64,000 nt of DNA, from the NCBI RefSeq assembly GCF_964204865.1, contig NC_135257.1, positions 9,322,151 through 9,386,150 of the forward strand, given 5' to 3'. Of the stretch, positions 1 through 64,000 are shown piece by piece (the first letter of the stretch is position 1; every line of letters starts with the position of its first letter). This DNA comes from Styela clava. Its lineage: Eukaryota > Chordata > Ascidiacea > Stolidobranchia > Styelidae. A program made the position numbers and the translations under genes. The notes beneath the pieces were generated by a model that saw only the letters and a program-made list of their open reading frames with translations, had not been told where the DNA came from and made no database searches.

Positions 1-1083
1 ATTCCACATAACGATAAATGGATGAAAGCTGGGGAGGTTGATCGTGATTGCTGGTTAAAAGCAGGCGAGGCTGGTATATTAGGCGTTTCTATACCAGCAG
101 ACAAAGGTGGAATTGGAGGCGATTGGTTGTCCAGTGTCATCGTCGAAGAGGAGCAATTCTACTCAAACTGCCCTGACCCTGGATACACCGTGCATTCTGA
201 CGTAATGATGCCATATATAGCTAAACATGGTACGAAGGAACAAATTGAAAAATATATCTCTGACTTGACCGCCGGGAGAAAAATAGGAGCCATTGCTATG
301 ACCGAACCCGGCGCTGGGAGTGACCTCCAAGGTATTCGGACATATGCGAAACGAGAAGGAGATGAATGGATTATAAATGGAAGCAAAACATACATAAGTA
401 ATGGATGGCTCTGCGACGTTGTTGTACTCGTAGCCTCCACAAAAACAGAGGGAAAATCTGCGGCTCATGGCATAACTCTTTTTGTAATAGATAGTAGTAC
501 CCCTGGCTTCACAAAAGGTCAAAAGTTGAAAAAAATAGGACTCGAAGGACAGGATACATCCGAATTATTTTTTGAGGATTGTAGAGTACCTTACAGCGCT
601 GTCCTTGGAGGGGAAGCTGGGATAAATAAAGGTTTTTACATTATGATGCAAGAATTGCCACAAGAACGATTACTAGTCGCAAATATGTCGATGTCTACAA
701 GTGAGTTTATGTTTGAAGCGACGCGTGATTACGTTAAGCAGAGAAAGGCATTCGGCAGGCGCATTGCCGACTTGCAAACAATACAACACAAATTGGCTGG
801 TCTAAAGACAGAAATCGCCGTTACACGTGCGTTTATAGATCGATGCAACGAGCTTCACAACGAAAGGAAATTGGATAATTCCACGGCATCAATGGCAAAG
901 TACTGGGCATCCGATAGGGCAAACGCACAAGCATATGATTTTGTTCAAATGTTCGGGGGAAACGGTTACATGTGCGAATATCCTATTTCAAAGGCCTATG
1001 TTGACGTCCGTGCCCACTCAATATATGGTGGTACAAATGAAATCATGAAAGAACTTATTGCGAGGCAAATTTTAAAAAAATGA
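1..1083 (+). CDS. ACADL: Long-chain acyl-CoA dehydrogenase, 5'-partial
   Basis: Mitochondrial FAD flavoprotein catalysing the first, alpha-beta dehydrogenation step of long-chain acyl-CoA beta-oxidation. The frame is open from base 1 and already matches the family upstream of the first ATG (IPHNDKW before MKAGEV), so the ATG at 22 is internal and the true start and transit peptide lie outside the window. Visible hallmarks are the FAD/substrate motif MTEPGAGSDLQG, ISNG, the helix QRKAFGR, FGGNGYM and the C-terminal YGGTNEIMKELIAR. The catalytic base of the LCAD/IVD subgroup is the Glu in LPQER (codon 664-666). It is present, and the position that carries the Glu in MCAD is Gly, as in genuine LCADs. 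Stop at 1081-1083. No intron interrupts these 360 codons, although the vertebrate gene has many exons; this could mean intron loss or a retrogene. Family assignment is secure. Confidence 0.96.
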   Translation: MPHNDKWMKAGEVDRDCWLKAGEAGILGVSIPADKGGIGGDWLSSVIVEEEQFYSNCPDPGYTVHSDVMMPYIAKHGTKEQIEKYISDLTAGRKIGAIAMTEPGAGSDLQGIRTYAKREGDEWIINGSKTYISNGWLCDVVVLVASTKTEGKSAAHGITLFVIDSSTPGFTKGQKLKKIGLEGQDTSELFFEDCRVPYSAVLGGEAGINKGFYIMMQELPQERLLVANMSMSTSEFMFEATRDYVKQRKAFGRRIADLQTIQHKLAGLKTEIAVTRAFIDRCNELHNERKLDNSTASMAKYWASDRANAQAYDFVQMFGGNGYMCEYPISKAYVDVRAHSIYGGTNEIMKELIARQILKK

Positions 1084-1202
1084 GAAAAGGCGCAACTTAC
1101 TTCTTCGTATAGTTTATGTTACTGTGATCAACGACTTTGCGCAATAACACTGCATATATATATATGTGTATTCAAATTTGATTTATTATGCTAATTTAGA
1201 GT

Positions 1203-1208
1203 AATAAA
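1203..1208 (+). terminator. Poly(A) signal AATAAA of the ACADL-like gene
   Basis: A perfect AATAAA lies 120 bases after the stop codon on the same strand. It is the first such hexamer downstream and fits a short 3' UTR. Confidence 0.6.
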
Positions 1209-1309
1209 ATGCCTTTATGAAAATATCTCTATGGTCGTCTTTATTAACTAGTGAAATTGTTCTGTATCTATTATAATACCTTATTTGTTTCTATCAATAA
1301 TTGTCCATA

Positions 1310-1560
1310 TTCTTAGCTTCAGCACTTCGGGGGCATGGCATACTGAAAACAGCGTGCCACAGAAGTTGTTTCTCGGACCCTTGACCCCAGAAAAAAATTT
1401 TCGAGACTTGGCACCTACAAAATGGTTTACATGTTCAAATATATATACATTTAACCACCTACCTTTCAAAAGTACGTATAACTAATTTCAGCCCAGTCTA
1501 TTACGGCTTTTATTCATTAATTTTTGATCACTGCAATAAAAATGAAGCTCCTCGGAAGAA
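1310..1560. mobile_element. Decayed hAT-like fragment
   Basis: This stretch shares blocks, in the same order, with the interior of the hAT MITE at 27655-28210: a CC(C/A)TTGACCCC(A/G)GAAAAAA block, then TGGTTTAC(A/G)TGTT, then a block containing ACTGCAA. No terminal inverted repeats or target duplication survive, so the limits are approximate. Confidence 0.4.
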
Positions 1561-1839
1561 AAAATAATTGTTGAGTTATTAGAGCTACATTTAACTTTCT
1601 GATATACAATTAAAAACTGAACCACAAAAACGAGCTAATGTTTAAATCCACGCCCGAAAATTAGCACATAAAATTTGAATTGTTACGTCATCTTTGTTGC
1701 TTAGCCAATGTTACGGAGGTAACCAGGAAGTCGATGCTTGGGGAAATATTCATAGCAAAGGTGAGGTAAAGATGTAAGACTCATTGGCTATGTAAACTTC
1801 GAGGACTTAAGTTATATAGAAAAGTAGTTTTTGCCCTAA

Positions 1840-3030
1840 AAACCTTTACGTCGGTGTTTATTCTCCTTAAATGACAAGTTTTATAAGTATGCCTTGTGCC
1901 ACGACAACGATGGTATTTTTTTTTTGTACATGTGAGAAATGAGAAATATTATACATTAATCTGCGGCGAGATGAGACAAATAAAGAAGTGAATTCCGGGA
2001 CGCACATCTTTTGATTGAAAAGCGGCAATATAAAATACTAAAAATAAAACCGAAAACAATATATTTTTTTTTGTAGGAGGCCGGCGACAGATTAAAAACG
2101 ATTCTTTAGGCAATGTATATCGCAAAATTTTTGTGCCTAATGAACACATTATGTTTGAAACCATACCGACACTGAAATCGAAGCAAAGTCAATTGTGCGC
2201 GTGATTTATCTTGTTATCCGTTCCTTTAAATTCCCGTCGAAAATATTCAATCAAATTTTATCGTACTGGAATAAATTTCGTTCCGTGGGATGTTATAGCC
2301 GACTTAGGGACTTTTCTAGCGGTAATATCTCAAAAATAATCCGAGTTGCGCATTTTGATAGAGCGGCGTCAGTGTTGCAGCTCAGAATTTTCGAATTTGC
2401 AAAATGGCAATAATTTGGATCAAAACAAGACGAAATCGAACAGTTTACCACATATTTTTCTGTCCGCGGATTGTCGTGGTATTTTAGGATAGTGATGCTT
2501 TTATTTTGTCGCCACAATCGCCGGTTAAAATTAAGACAAATAAATTAATGAAGCAAGACATTTTGAATATGCCCGTATCCGTCATGGATTGATTACTTTG
2601 CAATTTCGAGCCGATAAATATATATATTCTTGATATATATATTTATATGTAATTTTATTGTAATAAATTGTACTCTATGGGATTTTACATCAGATATTGG
2701 GAATTTTCTAACAGCTATAACGAATTCGCAAGATCGCCAAATTACGTATCAAAACTAAATAATAGCAGGCAGAGTTTCATATTTTTATGTCCACAGATTG
2801 CCTGGTATTTCAGCGAAGTAATGTTATTATTTTATCGTAAGAAGACGCAACCGCAAGTTACGTTGAACACAATTAAATTAAAATAAAAAGACATTTCAGA
2901 TTCTCGTAGTTAGTACGCTGAAAACTGCGGCTCTTTTAACGAGCGCGTAGTCGCGGCGACTGTTTCAAAAGAGAATGTGAATTTCCGATTTTGACCCCTT
3001 TTAAAAATCCTGACTGCGCGCCTGATTGAC
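1840..3030. mobile_element. Decayed DNA-transposon sequence, related to 55425-56110
   Basis: Three separate blocks are collinear with the hAT complex at 54.9-57.2 kb: CGGTGTTTATTCTCC (near 1851 and 55440), TTGATTGAAAAGCGGCA (near 2008 and 55640), and GAAATCGA followed by GTCAATTGTGCGCG (near 2172 and 55798). The right end near 3010 (CCTGACTGCGCGCCTG) matches the block at 56095-56112. Inside it, 2305-2530 and 2690-2880 look like diverged tandem copies, sharing a TGTCC-CAGATTG-TGGTATTT pattern. No coding capacity remains. Confidence 0.55.
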
Positions 3031-3326
3031 TTATGGCTAACTTTTTTGAAAGTTCATCGCCACCATTCCCGGATATACCGCATCTCGCGAAACCTCACCA
3101 TATTATCGGACTGCTGCTACAAATTACAAAACTTAAAAGTGATCTGGTTTCACAATGCCCTTACAAAGGGTAACGGTACAGAGACTGTCATAGCTTTTCC
3201 AGGTCCTGTGGCGATAATTCATACTTCATGATCCAACGTGAATTAAAATATCAACTTATCCGAGTCACTTCTGTATTACCAGATCAGTTACCGCAGTCTA
3301 CCGTTTCCCAAAAAAAAATTCCCCAC

Positions 3327-3374
3327 TTTCGCTCAGCACGAGATTCACCAACTTTCGCTGAGCACGAGATCCGC
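3327..3374. repeat. Short direct repeat, two copies
   Basis: CTTTCGCT(C/G)AGCACGAGAT occurs twice, about 29 bases apart. It is a local duplication with no associated gene. Confidence 0.6.
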
Positions 3375-6300
3375 TGATATGCGTTCTCGTAACCGCCGAG
3401 AGGTGCGCAAATTTTGATGACGCCATAGCACACAAAAACAAATCCCATAGAGCTCACAGAAATAATTGAAATAAAGTAATAGCTTTCTAGTAAAAAATAC
3501 AATTTTTAACCACTCAAAATTTCAAAAAAGCTGGTCCAGTATTTGAAGAGAAAAGCTTATTTTTTTAATCCTATTCTTATACCGATAGGAAGAAGAATAA
3601 AGAACAAGATCAACATAGTTATAAAAACGACCCATAGGTCCACTCCGTGTCCAATAAGTAATACTGATCTTCATCAATGGAAGAACTATGAATATACCGA
3701 GTGAGAAATTGTTTGGAACAGCCTATAACCGTAAAGAGTCGAATTCACGTGACAACGGAAAAATATTTTGTGATAATGAAACCACAAAATCAGAAGAATT
3801 CTACGGGACTGTATGACAATCGGGATTGGTTACATTTTAGTGATATTACGCTACCTACGGCGTTTTTGTCCAATTGAAAAGGCAGCTGTGTATTGGATCG
3901 AATTACTCTCTTCATTCTCGAGCCACCAATCGCCAAGGTAACTAGGGGAATAGTCTTTCATTACAAGACGTATTAAATAGTATGCGAGCGTAACGTTACA
4001 TGTACTTAGATCGCGTAAGTCAGACAAACTTTATAAATCTTTCATTGCGTTACGTTGCGCTCTAATGTTATTGAGACTAGTCTCGGCGTGTTTGTGTATT
4101 TACAAAGTTTGTACACACTGCGGTTAGATAATTAGGTTTCGTGAGTTGTTTTATTTTCGTTTCATACAGAGTGTTAAGTTGAGGTGTTGAATTACGTTCA
4201 TGATCAGTATAAGCCTGGGCAGTGTTCGAAACCAGGAACTGCTTTTTAAATTACCGATAAAGCCTTGGTAAAAAACGAAAAGTAATATAGAGGATGTATG
4301 GAGGATATAATACTTCTGCAAACTGTAGAATAGAATGGATGGCAATGGATAAGTGACTGACTTTCCCATATATATTCGAAATAATTTTAGCATTTCTTTT
4401 TAATATCAGCCAGATGTATCTCGTATCCGACCGTTATTTGCAAAAATCCCCAACCTTGGTTAGATATAATACAATACCAAAAGTCTTCGTTACTCAATTA
4501 TTAGAAAACCGCATCTCATATTCAAATTATAAATTTATCGATATACAATTTGGGCAATATTGACTCCTCAATTTTGAACGATATTGCCAATATTTCTATA
4601 TAGCAACGAATAATTGAAAATAAATTGACGTAATAAAGAACTTAGAATAGTTCAGCAATTTCGGCATTTTTTAGTAAATTTTACTATTTAAGTTGAGTAT
4701 TTATACGAAAAACCCATGTGTTTGATAAATGACGTCATCAATACTTTGTCTCGAAAAGACAGTTAGGAACAGTACAAACATAACTATTCTTGTTTTTTAT
4801 TGTTTAAGTACATTGTACAAACTTTGGTTACTCCAAGACTATGTGTAGGAAGAGACTAAATCACATTGTTCAAACTTTATTACTAGTAAATTATTGGCAG
4901 AAGTAATAGTGTTCCCTTTGCACTGATCAAATATGGAACAACATAATAAAATGTACGGTTCATTTTCTTCACTTTTTCCGGGGTGTGTTTAATAGGGCAC
5001 ACAGCATATTTTAATCAGGAATCTTGGGGAGTGGCATTTTATTAGACAAGTCTGTATTGCATAATGTCAGGGAACACCTTGTACCTATGGAAACTTGTCG
5101 GTTGCTATGGTGTTTTGGACTGGGCTTCAGGGCAGCTGCATCGTTATGCAGTTTTATCTGACGGCAGCCTGGTTCATTTTGTGCAGTTATCAGTCAAGTC
5201 ACTTGTCTCATACCAGTTAGTAAATTACATAATTTGAGTGTCGAGTTACAGCTTCTATTGAACAACCGCTTAAGTGTGCCCGCAGATAAACAAATACCTT
5301 TAAGAAGTGCTTCATTCTTCACGCTTCAGCTATACAAATGCTTCAATAACCATTAGTCGGAGTAGATGTGAGCGCGTACAAGAACAGCAACGTATTTTGT
5401 ATTCGATATAAGTATTTAGTCAGAATACTAACATTACATAAGTAATATCATTTTTGATTTCCGCTCATGGTGATATTACGATTATTAATAAGCACTGATG
5501 ATGTTGCAGGTATATTTTCGACAACAAGAAATCTCCTGTCCATCGTTTTCTTTGTTCTCGAATCGATGTATCTTAATCGGCAGCAAAAAGACAGGTTTTG
5601 AAAATAGACGTTGGGTACTGTTATAATATGAAGCAGTAATAGATTTTACAAATAGAATTCATTGACTTTTCAATAGATCAAAAAAGGAATTGCAATTTTA
5701 AGGATATTGTGTTGATGGTTGAAACTTGCCACCTCCATAAATAACAATTCCAACTGTTTTCTATTTCAACTTTATTTTTATTTGATGAAGTCTAAGTGCA
5801 GAGCATTCATACTTTGATGATAAAAGCCTGAGTGAACTGACATTATATATATATTAAAGTAGAATAATATCACGGACACACCAATTCAGTTTGCTGGAAG
5901 GTTTTATTTAAGCGCGCTATATTCACATCGGTGGTATGATTTGGAATGGAATTTATATGGAAATATTTATCTATTCTACTGAAATCAGCAAAACTGCACT
6001 CGGAGAAAAAATTTCGAGCGTAGACTTTTGCAAAACTACCGTGGGCCTCTGCTTATTTGAGAAGAACTTCGCGTTTGAAAAAGTGAAATGATATTTTGAG
6101 GGAAACAGTTATACAAAGTTTTCAGCGTTAGAGTTATAATGGTATAGCACTAATTTTACTTTTTTGGGTCGGGTTACAGTGGGAACTTTTGAACTGAGAT
6201 ATTGAATGCTAGGTTTTCGAAATTAATTAAATACGGTAAGTCGTATTTCAGTTAAATTTATTTAAGGGAGGATTCGAACTTTTGAAATTACATTGCTACG

Positions 6301-8536
6301 ATTTTTGCGCGAGAAATCCTGAATGGCATTTCGTATAGTTACGCCACAACAATATTTCGTGACCTGAGATTAATGTTCGCTTTTGTTAGGTCGAAACACA
6401 CATTATATTGGCTATTAACCCTGTGAGAGAGAACTATTGTTTTATCGTTTTAACTCAGATTATGTCAATTTGTTGTTGTGATTTTAATTTTCGTTCCGGT
6501 TGTTTTTATTGAGTCGTCCATGACTTATCTATAACATTCGGAAGATTCACACAATAACTGAATAAATCTGATTTTTTTTTGCTAAAATTATGTTTTCTCC
6601 GATAATCTGCAGCAGCTCGATGGCATGGCCAGGATTCAATTAGCCGCGGCTCGATGAATCTCTCGAGTTTTTACAAATAGTCAACTTAATTTTGCGTAAA
6701 ACGCTTTAGCAAACATTCACATAAAGCGATCAGTACTGGGTTCTTAGATTTTAAAATCGATGTCGTTGGAACAAATAATGTGGGCATCGTAGGCCTTTTT
6801 CGCATTTCAACTGATCGTTCAAAAAATTCTTCTATAAACTCGTTCGTTGTGATACACTACGGCGCTATCCGATCGATACAGGTAGAATGTCTAAAGGCGC
6901 ATTTACGAAAGACAAAATTATAGCGATTAAAGTTGTTCAGTAACAGAAAGCGCATATCGATCACAGAAGTGAAATGTTTAACGTGAGAGATTGAAACCGT
7001 ATACCCTGATTCGGGCTTGTGCTATAAAAGTATAACAAATCCGGATGCTCTTATGTGAATTAGTTTGAATCTGTTTGTTGATGGCAACCGACGAGATTTG
7101 ATATTCTTGGTGATGTCAGTGACAAAAAGCAAAGGAATTCCATTGTGTCTAGGTCTATTGTTTGAGGTGAGACGTTCAGCAAAACGGCGGTGGTAGAATG
7201 TAGATGCTCCGATACGTTTCGTTTCATTCCTTTTATCCTTGGTACCGGGAGTATTATATGTAGAACCGATCAGTTGATATGGTATGCCGATTATGGTTAT
7301 GTACGTCCTATCCATGGTCAACTAACGCGTACAACAACGCGTAGGAATCTGAATATTGCCTTCTGGAGCACGTTTGGAAAAAGCTTAAGATCGTAATAGT
7401 CATGCTTAAAACTAGAACTATTATTAGATTCAAATTTCAATTTTTTAAATGTGAAGCGAAATACGTGAGGTAGCAAATAAACAATATAAACATATGTACT
7501 TTGTATGAACACCTTTGCAGAGTAAAATCTTACACTCGCACTCATGTGCAAATTTACGTGAAACTGTGAAAAAATGGAACACTCATGTTAAATGTATGGC
7601 AAGGGTGGAACAGTTACTATTATGCAGCCTGTAGACATCGTTTGATGTTGTAACGCATTCGAGAAATACTGTATTATTCACCACTCTTCTGTACTGTCGC
7701 TGCCAATAAAGATATGATGTTTTATTACACCCTATAGGCAGCTTTTGAGTTAAATTCCGTGTCGCAATTTGATACGTGTTATATCGTCGATACTAGGTTT
7801 TAAACATAGTGAATAACATTTGGACGACAATTGTTGATACACCTCGACTTGTGAAATATACGTATTGAATTTGCTTATGACAGCTTTTTACTAAACGATG
7901 GGAAGTTCAATTTTAACTCAACTTTTGGCCCCGAGACGCCATATCTCGCTTGCGGTTGGTTGCATTATTCAGCAGCATGTGGTGGAAGTGCTGAACGTCG
8001 CTGAACCTTGCCTAATTTGGTTATGCGGTCGGTCTTTTGTATTATTTAGTATACTACTAGTAATATTATTATTCGGTTTGTAAAAATTGAACAAGGTTGC
8101 TTCAAATGGACACAACAATTTATTAAAAAGCTTCTCATGGTTTTGTTATTTTTTTAATCGTATTCTTTACCCAGTTCGCGAGTGGATAAAGTTATGGAAC
8201 GGCGAGTCACACGTGATCATGTTTTACCTATAGTTGAAAAAGTACACTTTCGAGGTAATTACTATTAAAGCTACGTAATTTCACATTAAGAGCATAGCAA
8301 TGATATTTTGTCTGGTTGATCTTTACTAATATGTGTTTCATTCATAATATGATTCTTTCCTTTGCTTTTGTATACAGTTTATTCCCTGTAGCTTAATTAT
8401 ATTCGTAATTTTCCGTTAGATACTAATATCCGATCAACTATTCTTCCGGAATTATATTATATTGGTACTCCAGAAAATCGTACCCGATACCGTACCAATT
8501 TGCTCAGTCTTGTAAAGTTATATCCAGACATTCACT
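3375..8536. other. Intergenic region, no supported gene
   Basis: About 5 kb of AT-rich sequence between the dehydrogenase repeat zone and the next gene. The reading frames are short, lack recognisable domains and are not flanked by coherent splice sites. The promoter of the downstream 33-exon gene should lie toward the right end, but I cannot identify a convincing core element. A TTTGCTCAG near 8501-8509 could be a 5' UTR or trans-splice acceptor for the ATG at 8537. Confidence 0.5.
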
Positions 8537-11500
8537 ATGGGTTGTGCGGGAAGTAAAGGCACATCAACTGTACCACAAAATACTGCCCCAGCAGGAAAAA
8601 ATGGGACTGCCACTAAACCAAGCAAGAATGTAGAACCAGCGGCAGAACCAAAGCCAAAACCAGCGGAAGAAGGTAATGCGATGAGATGTCATCAAAATAC
8701 AGTTTGCTCCTATTGAATATTTTGTTCAGTCCGTTTAATATCTGCTGGATGTGATGACCTTGTGGCCGAGGCGATCTGCTCTCATCGCGCTAGTAACTTT
8801 CTGTTGTAAAAATAGTTTGGTGTAGTGTAAAAAATGTTCGTTGCTTGCTGATTGCTTAATCTGTACGACGCGTTGCTATATGATTAGTGTTGTTGTTTGG
8901 CATGGATGTTTGGGTCGGGTCAAAGTGTGAGCAAATACCTCCAAAAATGTTATGGTAATTTTTATCCGAGTTCAATATTAATATTCCTTGGGGGCTTTTT
9001 CCAGTTGTGTACCGATTGCTTTTTCTGTATTGAATATCTACCATCTTATTCTCGATATAAACCGAACAGTGCACAATCAGTCGGCATTATGGCTTAAAAG
9101 ACGTTCCGTTTCAGCATAACATTTTGAATTTGAACCCATTGGCTTACTACATTTATGACTTTAATACAAAGAAAAAGTGAAAACAAGTTCACTAACACAC
9201 ATTTTATTTTCATTTAGCCGCAGCTTCCAAGCCTGAAGATCAAGCAAAACCGGAATCGTCAACGGGGGAGGCTGAAGCCCCGAAAGAAAGTGAGTGCTGT
9301 TTTACTTGGTGACCGTACATTTGAACCCATGTACATTTGAACCCATGCGTATATCCACGGGTTCAATCTATATGCGGGTGCTAAAACCCATGGGTTAGGG
9401 TTAGTATGGGTTTAACTATCCGTGAAACAAAAAAAATTCCATAGGTGCAATGGCATACAGGTGCAATTGTCATGGGTTCAAATGTACGTGGGTTCAAATG
9501 TAATGGAACCGTTTTACTTCTATATACGCGTACAATGCCAGCATTTTCTTAAAAATCTTAGAATTATAATAGTGATGGTAATCAAATAAATTAAAATATG
9601 AGATTTATATTTTATTTAATAAATAGATAAGGATTACTATTATGTCAAAACGTAACACCGGCGTTAAAACTGAAATTTTGATTCCTGCCTTGCTAGATTC
9701 ATTTTGAGTATGAATAAAAAAGCGACAAACATTCGTAACAGTAGAAACGTTCAATGCATTTGTACAAAATATGAGTATAATTGAGTGTAGTTTGTTTTTA
9801 TTTCACCGCTATGTGCATTTGAATGAGACTTTCAATACATAGGTAATATGTTGTGTATGAATATATTTAAAAATAGAGTGTCGATGTCTTTTGTATAATA
9901 TTTCGTTTATCGATGCGTGGAAATAATGACATTGAACGTTACGGTATAATGAAATGTCATTAATTATTAAAAATGAAAAGAACTTAATGCGTAAAATTAT
10001 ACGCTCAAAAAGTGTTCCGTCATATTGACTAATTTTCTAATACTAGGAATGATAAGAACATTTTTATATTATTGTACTTGTAAGCTTCAGAAAATTCAGG
10101 AATATTATTGTGAGAGACAAATAAAATTGAATTTGAAATGAGCTTCAACACTTGGTATAGGTTTGTGCACATATTCCAACAAAATATAAAATAATGTTTA
10201 ATGAGATGCATAATCAATATTCTACCGTGCATTATTGTACCAGGATAATGATTCTCTCGAACACACCATGAATAATTGAAACAAAATTTTGAAAACATTT
10301 CAACTCTTTATATTATTGCTATTATCAAATAAATGTCCCCATATGATGTTATCATAAGTTAAATTTAGATATATTATAATTTTACATAAAACCAATTAAT
10401 AGTGAGATGTAATTATACGTTAATTAGACATACATATTCTCTGAATATCTCAGAAATAAATTGCGAGCCTGCTCATAATGTCACTGGTAATTAGCACTAT
10501 TGAAGTCTCAGCATAGTAACAAGCATATGATGTGACAAAGTTTGCATCGAATTACACCGAGCTTCCTAACGCCTCGGCTAACGTGTTATTTTGTTCAATG
10601 ATGACAATTAGGTCTACTTGACCATGCTCTCTTCTAAATATTACTCTGATTGTATAATTCTCAATTGGAGACTTCATGCGCGGAATCACCCGCCTTCAAA
10701 ATACTCTGATTTGAAGCGGCCATTTCAAATTTTCATCCTTGTTATTCCGATATGTACAAATGAATATATAACATAATATTGGCAAATATGTCTCGTCGCC
10801 TTGCGCAGCCTTAGATGGTTATCAAATTGGAAATCTCAAGGGACAATGCAGCTCATCTCCCAAGTGCATATACTCGTGACTTTAATTAAGACAATATCAC
10901 TATAACAATGCAGAAATATTTCAGCGTACGTGTCATAATTCGGAAATAGAAGACCACATCAAATACCACTCACTTGGGCGTAACCAAGTTTTAAATTTTC
11001 GGTTTTGGCTGGCTTATTACGATTTTATTATCTGAGAAGAATAAAAACTCGAATTATTTGCTAACTCGTGTTCGCAGACATTTATTATGGCAACGGTCAA
11101 TATTTATTGAAGATTATTCGGCTTCGTGAATCAAAAAGGCCACACACGTTGATCTAATGACACAACTTTGGCGGCGCGAGTCAGTATTCATACAATATTT
11201 TGCTTTATTAAGAGAGATTTTAAGTCGGATATGAAATTTACCGGCTTAATAGATACCAAATACACGTATCCGTATCAATCATGCCCGATGACTGTTGGAT
11301 TTCTGTATACATGAAGTCTTTTCTCCCACAAGCGATACGAATAAGTTCTTGTTGATTGTTGGGAATGCTTGTCTACTAAATATTTTCGAGTACCGCAAGA
11401 CTTCCTTAACAAACCCTATTGAAATATTGACAAAGGGATATCCAGACAATTCCAGAGTTGGGCAATATGTGGAATCGGGATTAAATTAGCATTTTCGAAG

Positions 11501-14500
11501 TCTAATAACTACTATTTTGTGTTTTATTTTACAATAAGATGTCGATTTTTTTGTGAAAATAAGTTGAAGCCCTATTTATAAAAGCTTTTCTGTGATATTG
11601 GACAATAAATATTCATAATAACATGCTAACTTTTTGATACTTTTGCAAAAATATGCACAAAAATGGCAAAATATTGACGCCGGTGATTATAGTGAAACCT
11701 CGTCGAGACAGATATTAAATTGGGCCTTTTTCAGAAAATCAAAAAGGTAAAAGCCTAATGTTTCATTTTGGCGCAAAATTGATGCCAGGAAAACATGACT
11801 CTATAAAAATGTCAACAAGGCATTACATGTAGGGCGGCGTTTAGGTTTGTGGAAACTGACCAAAGGCTTTTATTTCGCGTGTACCAAACTACAGTATTCG
11901 TTAAACAGATACATTCCTCTCAAGGTGGAATGTCAGCTTCCACATACTCGCTAAAATGCGATAGCCAGCATTGATAGCAACCATCTACTCAGGAAATATG
12001 TCGCCAATAGTCGATATAACATTAACGTATCTAATTTATTTATCCTTGTACACTTTTAGACATTGCAAAAAAAAATATATATGGACACCTTTTTTGGATT
12101 TCGTTGTTTAACCACAATGTCTCATCACTCTCATACAATACGATCATTTCATTAGCTAAGATTTTTAATTCAAATTGTACTTTGAAAATGTAATTATATT
12201 GAGTATATTCAAACAACGTTCTTATTTACTTTATAATTCAAATAATATTGTGTTACTTTCAATAGGTGAACAGACTGCTACACAAGCACAAGGTGAGCCA
12301 ATATTTACGATAATAATCTTACAGTGATAACTCAATATCTGATCACAATGGGTTTGGTTTTTTGACTGAATTCACTGCAAACATCAATGTAAAGTTACTA
12401 TATATAATATTTAAAATTCAAATAAACGTTCTGCTTAAAGTTTTATGTTTATGTCTTCGTAACTGATCGATGACTTTCTGTATTTCTGTTAGAACCAGAG
12501 AAACCATCGGGTGAGTGTATTTTATTTTACGCAGTAGTGAATATAATTATGCAAAATACTTCAAATGATTTGAGAAAGTTGAACTTTTTTTTTACATTGA
12601 ATTGGTTTAAAATGATTATAGCTGCTTCACTAATACCACAAATAAGTAGTTGTAGTTGTTTGAGTAGAAAAATCAGAACTCCTTAATTTAAGCAACCAAA
12701 CTAATACGAATCTTTCGAGAAATATTTTTTTTTATTTAATATGCATGATGGCATATTATAAACGCAAAAGGAATCTTCAATTCATTTTGATATTTTCTAT
12801 TTGACGAAAAATTTCTGTACTAGAAATGCATGCTCAATATAATTTTGCCTGGTACTATAGTAGTAATTGAACACAGAGTCGAGTCAAATCGAACGAAAAT
12901 CCGAGCAACCGAAAAAAATGCAAACGCCACAGAAGGATGAAGAGTCTGTCGAGTCAGATCGCAGTAAAGGTGAAGACAATGTTCCAAAAACACTACTTGA
13001 GGATGCTCAAGAAATACTCACTAAATCCACCCCGGAAGCAGATACATTTATGCGCAATGATGAACCACAATCCGGAACAGATATAGAAATTAAAACTCAA
13101 GATTCACAAAGTACAGTCCATGATGCGGATGCTCTAGTTGATTCAGACGATTCTAAAAACAAGCAAAGGGCAGGTTATAACATTTTTTTTTATTATAGGC
13201 TAGAATATCGTTGTAGGATACAATTTACGCATTTCGGTAAATGTATATTAGAAAACAATCATATGCGGTTCAGAAATAGACAAAATCGAAAAATGGTGTC
13301 ATGTGAAAAAGCAAGCAAACTGTCGGAATAAATCAACGAATGTCTTATAAACCACAGGACAATCCCGAGTGTTGTCTTTATGTTTATGCGTTCGACTACA
13401 TATTAGGACAAAACAATATTTTAAATCTCGTAGACCCACGTGCTTTGTGCCCTTGGAGGGAAGAATAGTAACTTATCTTCTTTGAAAATATCGGAAACAT
13501 TTCTTTTCATTTGATATTTTCTGACACTTCTTCGCTATTCTTTGTAAAACTTAATTCTATTTTCTCTTTACAATTTTCTCTTTCTGGTCAACTGCAGACG
13601 CCCAGAAACGAGTGGATGTCCAAGCAGTGACGAATAATGTGGAAACAAAAGTTGAACAGGATATCAATGTGGCAGCAGGTTATTAACTTTATCTTTTAAT
13701 AAAGCAAAATGCAACATATTTGAGTTACAATGAAACCAGAAAATCATTTTTCATTATGAAACAACAGAAAAACATTAAAATATACCTTAGAGTTATATAT
13801 ATATATATATTATGAAAATTCTAGTTGAGGAAATGTTAGAGGAAACAATAATTTCAAATGAGGAATCTTACACTCAGTGGCTCTCAGAGATCCAGGATGA
13901 AGCAGGTCGATGAATGTCCAATCCCAGATTGTGTTATTTTATTTTGGGGATATTTCAGTTACTTATTATTTCTTCGTCTTCGTTGTTCTAACACATTGCA
14001 TAAATGGGTCAACATATCTTGATTTGTTTTATTCTGTATTTCTTCCTATTATTTGATATTACCATGTGATATCACAATTTCTTCGAGAATTTTTTCTACG
14101 GCCTCGTGAACTTCATAAGTGACGAAATTGCATCAGATCTAAACCTAGGAATCACAATTACGCAATCTTTCTATTCTTTTTTCTACTAATTCTTGCTCTG
14201 TGTTCCATTGCTTACACCAACGAACTTGTGCATATGTTGTGAGTTGACCGATCTTTTAATTTATTCCTCATTTTCTCTCACTTTGTAAATTCTTCAATGT
14301 TGGGTTTAGTTGGAGATGTGGAAGTACATTCTGATAAAGATGAGCAATCTGCCAATACGAACAGCTTGACAGAAACCCTAAATATTGAAAATACAATTCC
14401 GGATAACCAACCTGTTGAAAATGAACAGATAATAAGCGAGGAAAAACAACAGACTATATCAGCAGACCATACTTCTGAGGTTAAAACTTTGGATGATGAC

Positions 14501-17500
14501 AAAGGTTACTAGAAAAATATTACCCTTGCCAACTTTCTTAGTTCTTCTGTTTCTTTCTTTTTTGTATTTACCTGATTCTGAGTATTTTTTACATTTTGAC
14601 CGATTATCATTTGTTTTTTCCTTTAGTTCCAGTTTTAAGAAGCGTCTTTTTTGCTTGTTTTGACAATTTGTTCGTTTCTATGAGCACCTGCTTCCCCAAG
14701 GACCTGCTTCTGTTGACTATTTACAACATATATTGTGAAAAGAGCTGCCTATATTGGGCAACAAACTATATGTCGTAATTACTCACATGTTTATTGACAG
14801 AACCCATCACAACACTGCAATCCGACAATAATAACGAAGCACATGATAATCAAGCTTCATGTTTGGACAAGCATGTTGACGAATCCGCAATAGAGATTAA
14901 CAATTCGCTGGAAGAAGATAATGGTGTTTCAAAACCTCTTGTTAATCAACAATTTGAAATTGGGGAAACAATTACAACAATTTCTGAGAATATAAATGAC
15001 CAAGGTTCTTCTATTTCCTGCTAACATATTCAAATCTGAAGTTAGTGTTTGATTCCACACAATTATTGTTACAGTAGAGAAAATAAAAGAAGAAAATACT
15101 GACCTATTACAAGAACATGAATCGGAAAAAAATGCAAAGGCAAAATCTACTTCTGACGATTTAACAAATGCGGATCAGCAAAAAGACATAGGTCTATTAT
15201 TTACTTCTCACTATCTATAAACCATTTCCGTTTTTTTTCTATTATTGTCTTCTCTTTTTCGTTTGTTTCATCGGTCATAAAATCTATTTTCTGCAAACGT
15301 TTTGTTTCACACACTTACTTTTATATTCTACTTTTTACATCACATATTTTCCTTTATTGTGTAAGAATTGAAACAGCAATGATTAATGTTTAGCAGCTGA
15401 AATTCCTGAAAAGAAGTCAGAAATCGACGATTTTCAATCAACGCAAAGTGATTATGGCAAATCTGTAACTTTGCAAGATGACATTGACGACTCTTCTACT
15501 TTGAGAAAACATGAAGCTGCTATCTGTACGGCAGATACTGATGAAAGCGGGATATCAGAAACACCAAAGGAAATAGATTCTCTTGTAGATGGATCTGTTG
15601 CAGAACAAGGTTTTATTTCTTGTTTTATACAAATCCAGAAAGAAGTTTTATCGATGAAAACTTGCAAAATATCAGTTTAGTAGTAATATTTGGTGGAAAT
15701 TAAGGAAATTAAAAAAATAAATCGAACCAGGGACAGTACAAGGTTATTTCATACATAAGAAGGCTTCGCAAATTGTCTATTTTACTATATTTATTCGTCT
15801 AACGCTTCAGACCACAACATGGAATTTCAATCTGAAAATAACAAGCAATCAGATAATGATCAAGCTATAGTATCCGGTAATATATTCAAGATTAACGATC
15901 ACACAGAGAAAGTAAACGACAGTTCACTTGAAGTAGATATTCGTGATGAACAAATTCTTTCCACCGAACAAGTTAAGGATGAGGAAACTATCAAATCGGT
16001 ATCGGAAAATATAGATGACCCAGGTTATTCTATTGATTTGTGTTAAAAATAATAAAAGTTGGTATCTTTTTCTTTCACAATATTGTTCTTACAGTGGGGA
16101 AATTAGAGGACAAAAATACAAACGTGATAAAAGAAGACGAATCAGAACAAAATGAACAAACACAATCTGTATCTATTGAGTCTTTCGACACGAGTCAGCG
16201 AACGCCAGATCTAGGTCTTTGTCTGTACTCTATTTCCTTTTTTCATTCAGTATTTTCTTGCACTATAAACTTTTCATTTTGTCGACTAGCAAATTTAAAT
16301 TTTCACCTTGAAATCTATTGTTTCCATTTCCACTTTAATATTGGCGGCCGTATTCGGAGGAACTGAAACAATAACGATTTTGTTTAGCAGTGGACACTTC
16401 GGAAACGAAATCGGATAACCTGCTTCCTCAATTGGCGGAAGGTGCTTATGGCGAATCTAAAACTTTCATCGATTCAAACACAGTTGACGCCTTATTATCT
16501 CAAGATACTGATAATAATCAGCCTTCAGAAAAATCTGAAAACCAGTCCTCTCAGCAGGTCGTTGAAACAAATTTATTGAAAGATGGATCTGTAGATGACA
16601 AAGGTTTTCTTTTCTTTTCATATATCTCATTATTAAAATACTATTTTTCTCCTACTGCTTATATATATCTACTATACCGCTTATTCTCCTATTGCTCTTC
16701 TCTATTTCTTAATCAGAAGCGGCAATATTACTGCTGAAAAGATTACTTTTTGATATTGTATTCATAAGACAACAGGAAAGTCGTGCTCGCGAGTTCATTT
16801 TATTTTACTTCGCATTTTAACTTATATGAATAATACTTCGAAATAGTGGACAAAACATCGAAAATTCATGATGTAGCAATAAAGGCAAACGAAGAAGATT
16901 TAAATTCCGAGCAAGTAACTAAAAACAAAGACTTAGATTCAGAAGGAAATAGTGTTGTTGCACAAAAGACAGAAAATGATGATATCATCAAATCGTTATC
17001 CGAAGATATAAATGTCGCAGGTTCTTTTAATTCTTCCCGACTTATCCAAAAGTAACACTGGTATTTCATATCCTATACTACTTGTTACAGAGGAAAAATT
17101 AAAAGATATAAATACTGACAAATTGCAAGAGCACGAATCGCAACAAACTGAACAAGCAGAATCTATCTCTATCGAGAAAAATAATACAAAACAGGAAACA
17201 GGTTATATTTCTTCTTCTTTTTTTCTTCTTCATTTTGCATTTATTTGCAATCCGCTTTCTTCTGCATAATCGCCATAATATATATATATATATTATAAAA
17301 AACATGTCTTGGATAAATTAAAACAGCACAAGTTAATGTTTAGAGGCGGAAACTTTGGATAAAGCTGATGCGAATTCCACAGATTTATCGGATCCAAAAT
17401 CTGAGACATTCGAGCAGATCAAGAACATCGTTAATTCTAACAAAATTAAAGTTGATATATCCGGGGAGGCTGATGTTATTCAAACTTCGGAAGAACCACA

Positions 17501-20500
17501 GACCCATTTATCACTACATGATAGTCAGAGTATTTTATCGACAAATGGATTTTTATCTGAAAAAGGTTTTACTTCTTTTTTTTCTTCAGTTCTGAACTTC
17601 TATTTTCCCATGGTCATCTAGCCCTGATACTACTCATAACTTTACAGTCTTCTCAAAAAATGGGACTTACTTACACAGTGATATCTTTTCATCACAGTTA
17701 AATGATATTGTTTGTGTATATATAGTCGGGGAAGTGGACGAAAAATTGAAAGACAGTCAAGCAGGAGTAACGACCGACGAGAATACTTTATTAAGTTCAA
17801 ATGACGGGCAAGTTTCTCCCATTACTCATCTTGTAAATGAAAACCCCGAAACAGAGGAACAAAGTAGTCAGCTGTCACAAATAGATGGTACCGAAACGGT
17901 CAACGCTGAACCAGGTTCATTTTCATCTGAACAACCACAATCTAACTCTATCGAGAAAAATGATACAAACCAGGAAACAGATTCAGGTCTATATTTCTTG
18001 TTCTGTTATTTTTTCCTTTCTACGTCTTCTGCCTTATTTTGAGCTTAGTTCCAATCCGCTTTCTTTACTGCATAATTATACCATAATATATATAATTCAA
18101 ACACATATATTGGATAAATTTAAACAACACAAGTGAATGTTTAGCTGAGGAAACTTTGGAAAAACCTGATGCGAATTCCACAGATTTATCGGATCCAAAA
18201 TCGGAGACATTCGAGCAGATCAAAGACATCGTTGATTCTAACAAAATTAACGTTGATTCAACCAATGAGGCTGATGTTATTCAAACTTTGGAAGAAGCAC
18301 AGACCCAGTTGTCACAACCTGACAATCAGAATATTTTATCGACAAATGGATTTATATCTGAAAAAGGTTTTACTTTTTTCTCTTCATCTTTTTGATCTTC
18401 TGCTTTTTAATTGTTTTAAATCCTTGATACTATTCTTAACTTCACAATCTTTTCAAAAAATGAGTAACTGAGTTTAGTTATGAAAAACATCTTTCAAAAG
18501 CATATGAGTTCAAATCTATTTGTTTTATATGTTTTCTGCTGTGACATGGAGACAACTTTCCATTAGATTTGAACGATATTGTTTATGTGCACATAGTCGA
18601 GGAAGTGGACGAAAATTTGAAAGATAGTGAGAAAGCAGCAGTAACGATTGACCAGAGTAATATAGTATCTTCAAAGGATGAGGAGGTTATTTCAAGTACC
18701 CATTCTGTAGACGAAATCCAAATAACAGAGGGACAAAACAGGCAGTTGATACAACTAGATAGTGCCGAAACAATTAAAACAGACAACGTTGAACCAGGTT
18801 CTTTTTCCTCTTAACTTTATCTTCATTTTTAAAACGAAATTTTAATTTGACAGATATTTTATTTCCTACCGCAATGTAATTTAGTCAGATTGGATAAAAC
18901 TTCTTTATACTTTTATCAGTATGATTCTATTGAACCCTTTTTACTTCTTCTCTTCTGTTCATTGTACATCGCAATTAATCTTTTATTTATAAATTACACT
19001 GAACATCATATACACACTAGCTTTCTGAGTTTCTGCTTTATTTCTCAGAAAGTTCTCCAATCGAACAAATACATAATATTGAACCAGCTTTGGTACCTGA
19101 AGATATTGAACCAATATTGAAAAACGAAGAAGGTAACGTTGATCAATCAACAGACAAACAAATCAATTTACCCTTATCACATCCTGATACTGTTGTTCAG
19201 TCGACAATTTTCGAAGACGATGGTCATAAAGGTTTTTCTCAACTTTCAATATTCGTTCTTTTTATGTTGTTCAACTTTGCCTGATATTGCTACAGTTCTA
19301 TCCATTCTCTTCATTTCTTTTCGAAATTGAACCATCATCTTGCTCAATTGTACACATAGTGTAGACATATATTCTAACATTTTTATCAGATAACATCGAT
19401 TCTCAAAATACAGTGGATTCTGAGATCCATACTGCGGAAGATGTGGTGAATAACGAAAATATTCAACTCGCCACAACTAACAACGGTGAATATTTTGTAT
19501 TTAATTTGACAATTTTCGATTTTTTATCTTCGATATTTTTTACACGAAAGATTACAGTGATTTGATCTTTCACACTTATTTAGAAGTAGTAGACTCCGAA
19601 CAAAAAGACGTGCCCTTGAACAAAGAAACTTCTATAATGCAATCTCCTGAACTAACTTCGCCGAAAAAGTCGGAATCACTAGGTGATAAATGTCACTATT
19701 TCTTTGCTGATAAAAAATTTGTCAAATTTATTACAAAAATAAAATCTATTTAAAACAGATGAAACAACACAAAAAACTGAGGCTGATACTGAGTCCCAAG
19801 ATATCGAACAAAATGTAATAACCGAACAAGGTATTAAGGGTATTTGGAACATTATTATTGATTCATTCATATAATACAAATATGTATCATTTATTGTGCT
19901 ATTTAACCAATAAAGGTACAATTGGAAAAGATTCCAATGATGGTGAACATGAAACAAACATCAGTGGGCCTACTACCCAGGAGTCAGTTCATTCTACGCA
20001 TACGGGTAACTTGCATAAAGTGTACTCAAAGCAATGAAATGACTGTTTCGATAATCGTACTGTTTCACTGCAGATTTACAAGACGATTCACAGCAACAAG
20101 TAGAGGAACAAAACGCGACGCAGAGTCACTCGGGAAAAGAAGGTTTATGAAATGATCTCTAATGATCATTTCCCATTATATGCCCCGTTTCTGTCAAACT
20201 AATATCTCATGTGCTTCTTTTGTCTGTCGTACTTACGTTTCTGACCTTGTTCATTTCACCATCACTGTACATCGATTGTTTGTTGTACATTCTTCTCGTA
20301 CTGGAAACTACGGAATGCCGTTACTTGATCATCAGACAAGTGGCAACATCAAAATTATGTTGTGATATATTCTTATGTCTTATCGTTCTTTGTTCTATCG
20401 TGTTACGTGTTCCATGCATGATACTGTCTATACTATTTTTCATCCATGATTCATTTAAAATACAAAATTACACCTAACTCGCCTCAACCTATTGTTGAAA

Positions 20501-23500
20501 GTTTTCGATTGCGATTTTAAGATTTGATAGATCAAAGTCATTTTTTGCCAGTTCTGTCCGAGAATTTCAAATATTAAACATCCTGACGCCCACCATACTT
20601 TTTAAAAAACAAAAATGTAACTCTGTAACTCTGCGCTCTCGTAATTTGTAGATTCTAGACATTCAACAATATAATTTTTTATCTTTGATAACCGATTTGA
20701 AAGTGGATCCAGCGCTGCGGATCCATATTAAAATTACTTCGCTGTCCATATAAAAACACGTTATTCAGAAAATTCACTAATTTTTGAACAAACCGACGTA
20801 CATGGCAGATTGATGTAAAAGAATAGCCTACATTCATTTACACATATTTAAGTTAATTTGTGTTTGATCCATGTTGTGAATATTTATTTCTTCTATCTTG
20901 CTCATGTTTATGGATACATTGCTTCGGCGAAAAATATTCCTTTTCCAAACAAACTACGGTTACACTCGGATGATCATTTCTAATCTCGACTGAGTTTGAG
21001 TTCTCGCGCAAACTGAATGTATGCTTTATAATTTCGAAATCTTCATAACAAACCTGACATTTAGAACAAAATTGTCCGAGACGTGATGGCGAGGAGCTTT
21101 TATCTAGTGTGAGGAGTGAGTCAATTCCTGTTACCAATGCTCAAGTTTGTGATATTAATAATTTGGAAGATACTTTACCGACAAGATCTACTGGAGCAGT
21201 GGGGAACCAAGAGTCGGATAACGAGGACAACGATTCTTATCCGGATGATGAGATCCAACAAAGAGCCAATACCGAATCGGACGAAGGTGATAAGCAATCA
21301 TGTCAGTGATATTTTAGACAGACAGTGTAACAGGTTTATATGTCTTGATACTGGGGAGGAGAATTGGTTGCGGGGTTGCTCAAGGTCGGATCAAGATTTT
21401 TGCTTGTCTCACTTCTCTACACCAACTCTTAAATCGAATACAACTGCATCATGTAAACCAACATATCTTGCTGTTCCCCGTGAAACTTGCCACAATGGCT
21501 AACTTTATAATCATTTATAGGTATTAGTTAATATTGCCCAATGGTTTTGAGATCAAACACGCATTTTCTTTGAAAACTGAAAATATAAAGTAGCTCTTTT
21601 TTTCCAAACTAAAGATACTCCTAACAATATTGATTCTCACCAAAAACAAGAAGAACCAAACAAAAAGCAACAAGTGGATGGAGGTGCATGGAAATTTTAT
21701 TCACTTTTGGCATTAAAGCTGAAACAATCTTTTTCCATCCGGGTGTACAATGCGGAAGATAATAGTACGAATGAACAAAAATTTGAAAGTAATAAGAAAT
21801 CTATTATTGCAGAAGCAAACGATGAATCCCAAGCGCAAGGTTTATAATTGAGATTATCACAGTCTTGCTTATAGATTTCCTGTTGAACAAAAATGACAAT
21901 GAACCTAAAAGTACAGGGTGATAAAACATATAACCCAGTTCATTTAAAACATATTCTAGAGAAAACATAACTTTTGTGCAAAGCGTCCTAAATTACTGAA
22001 ACCATTGGGTACAAGCATAAACAAACAGAAGTTGAATTGTCAAATAAATTTTCTTTTTTTGGTAGTTGAGGAACACAATGATAAAACGCTAGCGTCAGAG
22101 ACAGATCAGTCTCTCCAGCGACGAGTCAACGACAAATTTATTTCGCCACGGCAGAAAACATTATCTAGTTCATCAGAAGGTGCCCACAATTTTGATCTTG
22201 CACGCTCATTTACACTTTTTTTTATCAATACTTAATTTCATTCATTTTGTATGAATTTTTCTTTGTTGTCGATGATGGCACTTAACTCTGTTCATTTGTA
22301 TTTTAGATCTAAAAAATGTTGTTTATTTATGTTTCATAATCATGTCAGAGAAATTCATATGATTCAGTTTATTGCAGCTGATTTTATTTTATTTACAGAT
22401 GATTTACCATTGGTTAGTTGCTCGTGTGATTTTGTATTGCTGCTTTTTATCTTTGAACTTCAGTTGTTGCAGTTTGTGCAAATAATAATATCAACATGAA
22501 TATATAATTCTGTTTGTAGATGACTAATTGCTTGTGCATGTGCAACATATAAATTAATTGCATGCTGACTGTAGAAGTTATGCTATTATACTACAAAATA
22601 TCATGACTAATGGTAACCTTGCATGCTTATAATGTACTATATATATTAGAACCAACATCTGCGCCCGAGCCCGCAGTCGAAGAAAAGCCTGAGGAAGCAA
22701 GTACAGAACAAGCTTCGGAACAAGCACCAGGTTATTTCCAATACTTAAATTGGAAGATTAGGAATTATTAGTCGCAAGAATAAAAATTGGCTTTGCAAAT
22801 ACAATAATATATATATTAGAGTTATCTTTTCTGCCAAGAACAAACCATACATTTCAGCATGATGCTCACTAATCAACTTAACTGCTTACATGCGTAAAAT
22901 TTAGTATTGTTTAATATATTTTTATTCTCCTATTTGTCGAAGGTTAAACGACAGTTCATGATTTATAACTACGGAATATGTTACTTTTTAACAGCTGAAG
23001 CGGAACCTGCAGCAGCAGAAGAGCCTTCAGCACCACCAGGTATCTAATACGTTCGCATTGGCAAACTTGATCATGTATTTTTTAATTCGCTGAGCAACAA
23101 GGTTACATTGTCGATTACATTATATTCTAGATTCTAGAATCATGTACGCGAAGTGCCTTATACTTCTGGCGTATGATTGTAAAATTAACAAACAAATAAA
23201 AATGTTTCGATCATGAGTAATAAGAAATAACATGAACAAAACGATTTAAACGTTGAACAATTGAGCGCCACGCAACACCCAGTATTGTATTTGAAATATA
23301 GTAATATCTATATTCAGTTCATAGCGCTGCTATGTTAATATAGTTCCTGAACGACAAAACAGGTTTTACGAGCAAGATTCTTCTCAAAACTCCCATTTTC
23401 ACGGAAATTTGTTGGATACTTTATTGTAATACGAAAGATGGATCTCAACATTCGCGAGCATGTTTTATCTTAAAAATAATCCATTTCGCATTAAAATAGC

Positions 23501-23883
23501 CATATTAAACAAATAAATTCAAAATAAAGCTTTTGTGAATTATTTTTTAAAATGTGCGTATAGAGCAACAGTATGATTTCAAAATTGTTTTGTTTAGGAA
23601 GATATTTGGATACTTTTTAATGTTAAATATTTGTGTTAAATCCATTAAGCATGAATTGTCACATTAAATACCAAAAAGTTGTTTATAGACGACAATGAAT
23701 AAATATAATATATATATAAAACACCAAAGTTGTATTTGAAGGCAAAAGAATTTAACATAAAAGTATAATTGCTTCATTTTCAATAGGAGACCCGACCATA
23801 CTTTAGTTTGCCAAAGTTTATCATTTCTTTCATTCGCAGCTGATGAACCTGCAGCTGATGCTGGCGCCGGTGGAGGAGAATAG
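8537..23883 (+). CDS. Acylated, acidic, disordered BASP1/GAP43-like protein of 33 frame-neutral exons
   Basis: Not recognised as a named gene. Exons: 8537-8672, 9218-9289, 12266-12292, 12493-12510, 12877-13173, 13598-13678, 13825-13905, 14310-14504, 14801-15004, 15075-15191, 15394-15609, 15811-16023, 16095-16214, 16388-16603, 16847-17020, 17091-17201, 17344-17565, 17726-17986, 18145-18366, 18597-18797, 19049-19231, 19390-19485, 19584-19682, 19759-19830, 19916-20005, 20074-20142, 21065-21286, 21615-21683, 21759-21839, 22066-22179, 22650-22730, 22995-23039, 23840-23883. They sum to 4449 nt (1482 aa) with no in-frame stop. The N-terminus MGCAGSK fits N-myristoylation at Gly2 plus palmitoylation at Cys3, so membrane anchoring is inferred. 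The rest is Glu/Ser/Asn/Gln/Pro-rich with no folded domain. Every internal exon is 1-1 phase and a multiple of three, so any exon can be skipped. The outer exons (1-4, 31-33) are Ala/Pro/Glu/Lys-rich like BASP1; the inner ones are Asn/Ser/Asp-rich. The exon set is well supported by phase; which exons are used together is unknown. Confidence 0.82.
9308..9510. mobile_element. MITE with about 40-bp inverted repeats and a 9-bp target duplication
   Basis: Both ends read GGT..CC..TACATTTGAACCCA inward, and each end carries the motif TACATTTGAACCCA twice. The element is flanked by a perfect GTTTTACTT duplication (9299-9307 and 9511-9519). A 9-bp duplication is typical of Mutator-like elements. There is no coding capacity. 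It lies 18 bases beyond the end of exon 2 of the acidic-protein gene, leaving the donor intact. Confidence 0.85.
9520..12265 (+). other. Rest of intron 2 of the acidic-protein gene, no gene seen
   Basis: AT-rich intronic sequence between the MITE and exon 3. I found no additional 1-1 phase acidic exon with good splice sites, no RNA gene and no other recognisable repeat. Confidence 0.5.
12493..12510 (+). other. 18-nt microexon (exon 4)
   Basis: TTTCTGTTAG precedes and GTGAGT follows an 18-base exon coding for EPEKPS when joined in phase 1. The neighbouring exon 3 (12266-12292) is only 27 nt. Both keep frame and match the Glu/Pro/Lys composition of the flanking exons. Confidence 0.7.
14801..15609 (+). 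repeat. Exon cassette unit 1 (exons 9-11, A-B-C)
   Basis: A exon 204 nt (ends ISENINDQ), 70-nt intron ending in GTTACAG, B exon 117 nt (starts VEKIKEENTD, contains QEHESE), 202-nt intron ending in TTTAG, C exon 216 nt (ends DGSVAEQ). Units 2 and 3 repeat this order with matching exon sizes and near-constant A-B introns. Confidence 0.8.
15811..16603 (+). repeat. Exon cassette unit 2 (exons 12-14, A-B-C)
   Basis: A exon 213 nt (ends SVSENIDDP), 71-nt intron, B exon 120 nt (starts VGKLEDKNTN, contains KEDESEQNEQ), C exon 216 nt (ends DGSVDDK). It starts 1010 bases after unit 1. Confidence 0.8.
16847..17565 (+). repeat. Exon cassette unit 3 (exons 15-17, A-B-C)
   Basis: A exon 174 nt (ends KSLSEDINVA), 70-nt intron, B exon 111 nt (starts EEKLKDINTD, contains QEHESQQTEQ), C exon 222 nt (ends STNGFLSEK). 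It starts 1036 bases after unit 2. Confidence 0.8.
17726..18366 (+). repeat. Exon cassette unit 4 with a fused A+B exon (exons 18-19)
   Basis: Exon 18 (261 nt) begins as an A exon (VGEVDEKLKD, ending NAEP), reads on through what is an intron start in unit 5 (GSFSS), and ends as a B exon (SIEKNDTNQETDS, compare SIEKNNTKQET in exon 16). The following intron is of B-C type. Exon 19 (222 nt) is nearly identical to exon 17 in length and sequence. Confidence 0.75.
18597..19231 (+). repeat. Exon cassette unit 5, B exon missing (exons 20-21)
   Basis: Exon 20 (201 nt, VEEVDENLKD ending DNVEP) is the partner of exon 18's A part. The 251 bases after it contain no intact B exon; a stretch near 18918-18937 (reading QYDSIEP) resembles the end of a B exon. 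Exon 21 (183 nt, ends FEDDGHK) is the C-type exon. Confidence 0.6.
20143..21064 (+). other. Intron 26, no gene seen
   Basis: A 922-bp intron between exons 26 and 27, pyrimidine-rich in its first half. No extra exon or element is recognised. Confidence 0.5.
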
Positions 23884-24205
23884 ACATATTGTAGGTATAC
23901 GTATTGATTTGATATTTTTATCCATTTTATATCAGTTGAAGAGAAATCGTATGTATCTTTCAAAATATTTTTTATTCCAAGAACGGTTCTTGATGGAAAT
24001 ATATATATCGAGACCGTTTCATACCCAAATAGCCTTTTGCAGTTTGTTTACCAACGGCTTAGCAAAAATATTTATATTAGCGATGAGTTCAGAAAAAAGT
24101 AGAATATCAAATACTACTGGCATTTATAACCGGTTCACGGCATTGTTTATTACCAATACTCATTTATTATTAACATTTCAGTAGCGTTGCCACACAATAC
24201 CTCGT

Positions 24206-24211
24206 AATAAA
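24206..24211 (+). terminator. Candidate poly(A) signal of the acidic-protein gene
   Basis: AATAAA lies about 320 bases after the stop codon at 23881-23883 on the same strand. Confidence 0.45.
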
Positions 24212-27200
24212 CTTATACACGGGGCTATACATAGACAATTTCAAGACACAATTACATAGACAGATTTTGAAAAGAAGATCCATTGCCAATGCGAATATTG
24301 TCGTTTTTGACATGATATTCTAGTTCAATTATAGACCCATATTTATCAGTATTCGGAATTCTATTTATTAATTACGGTGTTTTTCATTTTTAGGCTCATG
24401 GAATACTCTGAATTTTATGAAACATTCATGAACGTTTCTTGTCAACTAACTCCACAAATACAGTTCAAGTTAAAAAGAAAATAATAATAGTAAAATAATT
24501 TCATCAATTTTTACGATAAACTCTTTACAATACGTTTCATTACATTTATAGATTATATTATTTCTTCTACATTATTTGTTTTTATAAGTATTTGTGATTA
24601 TGCACAAAATTCTGAAGAAAAAAAAAATTTGACCACGTTATTTTTACTACATGCTCATCGACTTGGATATGTTAAATCAAATCAACTGAATTCGTCTGCT
24701 TTTGTATTAACAACTTATTGATGATCAACGAAGCGCATAACAAGCCCAGATACCATTGGATTGCCGTGGACATATCATAGTGTTTTCATGTGTATGCGTA
24801 AAGTCATACATTTTTGTCCTTGCTATGATACATGATCGGTAACATGAAATTAGACTGGGTTTATAAGTGAAAAATGGCTGTTATTAAATACTTAATATAA
24901 TATATGTTTTTTAAAATAACGTAAATGATGATATTACGAGTAAATAGACCATATGCTCCTCGTGAATTTACATTGCATTCCAACTCAGTTGATAGCAGAA
25001 AAGCGTCGAGTTTACACTCATGTTTTGTGATTGTCTTTCATAATATTGAATGAGTACTTGCTTAGCATTATCTCTATAATATTACTGTGAAGTTGTTTGT
25101 TACAAATTTATTCTTATTATACTCAAAGTCTGTACACCGTAAACTTTCACACGCTAGCATCACCTCACAGTTATCTTCGATTATTATTAGAACGCTGATT
25201 TATAATTTTGCGTATGGATTTGTCAAGTTTAGTTTTCTGTGTTTATAGTTTTTAGCTTATGTTTTTCAGAATCAGATTTTCACAACGAGATAAATCAAAT
25301 AACAATACAAAGTTCATATATATATATTGACATTGTTCTCTAATCCATTAAATCTATGTTGGAAAAAGTTGCGGAAATATTAGCTTATTATTTTATGAAC
25401 ATATCGTAGTTATGATAGGTACTTAAAATTGCACTTTCATTGATATTAATTGTTTTCACACGTGTTATTACATAAACAAAAACAGAGCCCATTGTTTTTA
25501 CAATGCACATTGGTAAGGTATTGGTATTTGCTATATTTAATGAAAATGATATAAACTATTTCGAATTTTTAACCGGTTTTTAAAATTGCTAGATAATAAT
25601 ATCTATTTGACCGTAAATTACTTCTCCACGCTAATTTTTACTGGGTCATATATCAAATTTAAAGTCACACAGCCACGCTACTGACACAATGTAGGTAATT
25701 CTTCTATGATATACTTTATCGGCATCAGTTTCGGCCCTATTCAAACAGTTAATGAAAAGAATCTTTGATATCGAATAAATTGCTGCATCTTTTTTTAAAT
25801 TTTTGCTTAAGTGTTATTATGGACTGGTATATACAACTTGGACTTCTGGTAATTTTTTGTTTGTTTATAGAACAAAATGGTATTATAATATAAAACAGCG
25901 AGATAGACTTATTTTCATCTTTTGAATTTATTTTGAATATCTATTACTGTTCGATGAAATTATATTAAATATATATTATAATTTTCATTTTATATTATTT
26001 GACTCGTCCTGTTAATTTTAATCGGAATAGATATTATGGAAATGTATCAATAAATTCATTATTTTTGTATGTAAATCAATGGTTATGTCCGAATTTCATT
26101 TGAAAAAATGGCTCCATAAGATTTGTATTATCTACAGAAAAATATAAAAGAAATGATGGCTTGTTGTCAGAACCTAATACAACAAATAGTATTCGAGTTT
26201 ATATATTTTTATCATGGTGTACAAATTATGAGTAATATTAATGATATTTGAAATTAGAGTTTGACTTCCACGATTCGCAAGTTAGAAAATTTCGGCGTGG
26301 TTGGTATGGTAATGTGCGTTTCTGCCACTTATTGATATTAGAGTGTTGAGTGGTCGATCTTCCAGAATACCATGAAATTCGGATATCGGAATCAATTTGT
26401 GCTGGAGTTTCCTTTTTGAAAATATCGGCGTATCATCTCTTTATATTACAATGCGTTCAATACGTTCGTTTAATAGTTTAGTGTAATAGTTTTTTTTTTT
26501 TATACCTCATCCGGTCGTTCAATTTAATTAAAAACTCGTGATGCCTTGACCAGTTTGCATATAGTTTTCTAAGAAGCCCAATTCGGCATATGAATATATT
26601 AATCGTTTTTGACCGGGTGCCAACTGCTGTGGCTCAGAACCAATTGCTAATTGACAATGTTTTATGCACATGCAAATAATAGGTACAGGCAATTTATAAG
26701 CATATAAAGGGAATCAAACATGCATACGTGGCCAACGCAATAGGCATGTATAGCCAATGCATTATAACACAGTTGTCACATATTTGTGAAGTATTAACCG
26801 CTGAAAAGTTTTAGGTTTCAGACATTTACATCATTCTCATTAACAGAAACCCATTTTCTTGTCTAGACTAAATGGGACGGTTGCCTATGCTAGGTCTATT
26901 TATCGTTAATGGGTGTCATATATGAATTATATAACTGCACATTTCGTACGCGGAGAAAAATATGGTTCAGACAGTCATGCTAAGGAGTCACAATTATATT
27001 ATAATTCAGCTCAATTGCAGAGAGTTTGGGAAGTTTAGTGTCGGACGTATAGTATTTGGTATTCGGAATCGTTGTTTGATGAAATTTTCTTCGCCGTAGT
27101 CCTTTGGGAAAGTTTATAAATGTTGCCACAGGCAGGCAATTCCCTTATTTATTTGAACGCTCACAGACTGACATTATACTAAGTCACAAACGATTGCAAT

Positions 27201-27654
27201 TAGTACTTGTGTTTCGAATACTGTAATAGCATTTACAAAATCAGTATGTAAGAAATAACATACCTAAACACAGGTCAAGGCCAGGAAATTTTAAAAACAT
27301 AGCCATGCAGCGATACGTATTATCATTCAATTAAAGTAATAATCAAGTGCTTTTGAACCCGGTTCTTCTTTGCCAGAGTATCACATGAACACAGTATACT
27401 AGAGGCTGTTTAAATAGAAACATTACAATACAACAACAGATTAAATCACTACTGCCAATCGCTGCAGTAACACTGAACATTCTCCCTTAGTTCATTGGTA
27501 CTAAAACACGTGACTGTCTGAACTCTATTTTCATGATACACCATACACCGCGCTTTTTGCAGCGCTAACTAATGCCCTGTCGTTCTCGAAGCCGGGTCAT
27601 CAACTCTGTAGGCTGGCTGTACAAGCTATACGAACGGCCAGACAACATGTAGCC
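24212..27654. other. Gene-free AT-rich intergenic region
   Basis: No long open frame, no domain and no coherent exon chain on either strand. It contains short AT tracts only. Confidence 0.5.
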
Positions 27655-28210
27655 CAGTGGTTCTCAACTTTTTACAGACCGCGTACCACTTTACTGTTTT
27701 TTACTATGGCCGCGTACCACCGACAAAGCCCCTTTTTAGGCGTGAAGAAAAAGACACAAGAAACGTGCTATGGGAATATTTTATAATGTGGCACTACATC
27801 CCTTGTGGCTTAACACGCAAAACGGACAAACGCACTTCATTTAAGGTGGGCAATAGCGGGCGAGGGCGATCTCTAAAGACAAGGACTGGTAGCGCACCAG
27901 CGCTATGGACGTTTCCCCGACCATTGACCCCGGAAAAAATATCCCTATACTTTACTATTGCAAACTATTGCTTATTCTGAAAGTGTTTCGATGTGTTGGC
28001 GCATATAAACTGGTTTACGTGTTTGAAACCATCATTTGTATTGAAATTAATCAGCCATGTGCCAGTTGCAGGTACTGATATATATAGCTAAGTTTAACCT
28101 TGTCCATCGCAGCATTTGCGAGATTCATTTTTAATTACTGCAACTAAATCAGACATAATGACAATTAAGTTTTTACTAGTGGTACTCGTACTACAGGTTG
28201 AGAACCACTG
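27655..28210. mobile_element. hAT-type MITE with perfect 8-bp target duplication
   Basis: Starts CAGTGGTTCTCAAC and ends GTTGAGAACCACTG, the inverted-repeat style of Charlie-like hAT elements. It is flanked by ATGTAGCC on both sides (27647-27654 and 28211-28218), the 8-bp duplication typical of hAT. At 556 bp it has no transposase and is therefore non-autonomous. Confidence 0.9.
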
Positions 28211-28282
28211 ATGTAGCCGGATACTCAAAGCCGCAACAAGTTAAATTTACGTAATGAAAAGTTGTGAACTAAAACGTTAACC

Positions 28283-28440
28283 CAGGGGTGTGCAACAATT
28301 TTTTTCGGCGGGCCATATATCCAACTTCAGACATTTAGGTGGGCCACACAAAATAATTTAGACATCCCAGGTACAGAACGAATTAAAAAATCCTCACAAT
28401 GGGAAATGTCCGGAAAGTGTAGAATATTTGCGGTGGTGCT
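28283..28440 (+). mobile_element. hAT end fragment
   Basis: Begins CAGGGGTGTGCAAC and continues with GGCGGGCCAT and GTGGGCCACAC, the usual subterminal pattern of this hAT group. No matching right end or target duplication was found, so it is probably truncated. The right limit is a guess. Confidence 0.5.
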
Positions 28441-30425
28441 AACACAGTCATCTGTTGGAATGGTTGTTTCATCATAAAATTATTATATCTGTATGTCTCC
28501 TTGTACGCAAGAATCTTTAATCTGGTTAATTGTCATAGTGGTTGATTATATAATATATCAAATTTGTCAAAATTTACTTATTTTGTAATTATAAAAAAAA
28601 AACGATTTTGTGATAGTTAGACGAGTTACTCTAAACTAAATACATGCATTGTAATTCTAATGATATCAAACAACTCTCACTACATACAGGTGCTATGACC
28701 AAAAGTGAATATAACTTAAAATATATAGTGTGATTCAAGGTGCGGCTCATACCAGAAACACGTAAAAGTCCGATCCCAAACAGACCATCCAACCTTTGTT
28801 GACGAGTCTTTATTATTGCAGTAATGGGCATCAGTGAGTCAATTTATTCCGGAACTTGGCCGTGATTTAATCTATTTGCATGAACATCACTCCAGAAATA
28901 AGCTAAATAAAAATTAAACGTGAAATATACATGCATATGATTCAATTGCTTCTGTATGTACATCACTGGCACATATGTATCCGAAATATTTTGGCATTAT
29001 TTACCATTGTCTACCGATAAAAAGCCGTAATGTCGGTATAGGTCGCAGAAAATGTGAATTTATTGGCTTTTAATGAGCTAAAAATTGTATATTAAACTCG
29101 AAAATTAATAAACGAATCAAAATTAGGTTATGTCATACTATCGACAAATGTTATTTTGCGGTGACAGCGATGCCGATATCGGTTAATTTTGAAAAGATCT
29201 GTAACAAGCTAAGATATATATAATTTTACCACATGAGTTTCCGTATATTTCCAAAATAAAACCTCGCGTTTAGAACACCTGGTAAAACACTCTGTATGGC
29301 TTATGCTACGTGAAAATCAGTGACCCAATGCGAGACTGTATAAGTTTGCATCAAATACGAAGCACATACGAACTTAGCTGGGTTAAGCATTGTGATACAG
29401 TTTAATATTGCAATAAGGACATTTGGTTTTAAACTATATTGAAACACTTGATTCGTTGATGGTTTGTGAAAACCCTTGATCTGTATCCTCGATTTGTATA
29501 AGTGTTTGACAATTTTCAACGAAATATATTATACCCGTGACCTGTGTGGAATGGGGCTACAATTGTGCTTTCCTGCAGAGAGATTATTCTTGGGTAGTAT
29601 CTCACTTATCCCACGCTCAAAGTGGCCATTAAGAGTCGATTTATGGTCTGACAAACACATTCTACCAGCCATTTTGCGACAAACACAGCAACGACTAAGA
29701 GAGTTCAAATTTCACACGGTGATATTTATTATCGTCTCGCATCTCTTCATCTTCTTCATGGCGGATTTACGCCAAGATATGTGTGAAATAAAATTTTGTA
29801 CTGTTGGCAACGTCAGTTTAGTTTTGCAGTCATGTTTCGCGAGATAGCAGAAACGTCAACCATTATGTTCTAGATTAAGATTTGCAACGCACTCAGTAAA
29901 AAAGCCTTTGGCCAGGTTACAACCTTTTTTTAATGATGATAAACGGTCCTTTCATGCTTTGTTTGGTTTTATGATTCGAACTATTTTCTAAAATTCCTTT
30001 AATTTTTGCTAAAGAGATGGTGAATAATAAAAAAATAATACAGTTCAAGATATATATTTCATTGCTTTAAGATTTTTCAAATAAAGTTAGTATCCAAGTT
30101 ATCCAATCTGAAAGCAAAGAAATAAAGGTAAGAAGATTTTTTACAAACTTCAACTACTAAGTAACGTATTGCGCTGCTATTTACTATTAATTATGCAAAG
30201 CCTAGCTTGTGTCAATGATAAAATACTACTAGTCGCCTAAAAGTTTACAATATGACGAAACTACTTTATTCTCACTAAAGGCAAACAATCATATTTGACG
30301 GTATAGAGCCTCCTTATCTATTGAGGTAAAATTTCAGACAGTGTAAACTGCATCATCTGTCAGTGGCATGTTCAATTACTTGCCAGAACGTTAATATTAT
30401 CTAATTATTATATAAATTTCATCAG
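28441..30425. other. Intergenic region before the chitinase gene
   Basis: No supported gene. The only longer frame (29476-29847) has no domain and no codon pattern to support it. The bases just before the chitinase ATG read TTTCATCAG, a good splice acceptor, so a 5' UTR intron or a spliced-leader site is possible here. Confidence 0.45.
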
Positions 30426-33400
30426 ATGAGGATCCACATATATGCTTTTATATGCTACATGGCAACTACCATAAACGGTAAGAATTTTGGCTTTTTGTGA
30501 GACTTGTTCGTAGAATTGTTCTCAATTTTCGATTCGTGTACATTTGACCGATCTTTATTTCAACTTCGTGTCGATTACATGGTCGGATGAATGCACAGAA
30601 CTTCTTTATTTATACACGGTCAGTTTTATACGAACAAAATAAACTATTGTGAATATAAAATAAATTGTCTTAATTAGGGATTATTGCTTGAGACATTTAA
30701 TCGTTCGTATGCAGTATTCAACATAAGTTTTTTTTGTACTTTGTAAAATTTTCTACCAATTTATGGCGAGACATTGTAGACTACATTCGTAAGGAATTTG
30801 TTAGTAGTCCAGTAACTTCTGATAGGTAAAATTCTTGAAATATTTCCCTGGCAGTGTTGTCTCTAGTTGTTGTTACTTCAAGACCCTTGTTAACATATAT
30901 AAAAGCCAGGCTTGTCCATGGGAAACGTCCCATGGGATGGGATGGGACAGCACACATTTGTATTTCCCATGGGACACGAAAACCGTATGATTTTTGGGGA
31001 AATGATGGTAAAACATTCCGTTATGGATTTCGTGTCTATATATTTGAGCATAGCTCTCTTGTTCGTTATGAAGGGCAAAATATATATTCAGCAATAACAA
31101 TATACTTCGTGAAGGGGCTGATGGACACATGTATAATAGTTATGAATATATAGTTAACAAAGTCCGTAAATTTTGTTGTTTTGCATGTCTCTTCGTACAT
31201 GTAGTCCTATTTATAGACGCTAAATCAAATTTTAACAATTTTCATTGGATTTTATACTAATGGGAATCCCATGGGATGGGATGGGACCGGCATAATTGCT
31301 ATGGGATGGGAATGGGACGGAAAAATATGTCAAGCCTGATATAAGCATCTTCGTAGCACCAATAAATCCGCATGCCGCTCATAGATTTCAGAACTTTAAT
31401 GGGAGATTGTGATTTCTATCATACGGACCAACTTCAATAAGACTTGCAGCATTCTTAAGCAAAAAAATGGCGAGAAACTAAATAACATATAAAGTATGAA
31501 AAAGTATTGCTTCAACCACATGACTTTAACAAAGAATTTCTGTTTTTCTGACTCGTATTTCTCCAAATGCAGGTGTGGAACATGGCAAGAATTTCGTCTG
31601 TTATTTCACAAACTGGGCTCAGTACAGGCCGGGTGAAGCAAAGTTCGATGTATCAGATGTGGATCCATTCTTATGTACTCACATCGTTTATTCATTCGTG
31701 ACAATGGACAGTGATGTAGGTTTATAAACAGTGTAAGCGACGAAGGGGAAGGGCCTTGGGTAATTCATGCACAGGAAGGTCGTTCTCTAATCATTGGAGG
31801 GCATAATCATAGCCGACTTGGATTGGAAACCAGATGAGAGGTCGTGGTCCTCTATGTGATTAGGTCGTTATATTTCATTTTCTTTCATTGGGATAAATAT
31901 GTAACACAATAATAATGGTGTCTTACATATATTTAATTTATGACTAAAATCATTCATCCAGCAAACGGGTGATCGAGATTTACGTAAAAAAGTTACATAA
32001 TTACAATTATTGGTGAATGGATCATTATTAACCCACTTTTTTATCAAACTCCTTTTTAAGCTTGAGTTGGAGCTGCGAGAATGGAATGGCATGGATTTGA
32101 TAAACGCGCTTATGGCATTGAAAAATCAGAATGAAGCATTGAAGATAACAGCAGCAATAGGGGGTTGGAAATTCGGAACTACAAAATTTTCTCAAGTTGT
32201 GTCGACTCCGGAAAAAATTAAGGTAACTTGTTTTTCACTTCGCTGGCCGAATTTATATTGATTAAATACTTATTATCTATTTTCTAGTGAAATGAAAAGC
32301 TATGGTATAAAATAGACTTATCCTTTTAGGCTTTTATTCATTTTTTATTACTTTACAAAAATTGCTGTACTCGAGGAGAACGTCATGAAGAAGTAAAGAG
32401 ACGTATTTGTTTATTAATAACCCCAGCTTGAAGGATTCATACATTTTTGTGCATTAAGAAATTCGCAACAACAAGTTTGGCGTTTTTAAAGAAGTACGGA
32501 TTCGATGGACTTGATTTGGACTGGGAATATCCCGGAAGTAGAGGATCCACCGCTGTAGATAAGAAGAGATTTACTCAGCTGTGCGAGGTGAGCATTACCT
32601 GTTATTTAAATGTGTACTGTGAATTTTGAAAAGGCCGAATAAAGTACTTGGTTTATAATTTATGCACAAATTAGAAGTAAATGACAGTTGGCAATGTTGT
32701 TGCCACTAAAACTATGTTTCATAGGCTAAAAAATAATAATAATCCTATCCTAGAAGTGGCCGATCGTTACAGGGCAAAACGGTGCCAGGCTTGTCCATGG
32801 GAAACGTCCCGTGGGACGGGATGGGACGGGACAGCACACTTTTGTATTTCCCATGGGACACGTGGGACACGAAAACCGTATGATTTTCAGGGGAATGATG
32901 GTAAAACATTTCGTTATGGAATTCGTGTTCATATATTTGAGCATAGCTCTCTTGTTAGTTATAAAGAGCAAAATATATTCAGCATTAACCATATACTTTG
33001 TGAATGGGCTGATAAACACATGTATATTAGTTATGAATATAAAGTTAACAATATCGTAAATTTTGTTGTTTTACATTTCTATTCGTACATGTACACCTAT
33101 TTAGTAGACGCTAAACCTAAATTTAGCTATTTTTATTGAGTTTTATTCCAATGGTTTGGGATGGGATGGGACAGGCATAATTGCTATGGGATTGGATGGG
33201 AATGGAACAGAAATATATGTCCCATGGACAAGCCTGGGCCAAAACCTTCTCTGAAGGCCTGTACTATTTAAGTCACCGACTACTTTTGATTAAATATTGT
33301 TTATTAAAACTTATATAAATTATTTCGAACTGTTTTCCCACTTACTTTAACCAAATTTTTCCGTGCTATACTACTACTGGTGGGGTATTCAAATGCCGAA

Positions 33401-36400
33401 ATACCTGACCAGTCGCATTTCAGCATTCGGTCGTGGTTAAAATGCGCAGGGTCACTAGACTATCAGTCGGGGCTCAGCAATATTTTTGCAAGCTTTCATG
33501 GCTAACATGATTGCTAGATATAGTGTTGATTCAATCAATTTCTCATTTGATGATAGTGGAGCCGTCCACCAGGTTGTGATACCACTATCAAATTCACATA
33601 AGCTTATTGCAGTGGTTTTCAACATTTTGGTGGAGCGGAAACAAAAGGAACATTCCGGGGTTTCGAAGGACCCCAGGGCATAAAAAAACCTAATACTGGT
33701 AGAACGAAGGGATTTTTGTAGTTGGGTGCCACGGAACCCCGATTTTAAAATAGGCATGCTTAGTAAATAAAACGAGCTTCGTTTTGAAATTGCCAAAAAA
33801 AGAGTAGTGTAGCGAATAATTAATATTTTTTTGATTCACGCGTGATCTAACGTTAACAACGCAACAACTCGCATACCTATGAGTCAAGTGCTGAAATTTT
33901 CTCACCCAAAACATGTCACTGAACAAGAGCTTCGTACGCAGAAGTAGTTGAGCCCAACGCATGTTGGCAGTTTCTCCGTCGTTTATTCAAGTCAAAAGTC
34001 AAAAACTAGCTTGTGTGGAATATAGAGAATGTATTGTCCAGACTGTTTGAATCGACAAAGAATTGAATTATTTCTCAGATATTAAAAGATACCTTCAGGA
34101 AGGATGCCATCGCCACCGGCGAAGTGGAGCTTTTGCTGACAGCCGCAGTTCCTGCCGGAAAAACGACTATCGAAAATGGTTACGAAATAAATGAAGTTTG
34201 CAAGTAAAAATTTTTGTGATAAACCGTCTTAAATACATCAGTGTGTCAGTTGGTTCCATGAATCAATCAAAAACAATAATTTTGTTACGACATTTGTCGT
34301 TAGCTTACCACAACAAGAATATCTGGTATTTGTCTGATGCGTTCGGTAACATTTTAAGACTAGACTACTCTATCTGCTAACGTAATGACACCTTTATAGG
34401 CATCTAGACTTGGTTCATCTGATGACTTACGATTTGCATGGTGGTTGGGCTGATGTAACCGATCACAACAGTCCATTGTATGGAGGATCAGTTGAATACG
34501 ACGGAGATGAAAAGTATCATAACGTCGTGAGTGTTATCTTCTATTTCAACCTAAATATACACGTTAATAAGAGAATGGTTAACAGGCTTAATTTCTCTTT
34601 ATCCATGCCCTCTGGACATTACTTGTGTGATTTTTGTGGATACCTATTATCTGTTTTTACTTTTTTTTTGCGATGTTATATTTTACTATTTTTCCTAATC
34701 TCACACATATTTTGAAGGATTTTGCGGTGAATAAATGGCTTGATGGAGGATGTCCAAAAGAAAAACTTGTCATGGGAATACCAACATACGGAAGGTAGGA
34801 TTTTGTATTTGCCTTAGAAAAAAAAGCGCACCAAATAGCATAATATGCACAAGCATTTAAGTTGGTAGTACCGGATGAATGGAAGGTAACGGTTCCCGAT
34901 GAAAATAGTAAGTAAACTAACTACTTGACTTACTGGGCAATGACTCAAATAATCATTTTGCCTAATATTTATTCATCCTTCGCGCGATTTAAAGACAGAC
35001 AGACACTCCTAGATTGAGAAATCAATTCTTTAGAACAGGTATGGATTGATGGGTGTCTGCAAGATATCGAAACTTCCATTTACTGTGTCTTTGCAGATCA
35101 TTTAAATTAGCGGACAAATCTCAAACTGGATATGGATCAAGAGCACTTGGTGCCGGAAATAAAGGAAAGTACACTAGAGAAGATGGATTTCTTGCTTATT
35201 ATGAGGTAATATGATTTTTTTATAAGCATATCGCTTTGCATTCTTCGATTTTTCGAGAAAATGTCAGACAACTAATATAAGCAGTCCTTCAAACTTGCAG
35301 TTTTCTAAATTGATTTACTTTTTACGTATATGTTGGAGGAATAGCTGAATTTTTATAGATGCAGTTAAGTTGAGTGCTCCAATTGATTTAAATATTACTT
35401 TAAAAATGCAGAATTTTTATAGAATTATATAGTTTTGATTTTGGAGCCAAATGTTGAAAAGTTGTATTTTGGTCGATGTAATCACGATTACCGGTATATA
35501 CTAAAAAGAACCAAACAAATTCATGGAAATATGCGTGAAACAAGAAAAAAACTCACAAAAGTCTTATCGTCATAATACACTGTCCATGATTGTAAAATAT
35601 TGGCAATAAAATATTTTATTCTTTGATCTAGATCTGCAACTTGGTTGATGATGACACAGAATTAATATGGGATGATCATGCTCAAGCTCCTTACATTGTA
35701 GTTGGTGACCAATGGATCGGTTTTGACGACGAGGAATCAGCAAAGAAAAAGGTTATTTAAAGGAATTAATGAGTTTCATAAAAATATCTGGATATTAGAG
35801 TTGAATTTGTTTGAAGTGTGTCTTTATTATTGATATATTGATATCCAAATGGCGTGTTCATAGAGTAAACTTATTTGATAAAAGGGACAGAGTGGACAAT
35901 GAAGTTTTACATTTTTTGTACTTTAAATCTTAGTGCTGTAACTTGATCTATTTAAGACCCAAAAATGACCAGTGGCTCATTCATGTTTTAGCGGGGTGGT
36001 AAATGATAAATGGACAATAAAGGACGTCATATAAACAAATATGACGTCACAGTATCATTTTAAGGTGTGAGTGGAAGAATCGTGGCCTAACTACATGCCA
36101 CAAACGCGTGTGAATACATGTAGATTTCTATTGTTGAATAACAAAATTTCTGCCTATAGGTTGAATATCTGAATAAAAAAGGTCTTGCTGGAGCGATGAT
36201 TTGGGCCCTTGATCTGGATGACTTTGATGGAAAATTGTGTTCTGGAGACAACAGAAAATATCCATTATCAAAGTATAATCATCTCTAATATAATATTGTA
36301 TGGGTCAGATTCAATTTTGATACAAGAATAAGTCAATAATCGCTTGTTACACAGTTAATAAAATATTAAAAATTAATATTTTCCAATTTAAAATTAATTT

Positions 36401-38936
36401 CGCCTATTATTGAGTAAAAAATTGAATATATACATGTCGTCTTATATTTCTTGTTAGTGCAATCAAGGAAGAACTGAACAAAGACAAAAATGTATCGTCA
36501 ACACCTACAGAAGAAAATGATGTCGCCGAGCCTTGCATGGGTGGGTGATTGAAATCTTTCTACTTGTTGCCCGAGTAAAAATTTTGTTCGTCCAATTTCA
36601 GGGGCTAACAGCGCCATAGTAATGGTTTTAACTGACTTGTGTTCGGTGTATGGAATATTTATGAAAAGCACTTATCAAATCATGTTACATTTCTCGAAAT
36701 TTCTCGCTGTGTCAGTAATCAAATTCACCACTGTTTTGTGTTCTTTTCGGTCTATCATACAAGTTGACTTAGTTGGGAACCCTGGCACTTATGTATCGCA
36801 GAATCAGCAGTAAAGTCAACGATTCATAACAAAAACCGCATTCAAAAACTTATAGTCATTTGCCCGTTAAACTTATTTTTTGCCAAAGGTCCCGACTGCT
36901 ATTCTTCCTGCAACACTCGCGAACCAGATGAGACGGATTGCCAGTGTTTTTACAAATGCATATCTGGGACTCGCTCTCCAGCTTGCTGTTCGGTGAGTAC
37001 TTACTTTTAACATGTTAGACCAGCGGTTCCCAAACCGCGGCCCGCGGGCCAAATCCGTCCCGCGTAACGGTTTAAAATGACCCGCCGAGCTTGAGTGAAA
37101 TAATGTTTAACAGATTTTGTTTCTTTTGATTCAATTATACCAGTATCTCAATTATACGTACCGGTATTAGGATTACATAGGGTGGTAATTAATAACAGCC
37201 ATATAAGAAAGCTCAGAGATGTCAGAAAACAAACGAAAACTAGACTCTGAAAACAGACGTTTCTTGAATAAATGGCAGTGTTTGTATTTCTGAATCAAAA
37301 AAATCAAACTTCAGCGATTTTTGAACTATTCCAGTTCTGAAGGAATACGCCATTAAGCGCCAATTATGAGTCGAACAAACATGTTTCAGAAAATGTCAAA
37401 TGAAGGTGAATCCATTTCGGGCGCTACATTCTTCCGGCCCTCGAACGTCTCTCCAATTCTGATTTTGGCCCGCGGACATAAAAGTTTGGGAACCCCTGTG
37501 CTAGACCTTTTGACGAGAGTTGTATCTGCGCTATCTCACTATTTATTTTAGTCGTCTAATTTGTAGCAATAATCCTGAGTGGCAAGTAAGGCGATTCCCG
37601 ATAATCTTCCCGATTCTTCGTCCGCTACGCTAGGAAGCGTAAGAGAGTTCTGTATACCACTCAGCAAATAATGTGTGTGCAAAACATACGGACGAAAATG
37701 GAGTTCATATCATTGCTAACAAATAATCCATATCAAGTGTTTACGTATTTTGGGTTTGAGTAAACTAGTGAGTGGTGAGCCGTCGGATTGAAGTTGATAT
37801 ATAGATTTAATCACCTAAATATTAATACATGATTGAGTTCCTCTTACCAAATTTCGTATTTTCAACTGAAATTTATTGGTATTAAATAATGTCAATCGCT
37901 AATATTATAATTTTAATATTTTCAACAGTCTGGCCTGTTGTTCAATCGACAAGAAGGAATGTGTGATTATCCATCAAATACCAATTGCGCTCAACCCGAC
38001 GAAATACCCGAGACTGAGACCGCAACTTCATCTACAGGTAAAAACTGTAAAATCGAATTTAATACAAAAAATTCATGTTTTATTTCATCTAAGATAAAGA
38101 AGAAATACATATCAGATTGAAGATAAACTATTGTATGGTACATTTTGCATGAGTTTTGTTCATAGTTCAATTTGTGAATTTTTACACTTGTAGTACTAAA
38201 ATATTTCTTATTATTGACATGTTATTGGATTTTACAAATATATTCAAGTCACCACAAGCGCATATTTCTAAAAATGAAATAAAAAACTTGAAAGAATATA
38301 ATCAAAGGGAAAGGACGACCAGAGAAATCTTTATGTTTCAATGTAAACCCGGTAGTAAAAAGTACCAGATGTGCATCCAAAATGTAAATATAATAAATAA
38401 AATATCTATTCCAGATCATCGTATACCAACTCCTGTACTTGAATGATATTAATGGCTGTGAAATTCATATGTTATGTAAAGAACAAACCTAAAAGTTAAA
38501 TTTTTTAAAATTTCAATTTTCCCAATTTTTTTTAATCATGAGATCGAATTATTTTTCTTACAAATTTGGTTGTTTTGGAGAAGTATTTAAAAAAATCAAC
38601 AAAGACATATCAAGTTTTGTTGAAATATTTTGAACAGCAAAGACTGATTTGACGAACACGCAATCCACTACCAGTAAATCGACCACAACAGAGCCAATAC
38701 CTGATTCTACTACATCTACTACTGTTACAAGCACTACTACGACCACCACTATCTCTACTACCCCCGCGACAACAATCAATGGTTCTTTCGATTGCAACAA
38801 TCGTGTCGGAACATTTGGCGATCCAATTATTAAACGAAAATTTCATATATGCCTACAAGATGGACGTCATTTCGAGAACATGTGTGCCTACTCTCTAGTA
38901 TTTCTTGACGGGGGATGCACCTGGCCCCCTGCATAG
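30426..38936 (+). CDS. Secreted GH18 chitinase with chitin-binding region
   Basis: Endo-chitinase of the AMCase/chitotriosidase type, hydrolysing beta-1,4-GlcNAc polymers outside the cell. Exons: 30426-30477, 31573-31715, 32061-32222, 32459-32587, 34079-34203, 34400-34526, 34718-34794, 35097-35205, 35632-35751, 36160-36272, 36458-36540, 36889-36992, 37929-38037, 38638-38936. They sum to 1752 nt (583 aa) and all junction phases agree. Exon 1 is a short hydrophobic leader. GH18 spans about residues 22-395: [19 protein letters not shown], the catalytic [10 protein letters not shown] in exon 4 (proton donor Glu, codon 32525-32527), [10 protein letters not shown] and [10 protein letters not shown], so it should be active. 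Exons 12-13 encode a Cys-rich chitin-binding-like block. Exon 14 has a Thr-rich linker and a four-Cys CBM14-type domain ending CTWPPA. The donor of exon 9 (GTTATT) is weak. An alternative last exon lies at 39075. Confidence 0.93.
30907..31338. mobile_element. hAT-like MITE, GGGAT-rich family, copy 1
   Basis: Ends are CAGGCTTG...CAAGCCTG. The flanks ATAAAAGC (30899-30906) and ATATAAGC (31339-31346) are an 8-bp duplication with one mismatch. Subterminal regions are packed with CCATGGGA/GGGATGGGA motifs on both sides. It lies in chitinase intron 1 and shares its interior with the copy at 32786. Confidence 0.85.
32786..33236. mobile_element. hAT-like MITE, GGGAT-rich family, copy 2
   Basis: Same ends (CAGGCTTGTCCATGGG and CCATGGACAAGCCTG) and a collinear interior with the copy at 30907, in the same orientation, inside chitinase intron 4. 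No clear target duplication is visible at this copy. Confidence 0.85.
33610..33745 (+). mobile_element. Probable truncated hAT end
   Basis: CAGTGGTTTTCAACATTTTG followed by a GGAGCGGAA / GCCACGGAACCCC context resembles hAT termini. No right end or target duplication was found. It lies in chitinase intron 4. Confidence 0.35.
37021..37498. mobile_element. hAT deletion derivative with transposase N-terminal fragment
   Basis: Ends CAGCGGTTCCCAAAC...GTTTGGGAACCCCTG. The flanks TGTTAGAC (37013-37020) and TGCTAGAC (37499-37506) are an 8-bp duplication with one mismatch. The interior from 37219 reads [19 protein letters not shown] on the plus strand, the start of a GTF2IRD2/ZBED-type hAT transposase, and then decays. 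It lies in chitinase intron 12. Confidence 0.88.
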
Positions 38937-39074
38937 ACGTCAAAACATCAGAACATCATCATCACTGCCATTACTATTGAATTTTATACCCAATATGTCA
39001 TTTCATCACATCATAAAAATTTTAAGTATACTTTTTGATAACTTTAATGGTTTTGTACTTCATAATATTGACAG

Positions 39075-39358
39075 CATCTTCTACCATGAGTTCAACAGAG
39101 CAAATACCTGTAACGGAAATACCTTTATCATCAACTGTTTCAACAAATCCGTCTTCTGATTCTGATGTATTACCCTATTCAACTACTACAATTACTGCTG
39201 GTAAAGAGTTCTCGTGTAAAGGAAGAAATGGATATTTCGGAGACCCCGTCAACCCACACATCTATCACGAATGTTCTATTGGGCATCATAAAGCTACTTT
39301 AGAGTGTCCAAAAGGTGCGGTCTTTCGTGGAACCTTTTGCACATGGAACAGAAAATAG
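39075..39358 (+). CDS. Alternative terminal exon of the chitinase (second CBM14-type domain)
   Basis: Begins after GACAG in the same phase (1) as the first terminal exon, and also starts CA, so exon 13 can join to either. It codes for a Ser/Thr-rich linker and a chitin-binding domain with the same spacing (RNGYFGDP, YHECS, LECPKGAVF, FCTWNRK) and a stop at 39356-39358. Using it gives a 578-aa protein. Because exon 14 at 38638 ends in its own stop, the two are mutually exclusive. Exon duplication is the simplest origin. Confidence 0.8.
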
Positions 39359-39749
39359 CATTTCTATGATAAGCTCAGTTCATATAGGTGGCATCTATCC
39401 CAATACTACTTTTTGAATATCATTGCACGAACTTTGATTTGTACCAAATTTGAAAATATTCTACCAGTCAATTTTCTAACTCTTTTTCTTGTCACACGTG
39501 GACGCTGTTAGTTGTATTGTCACAACAAGACGATTAACGATATATTTTTGTTTTGGTAATAGAAAACACTGACTGACTGTGTCACTCGGTAAATAGCAAT
39601 TTTTGGATGTGAATTTTTTTTTATCTATCAATATTATCGTTGAATCTTTACCGCTCGACAACTGCCATAGTTGCGTTTGCTTGCGTTGACTTGAATTCCT
39701 ATGTTGTTGTATTATTGGTTCCGCTGTTTTGAAAATATGACATCACAAA

Positions 39750-39755
39750 AATAAA
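39750..39755 (+). terminator. Poly(A) signal of the chitinase gene
   Basis: AATAAA about 390 bases after the second terminal exon. No AATAAA lies between the two terminal exons, so both isoforms may use this site or another nearby. Confidence 0.45.
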
Positions 39756-40930
39756 TATTTGCTTCAACGAACTGAATTTATGTATTGTATAAGTGATGAT
39801 GTCATAATCGGAGTGCATGTAAGTGACTGATTAGTCGACATTTTTTTTCAAATTAAATGTTCTCTGCACCTTTTCCCAGTATTTTACTTCTTATTCCACA
39901 TTTTATAGCTTTGTGAATATTTAATCGTATATCTCACTAATATCCGAAATATAATAATTTGTACTCTGGTTGGAATGACTATAGATAGCATGTTATAAAA
40001 ACTGAGTGCGTTCGATGATTCGAGGAATTGCAACTGAAATGGTACCGATTGCGAATACATCAATTTGCTGAGAAGTGTACTTTTCCCTTTAACGCTAAGG
40101 CCAGCGTCGGAAATAAATGCATTAAAATTGACACGGTTTCAATACTCCAAACCCTGGACGTGTGTTTTTGGTTACTTTGTACTTTCACTTAGAAGATTTA
40201 TTTAGTATAACTGGAATTGACACTTGTCACCGTTAGAAAGTGATGGTTATGAATTTCAACATAATTTTAGAATATACGCTGAGAATATGCCAACCCGTAT
40301 TATCTTTAGGATGTGAATATACGCGGAAAAGGTCGGATCTGAAACAGGTGTGCTATTTTAACTGAGGATCACCAAAATATCAAGTTTAGAATTTGGTAGT
40401 ACAAAACCCTGGTACAGACAAGGCAAATATTTTAGGAATATCAAATGGAACAGAGACATTCACGGTATTTGTATAGGGTGCATACAGTACCTGTACATGG
40501 GTCAGATTACTGCTGGACGAAAGGCTATTGACCTGTAAGTTTATTGACTTTCTGCACTTATCGGAAAGTAAACAGTTTCTGGGTTGTTGAGTCGTTTGAT
40601 TCACTAATAGCATTATATTTTCGAACTGTATTTATTTAACTTAATCTATTGTCTTGTTCGTCCGTGTGGTGCAAAGAAACGATGAGCTTTGAAGTGTGTT
40701 TTAATTCAAGTTTTCAAATATCATAAAATAATAATCAGTCAGAAAGCAATAATGGTATTTTTGAATAAATTATTCCTATGAAATTTTAATATCATATTGG
40801 CAGCTCTACTGCATGTATATATAAATAGTGCCTAAGATCATTGCGTGCGTCAAATTTTTACCAAAATCGAATTGGTTATACACTGATTTATCAGACTTCA
40901 ATACATGACATTTAAAACCACTAATGACCA
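39756..40930. other. Intergenic region between convergent chitinase and FABP genes
   Basis: No supported gene or repeat. The only longer frame (40386-40613, minus) has no domain. Confidence 0.5.
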
Positions 40931-41048
40931 TTTATTTCGAGTAAAAGAACTTGATATAAAATGTTTTCAGGATTTCGAGGCACATAGAAAATAAACGTTA
41001 CAGAAACTTTTGAACTAGAAGTTATGTTGAAATTAAGCGAGTTTAAAA

Positions 41049-42014
41049 CTAGCATCTGTCTGACCACCGGACCATCGAGACTCCTTTCAATGTGAGAGTC
41101 TCCTTCAATTTGCCATCTTCGATTTCTGATATTTGAGAAAAATTCTCTCCTTTCAAGACAATCTTTTCTCCATCCTTAGTGCAAGTTGCCTGTAAATTTA
41201 AAAATGAGTAAGATTGGAGTATTTATTTTACTAAGGTATTGTCAGAATATGGAATTATAGAATATTCCTGTGATAGTTTGTTTTCGGAATTAAATTAAGA
41301 ATCTTATATGTTGCCTTTTTTCCACATTCTTTTGATTCAATTATACCAGTATCTCAATTATACGTACCGGTATTAGGATTACATAGGGCGGTAATTAATA
41401 ACAGTCATATAAGAAAGCTCAGAGATGTCAGAAAACAAACGAAAACTAGACTCTGAAAACAGAGGTTTTTTGGATAAATGGCAGTGTTTGTATTTCTGAA
41501 TTAATTATAATATTTTCCAAAAGAAGCATGAGAAGAAAATTATCAAATTGCAATTAGAAAATCCGGTTTATGCTCATCGTGAGCTAAGGAAATATCGAAC
41601 TGAAAGTAAATTTACTGGCCATACTCAGCATTCGTCTAAGCATCTATTATACCTTTGCGTTTCTGCCATCAGGGAAATTGAAGTCGTTTGGTACTCCCAG
41701 TTGAAAAGTATTCGAAACTGTCTGATTCGGATAAATTCTTTTCACGGTGATGTTGTCACCATCTTGTGTGACTTCAGTTTCCAATGTTGTCTCACTGCCT
41801 CGTTTAATCTGCTCATCGGTTGCTCCTATTGTGTAAAAATGATTTCATTCAACCACCAATAATATCGAAATGACCCAAACAATGATATATTTTTTTTAAT
41901 TTGACTATTATATATGTACTACGATGATATGATAAAACTTATCTCACCACTAGCACCAGCAAACTTCTCATAGTTGTCTCTTTTAACCATCTTGAATTTT
42001 CCGCTGAGAGACAT
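41049..42014 (-). CDS. Fatty-acid-binding protein A (liver-type/FABP10-like)
   Basis: Cytosolic beta-barrel carrier of fatty acids or similar small lipids. Coding exons, in order: 42014-41948 (67 nt), 41825-41653 (173 nt), 41189-41049 (141 nt); 126 aa. The 67 + 173 nt pattern with phases 1 and 0 is the classic FABP gene structure, but the usual third intron is absent. Start MSLSGKFKMVKRDNYEKFAG, then DEQIKRG, VKRIYPNQTVSNTFQLGVP, and the end KGVSMVRWSD. It is the most diverged of the four copies. A good donor (42299/42298) and acceptor (42021) indicate a 5' UTR intron. Reverse-strand AATAAA at 40931-40936. Intron 2 carries a hAT fragment. The ligand cannot be told from sequence. Confidence 0.9.
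41327..41501 (+). mobile_element. 175-bp hAT transposase fragment
   Basis: Matches 37121-37295 over its full length with about five differences by eye, including the frame [13 protein letters not shown]. It has no terminal repeats and sits in intron 2 of FABP gene A, opposite to the gene's strand. Confidence 0.85.
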
Positions 42015-42299
42015 TTTGTTCTAAAAAACAAACGAGAACTCATCGTAATGGGAATTTAGACATGTTAGGTTCATCCATTAACACCCTGTGATGAACATTA
42101 GCAAAACTATTTTTTAATCTCGATACCCCCTCGTAATATTGAATGTTGTATTCTCGCATAGTGTTAAATAACGCCCGATTTTGAATTTTCTCAAATCTTA
42201 CTATTGCTGAAAAACCCATGAAGTTTTCTCTGGTCGTATCTGCTGTACTCATTTGTTCAACAAATTTTTTTATCTAAAAATGTTATAATTTGACTTACC

Positions 42300-44129
42300 T
42301 GATGGGGTTTAACGTAACGGTTTATGGACGAGAAGACAGTTTTACACGTTGTTCAGTCAGTGCCGAAGTGATGCCAGGTCAGCAACTACTGCCGATATTT
42401 ATGCTCTCGGATTATTATGATGAACAAACATCATATAATATCACATCATATAGAATACAAAGGCAGATGGCCGCCTACATAAAAACTGTCGTTATCGATT
42501 GTTTGGTTTTCAGCTGAATTCACAGCGATAAAAAAATCACCTTTGAAATCGGGTGTAGCATATGTTCTATTATACAATGGCCATCACAAAAACAGTTTCG
42601 ATAAACTTGCTTTACGTAACGTCCATGTATGATGACTATATAAATATAAAAATCGTATAATCACGAAATATTTTCATTAAATATATCATGATGTCGGAAT
42701 CTACAAATGTACGGAAGTCAAATATTTACCTGGCTTTAATAGAATGAATTTTGTTCCTATCTACATTTAACCAATTTTGGGATTTTGTGTAAAACGACCT
42801 CGAGGACGAAAATTCGAATAATATATGTCGTACAGCACGTATGATGCATTTTTAATTTTACACAATGTATCTTTGTCAATAGAATAATCTTCACCATTCT
42901 CTCCGTCTTGGCAATAGAAGTCAATTATTGTGAAGTATTAGCAACTGCAGTGTTGCAATGACTCGGCTACTAATTAACGATTCCTAATTTCTTGTTCATA
43001 ATGGATGGAGTAGAAGTAATTTTAAGGGGAATTGCACATTTACGTGGTTGGATTATTAATAGATTGTAGAATAGAAATATTACAGCTCACCTCAAATTAC
43101 TACGGATGTTCCTCGTTCCCATATTGTTTTCATGACAAACGTTCGACGCCGAATTGCCGACAGCCACATTAAACTCCACTGTGACATTTACTACGTAGAA
43201 GCCTATTAATCGACTAGTACATATTTTGAATTTTTTGGTGAAGTTCATCTTGACGATTTTCAGGCAAATTTTTATATTGCAGCAAATTTAATCAACCTTA
43301 TAAATCTAATTTTCGCAATATTCAATTCTCTTCATTTTCCAACGTCGTTTAAAATACTCACAAACACTTTTCAGTCTTCAGGAAGACTCATAGCACATGC
43401 AATGGACAAGTACAAATGTGTATTGCTTCTGGACCAGGAAAAGACATGTTTGAGAGTACGAAAATTAGTCTATACACACTCAGAAAACCTGAAAGTCATT
43501 TGTACTCCCGAGTATTAACGAATATTATCAGAGCAAATTGGGCTCCCAAACATTTGAATGTGATATTTAATTTATTAATTTAATTCAATTCACTTTAATT
43601 TATAGATTTCAAGACAATACCTGTTCATCAGATCTTTGCGTTTCTATTTCCTACAAATATCCGACCATTGAAGAAGGCATGCATACATGTGTTGAAAACA
43701 CATCGGATTTCTACCGGCTTCGCTTTATTTGTTACACACTATCCTTATTAGAATATTTTAAAAAGGGATACAGCTGTTTTAAATTCATATTTGCAAAAAC
43801 TATCATAACACAATGGGAACTATTTTATGCCAAGTGTGTGTTACTAAATTCAGGAATATCACAACTGTTTTTCATGATAGAATTTTTATTATCAAATATG
43901 CAGTCTTTAGTATTTTTACGGGCTCGGTCGGGTGATGTCTAATTATGTGGTAGGTGGCCCTAAAATCACTTCACTTGTTACACCGTGGTAATTCGAAACG
44001 ATAACAAATACTGAGAAGTGCGTCTTCATTGAAATATGGAAATAACAATATACAATTTAAATGAATAGATTTGAAATTCGAAATTCTTTATGTTTACTTT
44101 AACCCTGCTAAAACGCTTAAAATAAACAC
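42300..44129. other. Spacer between FABP genes A and B
   Basis: No exon pattern or repeat recognised. The promoter of gene A should lie in its left part; an AT-rich TATA-like stretch occurs near 42637-42655, but I cannot verify it. Confidence 0.4.
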
Positions 44130-44155
44130 TTTATTCATCTTTATCAATAATTCTT

Positions 44156-44920
44156 TTATTCTTTGACGGACCATCTAGTCATCGTCTTCCCATTGAATGT
44201 CAAAATTTCTTTCAAATTTCCATCAACAATCTCCGAAACACACGAAAAATTGTCGTTACTCATCACTAATTTGCTTCCTTGAAGAGTAACAGTCGCCTGA
44301 GAAAATTACATAATTATTTACAATATGACCTTCCTTCACTATAAAAAAAAAAGATAAAATTATGCTTAGTCAATTTTACTGTAAATCACCAAATAATAGC
44401 GGTTGGCCTGAGTTATCTTCAACCTATGCAACTCGAAAAATTTGTTTTACTTAGAATTAGGAATAAAACTATTCATTAGTTATTCATTGAACTGTGTTAC
44501 CGGTTATCTCTACTTACGACTGCTCGTTTCCCTTCTAACAATGTCAATTTTGCCGGTACACCCAGTGTAAATTTGTTGACCGTAGTCTGGTGAGGAAAAA
44601 TCCGTTTTACCGTATATTTCTCGCCGTCAACCGTTATTTCAGTTGTTGGTCGAGAGTTGCGACCTCTGGCAATCTGATCGTTTGATGCCCCTTGAATTTT
44701 ATGGAAGACAAAATAAGAATAAGATAACATTATTTCTACGAAATAATACGATATAAATATCGTTTGAATTTTGTTCAATTCAACCCATTGGAACCCCATG
44801 TTTTTCTATATGAAAATGTGAAAAAATAAATAAAAATCAGAATAAATTCATACCAATCGCTGTAGCTAATTCGTCATAATTTTCTCTTTTGTCAAGAACG
44901 AAGCTTCCAGCGAAAGACAT
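44156..44920 (-). CDS. Fatty-acid-binding protein B (liver-type/FABP10-like)
   Basis: Same family and architecture as its neighbours: coding exons 44920-44854 (67), 44690-44518 (173), 44296-44156 (141), 126 aa. Visible are MSFAGSFVLDKRENYDELA, NDQIARG, TTEITVDGEKYTVKRIFP, FTLGVPAKLTLLEGKRA, the third-exon core LKEILTFNGKTMTRWS and a stop after KE. An acceptor lies just upstream of the ATG (44937), with a candidate donor at 45092, suggesting a 5' UTR intron. Reverse-strand AATAAA at 44130-44135. Gene A starts 2.1 kb downstream on the same strand. Confidence 0.93.
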
Positions 44921-45092
44921 TTCAATGATATCCAACCTAAAAGTTCATAAAATTTTAATTTAGCACAGCTATAATAAGAATATGTTAGATCTTATTCAAT
45001 CTATTCCTAAAATTAATTATAGAAATAACTTTTAATTCTAAATTTTTATCATAATATGATACAAATTAATATAAAAAAGATTGTACGAGTAC

Positions 45093-46304
45093 CTTTACTA
45101 TTATTCGAAATCAAGTACTGACCATCGGTTACTGATGTAACGAACAACAATAATCTTTTCCGCAGTATTTGCAGTTTCTGACCAATCGTAAAACAACAAT
45201 CCGTTTCTTTAGTTACGAAAGACAATCTTCACATTTTTACGATCTACTTCGTGAGTTCTGTTTGATACTCTATGGGCGGTGTGTTAAATCGGATTTATCT
45301 TTACTGTTGGTTGTTAAAGCTTTGTGATGTCTCTCAACAAAGTCGCAACGTTCGGATTCTTGAAACTGCCAGTCTTATATTAGCTTGAAATAAAAATAAA
45401 GCGTAGTACGTGCTTGCGATAATAAAACATGGTTTTTGGGGCAATTTTGGTATGCAATCTTGCTTAACGTCATCTCAATCGCACCCCAAAGTGACACCAG
45501 TGGTTCCACTTTTGTATGCGTTTCATCTCATAAAGACATTCTCATAGAATTCAGTTCTTGACCCAATACAGATATAAAGTTATATAGTTCTATCGGCATT
45601 TCAAATTTCCCGTATTGTCAGTGTCTAAAGCGTAGTTCTTTACTTTCGCCAATTTTAAAATCATGGAGAAATACACATTGAATTCGAAATTATATACCCT
45701 TGAAATATGGATTTAGACGCGTTTTAGACGTGTTACGGAGATGAGGCCGTAATAGATAGTGTCATCAATATTTTGAAATGCATTGAATTTGATTTTTGCG
45801 TTCCACACAAAATAACACACATCACCACTTATACACTCATGCAAGTTTTGATCTCAAAAAGCGTGGACGTTTAGCGTATGCTACAAACAGTTCGTTACCA
45901 CTCTGGTCATTATAATATAAATTCCTTCTATACGTTATTTTTTAGAAGGGCAATATAAAATTAAAATCTTTAATGGTATGCTGACAAAAGCAAATGAACT
46001 ACATCTTTGCCTATCCCCTTTTACTTTTTAAAAATATTATAGACAATATACTGTTTATTCTGTGACATGTCTCACATGTATACATTAGACTCATATCTGA
46101 CTGCGTGTGGTACTGTTGAGTAAGGCAATGATATCACATCGACAAATCTCATGTTATATCAATTTTAAATGCTGAGCAGATAAATAAATGACGTATTGTT
46201 TCTAATAATGACAATCTAGGACGAAATATGTCAATTTCCAAGTTCTTTCTGGAAGTTTCTTAAAATTTGTTGAAAAGACGCAAAAAAGATCAGTAATACA
46301 TATT
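45093..46304. other. Spacer between FABP genes B and C
   Basis: No gene or repeat recognised; presumably contains the upstream region of gene B. Confidence 0.4.
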
Positions 46305-46636
46305 TTTATTTTTCATTAATGTCAAGCACGAAACACATTTTCAAGCAAAGTTTGCAAATTAACACTTTTATATTCAAAAGCAGAAAGTCACATAATCCAT
46401 AACTGTTCAATACTTCTATAGTACAAAACGGGGTAGTTATGACTTCTAGGCATAAAGCTCTACACAGACAAAGAATTTGTTCTCTAGACATAAACCAAAC
46501 AAGTAATATTTGTGATTAAAATAGCAAAAGTTATTCACAAATCATACTCTACCAAATATGATTAAAAAAATTACGATTCGTAACTAGGTTGATAATCGAA
46601 TTTGTGCTCAAAACGATTGGTAAAAGGACACTTGGA

Positions 46637-47651
46637 TTACTGTTTCTTTGATATTCTCTTCATTGTCTTCCCGTTGAAGGTTATGGTTTCCACCAAGTTT
46701 GAACCATCAAGTTCTGTCACAGATTTGAAATTTGCATTTTGCGTGACAAGTTTCCCACCCTCGAGAGTTGTAGTTGCCTGGTTAAATGTTTCAAATGTAA
46801 TTCCTTTATTAGTATGTGTGGATGTTACAGGTAAATGTTTTCCCATAACTTTATAAAATAAATATACTAGTTGTTCGTGTAGTTGGTACAAGTCAATTGT
46901 AAATACTCAAATGCAGTTACTCGGCAAAATCTCGTGGGGTAAAAATATTGCAGTAATCTAGAGAAAAACATTACCGTTGCTTTTCTGCCCTCAACCAGAG
47001 TAAGTTCTGTTGGAACTCCCAGGGTGAAGGAATTAGTCGTAGTTTGGTTTGGAAATTTACGTGTCACCGTGTAGGAGTCTCCGTTCACTGAGATTTCAGT
47101 CGTAGGGAACACTTTGCTCCCTTTGGCAATCTGATCTGCGGTTGCGCCTAGTTCATGAAAAATTAAATATTCAATATTAGTAAAGATATTAGTTATTTTA
47201 CATTTAGAGTTGTTCACTTGATATGTAAACTATGAAACCGATTTTACATTTTATTCTCAAGCTGAAGTACATTTTTAACGGCGTTTTATATCGCGCTTTT
47301 CATTGAAGGTATGTATATATATAAATGGTGGGTAGCAAAATATACAAATTTGCAATGGTTATAAAGACACATATTATGGAGAAAAGAAATAAATATGTTC
47401 ACACATAATTTTAACATTCTCTCATAATAATGCTTTAGGCAAGTATCTTAATGGGCACGATATTTATAATGATCAAAAACCTACTCAATTTCCCAAACTT
47501 CGGATGAGATATACAAAAAGAGGTACTACTCACTTACTGAAGTTGTATAAAATAATAAAGAAAGAAGTTTTTTCATGTACATACCGCTTGCTTGAGCGAA
47601 CTCATCGTAGTTTTCCCTTTTTTCAAGAATGTAACTTCCAGCAAATGCCAT
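46637..47651 (-). CDS. Fatty-acid-binding protein C (liver-type/FABP10-like)
   Basis: Coding exons 47651-47585 (67), 47147-46975 (173), 46777-46637 (141); 126 aa. Visible are MAFAGSYILEKRENYDEFAQ, TADQIAKGSK, TTEISVNGDSYTVTRKFP, TTTNSFTLGVPTELTLVEG, and the end ETITFNGKTMKRISKKQ. Unlike the other three, which have RWS, its C-terminus has RIS, closer to vertebrate liver FABP. A strong donor AAAG|GTAAGA at 48144/48143 and an acceptor at 47665 indicate a 480-bp 5' UTR intron. Reverse-strand AATAAA at 46305-46310. Confidence 0.94.
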
Positions 47652-48639
47652 GATGTAGTTTTGACTGAAAATAAAGATTCAATGATGGTAATCAGTAGTA
47701 TTTATACATATTTATTTTAAAATCTTATTGTTTGTATGTACCTACATTCAATATAGGGTGTCAGCAAACCTTCTAACAACTCTTATTGGAAGGCATACGG
47801 CATTTTCAGAAAACACTGATAATATTACTTGAAAATGGTTTGCTTGCAAGTTTTGAACGCATTCACAATGATTGTTCGTATCAATTTTTCTAATGACGTT
47901 TGAAGATTTTGTATATTATTTCCGTGCAAGCCTACCTCTTAAATTGTGGTTCAAATAATTTACATACTTAAAAATCGAACACTTGACTTAAAATGTTTTT
48001 CAACAAATAACTTTTCATTCAAACGTGCTAAGGTGCCGTTAAAGGGTGTAAAATATCTCGTTTTTATATAAATTGGTGCGGGGCGTATACAATGTACGGC
48101 ACAGGTAAATTATTATTCTATTCAAACTAATTAAATATCTTACCTTTCAGACGGTCTTGACAATATACAATATCTGTTGACGAGACGTTGGAGAATGATT
48201 TTTACGGACTATTCCTTCTCATTTTATACATTTTTAACGATAATAAAATGTTATTTTTTCTAATTACAAAGCGATTTCATTCTATTTTACGACCTATTTT
48301 AATTGCAGAATTTTTATTCGTAAAATGATTACATCACGATTGTAAAACTATCATGGATGGTCGTGAAATAATTGAATAAATATGATATTTCCTGATATTT
48401 GTTTTTCTTTCTTTTTCGTCAAGTTCGAAAAATTTTATTGGCACAAAGAGAATGTTTAAGAGGTAAGTCGTGTTAGACGGTGAAGGCATGTCTTGAAAAT
48501 TCTAACTTTCAATTTCATTACGTCACACAAACTAATGGTACACTTACATAGCCATTCCGATTTCATTCTTTAAAAATTATTCAAGCATCTGAAAGTACAC
48601 AGCATATATACAATACTGTACACATCCTATCACATGCCG

Positions 48640-48883
48640 GTGATATTAACAGAAGAACATTTCGCGTTAACGTGGCACCTAAAATATTCAAATGGAATTT
48701 TCTGAGATGCAATGCATTGAGGAAATACATCTATTCTATTCGAGAGATGTATCACTGCTTGATTTTTATTAAAAAAAGTATTATTCGTTCGGTTTTCAAC
48801 TTTCTAAAAATATGTGCGGCCCGTCAATGACTTGCAACCCTTAATTTTGGTCCGCGAGCGACAAAAGGTTGCCGACCCCTGAT
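48640..48883 (-). mobile_element. Truncated hAT copy, same family as 59271-60096
   Basis: Read on the minus strand it starts CAGGGGTCGGCAACC and continues with CGCTCGCGG, AATTAAGGGTTGCAAGTC and GGGCCGCACATATTTTTAGA, then jumps to AAAATCAAGCAGTGAT and TCCATTTGAATATTTT. These are two blocks of the 59271 element joined by an internal deletion. The other terminus was not found. Confidence 0.75.
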
Positions 48884-49664
48884 TTAGGACATGAAGATAT
48901 CATCTTCGAAGTCGCAGTATCAATTTTTGGAAGGAATTAAATAAAATGTTCGCAGCGACTGGCGTGTGTTTATTGGTCGTGCCTATCTCATCGTGAAACG
49001 GGCATTACGACGACACGTTTTCTGATAATATTAGAGCTTTCAGCTTTGTAAATTAAATCTCATCATCGTACATCACAAAGTGGAGTCATGCTTTAGGGTC
49101 TCTCCCTACCGCATTCTAGTAAAATATCGTCTCACACGGCTGCGCAATGCGTAAAATCATGCTAAAATGCTGTCTGCATTCACCTATTATTACTTCCTAT
49201 CAAAATTGCAATGTAGTATTGAGTCACCCCTCTCAACGAAACCCTGAGTATGACAGTGGTAGCAGCTAAACTAAATATAAAAATATGCAGCTGAAATGAT
49301 AGAATATCTTATTCGCTTTATGATGTAGAATTAATCGATTTTTAGGCAGTGATTCATATCCGCTTTATTTGCAATTATAAGACACTTGAACATGTAAAAG
49401 TATTTTCAAATTTTTTTATAGGACAATTATTAAAATTAATGAAATGCCTAGGAAGTTCTAAAAAGTACCTTTAGTGAGTCAAAAGTAAATATGTTTTAAA
49501 ATTAGCACACCCTCTACCAAATAAAACTACTAATTACCATGTTTTATCAAGTATTGTATTAAGTGATAATTTCAATCTTTTCAAATTTGACGAAGCAATT
49601 TTGAATTTTTAAAAAAGAAATATTCCACATACAATTTTTGTAAGTTATATATACTTTGCCTCTT
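48884..49664. other. Spacer downstream of FABP gene D
   Basis: AT-rich, with no gene recognised. Confidence 0.4.
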
Positions 49665-49743
49665 TTTATTTTGTTGAAAATTAAACGTTTTAAGATAATT
49701 TATCAATTATACATATTTTGAATATATATCAATTGTTGATTTT

Positions 49744-50892
49744 CTATGCTTTTGTCGACCATCTTGTCATCGTCTTCCCGTTAAACGTCAAGGTTTCCTT
49801 CAATTTCCCTCCTTCGATTTCAGCCACGGAGGAAAATTTGTCACCTTTCATAACCAATTTTCCACCTTCCAATGTAACGGTAGCCTGAAAATAACACATG
49901 TATATGTAATATATCTAGGTACATAAACTGCACCATGAAAAAATACAGGTCACTTCGGTTTTATTATGCTTAGGCGCCGCAATTTGCAATAGAATAATAT
50001 TTTCTCTCATTGACGAGCATGGCCCAATCAGATTTTTTTGCATTCAAGTCTACATATACAAAATTCACAAAAATAAACAATTTTTTTTACGTCATCAACT
50101 GAGTTCATCAAATGAAATCCATAAAATCTGGCTTATGTATGAAATATTTCTAACCGCGTTGACTTGTTTCAAGCTTACAGTGACTGCAGCTGTTTTAAAA
50201 ACTTTTGTGGTGATATTTTGCAACACTCGAAGTTTAAATGATACTTCATATGTCGTCCATGTAAACTGATATTGAAACATATTATCTATAATTTTTTGTA
50301 AGTCCCATTTGTAAGATTTTTAAAGCGGAATGACTAGTATATTCTTTTTTTCAATTTATATTATTTATGGTAGTTTTTGAATCGAAAAGGATTGGGAGTA
50401 CGAAAAGTCCTTTTCGAGACAAATTAGAATTATACTAACCGTCGCTTTCTTTCCCTCAACAAAAGATAATTCAGTAGGAACGCCTAACTTGAAAGAGTTA
50501 GTGATTGTCTGATTGGGGAAGATTCTTTTCACAGTGTAGTTGTCTCCATTATTTGAGATTTCAGTGGTTGGATGCACGCTTTTTCCTCTCTGAATCTGTT
50601 CTGGTGTTGCTCCTATAACGATATATTGCATTATTTGGGTATGTTTGTAGCAGTGAATATTTTTAACCAAATATGGCTCACATTTTTCCGACGTTACTTT
50701 TAAGTAAGTGAATGTTTTTCATTCTTGGTAAGTTTTTATGGTATTGATTTTAGCAAGCATTTTTATCCAATAAACATTTCATCTAATTTATATTTAAAAT
50801 AGCAAAATGAAAATTGAAAATTTACCACTTGCAGCAGCAAATTCGTCGTAATTGTTTCTACTTTCAAGAACAAATTTTCCGCCGAAAGACAT
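49744..50892 (-). CDS. Fatty-acid-binding protein D (liver-type/FABP10-like)
   Basis: First gene of the minus-strand array. Coding exons 50892-50826 (67), 50612-50440 (173), 49884-49744 (141); 126 aa. Visible are MSFGGKFVLESRNNYDEFAA, PEQIQRGKS, TTEISNNGDNYTVKRIFP, SFKLGVPTELSFVEGKKA, and the end LKETLTFNGKTMTRWSTKA. A 5' UTR intron (51022-50906) is supported by a strong donor ACAG|GTGAGC and an acceptor TTTCAG. Reverse-strand AATAAA at 49665-49670. Genes B and D are the closest pair by their shared third-exon ending. Confidence 0.94.
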
Positions 50893-51023
50893 TTTGTAGT
50901 TTTATCTGAAATCAATTTGATTGAAATTAGACATTAGCATTTGGGTTTTTTGCCTAGTCGGCAATTTGACCCAATACGCGGCTTTAATTATAGCAAGGAT
51001 GAAAAACTAATTGATTGCTCACC

Positions 51024-54000
51024 TGTATATTAGCAATTAAAACTAAGGATAGATGGTCTATAAAGACTTTCTTCTAGCCGAAACTTTCAAGTAGACGATG
51101 GAATGATAACGATGGATTTTCTAATTTATATTTTCTACAACATACCGCATCATGTTCCTTTTTACATTTATCGAATATACATTCTTGGTTAACATTTTTA
51201 GACTTATAAGCTTGAGCTCATGATGTACCTCGTAATTACACTTTGTTCATTGGTAACCTAAGCTTGTTGTGACATAATTTATTTTGCGTATAGTAGTCTG
51301 AATTTCGGTAAATATGTTATTTTAGATGTTTTACAAATGTAACAAGAAAATTCATGTCAACTTCCAAAATATAAAATAAGTGTATTTACATAACTTATGG
51401 TTATGGAACAACCTGATTTGAACGTTGCACCTCTAAATGCATGTACGTTAACTTACATTTACAAGACGGATTATGTTCACCTCTTAATAAGGCATGGTGA
51501 TGCACATGAGTGATAGCTTAAAACGGGAGTAAAAACAGCAAGACGACAAAAATAGATGATAATAAATCGGTTTAATTTTTTCCCCGAAGTTACGACTAAA
51601 ATAGGTTGTTTAATAATAGAAGAGATTTATTAAATATCTGTCGGATAGGAAACATCACAGCTGCTTAGCTGTCTTTTGTTTCGTACAGATCATACCTGGA
51701 CCTAATTTACGCGAATAACCAAAAGATCGAATAGAGTGGAAATTTCCACTCAACCAAACCTTCTTCCGAAATTTGTAACACGCCCCAAAACGCCCCTTTT
51801 TAGATGAATGAAAAACTAAGCGACCGATAGGTTTTCCGAAAATTTGACAATTTAAGTTTTACTGCCCGGCCGTTCAAACTTTCAAAGCGACGCCGTGAAT
51901 TTAACGAGAGAAATAACATTAGTTGAATCAATAGGAAATAAAAATTATGATAGCGAAGTAAGGGTAGAAGCAGCGTTTCTGAGCAAAGTCAAAATCCATC
52001 CATATATGGCCCATACATGAATTTTTTGCGAATGCAGAATTCATGCATGGCGATCCAAGTAAAAACTACAATGAGTTGCTGGGATACGCACGTATGAAAT
52101 AACTAGCCAAGTCAACTAGTGTTAACTTTCTAGGCAAATTTTGAATCACACGAAAAATGTTTCTGTATTTTTCCACTCAATTTGTTCTAGATGTCATTTG
52201 CTGAAGGTACTTACTTTACTGTGTAGTACAAAATAAAATCTTGTTTGTGTTCTATCGACGCTCGTAGAATTTAGCTTTACGACCGTAAGTATTTACAAAC
52301 CTAAAGTAAATACTATCCGTAGATATTATTACTTTCAACTTATTTAACCGGTAAGTTGAAGATATGACACGGATGGCGTGTCCCGCATGCCGATGTTTGC
52401 CTCCATTTCAGTATATTATGGTGAAGTAGAATTGCGTACTCCCTCGTTGTAGAAGACATGAACCTTTTCCGAAAAATTGAGCATTTTTCAAGAATATTCA
52501 AATAATACTAATTCTGCGTGCCTTGGCTATATTAGTTTATTTTGAATCGATTTTATAATTCATGAGCTATATTTGATTATTTAGTATAAATCGTTAGTGG
52601 ATTTCCTGGGTTCCAAGAAATTCCGTTCGATATTTATTCTCACTTGATAAAAAAAGTAGCATAATTCGAATCATCAACACAATTATTATTCTGAGTTTAA
52701 CTGATAACGTTTCAACTTTTTGCTTCGGCGTACGTGCTTAATGATTATTGCCTTTGAATTTTACTCCCATATTTATTTATATTTCCCTAACTGATTGTAA
52801 TACCATGGCAACATCTTTTAGTCAAGGTTTCAATACCATCGGAATGTTTTTATTAATTTCGAAATATTGCAGCATCGTTCGAATCAGACGCTGCTTTCCC
52901 TTTTTTAATGCGAATATAAATAATAACCCATTTCTGGGAAAAGAATTGGTTCGGTAGTTTATCAAAAAATATCGCTTGTTAAGTTCATTTATTAACGTTT
53001 TTCGGGATCGTAACAAGACTAGATCACAGTAAAGTTTTATTAGAAGAAATGTTCAATAGTTTCATTGTTCCTATAACGGCAACTAGCGCAGACAATCGTT
53101 AGTTTTGTTCATTCATTTACAATATACATATTGTAAACATTTTACAGCACCGGTCGTTGTTTTATATTTCTGTGTAATTTTGTTTTATTCTTTCGTTGTT
53201 GGAAATACACCAGTACTTTTGAATGTAATTATGCAGGAACAATGTAAATATTCACGTCTAACGGAGGAAATTAAGTCGAAATGTAATTTGAAATAATAAG
53301 CTTATCATTTGACGACATATTCTGCTATGTTTTCACCTCAGTTGCTGATAAAACTTGCGAACCGCATATAAAAATGAATATACAGATATATATCTATATA
53401 CAGATATATATATATATTAGATATCTAAACTGAACAGCGTTCCCGTCATAATGCTTTGTAGTATTATAAACCTGACAACGGTTTGAGACTTGAAAGAAAG
53501 TCATGCCCACATATGAAATAATATTGTTTTTTGAAGCTCTGAGATTGCTCAGAACATGGATTGACCAAATCAGTTAACGAGTATTTATTTATTATCTTAA
53601 GAATGCTTGCGCTTCCTCCCACAAATAGATTTGTTAGAATGAAAAATTCTAAAAGCAGAGCCCGAATTTCAACACTGCGGTTTGGTCAACTGGATCGTTA
53701 ATTTTCAGTGTCAGATAAATGGAGTGATAATTGATTCTATAGTAAAGATTTACCAAACATACTGACATTCGAAAATATCATCATCTTTTAAAATATAAAT
53801 AAACGTTGGAATACCGACATAGTCGCAGTAATTGTAACTTTGATTCTATCTTAGAATTGAGAAGGTCACCGGGTCAGATTCCCACTGGTTAACATTTTTC
53901 ATATGTAGAAATAGAATGGGGTCAACGACATTCAGGATATCAAAAACTATTACATAATTCAGCAATGATCCACGTCGACATAAAATTTGTAACCTCAAAC

Positions 54001-54860
54001 TATGTAGTTTTATATTAGCGACCGTGAGTTGTTGGTCGTTACTAAACCCCGCCAAAACTACAAAGAACTTTGTCAACGTCATGAGTTAAATGACTTTACA
54101 CATCTATAATATTGCGCATCAGTTAAATTGTGTAAAATGTATTTTTAATGACGCAATTTTCATTGCTTTAGTTGTCTGCGGTACCCAACGATCACTTTTA
54201 TAACTTGACTTAAACCAACATCGTTAATGTATTTTCCAGTAACCGATTGTGTAAGTCAGGAACATTGTGTTTAGTGTAACTGTAAACGATAGTACATTGA
54301 GTTATTTTTTTTACATTTAATAGCATTTAGTGAATTGCGGCCTCATTTGACCCAAAAGGACATTTTGAATAGCAATGTCGATAAGCAACAAGCAGTTATA
54401 TCAAATAGATCTGTTACATCTGAGTAAGGCCAAGGAGACTATAGCATTGAAATCGAAGATTCCGAATCACTTTTTGTTTTGAAAAGTATAACATCATTGT
54501 TGAATTTTAGTATGCAAAAAAAGCACTATAGTAATCATTCCATCTCACGCGTAACGCAATTCAAATCCACTACCAACTCCAAATCACGGATAGATAGATG
54601 GCGCTAACGCAATAATGTTTGTGGTGGCACCTGGAAATATCCAAACGAATGAAGACATTGGATAAAACTAATATACATGCGTTGCTTTTCTCGTGATAAT
54701 ATATTGGTAAAAATTGTGCATTTTGCATGACTTTTGATTGTAGCCATTTTTGTCGCTATAACTCATCTCTATGCGAATAGCTCTCGTCTGCCTCTCATGG
54801 TGGACTTATTTTTTGTGACACCTTCAATGATTTTGGTGCCAACTTTCGAATGTCATCTTC
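51024..54860. other. Gene-free region with an AT microsatellite
   Basis: No exon chain or domain on either strand. The only clear structure is a (TA)n/ATACAGATATATA stretch at about 53382-53425. The promoter of FABP gene D should be at the left edge. Confidence 0.5.
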
Positions 54861-55824
54861 AGTTAGATCAGGGGATGTGCAACCCTTAATGCAGAAGGGG
54901 CAGAAAGAAATAACTGAGTGAAACCGCAGGCCGCACTTTTATTTGTTTATACCACAGGCTTTCTAGTAGTTCTAGTAACACAGTTCTAGTAGCACAAAAA
55001 GTTTGATTATTGGTCTTGTGAAATGCGTTGTTTGCACAAGCTGTCTAAAGCAGGGGTTCTCAAACTTTTGGTGTTGCGGAGTCCTTGGGAAGGTTGACTA
55101 TTATTCACGGAGCCCCAAAATAAATGTTAAAGTTGTTACTTTCAGATTAATATTCCTGAGCAAGTTAAAAGTACTTTACTTAATTTAAATGCTGAACCTT
55201 AGGGTTAATATACAAGTCATACATAAATCTAAATTTCAAACATAAATTATATATACACTAAAGCTGTAAATTTGACACTTGACAAACATATTAATAAATA
55301 AGGGGTCGAATCTTTTCCCTTTTGACATTTTTGGAAGACTTAAAAGGCCGCTAATAACGTGCGCAATTGCATTTTGTTACAATCGCCGATTTTTTTCGTC
55401 AGCATGGTGTGTCTTTGAACCTTTTAACATCTTTACGCCGGTGTTTATTCTCCCTAAATCAAAAATTTCCCTCGGCATATATATAAATGTATAGTTACAC
55501 AATGACGACGTTATTCGCTTTTTTGTTCTCGTGGGGAATTATGAGTTCAATGTGAAAAACATGTTACCATATTATAGTCATCGTTACGAAATGCTAAAAA
55601 TAATAATTAATAAAGAGATAAATCCGCAACTCAAATTTCTTGATTGAAAAGCGGCATTCTAAAATAATAAAACTAAAACTTAAAATGGAAGATCACTGGT
55701 TTGGTTTCAGCAGACTCACCTCAGATTGAAAACGTATTTATAGACATTGTAAATCACAAAAATTGGTGTTATGTTAGGTTTTCATCGTAGTAACTGCGAA
55801 ATCGAAACAGAGTCAATTGTGCGC

Positions 55825-55935
55825 GCGATGTACCTTTTCCCCCATTATGAAACTACCGACGGAGCCGCACGCAATCAATTGTGCGCGCTCCGCGATGTAC
55901 CTTTTTTTTCATTCTGAAACTACCGACGGAGCCGA
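55825..55935. repeat. Direct duplication inside the hAT complex
   Basis: GCGATGTACCTTTT followed by GAAACTACCGACGGAGCCG occurs twice in tandem, 67 bases apart, and the second copy has a longer T run. Confidence 0.8.
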
Positions 55936-56289
55936 ATGCAATAAAATAAATTTCAATTGTTCGTTAAATGCTCGCATCGGTCATGGATTAAATATTTTAC
56001 GCAATAGAAATCTCGTTATCCGTTTTTTTTTAATCGCGAAGAATGTTGCGCGGAAATTTCCGATTCCAATTTTGAACCACCACCCTCTTAAGAATCCTGG
56101 CTGCGCTCCTGCTTATAAATAATGTCATTTTTTAATTCCGCCTCTTTGCCATATTTCGAGGCTATTTTGTTGTCAGATTTTATCAAAGCTGTTATTGCTT
56201 CTTATTAGAACAGTTACAAAACTAGTCAGTATTTTGAAAAGTAATCCAATAGCTCTCCATCAATTTTTTGCTTTTTAGTTGCCGACATT

Positions 56290-56545
56290 TTACATTTTAC
56301 CGGATTTTTTTAAATGTTCCATTTTGTCTACTCGTGCCTGGCCAAGAATTTTATCAAACTGGGAGGAGTGCTTAGTTATGTAATGACGTTTAACAATATA
56401 CTCTTTGATAACTGCAATAGTACTTTGACAAACGAACGAGGCAGACAGCACCTTGGTTGTGTGGGACAACAAAATATTTTGTACACCATTCACTGTTGAA
56501 TACCCTTCCTTCTCCATCAATTTTTTGCTTTTTAGTTGCCGACAT
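56290..56545 (-). pseudogene. hAT transposase N-terminal remnant (GTF2IRD2/ZBED type)
   Basis: From 56545 the minus strand reads MSATKKQKIDGEGRVFNSEW and on to GAVCLV, then changes frame and continues as CQSTIAVIKEYIVKRHY..KHSSQFDK, the Cys-His zinc-binding N-terminus of this hAT group, before a stop near 56290. The first 35 or so bases (MSATKKQKIDG) are present a second time at 56255-56290. Frameshift and truncation make it a pseudogene. Confidence 0.75.
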
Positions 56546-57304
56546 TTTACTATTTTACTAAATTATCAAAAAAATATTACCCTCACGAAACTAGCAAAAC
56601 AGGCTACTGAACTGCTTCAAATTCTTGAAAGCTAGTGACTGGAAAGTGTCTAGCAATCACTATGAGGGATTATTACATCGCAATGTATTGTTGTAAACAA
56701 GCGAATCAAGTGAAAAAGCAATGGCGGCTAACAACAATTCCTGGCTAGTGAGATAACACATTTTATCTATAAACGTAATCTGCTAGACAGAGCTTATAAC
56801 TGAACGAGTCTAAACCACAAATCCAAAGAATGCTTATGTCACGTTCTGTCATAATCAAAATACTGTTTCTATCTAAGCTACTAAAAAGATACACGAGGTC
56901 TTAATCGTCAGGTCTAATTAAACTGTCGTATTGGGATTTTATGCTCGATGTGTAAAAATCAGAGTATTGACAAGGGCCACACTAAATGACTTGGCGGGCC
57001 GGGTTGTAGCCCGCAGGCCGCCTGTTACACACCCCTGGTCTAAGTAAGGCATGGTGAATTCTTAGGCATAGATAGTAAATTGGACCCAGAGTTCGCAAGG
57101 CAAAAGGATTGGAATTACAAAACTTGTTTAATAGACGCACATCATTCAAATTTGGCACTTCTCCGCGGGCCGCACTTGTTTTTCTTGAGGGCATTTGGCC
57201 CGCGCGCCGCAGATTGCACACCCCTGAGTCAGATAGTTCTTCTTTTTCAGATCCATTCACCGGAATGTTGCGTTTGGTGTTTTCGTAATATTTAACAAGT
57301 CCAG

Positions 57305-57345
57305 TCGATTCCGCGAAGAATCGATTCCGCGAAGAATCGATTCCG
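57305..57345. repeat. 16-bp tandem repeat, about 2.6 copies
   Basis: TCGATTCCGCGAAGAA is repeated head to tail immediately outside the hAT complex; the last copy is partial. Confidence 0.85.
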
Positions 57346-57949
57346 TGGACGCCATTTTGCGTCATCTTTGAGAACGTGGAACAATCGGGTCTGATGGGGA
57401 TTTTCGCCGTGAATTTTCCCACAAACACAACATAGCACCATTTTGATCATTTTTTCAAAGATTTCATACTTCATAGTGATACGCCGATTTGACACTGTAC
57501 GAAGCCGCGCAACAACCTTGCAATGTCATTTGGAATTCTAGTACAGCTTGGAGCTGAGCAGTCGGGCATTATAGAGCTTGACAGACGGAAAAAAAACTTC
57601 ATTGAAGCTAAGTTGAGTCGCTCAGTAATTTCGTCGAATAAAAACCTGTTCCCATCTGTGATATCATAAGGAACGCTATGGTCAAATGGTCAATTATGAC
57701 GATTGAAATGGCCAAACTTACTTCGGATGCAACTCGGCACAGGTATACTTGTCTTTAAAGACAATTAATGCACTTTGTATTTAATTTGGCTAACATCATC
57801 GGATGTCAACGTGTTTGGCTAAATTGTTTCTTCAAAAAGCGAATTCTAAAATCTTCCCAGTTGAAATATTAGTGAAAATAATAGTTTAAATAGTTGTGCA
57901 CTTGTGTGGTAAACAATAGGCATAAGATGGCCTTCATTCTCTGAGCGTT

Positions 57950-58400
57950 GCTTCGCCTGTTGGACACGTAGTGGACCTATGGATCGTTTCAATATTATGT
58001 TGTTGTTCTTTTTCATCATCATTATAAAATCAATTTTCTCTTAGAATACTGAACCAATTGCTTTGAACTTTTCAGTGAGTAAAGATTGATTCTTTTTGCC
58101 AGAAGGCTGTTACTTTTATTTCTTCCTAAATTTTCTAATAATCCTTTGAGATCTAGTATTTCATCCAAAATTTCCCTGTATTACTTTTTGGACACGTTAG
58201 TGGATATGACGATCGTTTTGCATTATTTTTGGACACCTAGTGGAAAACCTAAAAATTCTTTGTTTACTGGACTAATTGCTCTACAATTTTCAGCGGTTAA
58301 AGATGAAAGTATTCTTTAGAAGGCTATTACTTTCATCTATTTCAAATATTCCTGATAGCACTGTCGGATTCGTTTTTTTGACACGTGATGGATTTGTTAT
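57950..58400. repeat. Diverged tandem duplication, about 210 bp
   Basis: The pattern TTGGACACGT(T)AGTGGA, then (T/C)AATTGCT..TTTTCAG(T/C)G, then (A/G)GAAGGCT(G/A)TTACTTT recurs in order, followed by a further GACACGTGATGGA. No coding potential was found. Confidence 0.6.
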
Positions 58401-59174
58401 TATGCTGGCACTTTTTTTCCTGATATTTTGATCACGTGCTCTTCAAACGTCGGTGGTTCCCGTCAAAGTGGTTTATAATCACTTTGGTTCCCGTGTAACG
58501 TAATTCTTGCATTGCTAAGATTTGTTTTTGGGGAATGGCGAACAGCGCCCTACTTGGTGTTATATTACAATAGTGACTCGGATCGCTAGTGTTACTACAG
58601 TTGTGACTCGGACCATCTTGCGATTTCAATTCACGCTGGCACAAGGCAGGAACTTCTAAAAATAGGGCAGTCCTGGTACTGTGACACTCTCTTGTTAATT
58701 ATGGGAACACAGTTTTTAGTCCACCAAGCGTGACAGCTGATTCAACAAATTCTTGCTATTCGAAACCAGGAAGTTTTTTGAGGTTACGTACCGGTAATAC
58801 TAAAGGTATGGTCAACTACTGCAGTGTGTTCTTCTTCGCTTGGTGTCAATATATTTGTACTGTGGTATCTGCCGTTATAATACCGTAGTAAATCAGTTGG
58901 TATTTCAATTCACATTGAAATGGAATCGTCACAGGACGTTGAAATCCGTGTACTGGTCTATCTGTCTCACAAACGAGGAGCGTGTGGCATGTCATGTGTC
59001 AAAGTAGCGTGTTTTTTGTTAAAATTTCCGAATGTTACGGTAGTGAATTTTTTTTCGGTAAATCGGATTTTTTTTCTAAGGTAGTTATTTGGTGACGTCT
59101 TTACATTGCGTTTTTCTTAGTTTTTTGCGGTATCGTAGCCATGGAACTGTTTCACTGTCCAGCTTCGTTCAGGA

Positions 59175-59262
59175 TACCCTATGATTTTCGATGAATTGAT
59201 GATAAAATATTTCGTTTTGTCCTATGTGTCTATTTATTTGAGCATCTCTTGTGTTATATATA
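59175..59262. mobile_element. Diverged fragment of the GGGAT-rich MITE family
   Basis: CTATGATTTT, ATGATGATAAAA-like, TTCGTTTTGTCCTATGTGTC and TATTTATTTGAGCAT parallel the interior of the elements at 30907 and 32786. It stops just before the hAT at 59271. Confidence 0.5.
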
Positions 59263-59270
59263 GTATACGC

Positions 59271-60096
59271 CAGGGGTTGTCAACATTTTTTCGCTCGCGG
59301 GCCAAATTAAGGGTTGCAAGTCTTGGTGGGCCGCACATATTTTTAGAAATGTAAAAATCGAAAGAATGGCCCATGAATCACAGTTTTTTTCACACAGATC
59401 AGAAGTTTAAATTTTAAACAGCGGCCTTCTTCGTTGTCTTACTAAAAGAAAATTTACAAATGATATATTTAATGTGACATGTTTTGTTGCATCACCCTTG
59501 ATACGTTTTCGACATCAGGTGACACACTGGATGAAGCTAAGATTAGAATATTTTCTAAATGGGTATCACTAATCCTAGTTTTCCGCTTGTTCTTTGCAAT
59601 GTTCATTTTCAAAAATAATTGATCGCACACATATGTACTTCCAAACAACGATATATATGAATTATATGCGCATGGTTTGTCTAATTTAGATGTGATTATT
59701 CTTCAGAAAGATACTTTTCATAAAAATCAAGCAGTGATGCATCTCTCGAATAGAGTATAGATTTATTTCCTCATTGCATTAAATCAAAAAAGTCCATTTG
59801 AATATTTTGTGCGCCGTTGAACCCTTTGCCCTTACCATCAACTTTTCTGCGTTTTGTTGCAATTTTTCTAATTATAATTAAATTATTGGCTCCTTGAACG
59901 AGTGATTGTGAAGGATGTACTTGTTAGGTTATCATATAATTTAGTCTACACGCGTTTCACAATAAATTCTGTTACCTACAGAATGTAATCGTCAAAACAA
60001 CCGTTTTGTTATTATAATTCAGCAAAGCGTCGCGGACCGGATTTTTTTATTCCGCGGGCCGGATCTGGCCCGTGGGCCATAGGTTGCCGACTCCTG
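59271..60096 (-). mobile_element. hAT deletion derivative keeping the transposase C-terminus
   Basis: Plus-strand ends are CAGGGGTTGTCAAC and GGTTGCCGACTCCTG, with GCGGGCC-rich subterminal sequence at both. No convincing target duplication was found. The interior encodes a transposase tail on the minus strand (59469-59660). Confidence 0.75.
59469..59660 (-). pseudogene. hAT transposase C-terminal dimerisation-region remnant
   Basis: The minus strand reads TYVCDQLFLKMNIAKNK, then KTRISDTHLENIL, then SPDVENVSRVMQQNMSH and a stop. This is the C-terminal part of ZBED/SCAND3-like hAT transposases (C-x-F-x-KMN..K..R..D.HL). Only the tail remains. Confidence 0.75.
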
Positions 60097-60105
60097 GTCA
60101 CAGAG

Positions 60106-60106
60106 C

Positions 60107-60141
<35 letters not shown>
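60106..60141. repeat. (TA)n(GA)n microsatellite
   Basis: About 12 TA units followed by five GA units, right after the hAT element. Confidence 0.95.
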
Positions 60142-61412
60142 TGCGCTTCTTTTTCACTCTCGTTTTGACGATAGACTTTCAACTTTTCCAAGGTGCGTAT
60201 TACTTATGGGATTGGACAGAAATCAATTATTCGCGTCGATTTTTTTTTTTGCATATACGCCTAATTTTGATTCGTTTATTATCAAGTATGAAACGCTATT
60301 ATATTCCAACCCCTTGGTGCGCATACTTCAGGAGGTCCAAAATTTGTTTATCACACACTGCAGTTGCGAATCAGGCTCCACAACGCACATTCTTCAAACA
60401 ATTACAATTGGAAATGGTGGCCTACATCAGAAAATCTCATTTCCAGTGAATTTCCTGCAACGATTTCCTATACGATGATTCCTGAATAGCGTCAAAAATT
60501 TGAATCAAATCTAAAATTGAACTCGGTGTTTGCAATATCGGGAACATTTGCATTTTGTGCAGACTTCAGATCGAAATTAAGATTATATCTGTATACTGGA
60601 AAATACACAGATAGTTCGATTAAATTATACTAGTCAACACAACGTTCCAAAAATATCCATAATTGAAAACATAACATTAATTAAGTTAAGATAACAAAAA
60701 ATGCATTAATCAACTTGACGAATTCTAGAAATTACGTCAGGCATGCAACAATTGTTTGCGGTAGAGTATAATTGTTAAAATGAAAATGGGATAACTGAAT
60801 AAGCAGATGTGATTTAGACAGCGCGTTTATTATGAGGAAAGAATGAAAGAGATATATTGTTACAGATTGGTTTTATGTGTGCATAGACATCCTATTTAAT
60901 TCAAAGGACTACTTGTCACTCAGATTTCTGGGTTAAATATGCGCAAGTATACAAAAATGTGGGTGATGTCGCTCTGCGAATTTTAATACCATTTTCATCA
61001 ACGTATTTGTTCGAAATCGGATTTTTCACTCTAGTACAAGTGAAGAAAAAGTCCCGGAACCAGCTTGACTGTGGAGGCGATTTACGCTGTGTATTATTCA
61101 CCACGAAACCTCGAATTAAATATCTGTTCACCCCAAAGCAACTGCATTAATAATAGAAAATGTTACTTGTTTTTAAAACTCCTCAATTTATTTTAATATT
61201 CAAGTTCCATACACGTATTTCAACGTGTTTTTAAAAAATCATAATAACCCACTGCCACCTCTTTTCATCATTAGGCATATTCAGTCGCAAACGAATGCGT
61301 CACTGAGTTCCTTTAGTATTTTTTCAGGTACAAATGTCTTTCATGTTTTAGAAACTCGATTAAATAGTTTAAAAAACTGCTCCTATTTTTACGGCAATAT
61401 CGTCGAACGATC
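60142..61412. other. Region without a supported gene
   Basis: Overlapping short frames at 60141-60478 have no domain and no splice context. Nothing else is recognised. Confidence 0.4.
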
Positions 61413-61726
61413 ATGTCCGTGTTATACACAATTTTAGTTTTCTTTGAAGCAGCGGTTTTTCAATCTCAATGTCAACTACCTTGCGACTTGAATTCATGTC
61501 GATTACAAGTGGTTTGTGACAGTGACGGCATTGGACATACTAGGTATCCAGAAAGTGAGTATTGAACTTTGATTAATTATTCACATAGTGAATAATCGGA
61601 CAAGAACAAGTTAGTTATCTGGGCGGCTTTAATGGCAGCCAGTCCTTTGCTGGAGTGATTGAAAATTTTATGATGTGGAATCGAGCTCTCAGAGAAGAAG
61701 AGATAACAACTTTATATCAGGAATAA
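61413..61726 (+). pseudogene. Truncated pentraxin-like gene
   Basis: First exon 61413-61554: a hydrophobic leader (LYTILVFFEAAVF) followed by a small Cys-rich segment with Cys at residues 20, 24, 29 and 35, ending in phase 1 at a GTGAGT donor. Only about 45 bases later, 61598-61726 encodes GQEQVSYLGGFNGSQSFAG, then ENFMMWNRALREEEI and a stop: the last strand region of a pentraxin/LamG fold. About 150 residues of the domain are missing. An acceptor after CAAG (61604 or 61610) would join in frame but cannot restore a fold. Best read as a gene whose middle was deleted. A short spliced product cannot be excluded. Confidence 0.65.
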
Positions 61727-62040
61727 TGTATGTGTCCAAAACATCACATGTTGCATCTAGCACTTCATGAAATTCAAGTGCATGGAAAGGTGACAGCACA
61801 GGCAGTACATGGTTGTCAGTAATGAAAATTTTAAAAGGCAGCTACGTTATACATTACGAATTGAGGAGGATGATTCATTTCTTTTAAAGACATTGATTCG
61901 TTACACATTTCTGTATTAACTCAATGTTTTATGTACAGTATTAAGGTTCAAAATATAATATCTTCTGGACCGAGGTGGCAATTTGGTATCATTTCAAAAC
62001 TAATGGTTTACTTTAGAATATGAATGAAACTTTTCTATCC

Positions 62041-62046
62041 AATAAA
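62041..62046 (+). terminator. Candidate poly(A) signal downstream of the pentraxin-like locus
   Basis: AATAAA about 315 bases after the stop at 61724-61726 on the same strand. Confidence 0.35.
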
Positions 62047-64000
62047 TTAATTTTTTTTATTACTGGGAATAGATTATTCAAATACAAAAATAACCAAGAC
62101 GTAATTTCAATGCATAACAGCTTCTTACATTCTATAATAAAATTATGAAAAGTATCAGCATAGCGTCCCATACGCATTAAGTCTTATATTTCATAAATAG
62201 TTTTAATTTCTGTCACTACATTGTATTTAAACTTGAAACTGTTTTCGAAAAAATTTCCACAAAATTAAAATTTTTGTTGCCGGGCGCAATACGCCAGCGC
62301 TTTTGATAAATGTTTTGGTGTGAATATCTGCATAGAAAGACCCTGAATTTGTTTTACTATTGGGAACAATAGCACCAAGACCCCTTCCCGACGCAGTCAT
62401 TGCAACAGAATAAAAGAATCGTGGTAATGGACATACGGAAGGGTTTTTGAGAAGAGCATTATTTGATACGGTTTATCAGCCTATCTGATCGTGTCTCTAT
62501 AACAACATTAAAAGTGCGCGGGGAAGGGAAATCTAGTCTATTCAGTGACATAAAGATTTTGTAAATAGAAAACAATTGGCCAATACACGTGAACAACACT
62601 AATACATCGAAAGAGAAAATTTCAGAAAAATAAAAAAAATGTTTCTATAAAATTGAACTCTGGAGTAAATGCATCATATCAACTCCATCATACGTTTTTT
62701 TTTATATATTTGAGATGCAATTTTGTTGTGTTGTTTTTACCTGATTATTTGATTAAAATATTGGAAATGACTTCAGGACTGTTGGTATTAAAAACACTAG
62801 TCTTTGATTTAAAACGATCGCAAATAAAAACTATTCAAAGTGACAGATAATACGAAATCCACGTAACCCAACATCTGATTCCCGGGTAGATTTTGTGGGT
62901 CTGGTATAGTTTATTTAAGTACCGCAAGTACTTCAGTTGAGCGTAGCATAACGAATTTCGCATATGTTATTCCTGAGCCTCGTCTGACTATGTCATCCAA
63001 AAATTACGTCACCCGCACGTCATAGAGTTTGCTAAAGTATAGTTACGATTTCCCGAAACGGCATATGCGCCGCCGATAACGAACTCACTAAAGCCAGCGA
63101 TCTCTCCCGTATTGGGAGAGTTGCGACCATCGAACTGGAAATACATGGAACGATCTTCTCTCTCGTTTTGCGTTGTCTCGCCGAGGGATCATTTGATCGC
63201 CGCCATCTTGGCATTTATGCTTCCAAAATTTATTCGTGTTGCATATGGTTTTGGCCAGTATTTCGTCTATTTTAGTACCCAGTGCGCCGCATATGGATGT
63301 ATATGCGACACTGTGTGGGTATTCAAATACAATTATATTCGAGTTGGGAATTAATCGCCCGATGTGGATTTCGTTCTTGAAAAAATTTGATTGTTCAGGC
63401 GATTACACAATAGATATAAGTGGAAACAATTATTTTTGCCTGATGTCATAAAATTGCACTATCCTCCACGGGGAAACTTTCACCCAAGTCTTGGGTAAAG
63501 TGCGAAGCGCAGCTCCCGTAGTCTGTGTTGGGGTTAGGCCATACCTTTATTCCGATTTTTCTTATTTTAGTTCTATCACGATATCGGGTAATGTGTGTGT
63601 TAGCCAAGTGAATATGTCCTTCGGTCCCTTTACACACCTTGATGTAAAGTAGGCGAACTATATTACACACACTTCTAGAGCGCCCTTCAGTTTTATTTAT
63701 ATTTATTCATAGCTTGGGTACTACGGAACCAGGCCACGCAAAGATATTGAGATCGCCACGCAAAATACTTGAGGCGGTAAAACATGGCCAAATTCAGGTG
63801 AACGGGGAAGCGATTCCGATAAGCCATCTTGGCTAAATGTTCTGTGGTCGTTTTTGTTCGCTTTAGACTGATACGTTGGCTATATTATCAACCACAACTT
63901 GAGCAAATTTATAAAACTGCCAAAATTAGCACCGTATGTTGGTCTGGGATATATTAGCGTTTGATATATAATGAGAAACGAGTCATGATCAGGAGAATAT
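62047..64000. other. Right end of window, no supported gene
   Basis: No exon chain or domain recognised. The stretch 63445-63850 is GC-richer than its surroundings and reads like an interspersed repeat, but I have no second copy in this window to prove it. Confidence 0.35.

Follow-up and report, generated by a model that had tools for sequence, protein, structure and literature searches.

A predicted Styela clava gene of 33 exons, the internal ones uniformly phase 1-1, with a long run of weak donors, a candidate for a length-tuned, membrane-anchored disordered protein

In-frame cassette runs that tune the length of a flexible region are known from the PEVK region of titin and the variable exons of CD44, single exons of elastin (ELN) are skipped in frame, and the 5' exons of TNNT3 encode an acidic variable tail. 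The vertebrate BASP1, GAP43 and MARCKS genes have few exons, in contrast to the 33 described here. Human tropoelastin is described as having 34 exons with phase 1 intron/exon borders (PMC3458006), and the alternative 5' exons of the TNNT3 troponin T gene as being mostly of one phase class (PMC2447309). At the level of splice-site choice, TIA proteins are reported to bring U1 to weak donors that have a U-rich tract downstream, and an anticorrelation between weak donors and such tracts is described for most metazoans (PMC2964331, PMC2766253).

The gene analysed here lies in a window of 64,000 nucleotides of S. clava DNA. It resembles elastin in its about equal exon number and its uniform phase 1 borders, with all internal exons symmetric and of a single phase (31/31). 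However, elastin is secreted, hydrophobic and cross-linked, while the tunicate protein is predicted to be intracellular, acidic and lipid-anchored; the composition is acidic and polar, unlike the hydrophobic and Lys/Ala cross-linking domains of elastin, and no signal peptide is seen by eye. We know of no weak-donor block in ELN. In TNNT3, a handful of exons precedes a structured protein, whereas here approximately 26 array exons stand without a known domain; the titin PEVK and CD44 runs sit in large structured proteins, and their sequence is unrelated to the tunicate gene. Exons 5-21 carry the signature of TIA1/TIAL1-activated exons, i.e. a weak donor followed by a pyrimidine tract, but the published cases, as far as these sources present them, are single exons, as opposed to the 17 consecutive donors of one type found here. 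The sequence-only reading knew of no described invertebrate chordate gene of this kind. This holds to the extent that no tunicate example was found among the papers listed by searches of an open-access library; by contrast, uniform-phase cassette genes are already known, and what is new here is the duplicated A-B-C unit together with the abnormal donors.

The 33-exon list of that reading was reproduced exactly on rebuilding the gene, which spans 8537-23883 on the + strand and encodes 1482 aa. The features below rest on the rebuilt list and a phase-free gene-finder, with A, B and C types assigned by comparing exon pairs.

8537..8672, + strand: exon 1, core; ATG, MGCAGSK acylation-type N terminus, 45 aa; donor GTAATG
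9218..9289, + strand: exon 2, core, Ala/Pro/Glu-rich, 72 nt; donor GTGAGT; alternative acceptor 9224
12266..12292, + strand: exon 3, core microexon, 27 nt; donor GTGAGC
12493..12510, + strand: exon 4, core microexon, 18 nt; donor GTGAGT
12877..13173, + strand: exon 5, array start, 297 nt; weak donor GTTATA, with stronger in-phase alternatives after 13236 and 13242
13598..13678, + strand: exon 6, 81 nt; rebuild and gene-finder
13825..13905, + strand: exon 7, 81 nt; rebuild and gene-finder
14310..14504, + strand: exon 8, 195 nt; rebuild and gene-finder
14801..15004, + strand: exon 9, B-type, 204 nt; rebuild and pair comparison
15075..15191, + strand: exon 10, C-type, 117 nt; rebuild and pair comparison
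15394..15609, + strand: exon 11, A-type mainly from its position in the unit (similarity to exon 14 weak, z 1.9), 216 nt; 213 nt with NAGNAG acceptor 15397
15811..16023, + strand: exon 12, B-type, 213 nt; rebuild and pair comparison
16095..16214, + strand: exon 13, C-type, 120 nt; rebuild and pair comparison
16388..16603, + strand: exon 14, A-type, 216 nt; 213 nt with NAGNAG acceptor 16391
16847..17020, + strand: exon 15, B-type by weak assignment (z 3.2 with exon 9), 174 nt
17091..17201, + strand: exon 16, C-type, 111 nt; rebuild and pair comparison
17344..17565, + strand: exon 17, A-type, 222 nt; 77% aa identity with exon 19
17726..17986, + strand: exon 18, B-type with fused C-type tail, 261 nt; 189 nt via inner donor
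18145..18366, + strand: exon 19, A-type, 222 nt; pair comparison
18597..18797, + strand: exon 20, B-type, 201 nt; pair comparison
19049..19231, + strand: exon 21, A-like by order and donor only, 183 nt; alternative donor after 19222 in some gene-finder runs
19390..19485, + strand: exon 22, 96 nt; rebuild and gene-finder
19584..19682, + strand: exon 23, 99 nt; rebuild and gene-finder
19759..19830, + strand: exon 24, 72 nt; rebuild and gene-finder
19916..20005, + strand: exon 25, 90 nt; alternative in-phase donor after 19942
20074..20142, + strand: exon 26, 69 nt; rebuild and gene-finder
21065..21286, + strand: exon 27, 222 nt; the gene-finder prefers the donor after 21301
21615..21683, + strand: exon 28, 69 nt; possibly joined to exon 29
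21684..21758, + strand: open, in-frame stretch of 75 nt separating exons 28 and 29; either a short intron or coding sequence that is retained
21759..21839, + strand: exon 29, 81 nt; poor acceptor
22066..22179, + strand: exon 30, array end, 114 nt; rebuild and gene-finder
22650..22730, + strand: exon 31, core, Pro/Ala/Glu-rich, 81 nt; rebuild and gene-finder
22995..23039, + strand: exon 32, core, 45 nt; rebuild and gene-finder
23840..23883, + strand: exon 33, core, ADEPAADAGAGGGE tail, TAG stop; rebuild and gene-finder

In the rebuild, each of the 31 internal exons has a length divisible by three and is phase 1-1; the phase-free gene-finder agrees on the phase, and the observation of 33 exons with uniform internal phase is confirmed as real. 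The gene-finder is a dynamic programming procedure in which any phase is allowed and the start is fixed at the ATG. Across nine settings (three codon training sets combined with three donor weights), it returned 28-30 of the 33 listed exons exactly and placed the stop codon at 23881-23883; 32/32 internal exons were phase 1-1 in eight settings and 33/33 in the remaining one. It differed from the list at the NAGNAG acceptors 15394/15397 and 16388/16391, at the acceptor 9218/9224 (three runs), at the donor 21286/21301 and, at full donor weight, at the donor 19231/19222. It also proposed doubtful 12-nt exons at 15731-15742 (one run) and at 11735-11746 (all nine runs), the latter of which we regard as noise. 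We rejected the idea that the method itself forces phase 1, because a close variant of the gene-finder, with a codon table from another gene and a free end, gave mixed phases at four myosin loci of the same genome. Among myosin introns of this genome, 22/90 are in phase 1; the chance of 32 consecutive phase 1 introns is then ~3e-20 if all are independent, and ~6e-13 if only 20 are, 20 being a guess. The exon count carries two caveats. Exons 28 and 29 may be a single exon because the 75 nt between them are open and in frame, and the open frame common to this region runs to 21846. Exon 18 contains an in-frame donor, after 17914, at the position that corresponds in the alignment to the donor of its paralogue, exon 20.

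These data bear on the possibility that the region holds two or more genes, with an independent gene for an acidic protein inside a large intron of a short core gene. Exon 5 marks an abrupt shift in composition and donor class, and large introns are available (intron 2, 2976 nt; intron 26, 922 nt), but phase 1 is common to the junctions on both sides and the best phase-free chain from the first ATG takes in the array and ends at the last stop, leaving this arrangement quite improbable in our view. In the one-gene structure, leaving out any exon preserves the frame, and none of the 528 exon-to-exon junctions creates a stop. The description of the exons as skippable therefore holds for the frame, while their actual skipping would be a prediction from sequence.

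Exon-pair comparison, which covered exons of at least 20 aa and reported the best 45 pairs, indicates that part of the array arose as a unit of three exons, A-B-C, was duplicated in tandem. Duplicated exons are 17 and 19, 18 and 20, 10, 13 and 16, and 9 and 12. Outside exons 9-20, most comparable exons have no clear kinship to the unit among these 45 pairs; pairs 23-28 (z 4.3) and 26-28 (z 3.5) score highest there. Between the copies 17-18 and 19-20, gaps are multiples of three in 2/2 cases in exons versus 2/11 in introns. In these recent copies dN/dS is 1.21 and 0.72, and introns (identity 0.78-0.89) are about as similar as exons (0.88 and 0.75), so that little beyond the frame is seen to be held. 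Ten older exon pairs (dS 0.54-2.35) are still open, with dN/dS of 0.19-0.64, and exons 5-21 run through 1021 codons with no stop where ~73 are expected from composition alone. The stop-free run and the exon gaps in threes suggest that exons 5-21 are under selection for an open frame. On the strength of this run and of the older pairs, we rejected dead sequence as an account of the array. Decay in the sense that exons 5-21 are no longer spliced in, and have poor donors for that reason, could explain the donors and the dN/dS near 1 in the youngest copies, but the stop-free run, the older pairs and the donor motif common to the copies make it scarcely credible.

Duplication also offers another account of the uniform phase, namely a constitutive long protein in which all exons are always used and the phase is the fossil of a phase 1 founder duplication. 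Within exons 9-20 copies inherit phase and donor, new copies must match the phase to survive, and the 1021 open codons fit constant use. However, most comparable exons outside exons 9-20 show no clear kinship to the unit and are still phase 1-1, and the gene includes microexons of 18 and 27 nt.

The donors bear on this alternative as well. In exons 5-21, the +3 base is a pyrimidine in 17/17 donors versus 18/90 myosin introns, and +5 is G in 0/17 versus 65/90. The median donor score is -2.0 versus 3.7, with 0/90 myosin donors below the array median, on a matrix trained on the same 90 myosin introns that serve as control. These 90 were kept from 254 introns in alignment paths as having eight well-aligned residues on each side, with repeats removed by donor sequence, while overlapping-locus repeats, alignment-end introns and poorly supported introns were dropped; all 90 come from a single gene family whose copies are related. 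Over the donor list, +5 G occurs in 3/4 donors of exons 1-4, where exons 2-4 are consensus-like, and in 0/28 of exons 5-32; exons 22-30 have a purine at +3 in 7/9 donors. Exons 31 and 32, which we count as core, also have weak donors (GTTATT and GTATCT), and therefore the 3' border between core and array rests on composition. Weak donors as an artefact of site choice were rejected: in a scan that began 90 nt inside each exon and covered the rest of its open frame, 16 of the 17 exons 5-21 have no alternative that exceeds both their own score and zero, and only four such alternatives exist across all 32 donors, all in phase 1.

Downstream of exons 5-21, pyrimidines make up 0.71 of positions +7 to +30 versus 0.53 in the myosin control (p 4e-5). 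Between diverged copies, with the two recent pairs left out, donor bases +3 to +8 agree at 0.67 versus 0.31-0.41 further into the introns, although donors that belong to a single duplicated family do not count as independent. In the myosin control itself, 9/90 donors combine a +3 pyrimidine with a base other than G at +5. A general compensation rule for weak donors is not seen in this genome, because myosin donors with a +3 pyrimidine do not have more T downstream (0.35, n 18) than those with a +3 purine (0.41, n 72).

Weak donors and uniform phase are both also found in constitutive exons, which speaks against an optional block. TIA binding is reported to be equally common beside constitutive and alternative exons, and TIA-type tracts are found at constitutive exons too (PMC2964331). 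PTB is described as binding similar tracts and repressing (PMC2766253), and the tracts at exons 5-21 could therefore silence. Nevertheless, array donors are far weaker than those of the control genes and of exons 2-4; this weakness makes optional use more likely, and we regard constant use of all exons as a serious but rather unlikely explanation. If use is optional, exons 5-30 might instead be picked independently and stochastically, giving thousands of isoforms per animal in the manner of a cell-identity or recognition system. All combinations are in frame and stop-free, the donors of exons 5-21 are all weak and alternative in-phase sites are present. However, a donor type common along the array suits joint control equally and the product is predicted to be intracellular, and we consider such a repertoire improbable.

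As had been proposed, the product is acidic and predicted to be disordered: net charge is negative in 31/33 exons, and by charge and hydropathy 32/33 plot as disordered, the exception being exon 6. The MGCAGSK N terminus matches the pattern for myristoylation and palmitoylation, as that reading had also proposed, and would predict membrane anchoring. Met-Gly-Cys is described as the palmitoylation signal of Src-family kinases (PMC9138253). No signal peptide was seen by eye in exon 1. Exons 1-4 and 31-33 form an Ala/Pro/Glu-rich core of 140 aa, from which exons 5-30 differ in being rich in Asp, Asn, Ser, Thr and Gln. BASP1, GAP43 and MARCKS combine N-terminal acylation with an acidic disordered chain, as predicted here, and BASP1 and MARCKS are rich in Ala, Pro, Glu and Lys, resembling the tunicate core. 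Membership in the BASP1/GAP43 family, which had been suggested, is not supported: Pfam holds models of BASP1, GAP43 and MARCKS, and a Pfam scan matched only HNF-1_N (E 7.2) with the core and left the full 1482 aa unmatched. By eye, neither a MARCKS-type basic Lys/Phe-rich effector domain nor a GAP43-type IQ motif (IQxxxRG) was found in the 1482 aa. The likeness is compositional and confined to exons 1-4 and 31-33. A PDB sequence search with the core gave no matches up to E 10, and core and array queries matched only their own locus in the genome. In the same assembly, GH6, which among animals is to our knowledge restricted to tunicates, gave one match above the cut-off (C9:16179895-16180164, 35.4 bits, profile positions 136-253 of 305), in keeping with a tunicate genome, and mitochondrial COX1 gave none.

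Based on the exon structure, phase, absence of stops, duplications, weak donors and downstream tracts read from the DNA, we lean towards a model of one two-layered gene, in which an acylation-fit core is combined with an optional weak-donor array of acidic disordered segments to make a tunable membrane brush. To these features the model adds acylation, optional splicing, a helper factor and the brush function, which we infer. In this model, the small core would have an N terminus fit for myristoylation and palmitoylation, and exons 5-30 would be an optional, fast-evolving array that arose partly by A-B-C duplication. Array donors are probably too weak for default use, and array exons would probably be included only where a TIA1/TIAL1-type helper recruits U1 through the tracts after exons 5-21. 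Without this helper, the spliceosome would join exon 4 to exon 31 to give a short default protein. Any mixture of exons stays in frame because all are phase 1-1, and splicing would set the reach and charge of the product, a polyanionic brush anchored at the membrane; the brush role is a reading of composition only. We give coordinated use of the block and a combinatorial family of isoforms the same likelihood. Tentatively, systematically weak donors, pyrimidine-rich in exons 5-21, might place a block of approximately 26 exons under one splicing switch, and the share of the block that a cell type or cell includes would set the length and charge of the lipid-anchored brush, from 59-140 to 1482 aa.

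If this model is correct, the gene would show how the length of a disordered protein at the membrane can be tuned in nature, and would offer a compact natural setting in which to ask whether consecutive weak donors act as one switch or many. It would also be a case in which donor weakness itself, beyond the coding frame, is kept through exon duplication, and would bear on the diversification of cell-cortex proteins in tunicates.

The 33-exon list proposed by the sequence-only reading was recovered from open stretches that have AG before and GT after them, and all 31 internal exons, two microexons (18 and 27 nt) among them, are multiples of three that begin and end in phase 1. The surrounding contig, C9, is 23.8 Mb long (genome assembly of 376.6 Mb and 379 contigs). 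Phase was not presupposed in a second prediction, in which a gene-finder open to all phases was run under nine settings: internal exons were 1-1 under all nine, with 32/32 in eight and 33/33 in one. A close variant of this gene-finder, with the codon table of another gene and a free end, gave mixed phases at four of the genome's myosin loci, and the 90 confident introns from spliced alignment of myosin heads have phases 0, 1 and 2 in 60, 22 and 8 cases. The exon count is less firm: the gene-finder chain left exons 28 and 29 separate, while the 75 nt separating them are open, in frame and have a poor acceptor, so that the true count may be 32. Because the last base is G in 31 of the 32 exons with a following exon and A in the other, none of the 528 possible exon-exon junctions carries a stop codon, and the phase rule would make any partial inclusion of the array (exons 5-30, set between core exons 1-4 and 31-33) harmless. 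The gene and the features around it in the window are:

1-1080, plus strand: intronless 360-aa open frame, cut by the window edge, with N-terminal, middle and C-terminal acyl-CoA dehydrogenase domain matches
~2178-2201 and ~55799-55822: SKQSQLCA in translation at both places (by eye), which suggests a dispersed repeat
8537-23883, plus strand: the gene, 33 predicted exons, 1482 aa
9305-9505, intron 2 of the gene: foldback-looking element with a 16-nt direct repeat; reverse-complement copies of its CATTTGAACCCATG-like motif lie ~150 nt further on (by eye)
37900-39360, plus strand: segments rich in Thr and Ser, two of which were scanned; the one at 39026-39355 has a CBM14 chitin-binding match under the cut-off
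41000-50700, minus strand: four or more clustered genes that resemble those for fatty-acid-binding proteins; one exon is present in four copies, all with the GT donor at an identical place (phase 0 by eye), and the two copies scanned have lipocalin matches under the curated cut-off

Elsewhere in the genome (G000), about seven muscle-type myosin heads lie in roughly 95 kb at C16 12609000-12708000 (loci L008, L011-L014, L016-L018, L022-L024, L026-L028, L031 and L035), and two sets of matches with equal or near-equal scores, always 22,278 bases apart, point either to segmental duplication in the recent past or to a duplicate in the assembly. Another myosin head, L007 (G000:C6:13082844-13084853; profile 3-679 of 679), is a single intronless open frame of 1032 aa and possibly a retrogene. 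The only GH6 match over the cut-off, the GH6-like exon L044 (G000:C9:16179895-16180164), is on the same contig as the gene, and upstream of it are open stretches that look hydrophobic and membrane-like by eye; among animals, GH6 points to tunicates, which supports a tunicate as the source of the gene.

The predicted protein is acidic and disordered, as had been proposed: 31 of the 33 exons carry a net negative charge, and in the charge-hydropathy comparison 32 of them lie on the disordered side of the line. The 140-aa core is Ala/Pro/Glu-rich (GC 0.48-0.60) and the array exons are Asp/Asn/Ser/Thr/Gln-rich (GC 0.31-0.46). The N terminus, MGCAGSK, matches the dual-acylation pattern. Met-Gly-Cys is described as a palmitoylation signal (PMC9138253). 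Neither a Pfam domain in the protein nor a PDB chain matching the core was found. In the whole genome, queries with core and with array matched this locus only, at E up to 10 (3/3 and 7/7 matches inside the gene), in an exon-by-exon search with the best candidates scored that short or diverged relatives could escape. Membership in the BASP1/GAP43 group failed the sequence test; a BASP1-like mode of action is possible. Nor is this an unprecedented kind of gene, since uniform-phase skippable exons are already known. Human tropoelastin is described as having 34 exons and shares phase 1 borders with this gene (PMC3458006), and in troponin T the 5' exons that are alternatively used fall mostly into one phase class (PMC2447309). 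Exon shuffling has been linked to 1-1 exons (PMC7259759), and symmetric exons have been associated with disorder, which one study credits mostly to collagen (PMC4838654). What sets this gene apart is that a lipid-type anchor and a wholly disordered acidic product are combined with a long run of abnormal donors.

Pairwise comparison of exons of at least 20 aa linked exon 17 to 19 (z 41), 18 to 20 (z 16.5), 10, 13 and 16 to each other (z 7.7-10.7) and 9 to 12 (z 6.3, equal to 16 vs 18), with weaker pairs 14-17 (z 4.2), 14-19 (z 3.4) and 9-15 (z 3.2). From these similarities, the exon order over ~14.8-18.8 kb reads as a repeated three-exon A-B-C unit (A: 11, 14, 17, 19, with exon 11 assigned chiefly from position; B: 9, 12, 15, 18, 20; C: 10, 13, 16). 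Exon 18 looks like a fusion exon: over its first 189 nt it aligns with exon 20, as far as a common donor (after 17914), and in its tail it is similar to exon 16 (z 6.3). Long and short forms of it are possible, each in frame. The youngest exons are scarcely better conserved than their own introns: DNA identity is 0.88 (17/19) and 0.75 (18/20) for the exons and 0.78 and 0.89 for the introns beside them, with dN/dS of 1.21 and 0.72. Nevertheless, the gaps between these exon copies measure 3 and 9 nt, whereas just 2 of 11 intron gaps are divisible by three; dN/dS is 0.19-0.64 in ten older exon pairs. The array thus keeps its frame and holds its sequence just loosely. Outside exons 9-20, most compared exons lack clear kinship to the unit (best pairs 23-28, z 4.3, and 26-28, z 3.5) and, therefore, A-B-C duplication alone does not account for the shared phase, which could stem from older duplications.

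The donors of exons 2-4 are GTGAGT, GTGAGC and GTGAGT, and G at +5 occurs in 0 of 28 donors of exons 5-32. In exons 5-21, +3 is T in 13, C in 4 and never a purine, whereas 72/90 myosin introns have a purine at +3 and 65/90 have G at +5 (Fisher tests, 2e-10 and 1e-8; these and the following p-values exaggerate the contrast because family copies are not independent and A, B, C and exons 5-8 make up about seven types). With a donor matrix trained on the same 90 introns, which favours the control, the median score is -2.0 in the array versus 3.7, and no myosin intron scores under the array median. For 16 of these 17 exons, no alternative donor above both the exon's own score and zero was found in the open range searched. 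Downstream, positions +7 to +30 are richer in pyrimidines than the control (0.71 vs 0.53, p 4e-5), and within the gene this enrichment increases as donors weaken (Spearman -0.39, p 0.03). Among diverged copies, bases +3 to +8 agree more (0.67) than positions deeper in the intron (0.31-0.41) and the weak donor form is, therefore, common to copies that differ elsewhere.

TIA proteins are reported to recruit U1 to weak donors bearing downstream U-rich tracts, with predictive binding at 10-28 nt downstream; in most metazoans, donor strength and the presence of these tracts are anticorrelated (PMC2964331, PMC2766253). We suggest as the simplest reading, and consider somewhat probable, that the default product would be a short lipid-anchored protein and that the acidic array would be an optional extension, included where a helper factor is active; for the product we infer a brush function. 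Alternatively, the full-length protein may always be made. The same sources describe TIA binding as equally frequent beside constitutive exons, and PTB as counteracting TIA on such tracts (PMC2964331, PMC2766253), so that regulated inclusion is not proven by the tracts on their own. The array-type donor is also present in 9 of 90 myosin introns, and myosin donors with a +3 pyrimidine have no extra downstream T (0.35 vs 0.41). Because weak donors are not compensated by tracts in the myosin control and conservation of the youngest introns equals that of the exons, an optional extension becomes slightly less likely and constitutive inclusion slightly more likely, although we still regard the latter as improbable. 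Should a single full-length form dominate everywhere, the gene would be a curiosity produced by exon duplication; should tissues alternate between core-only and array-bearing forms, it would be a striking natural splicing switch.
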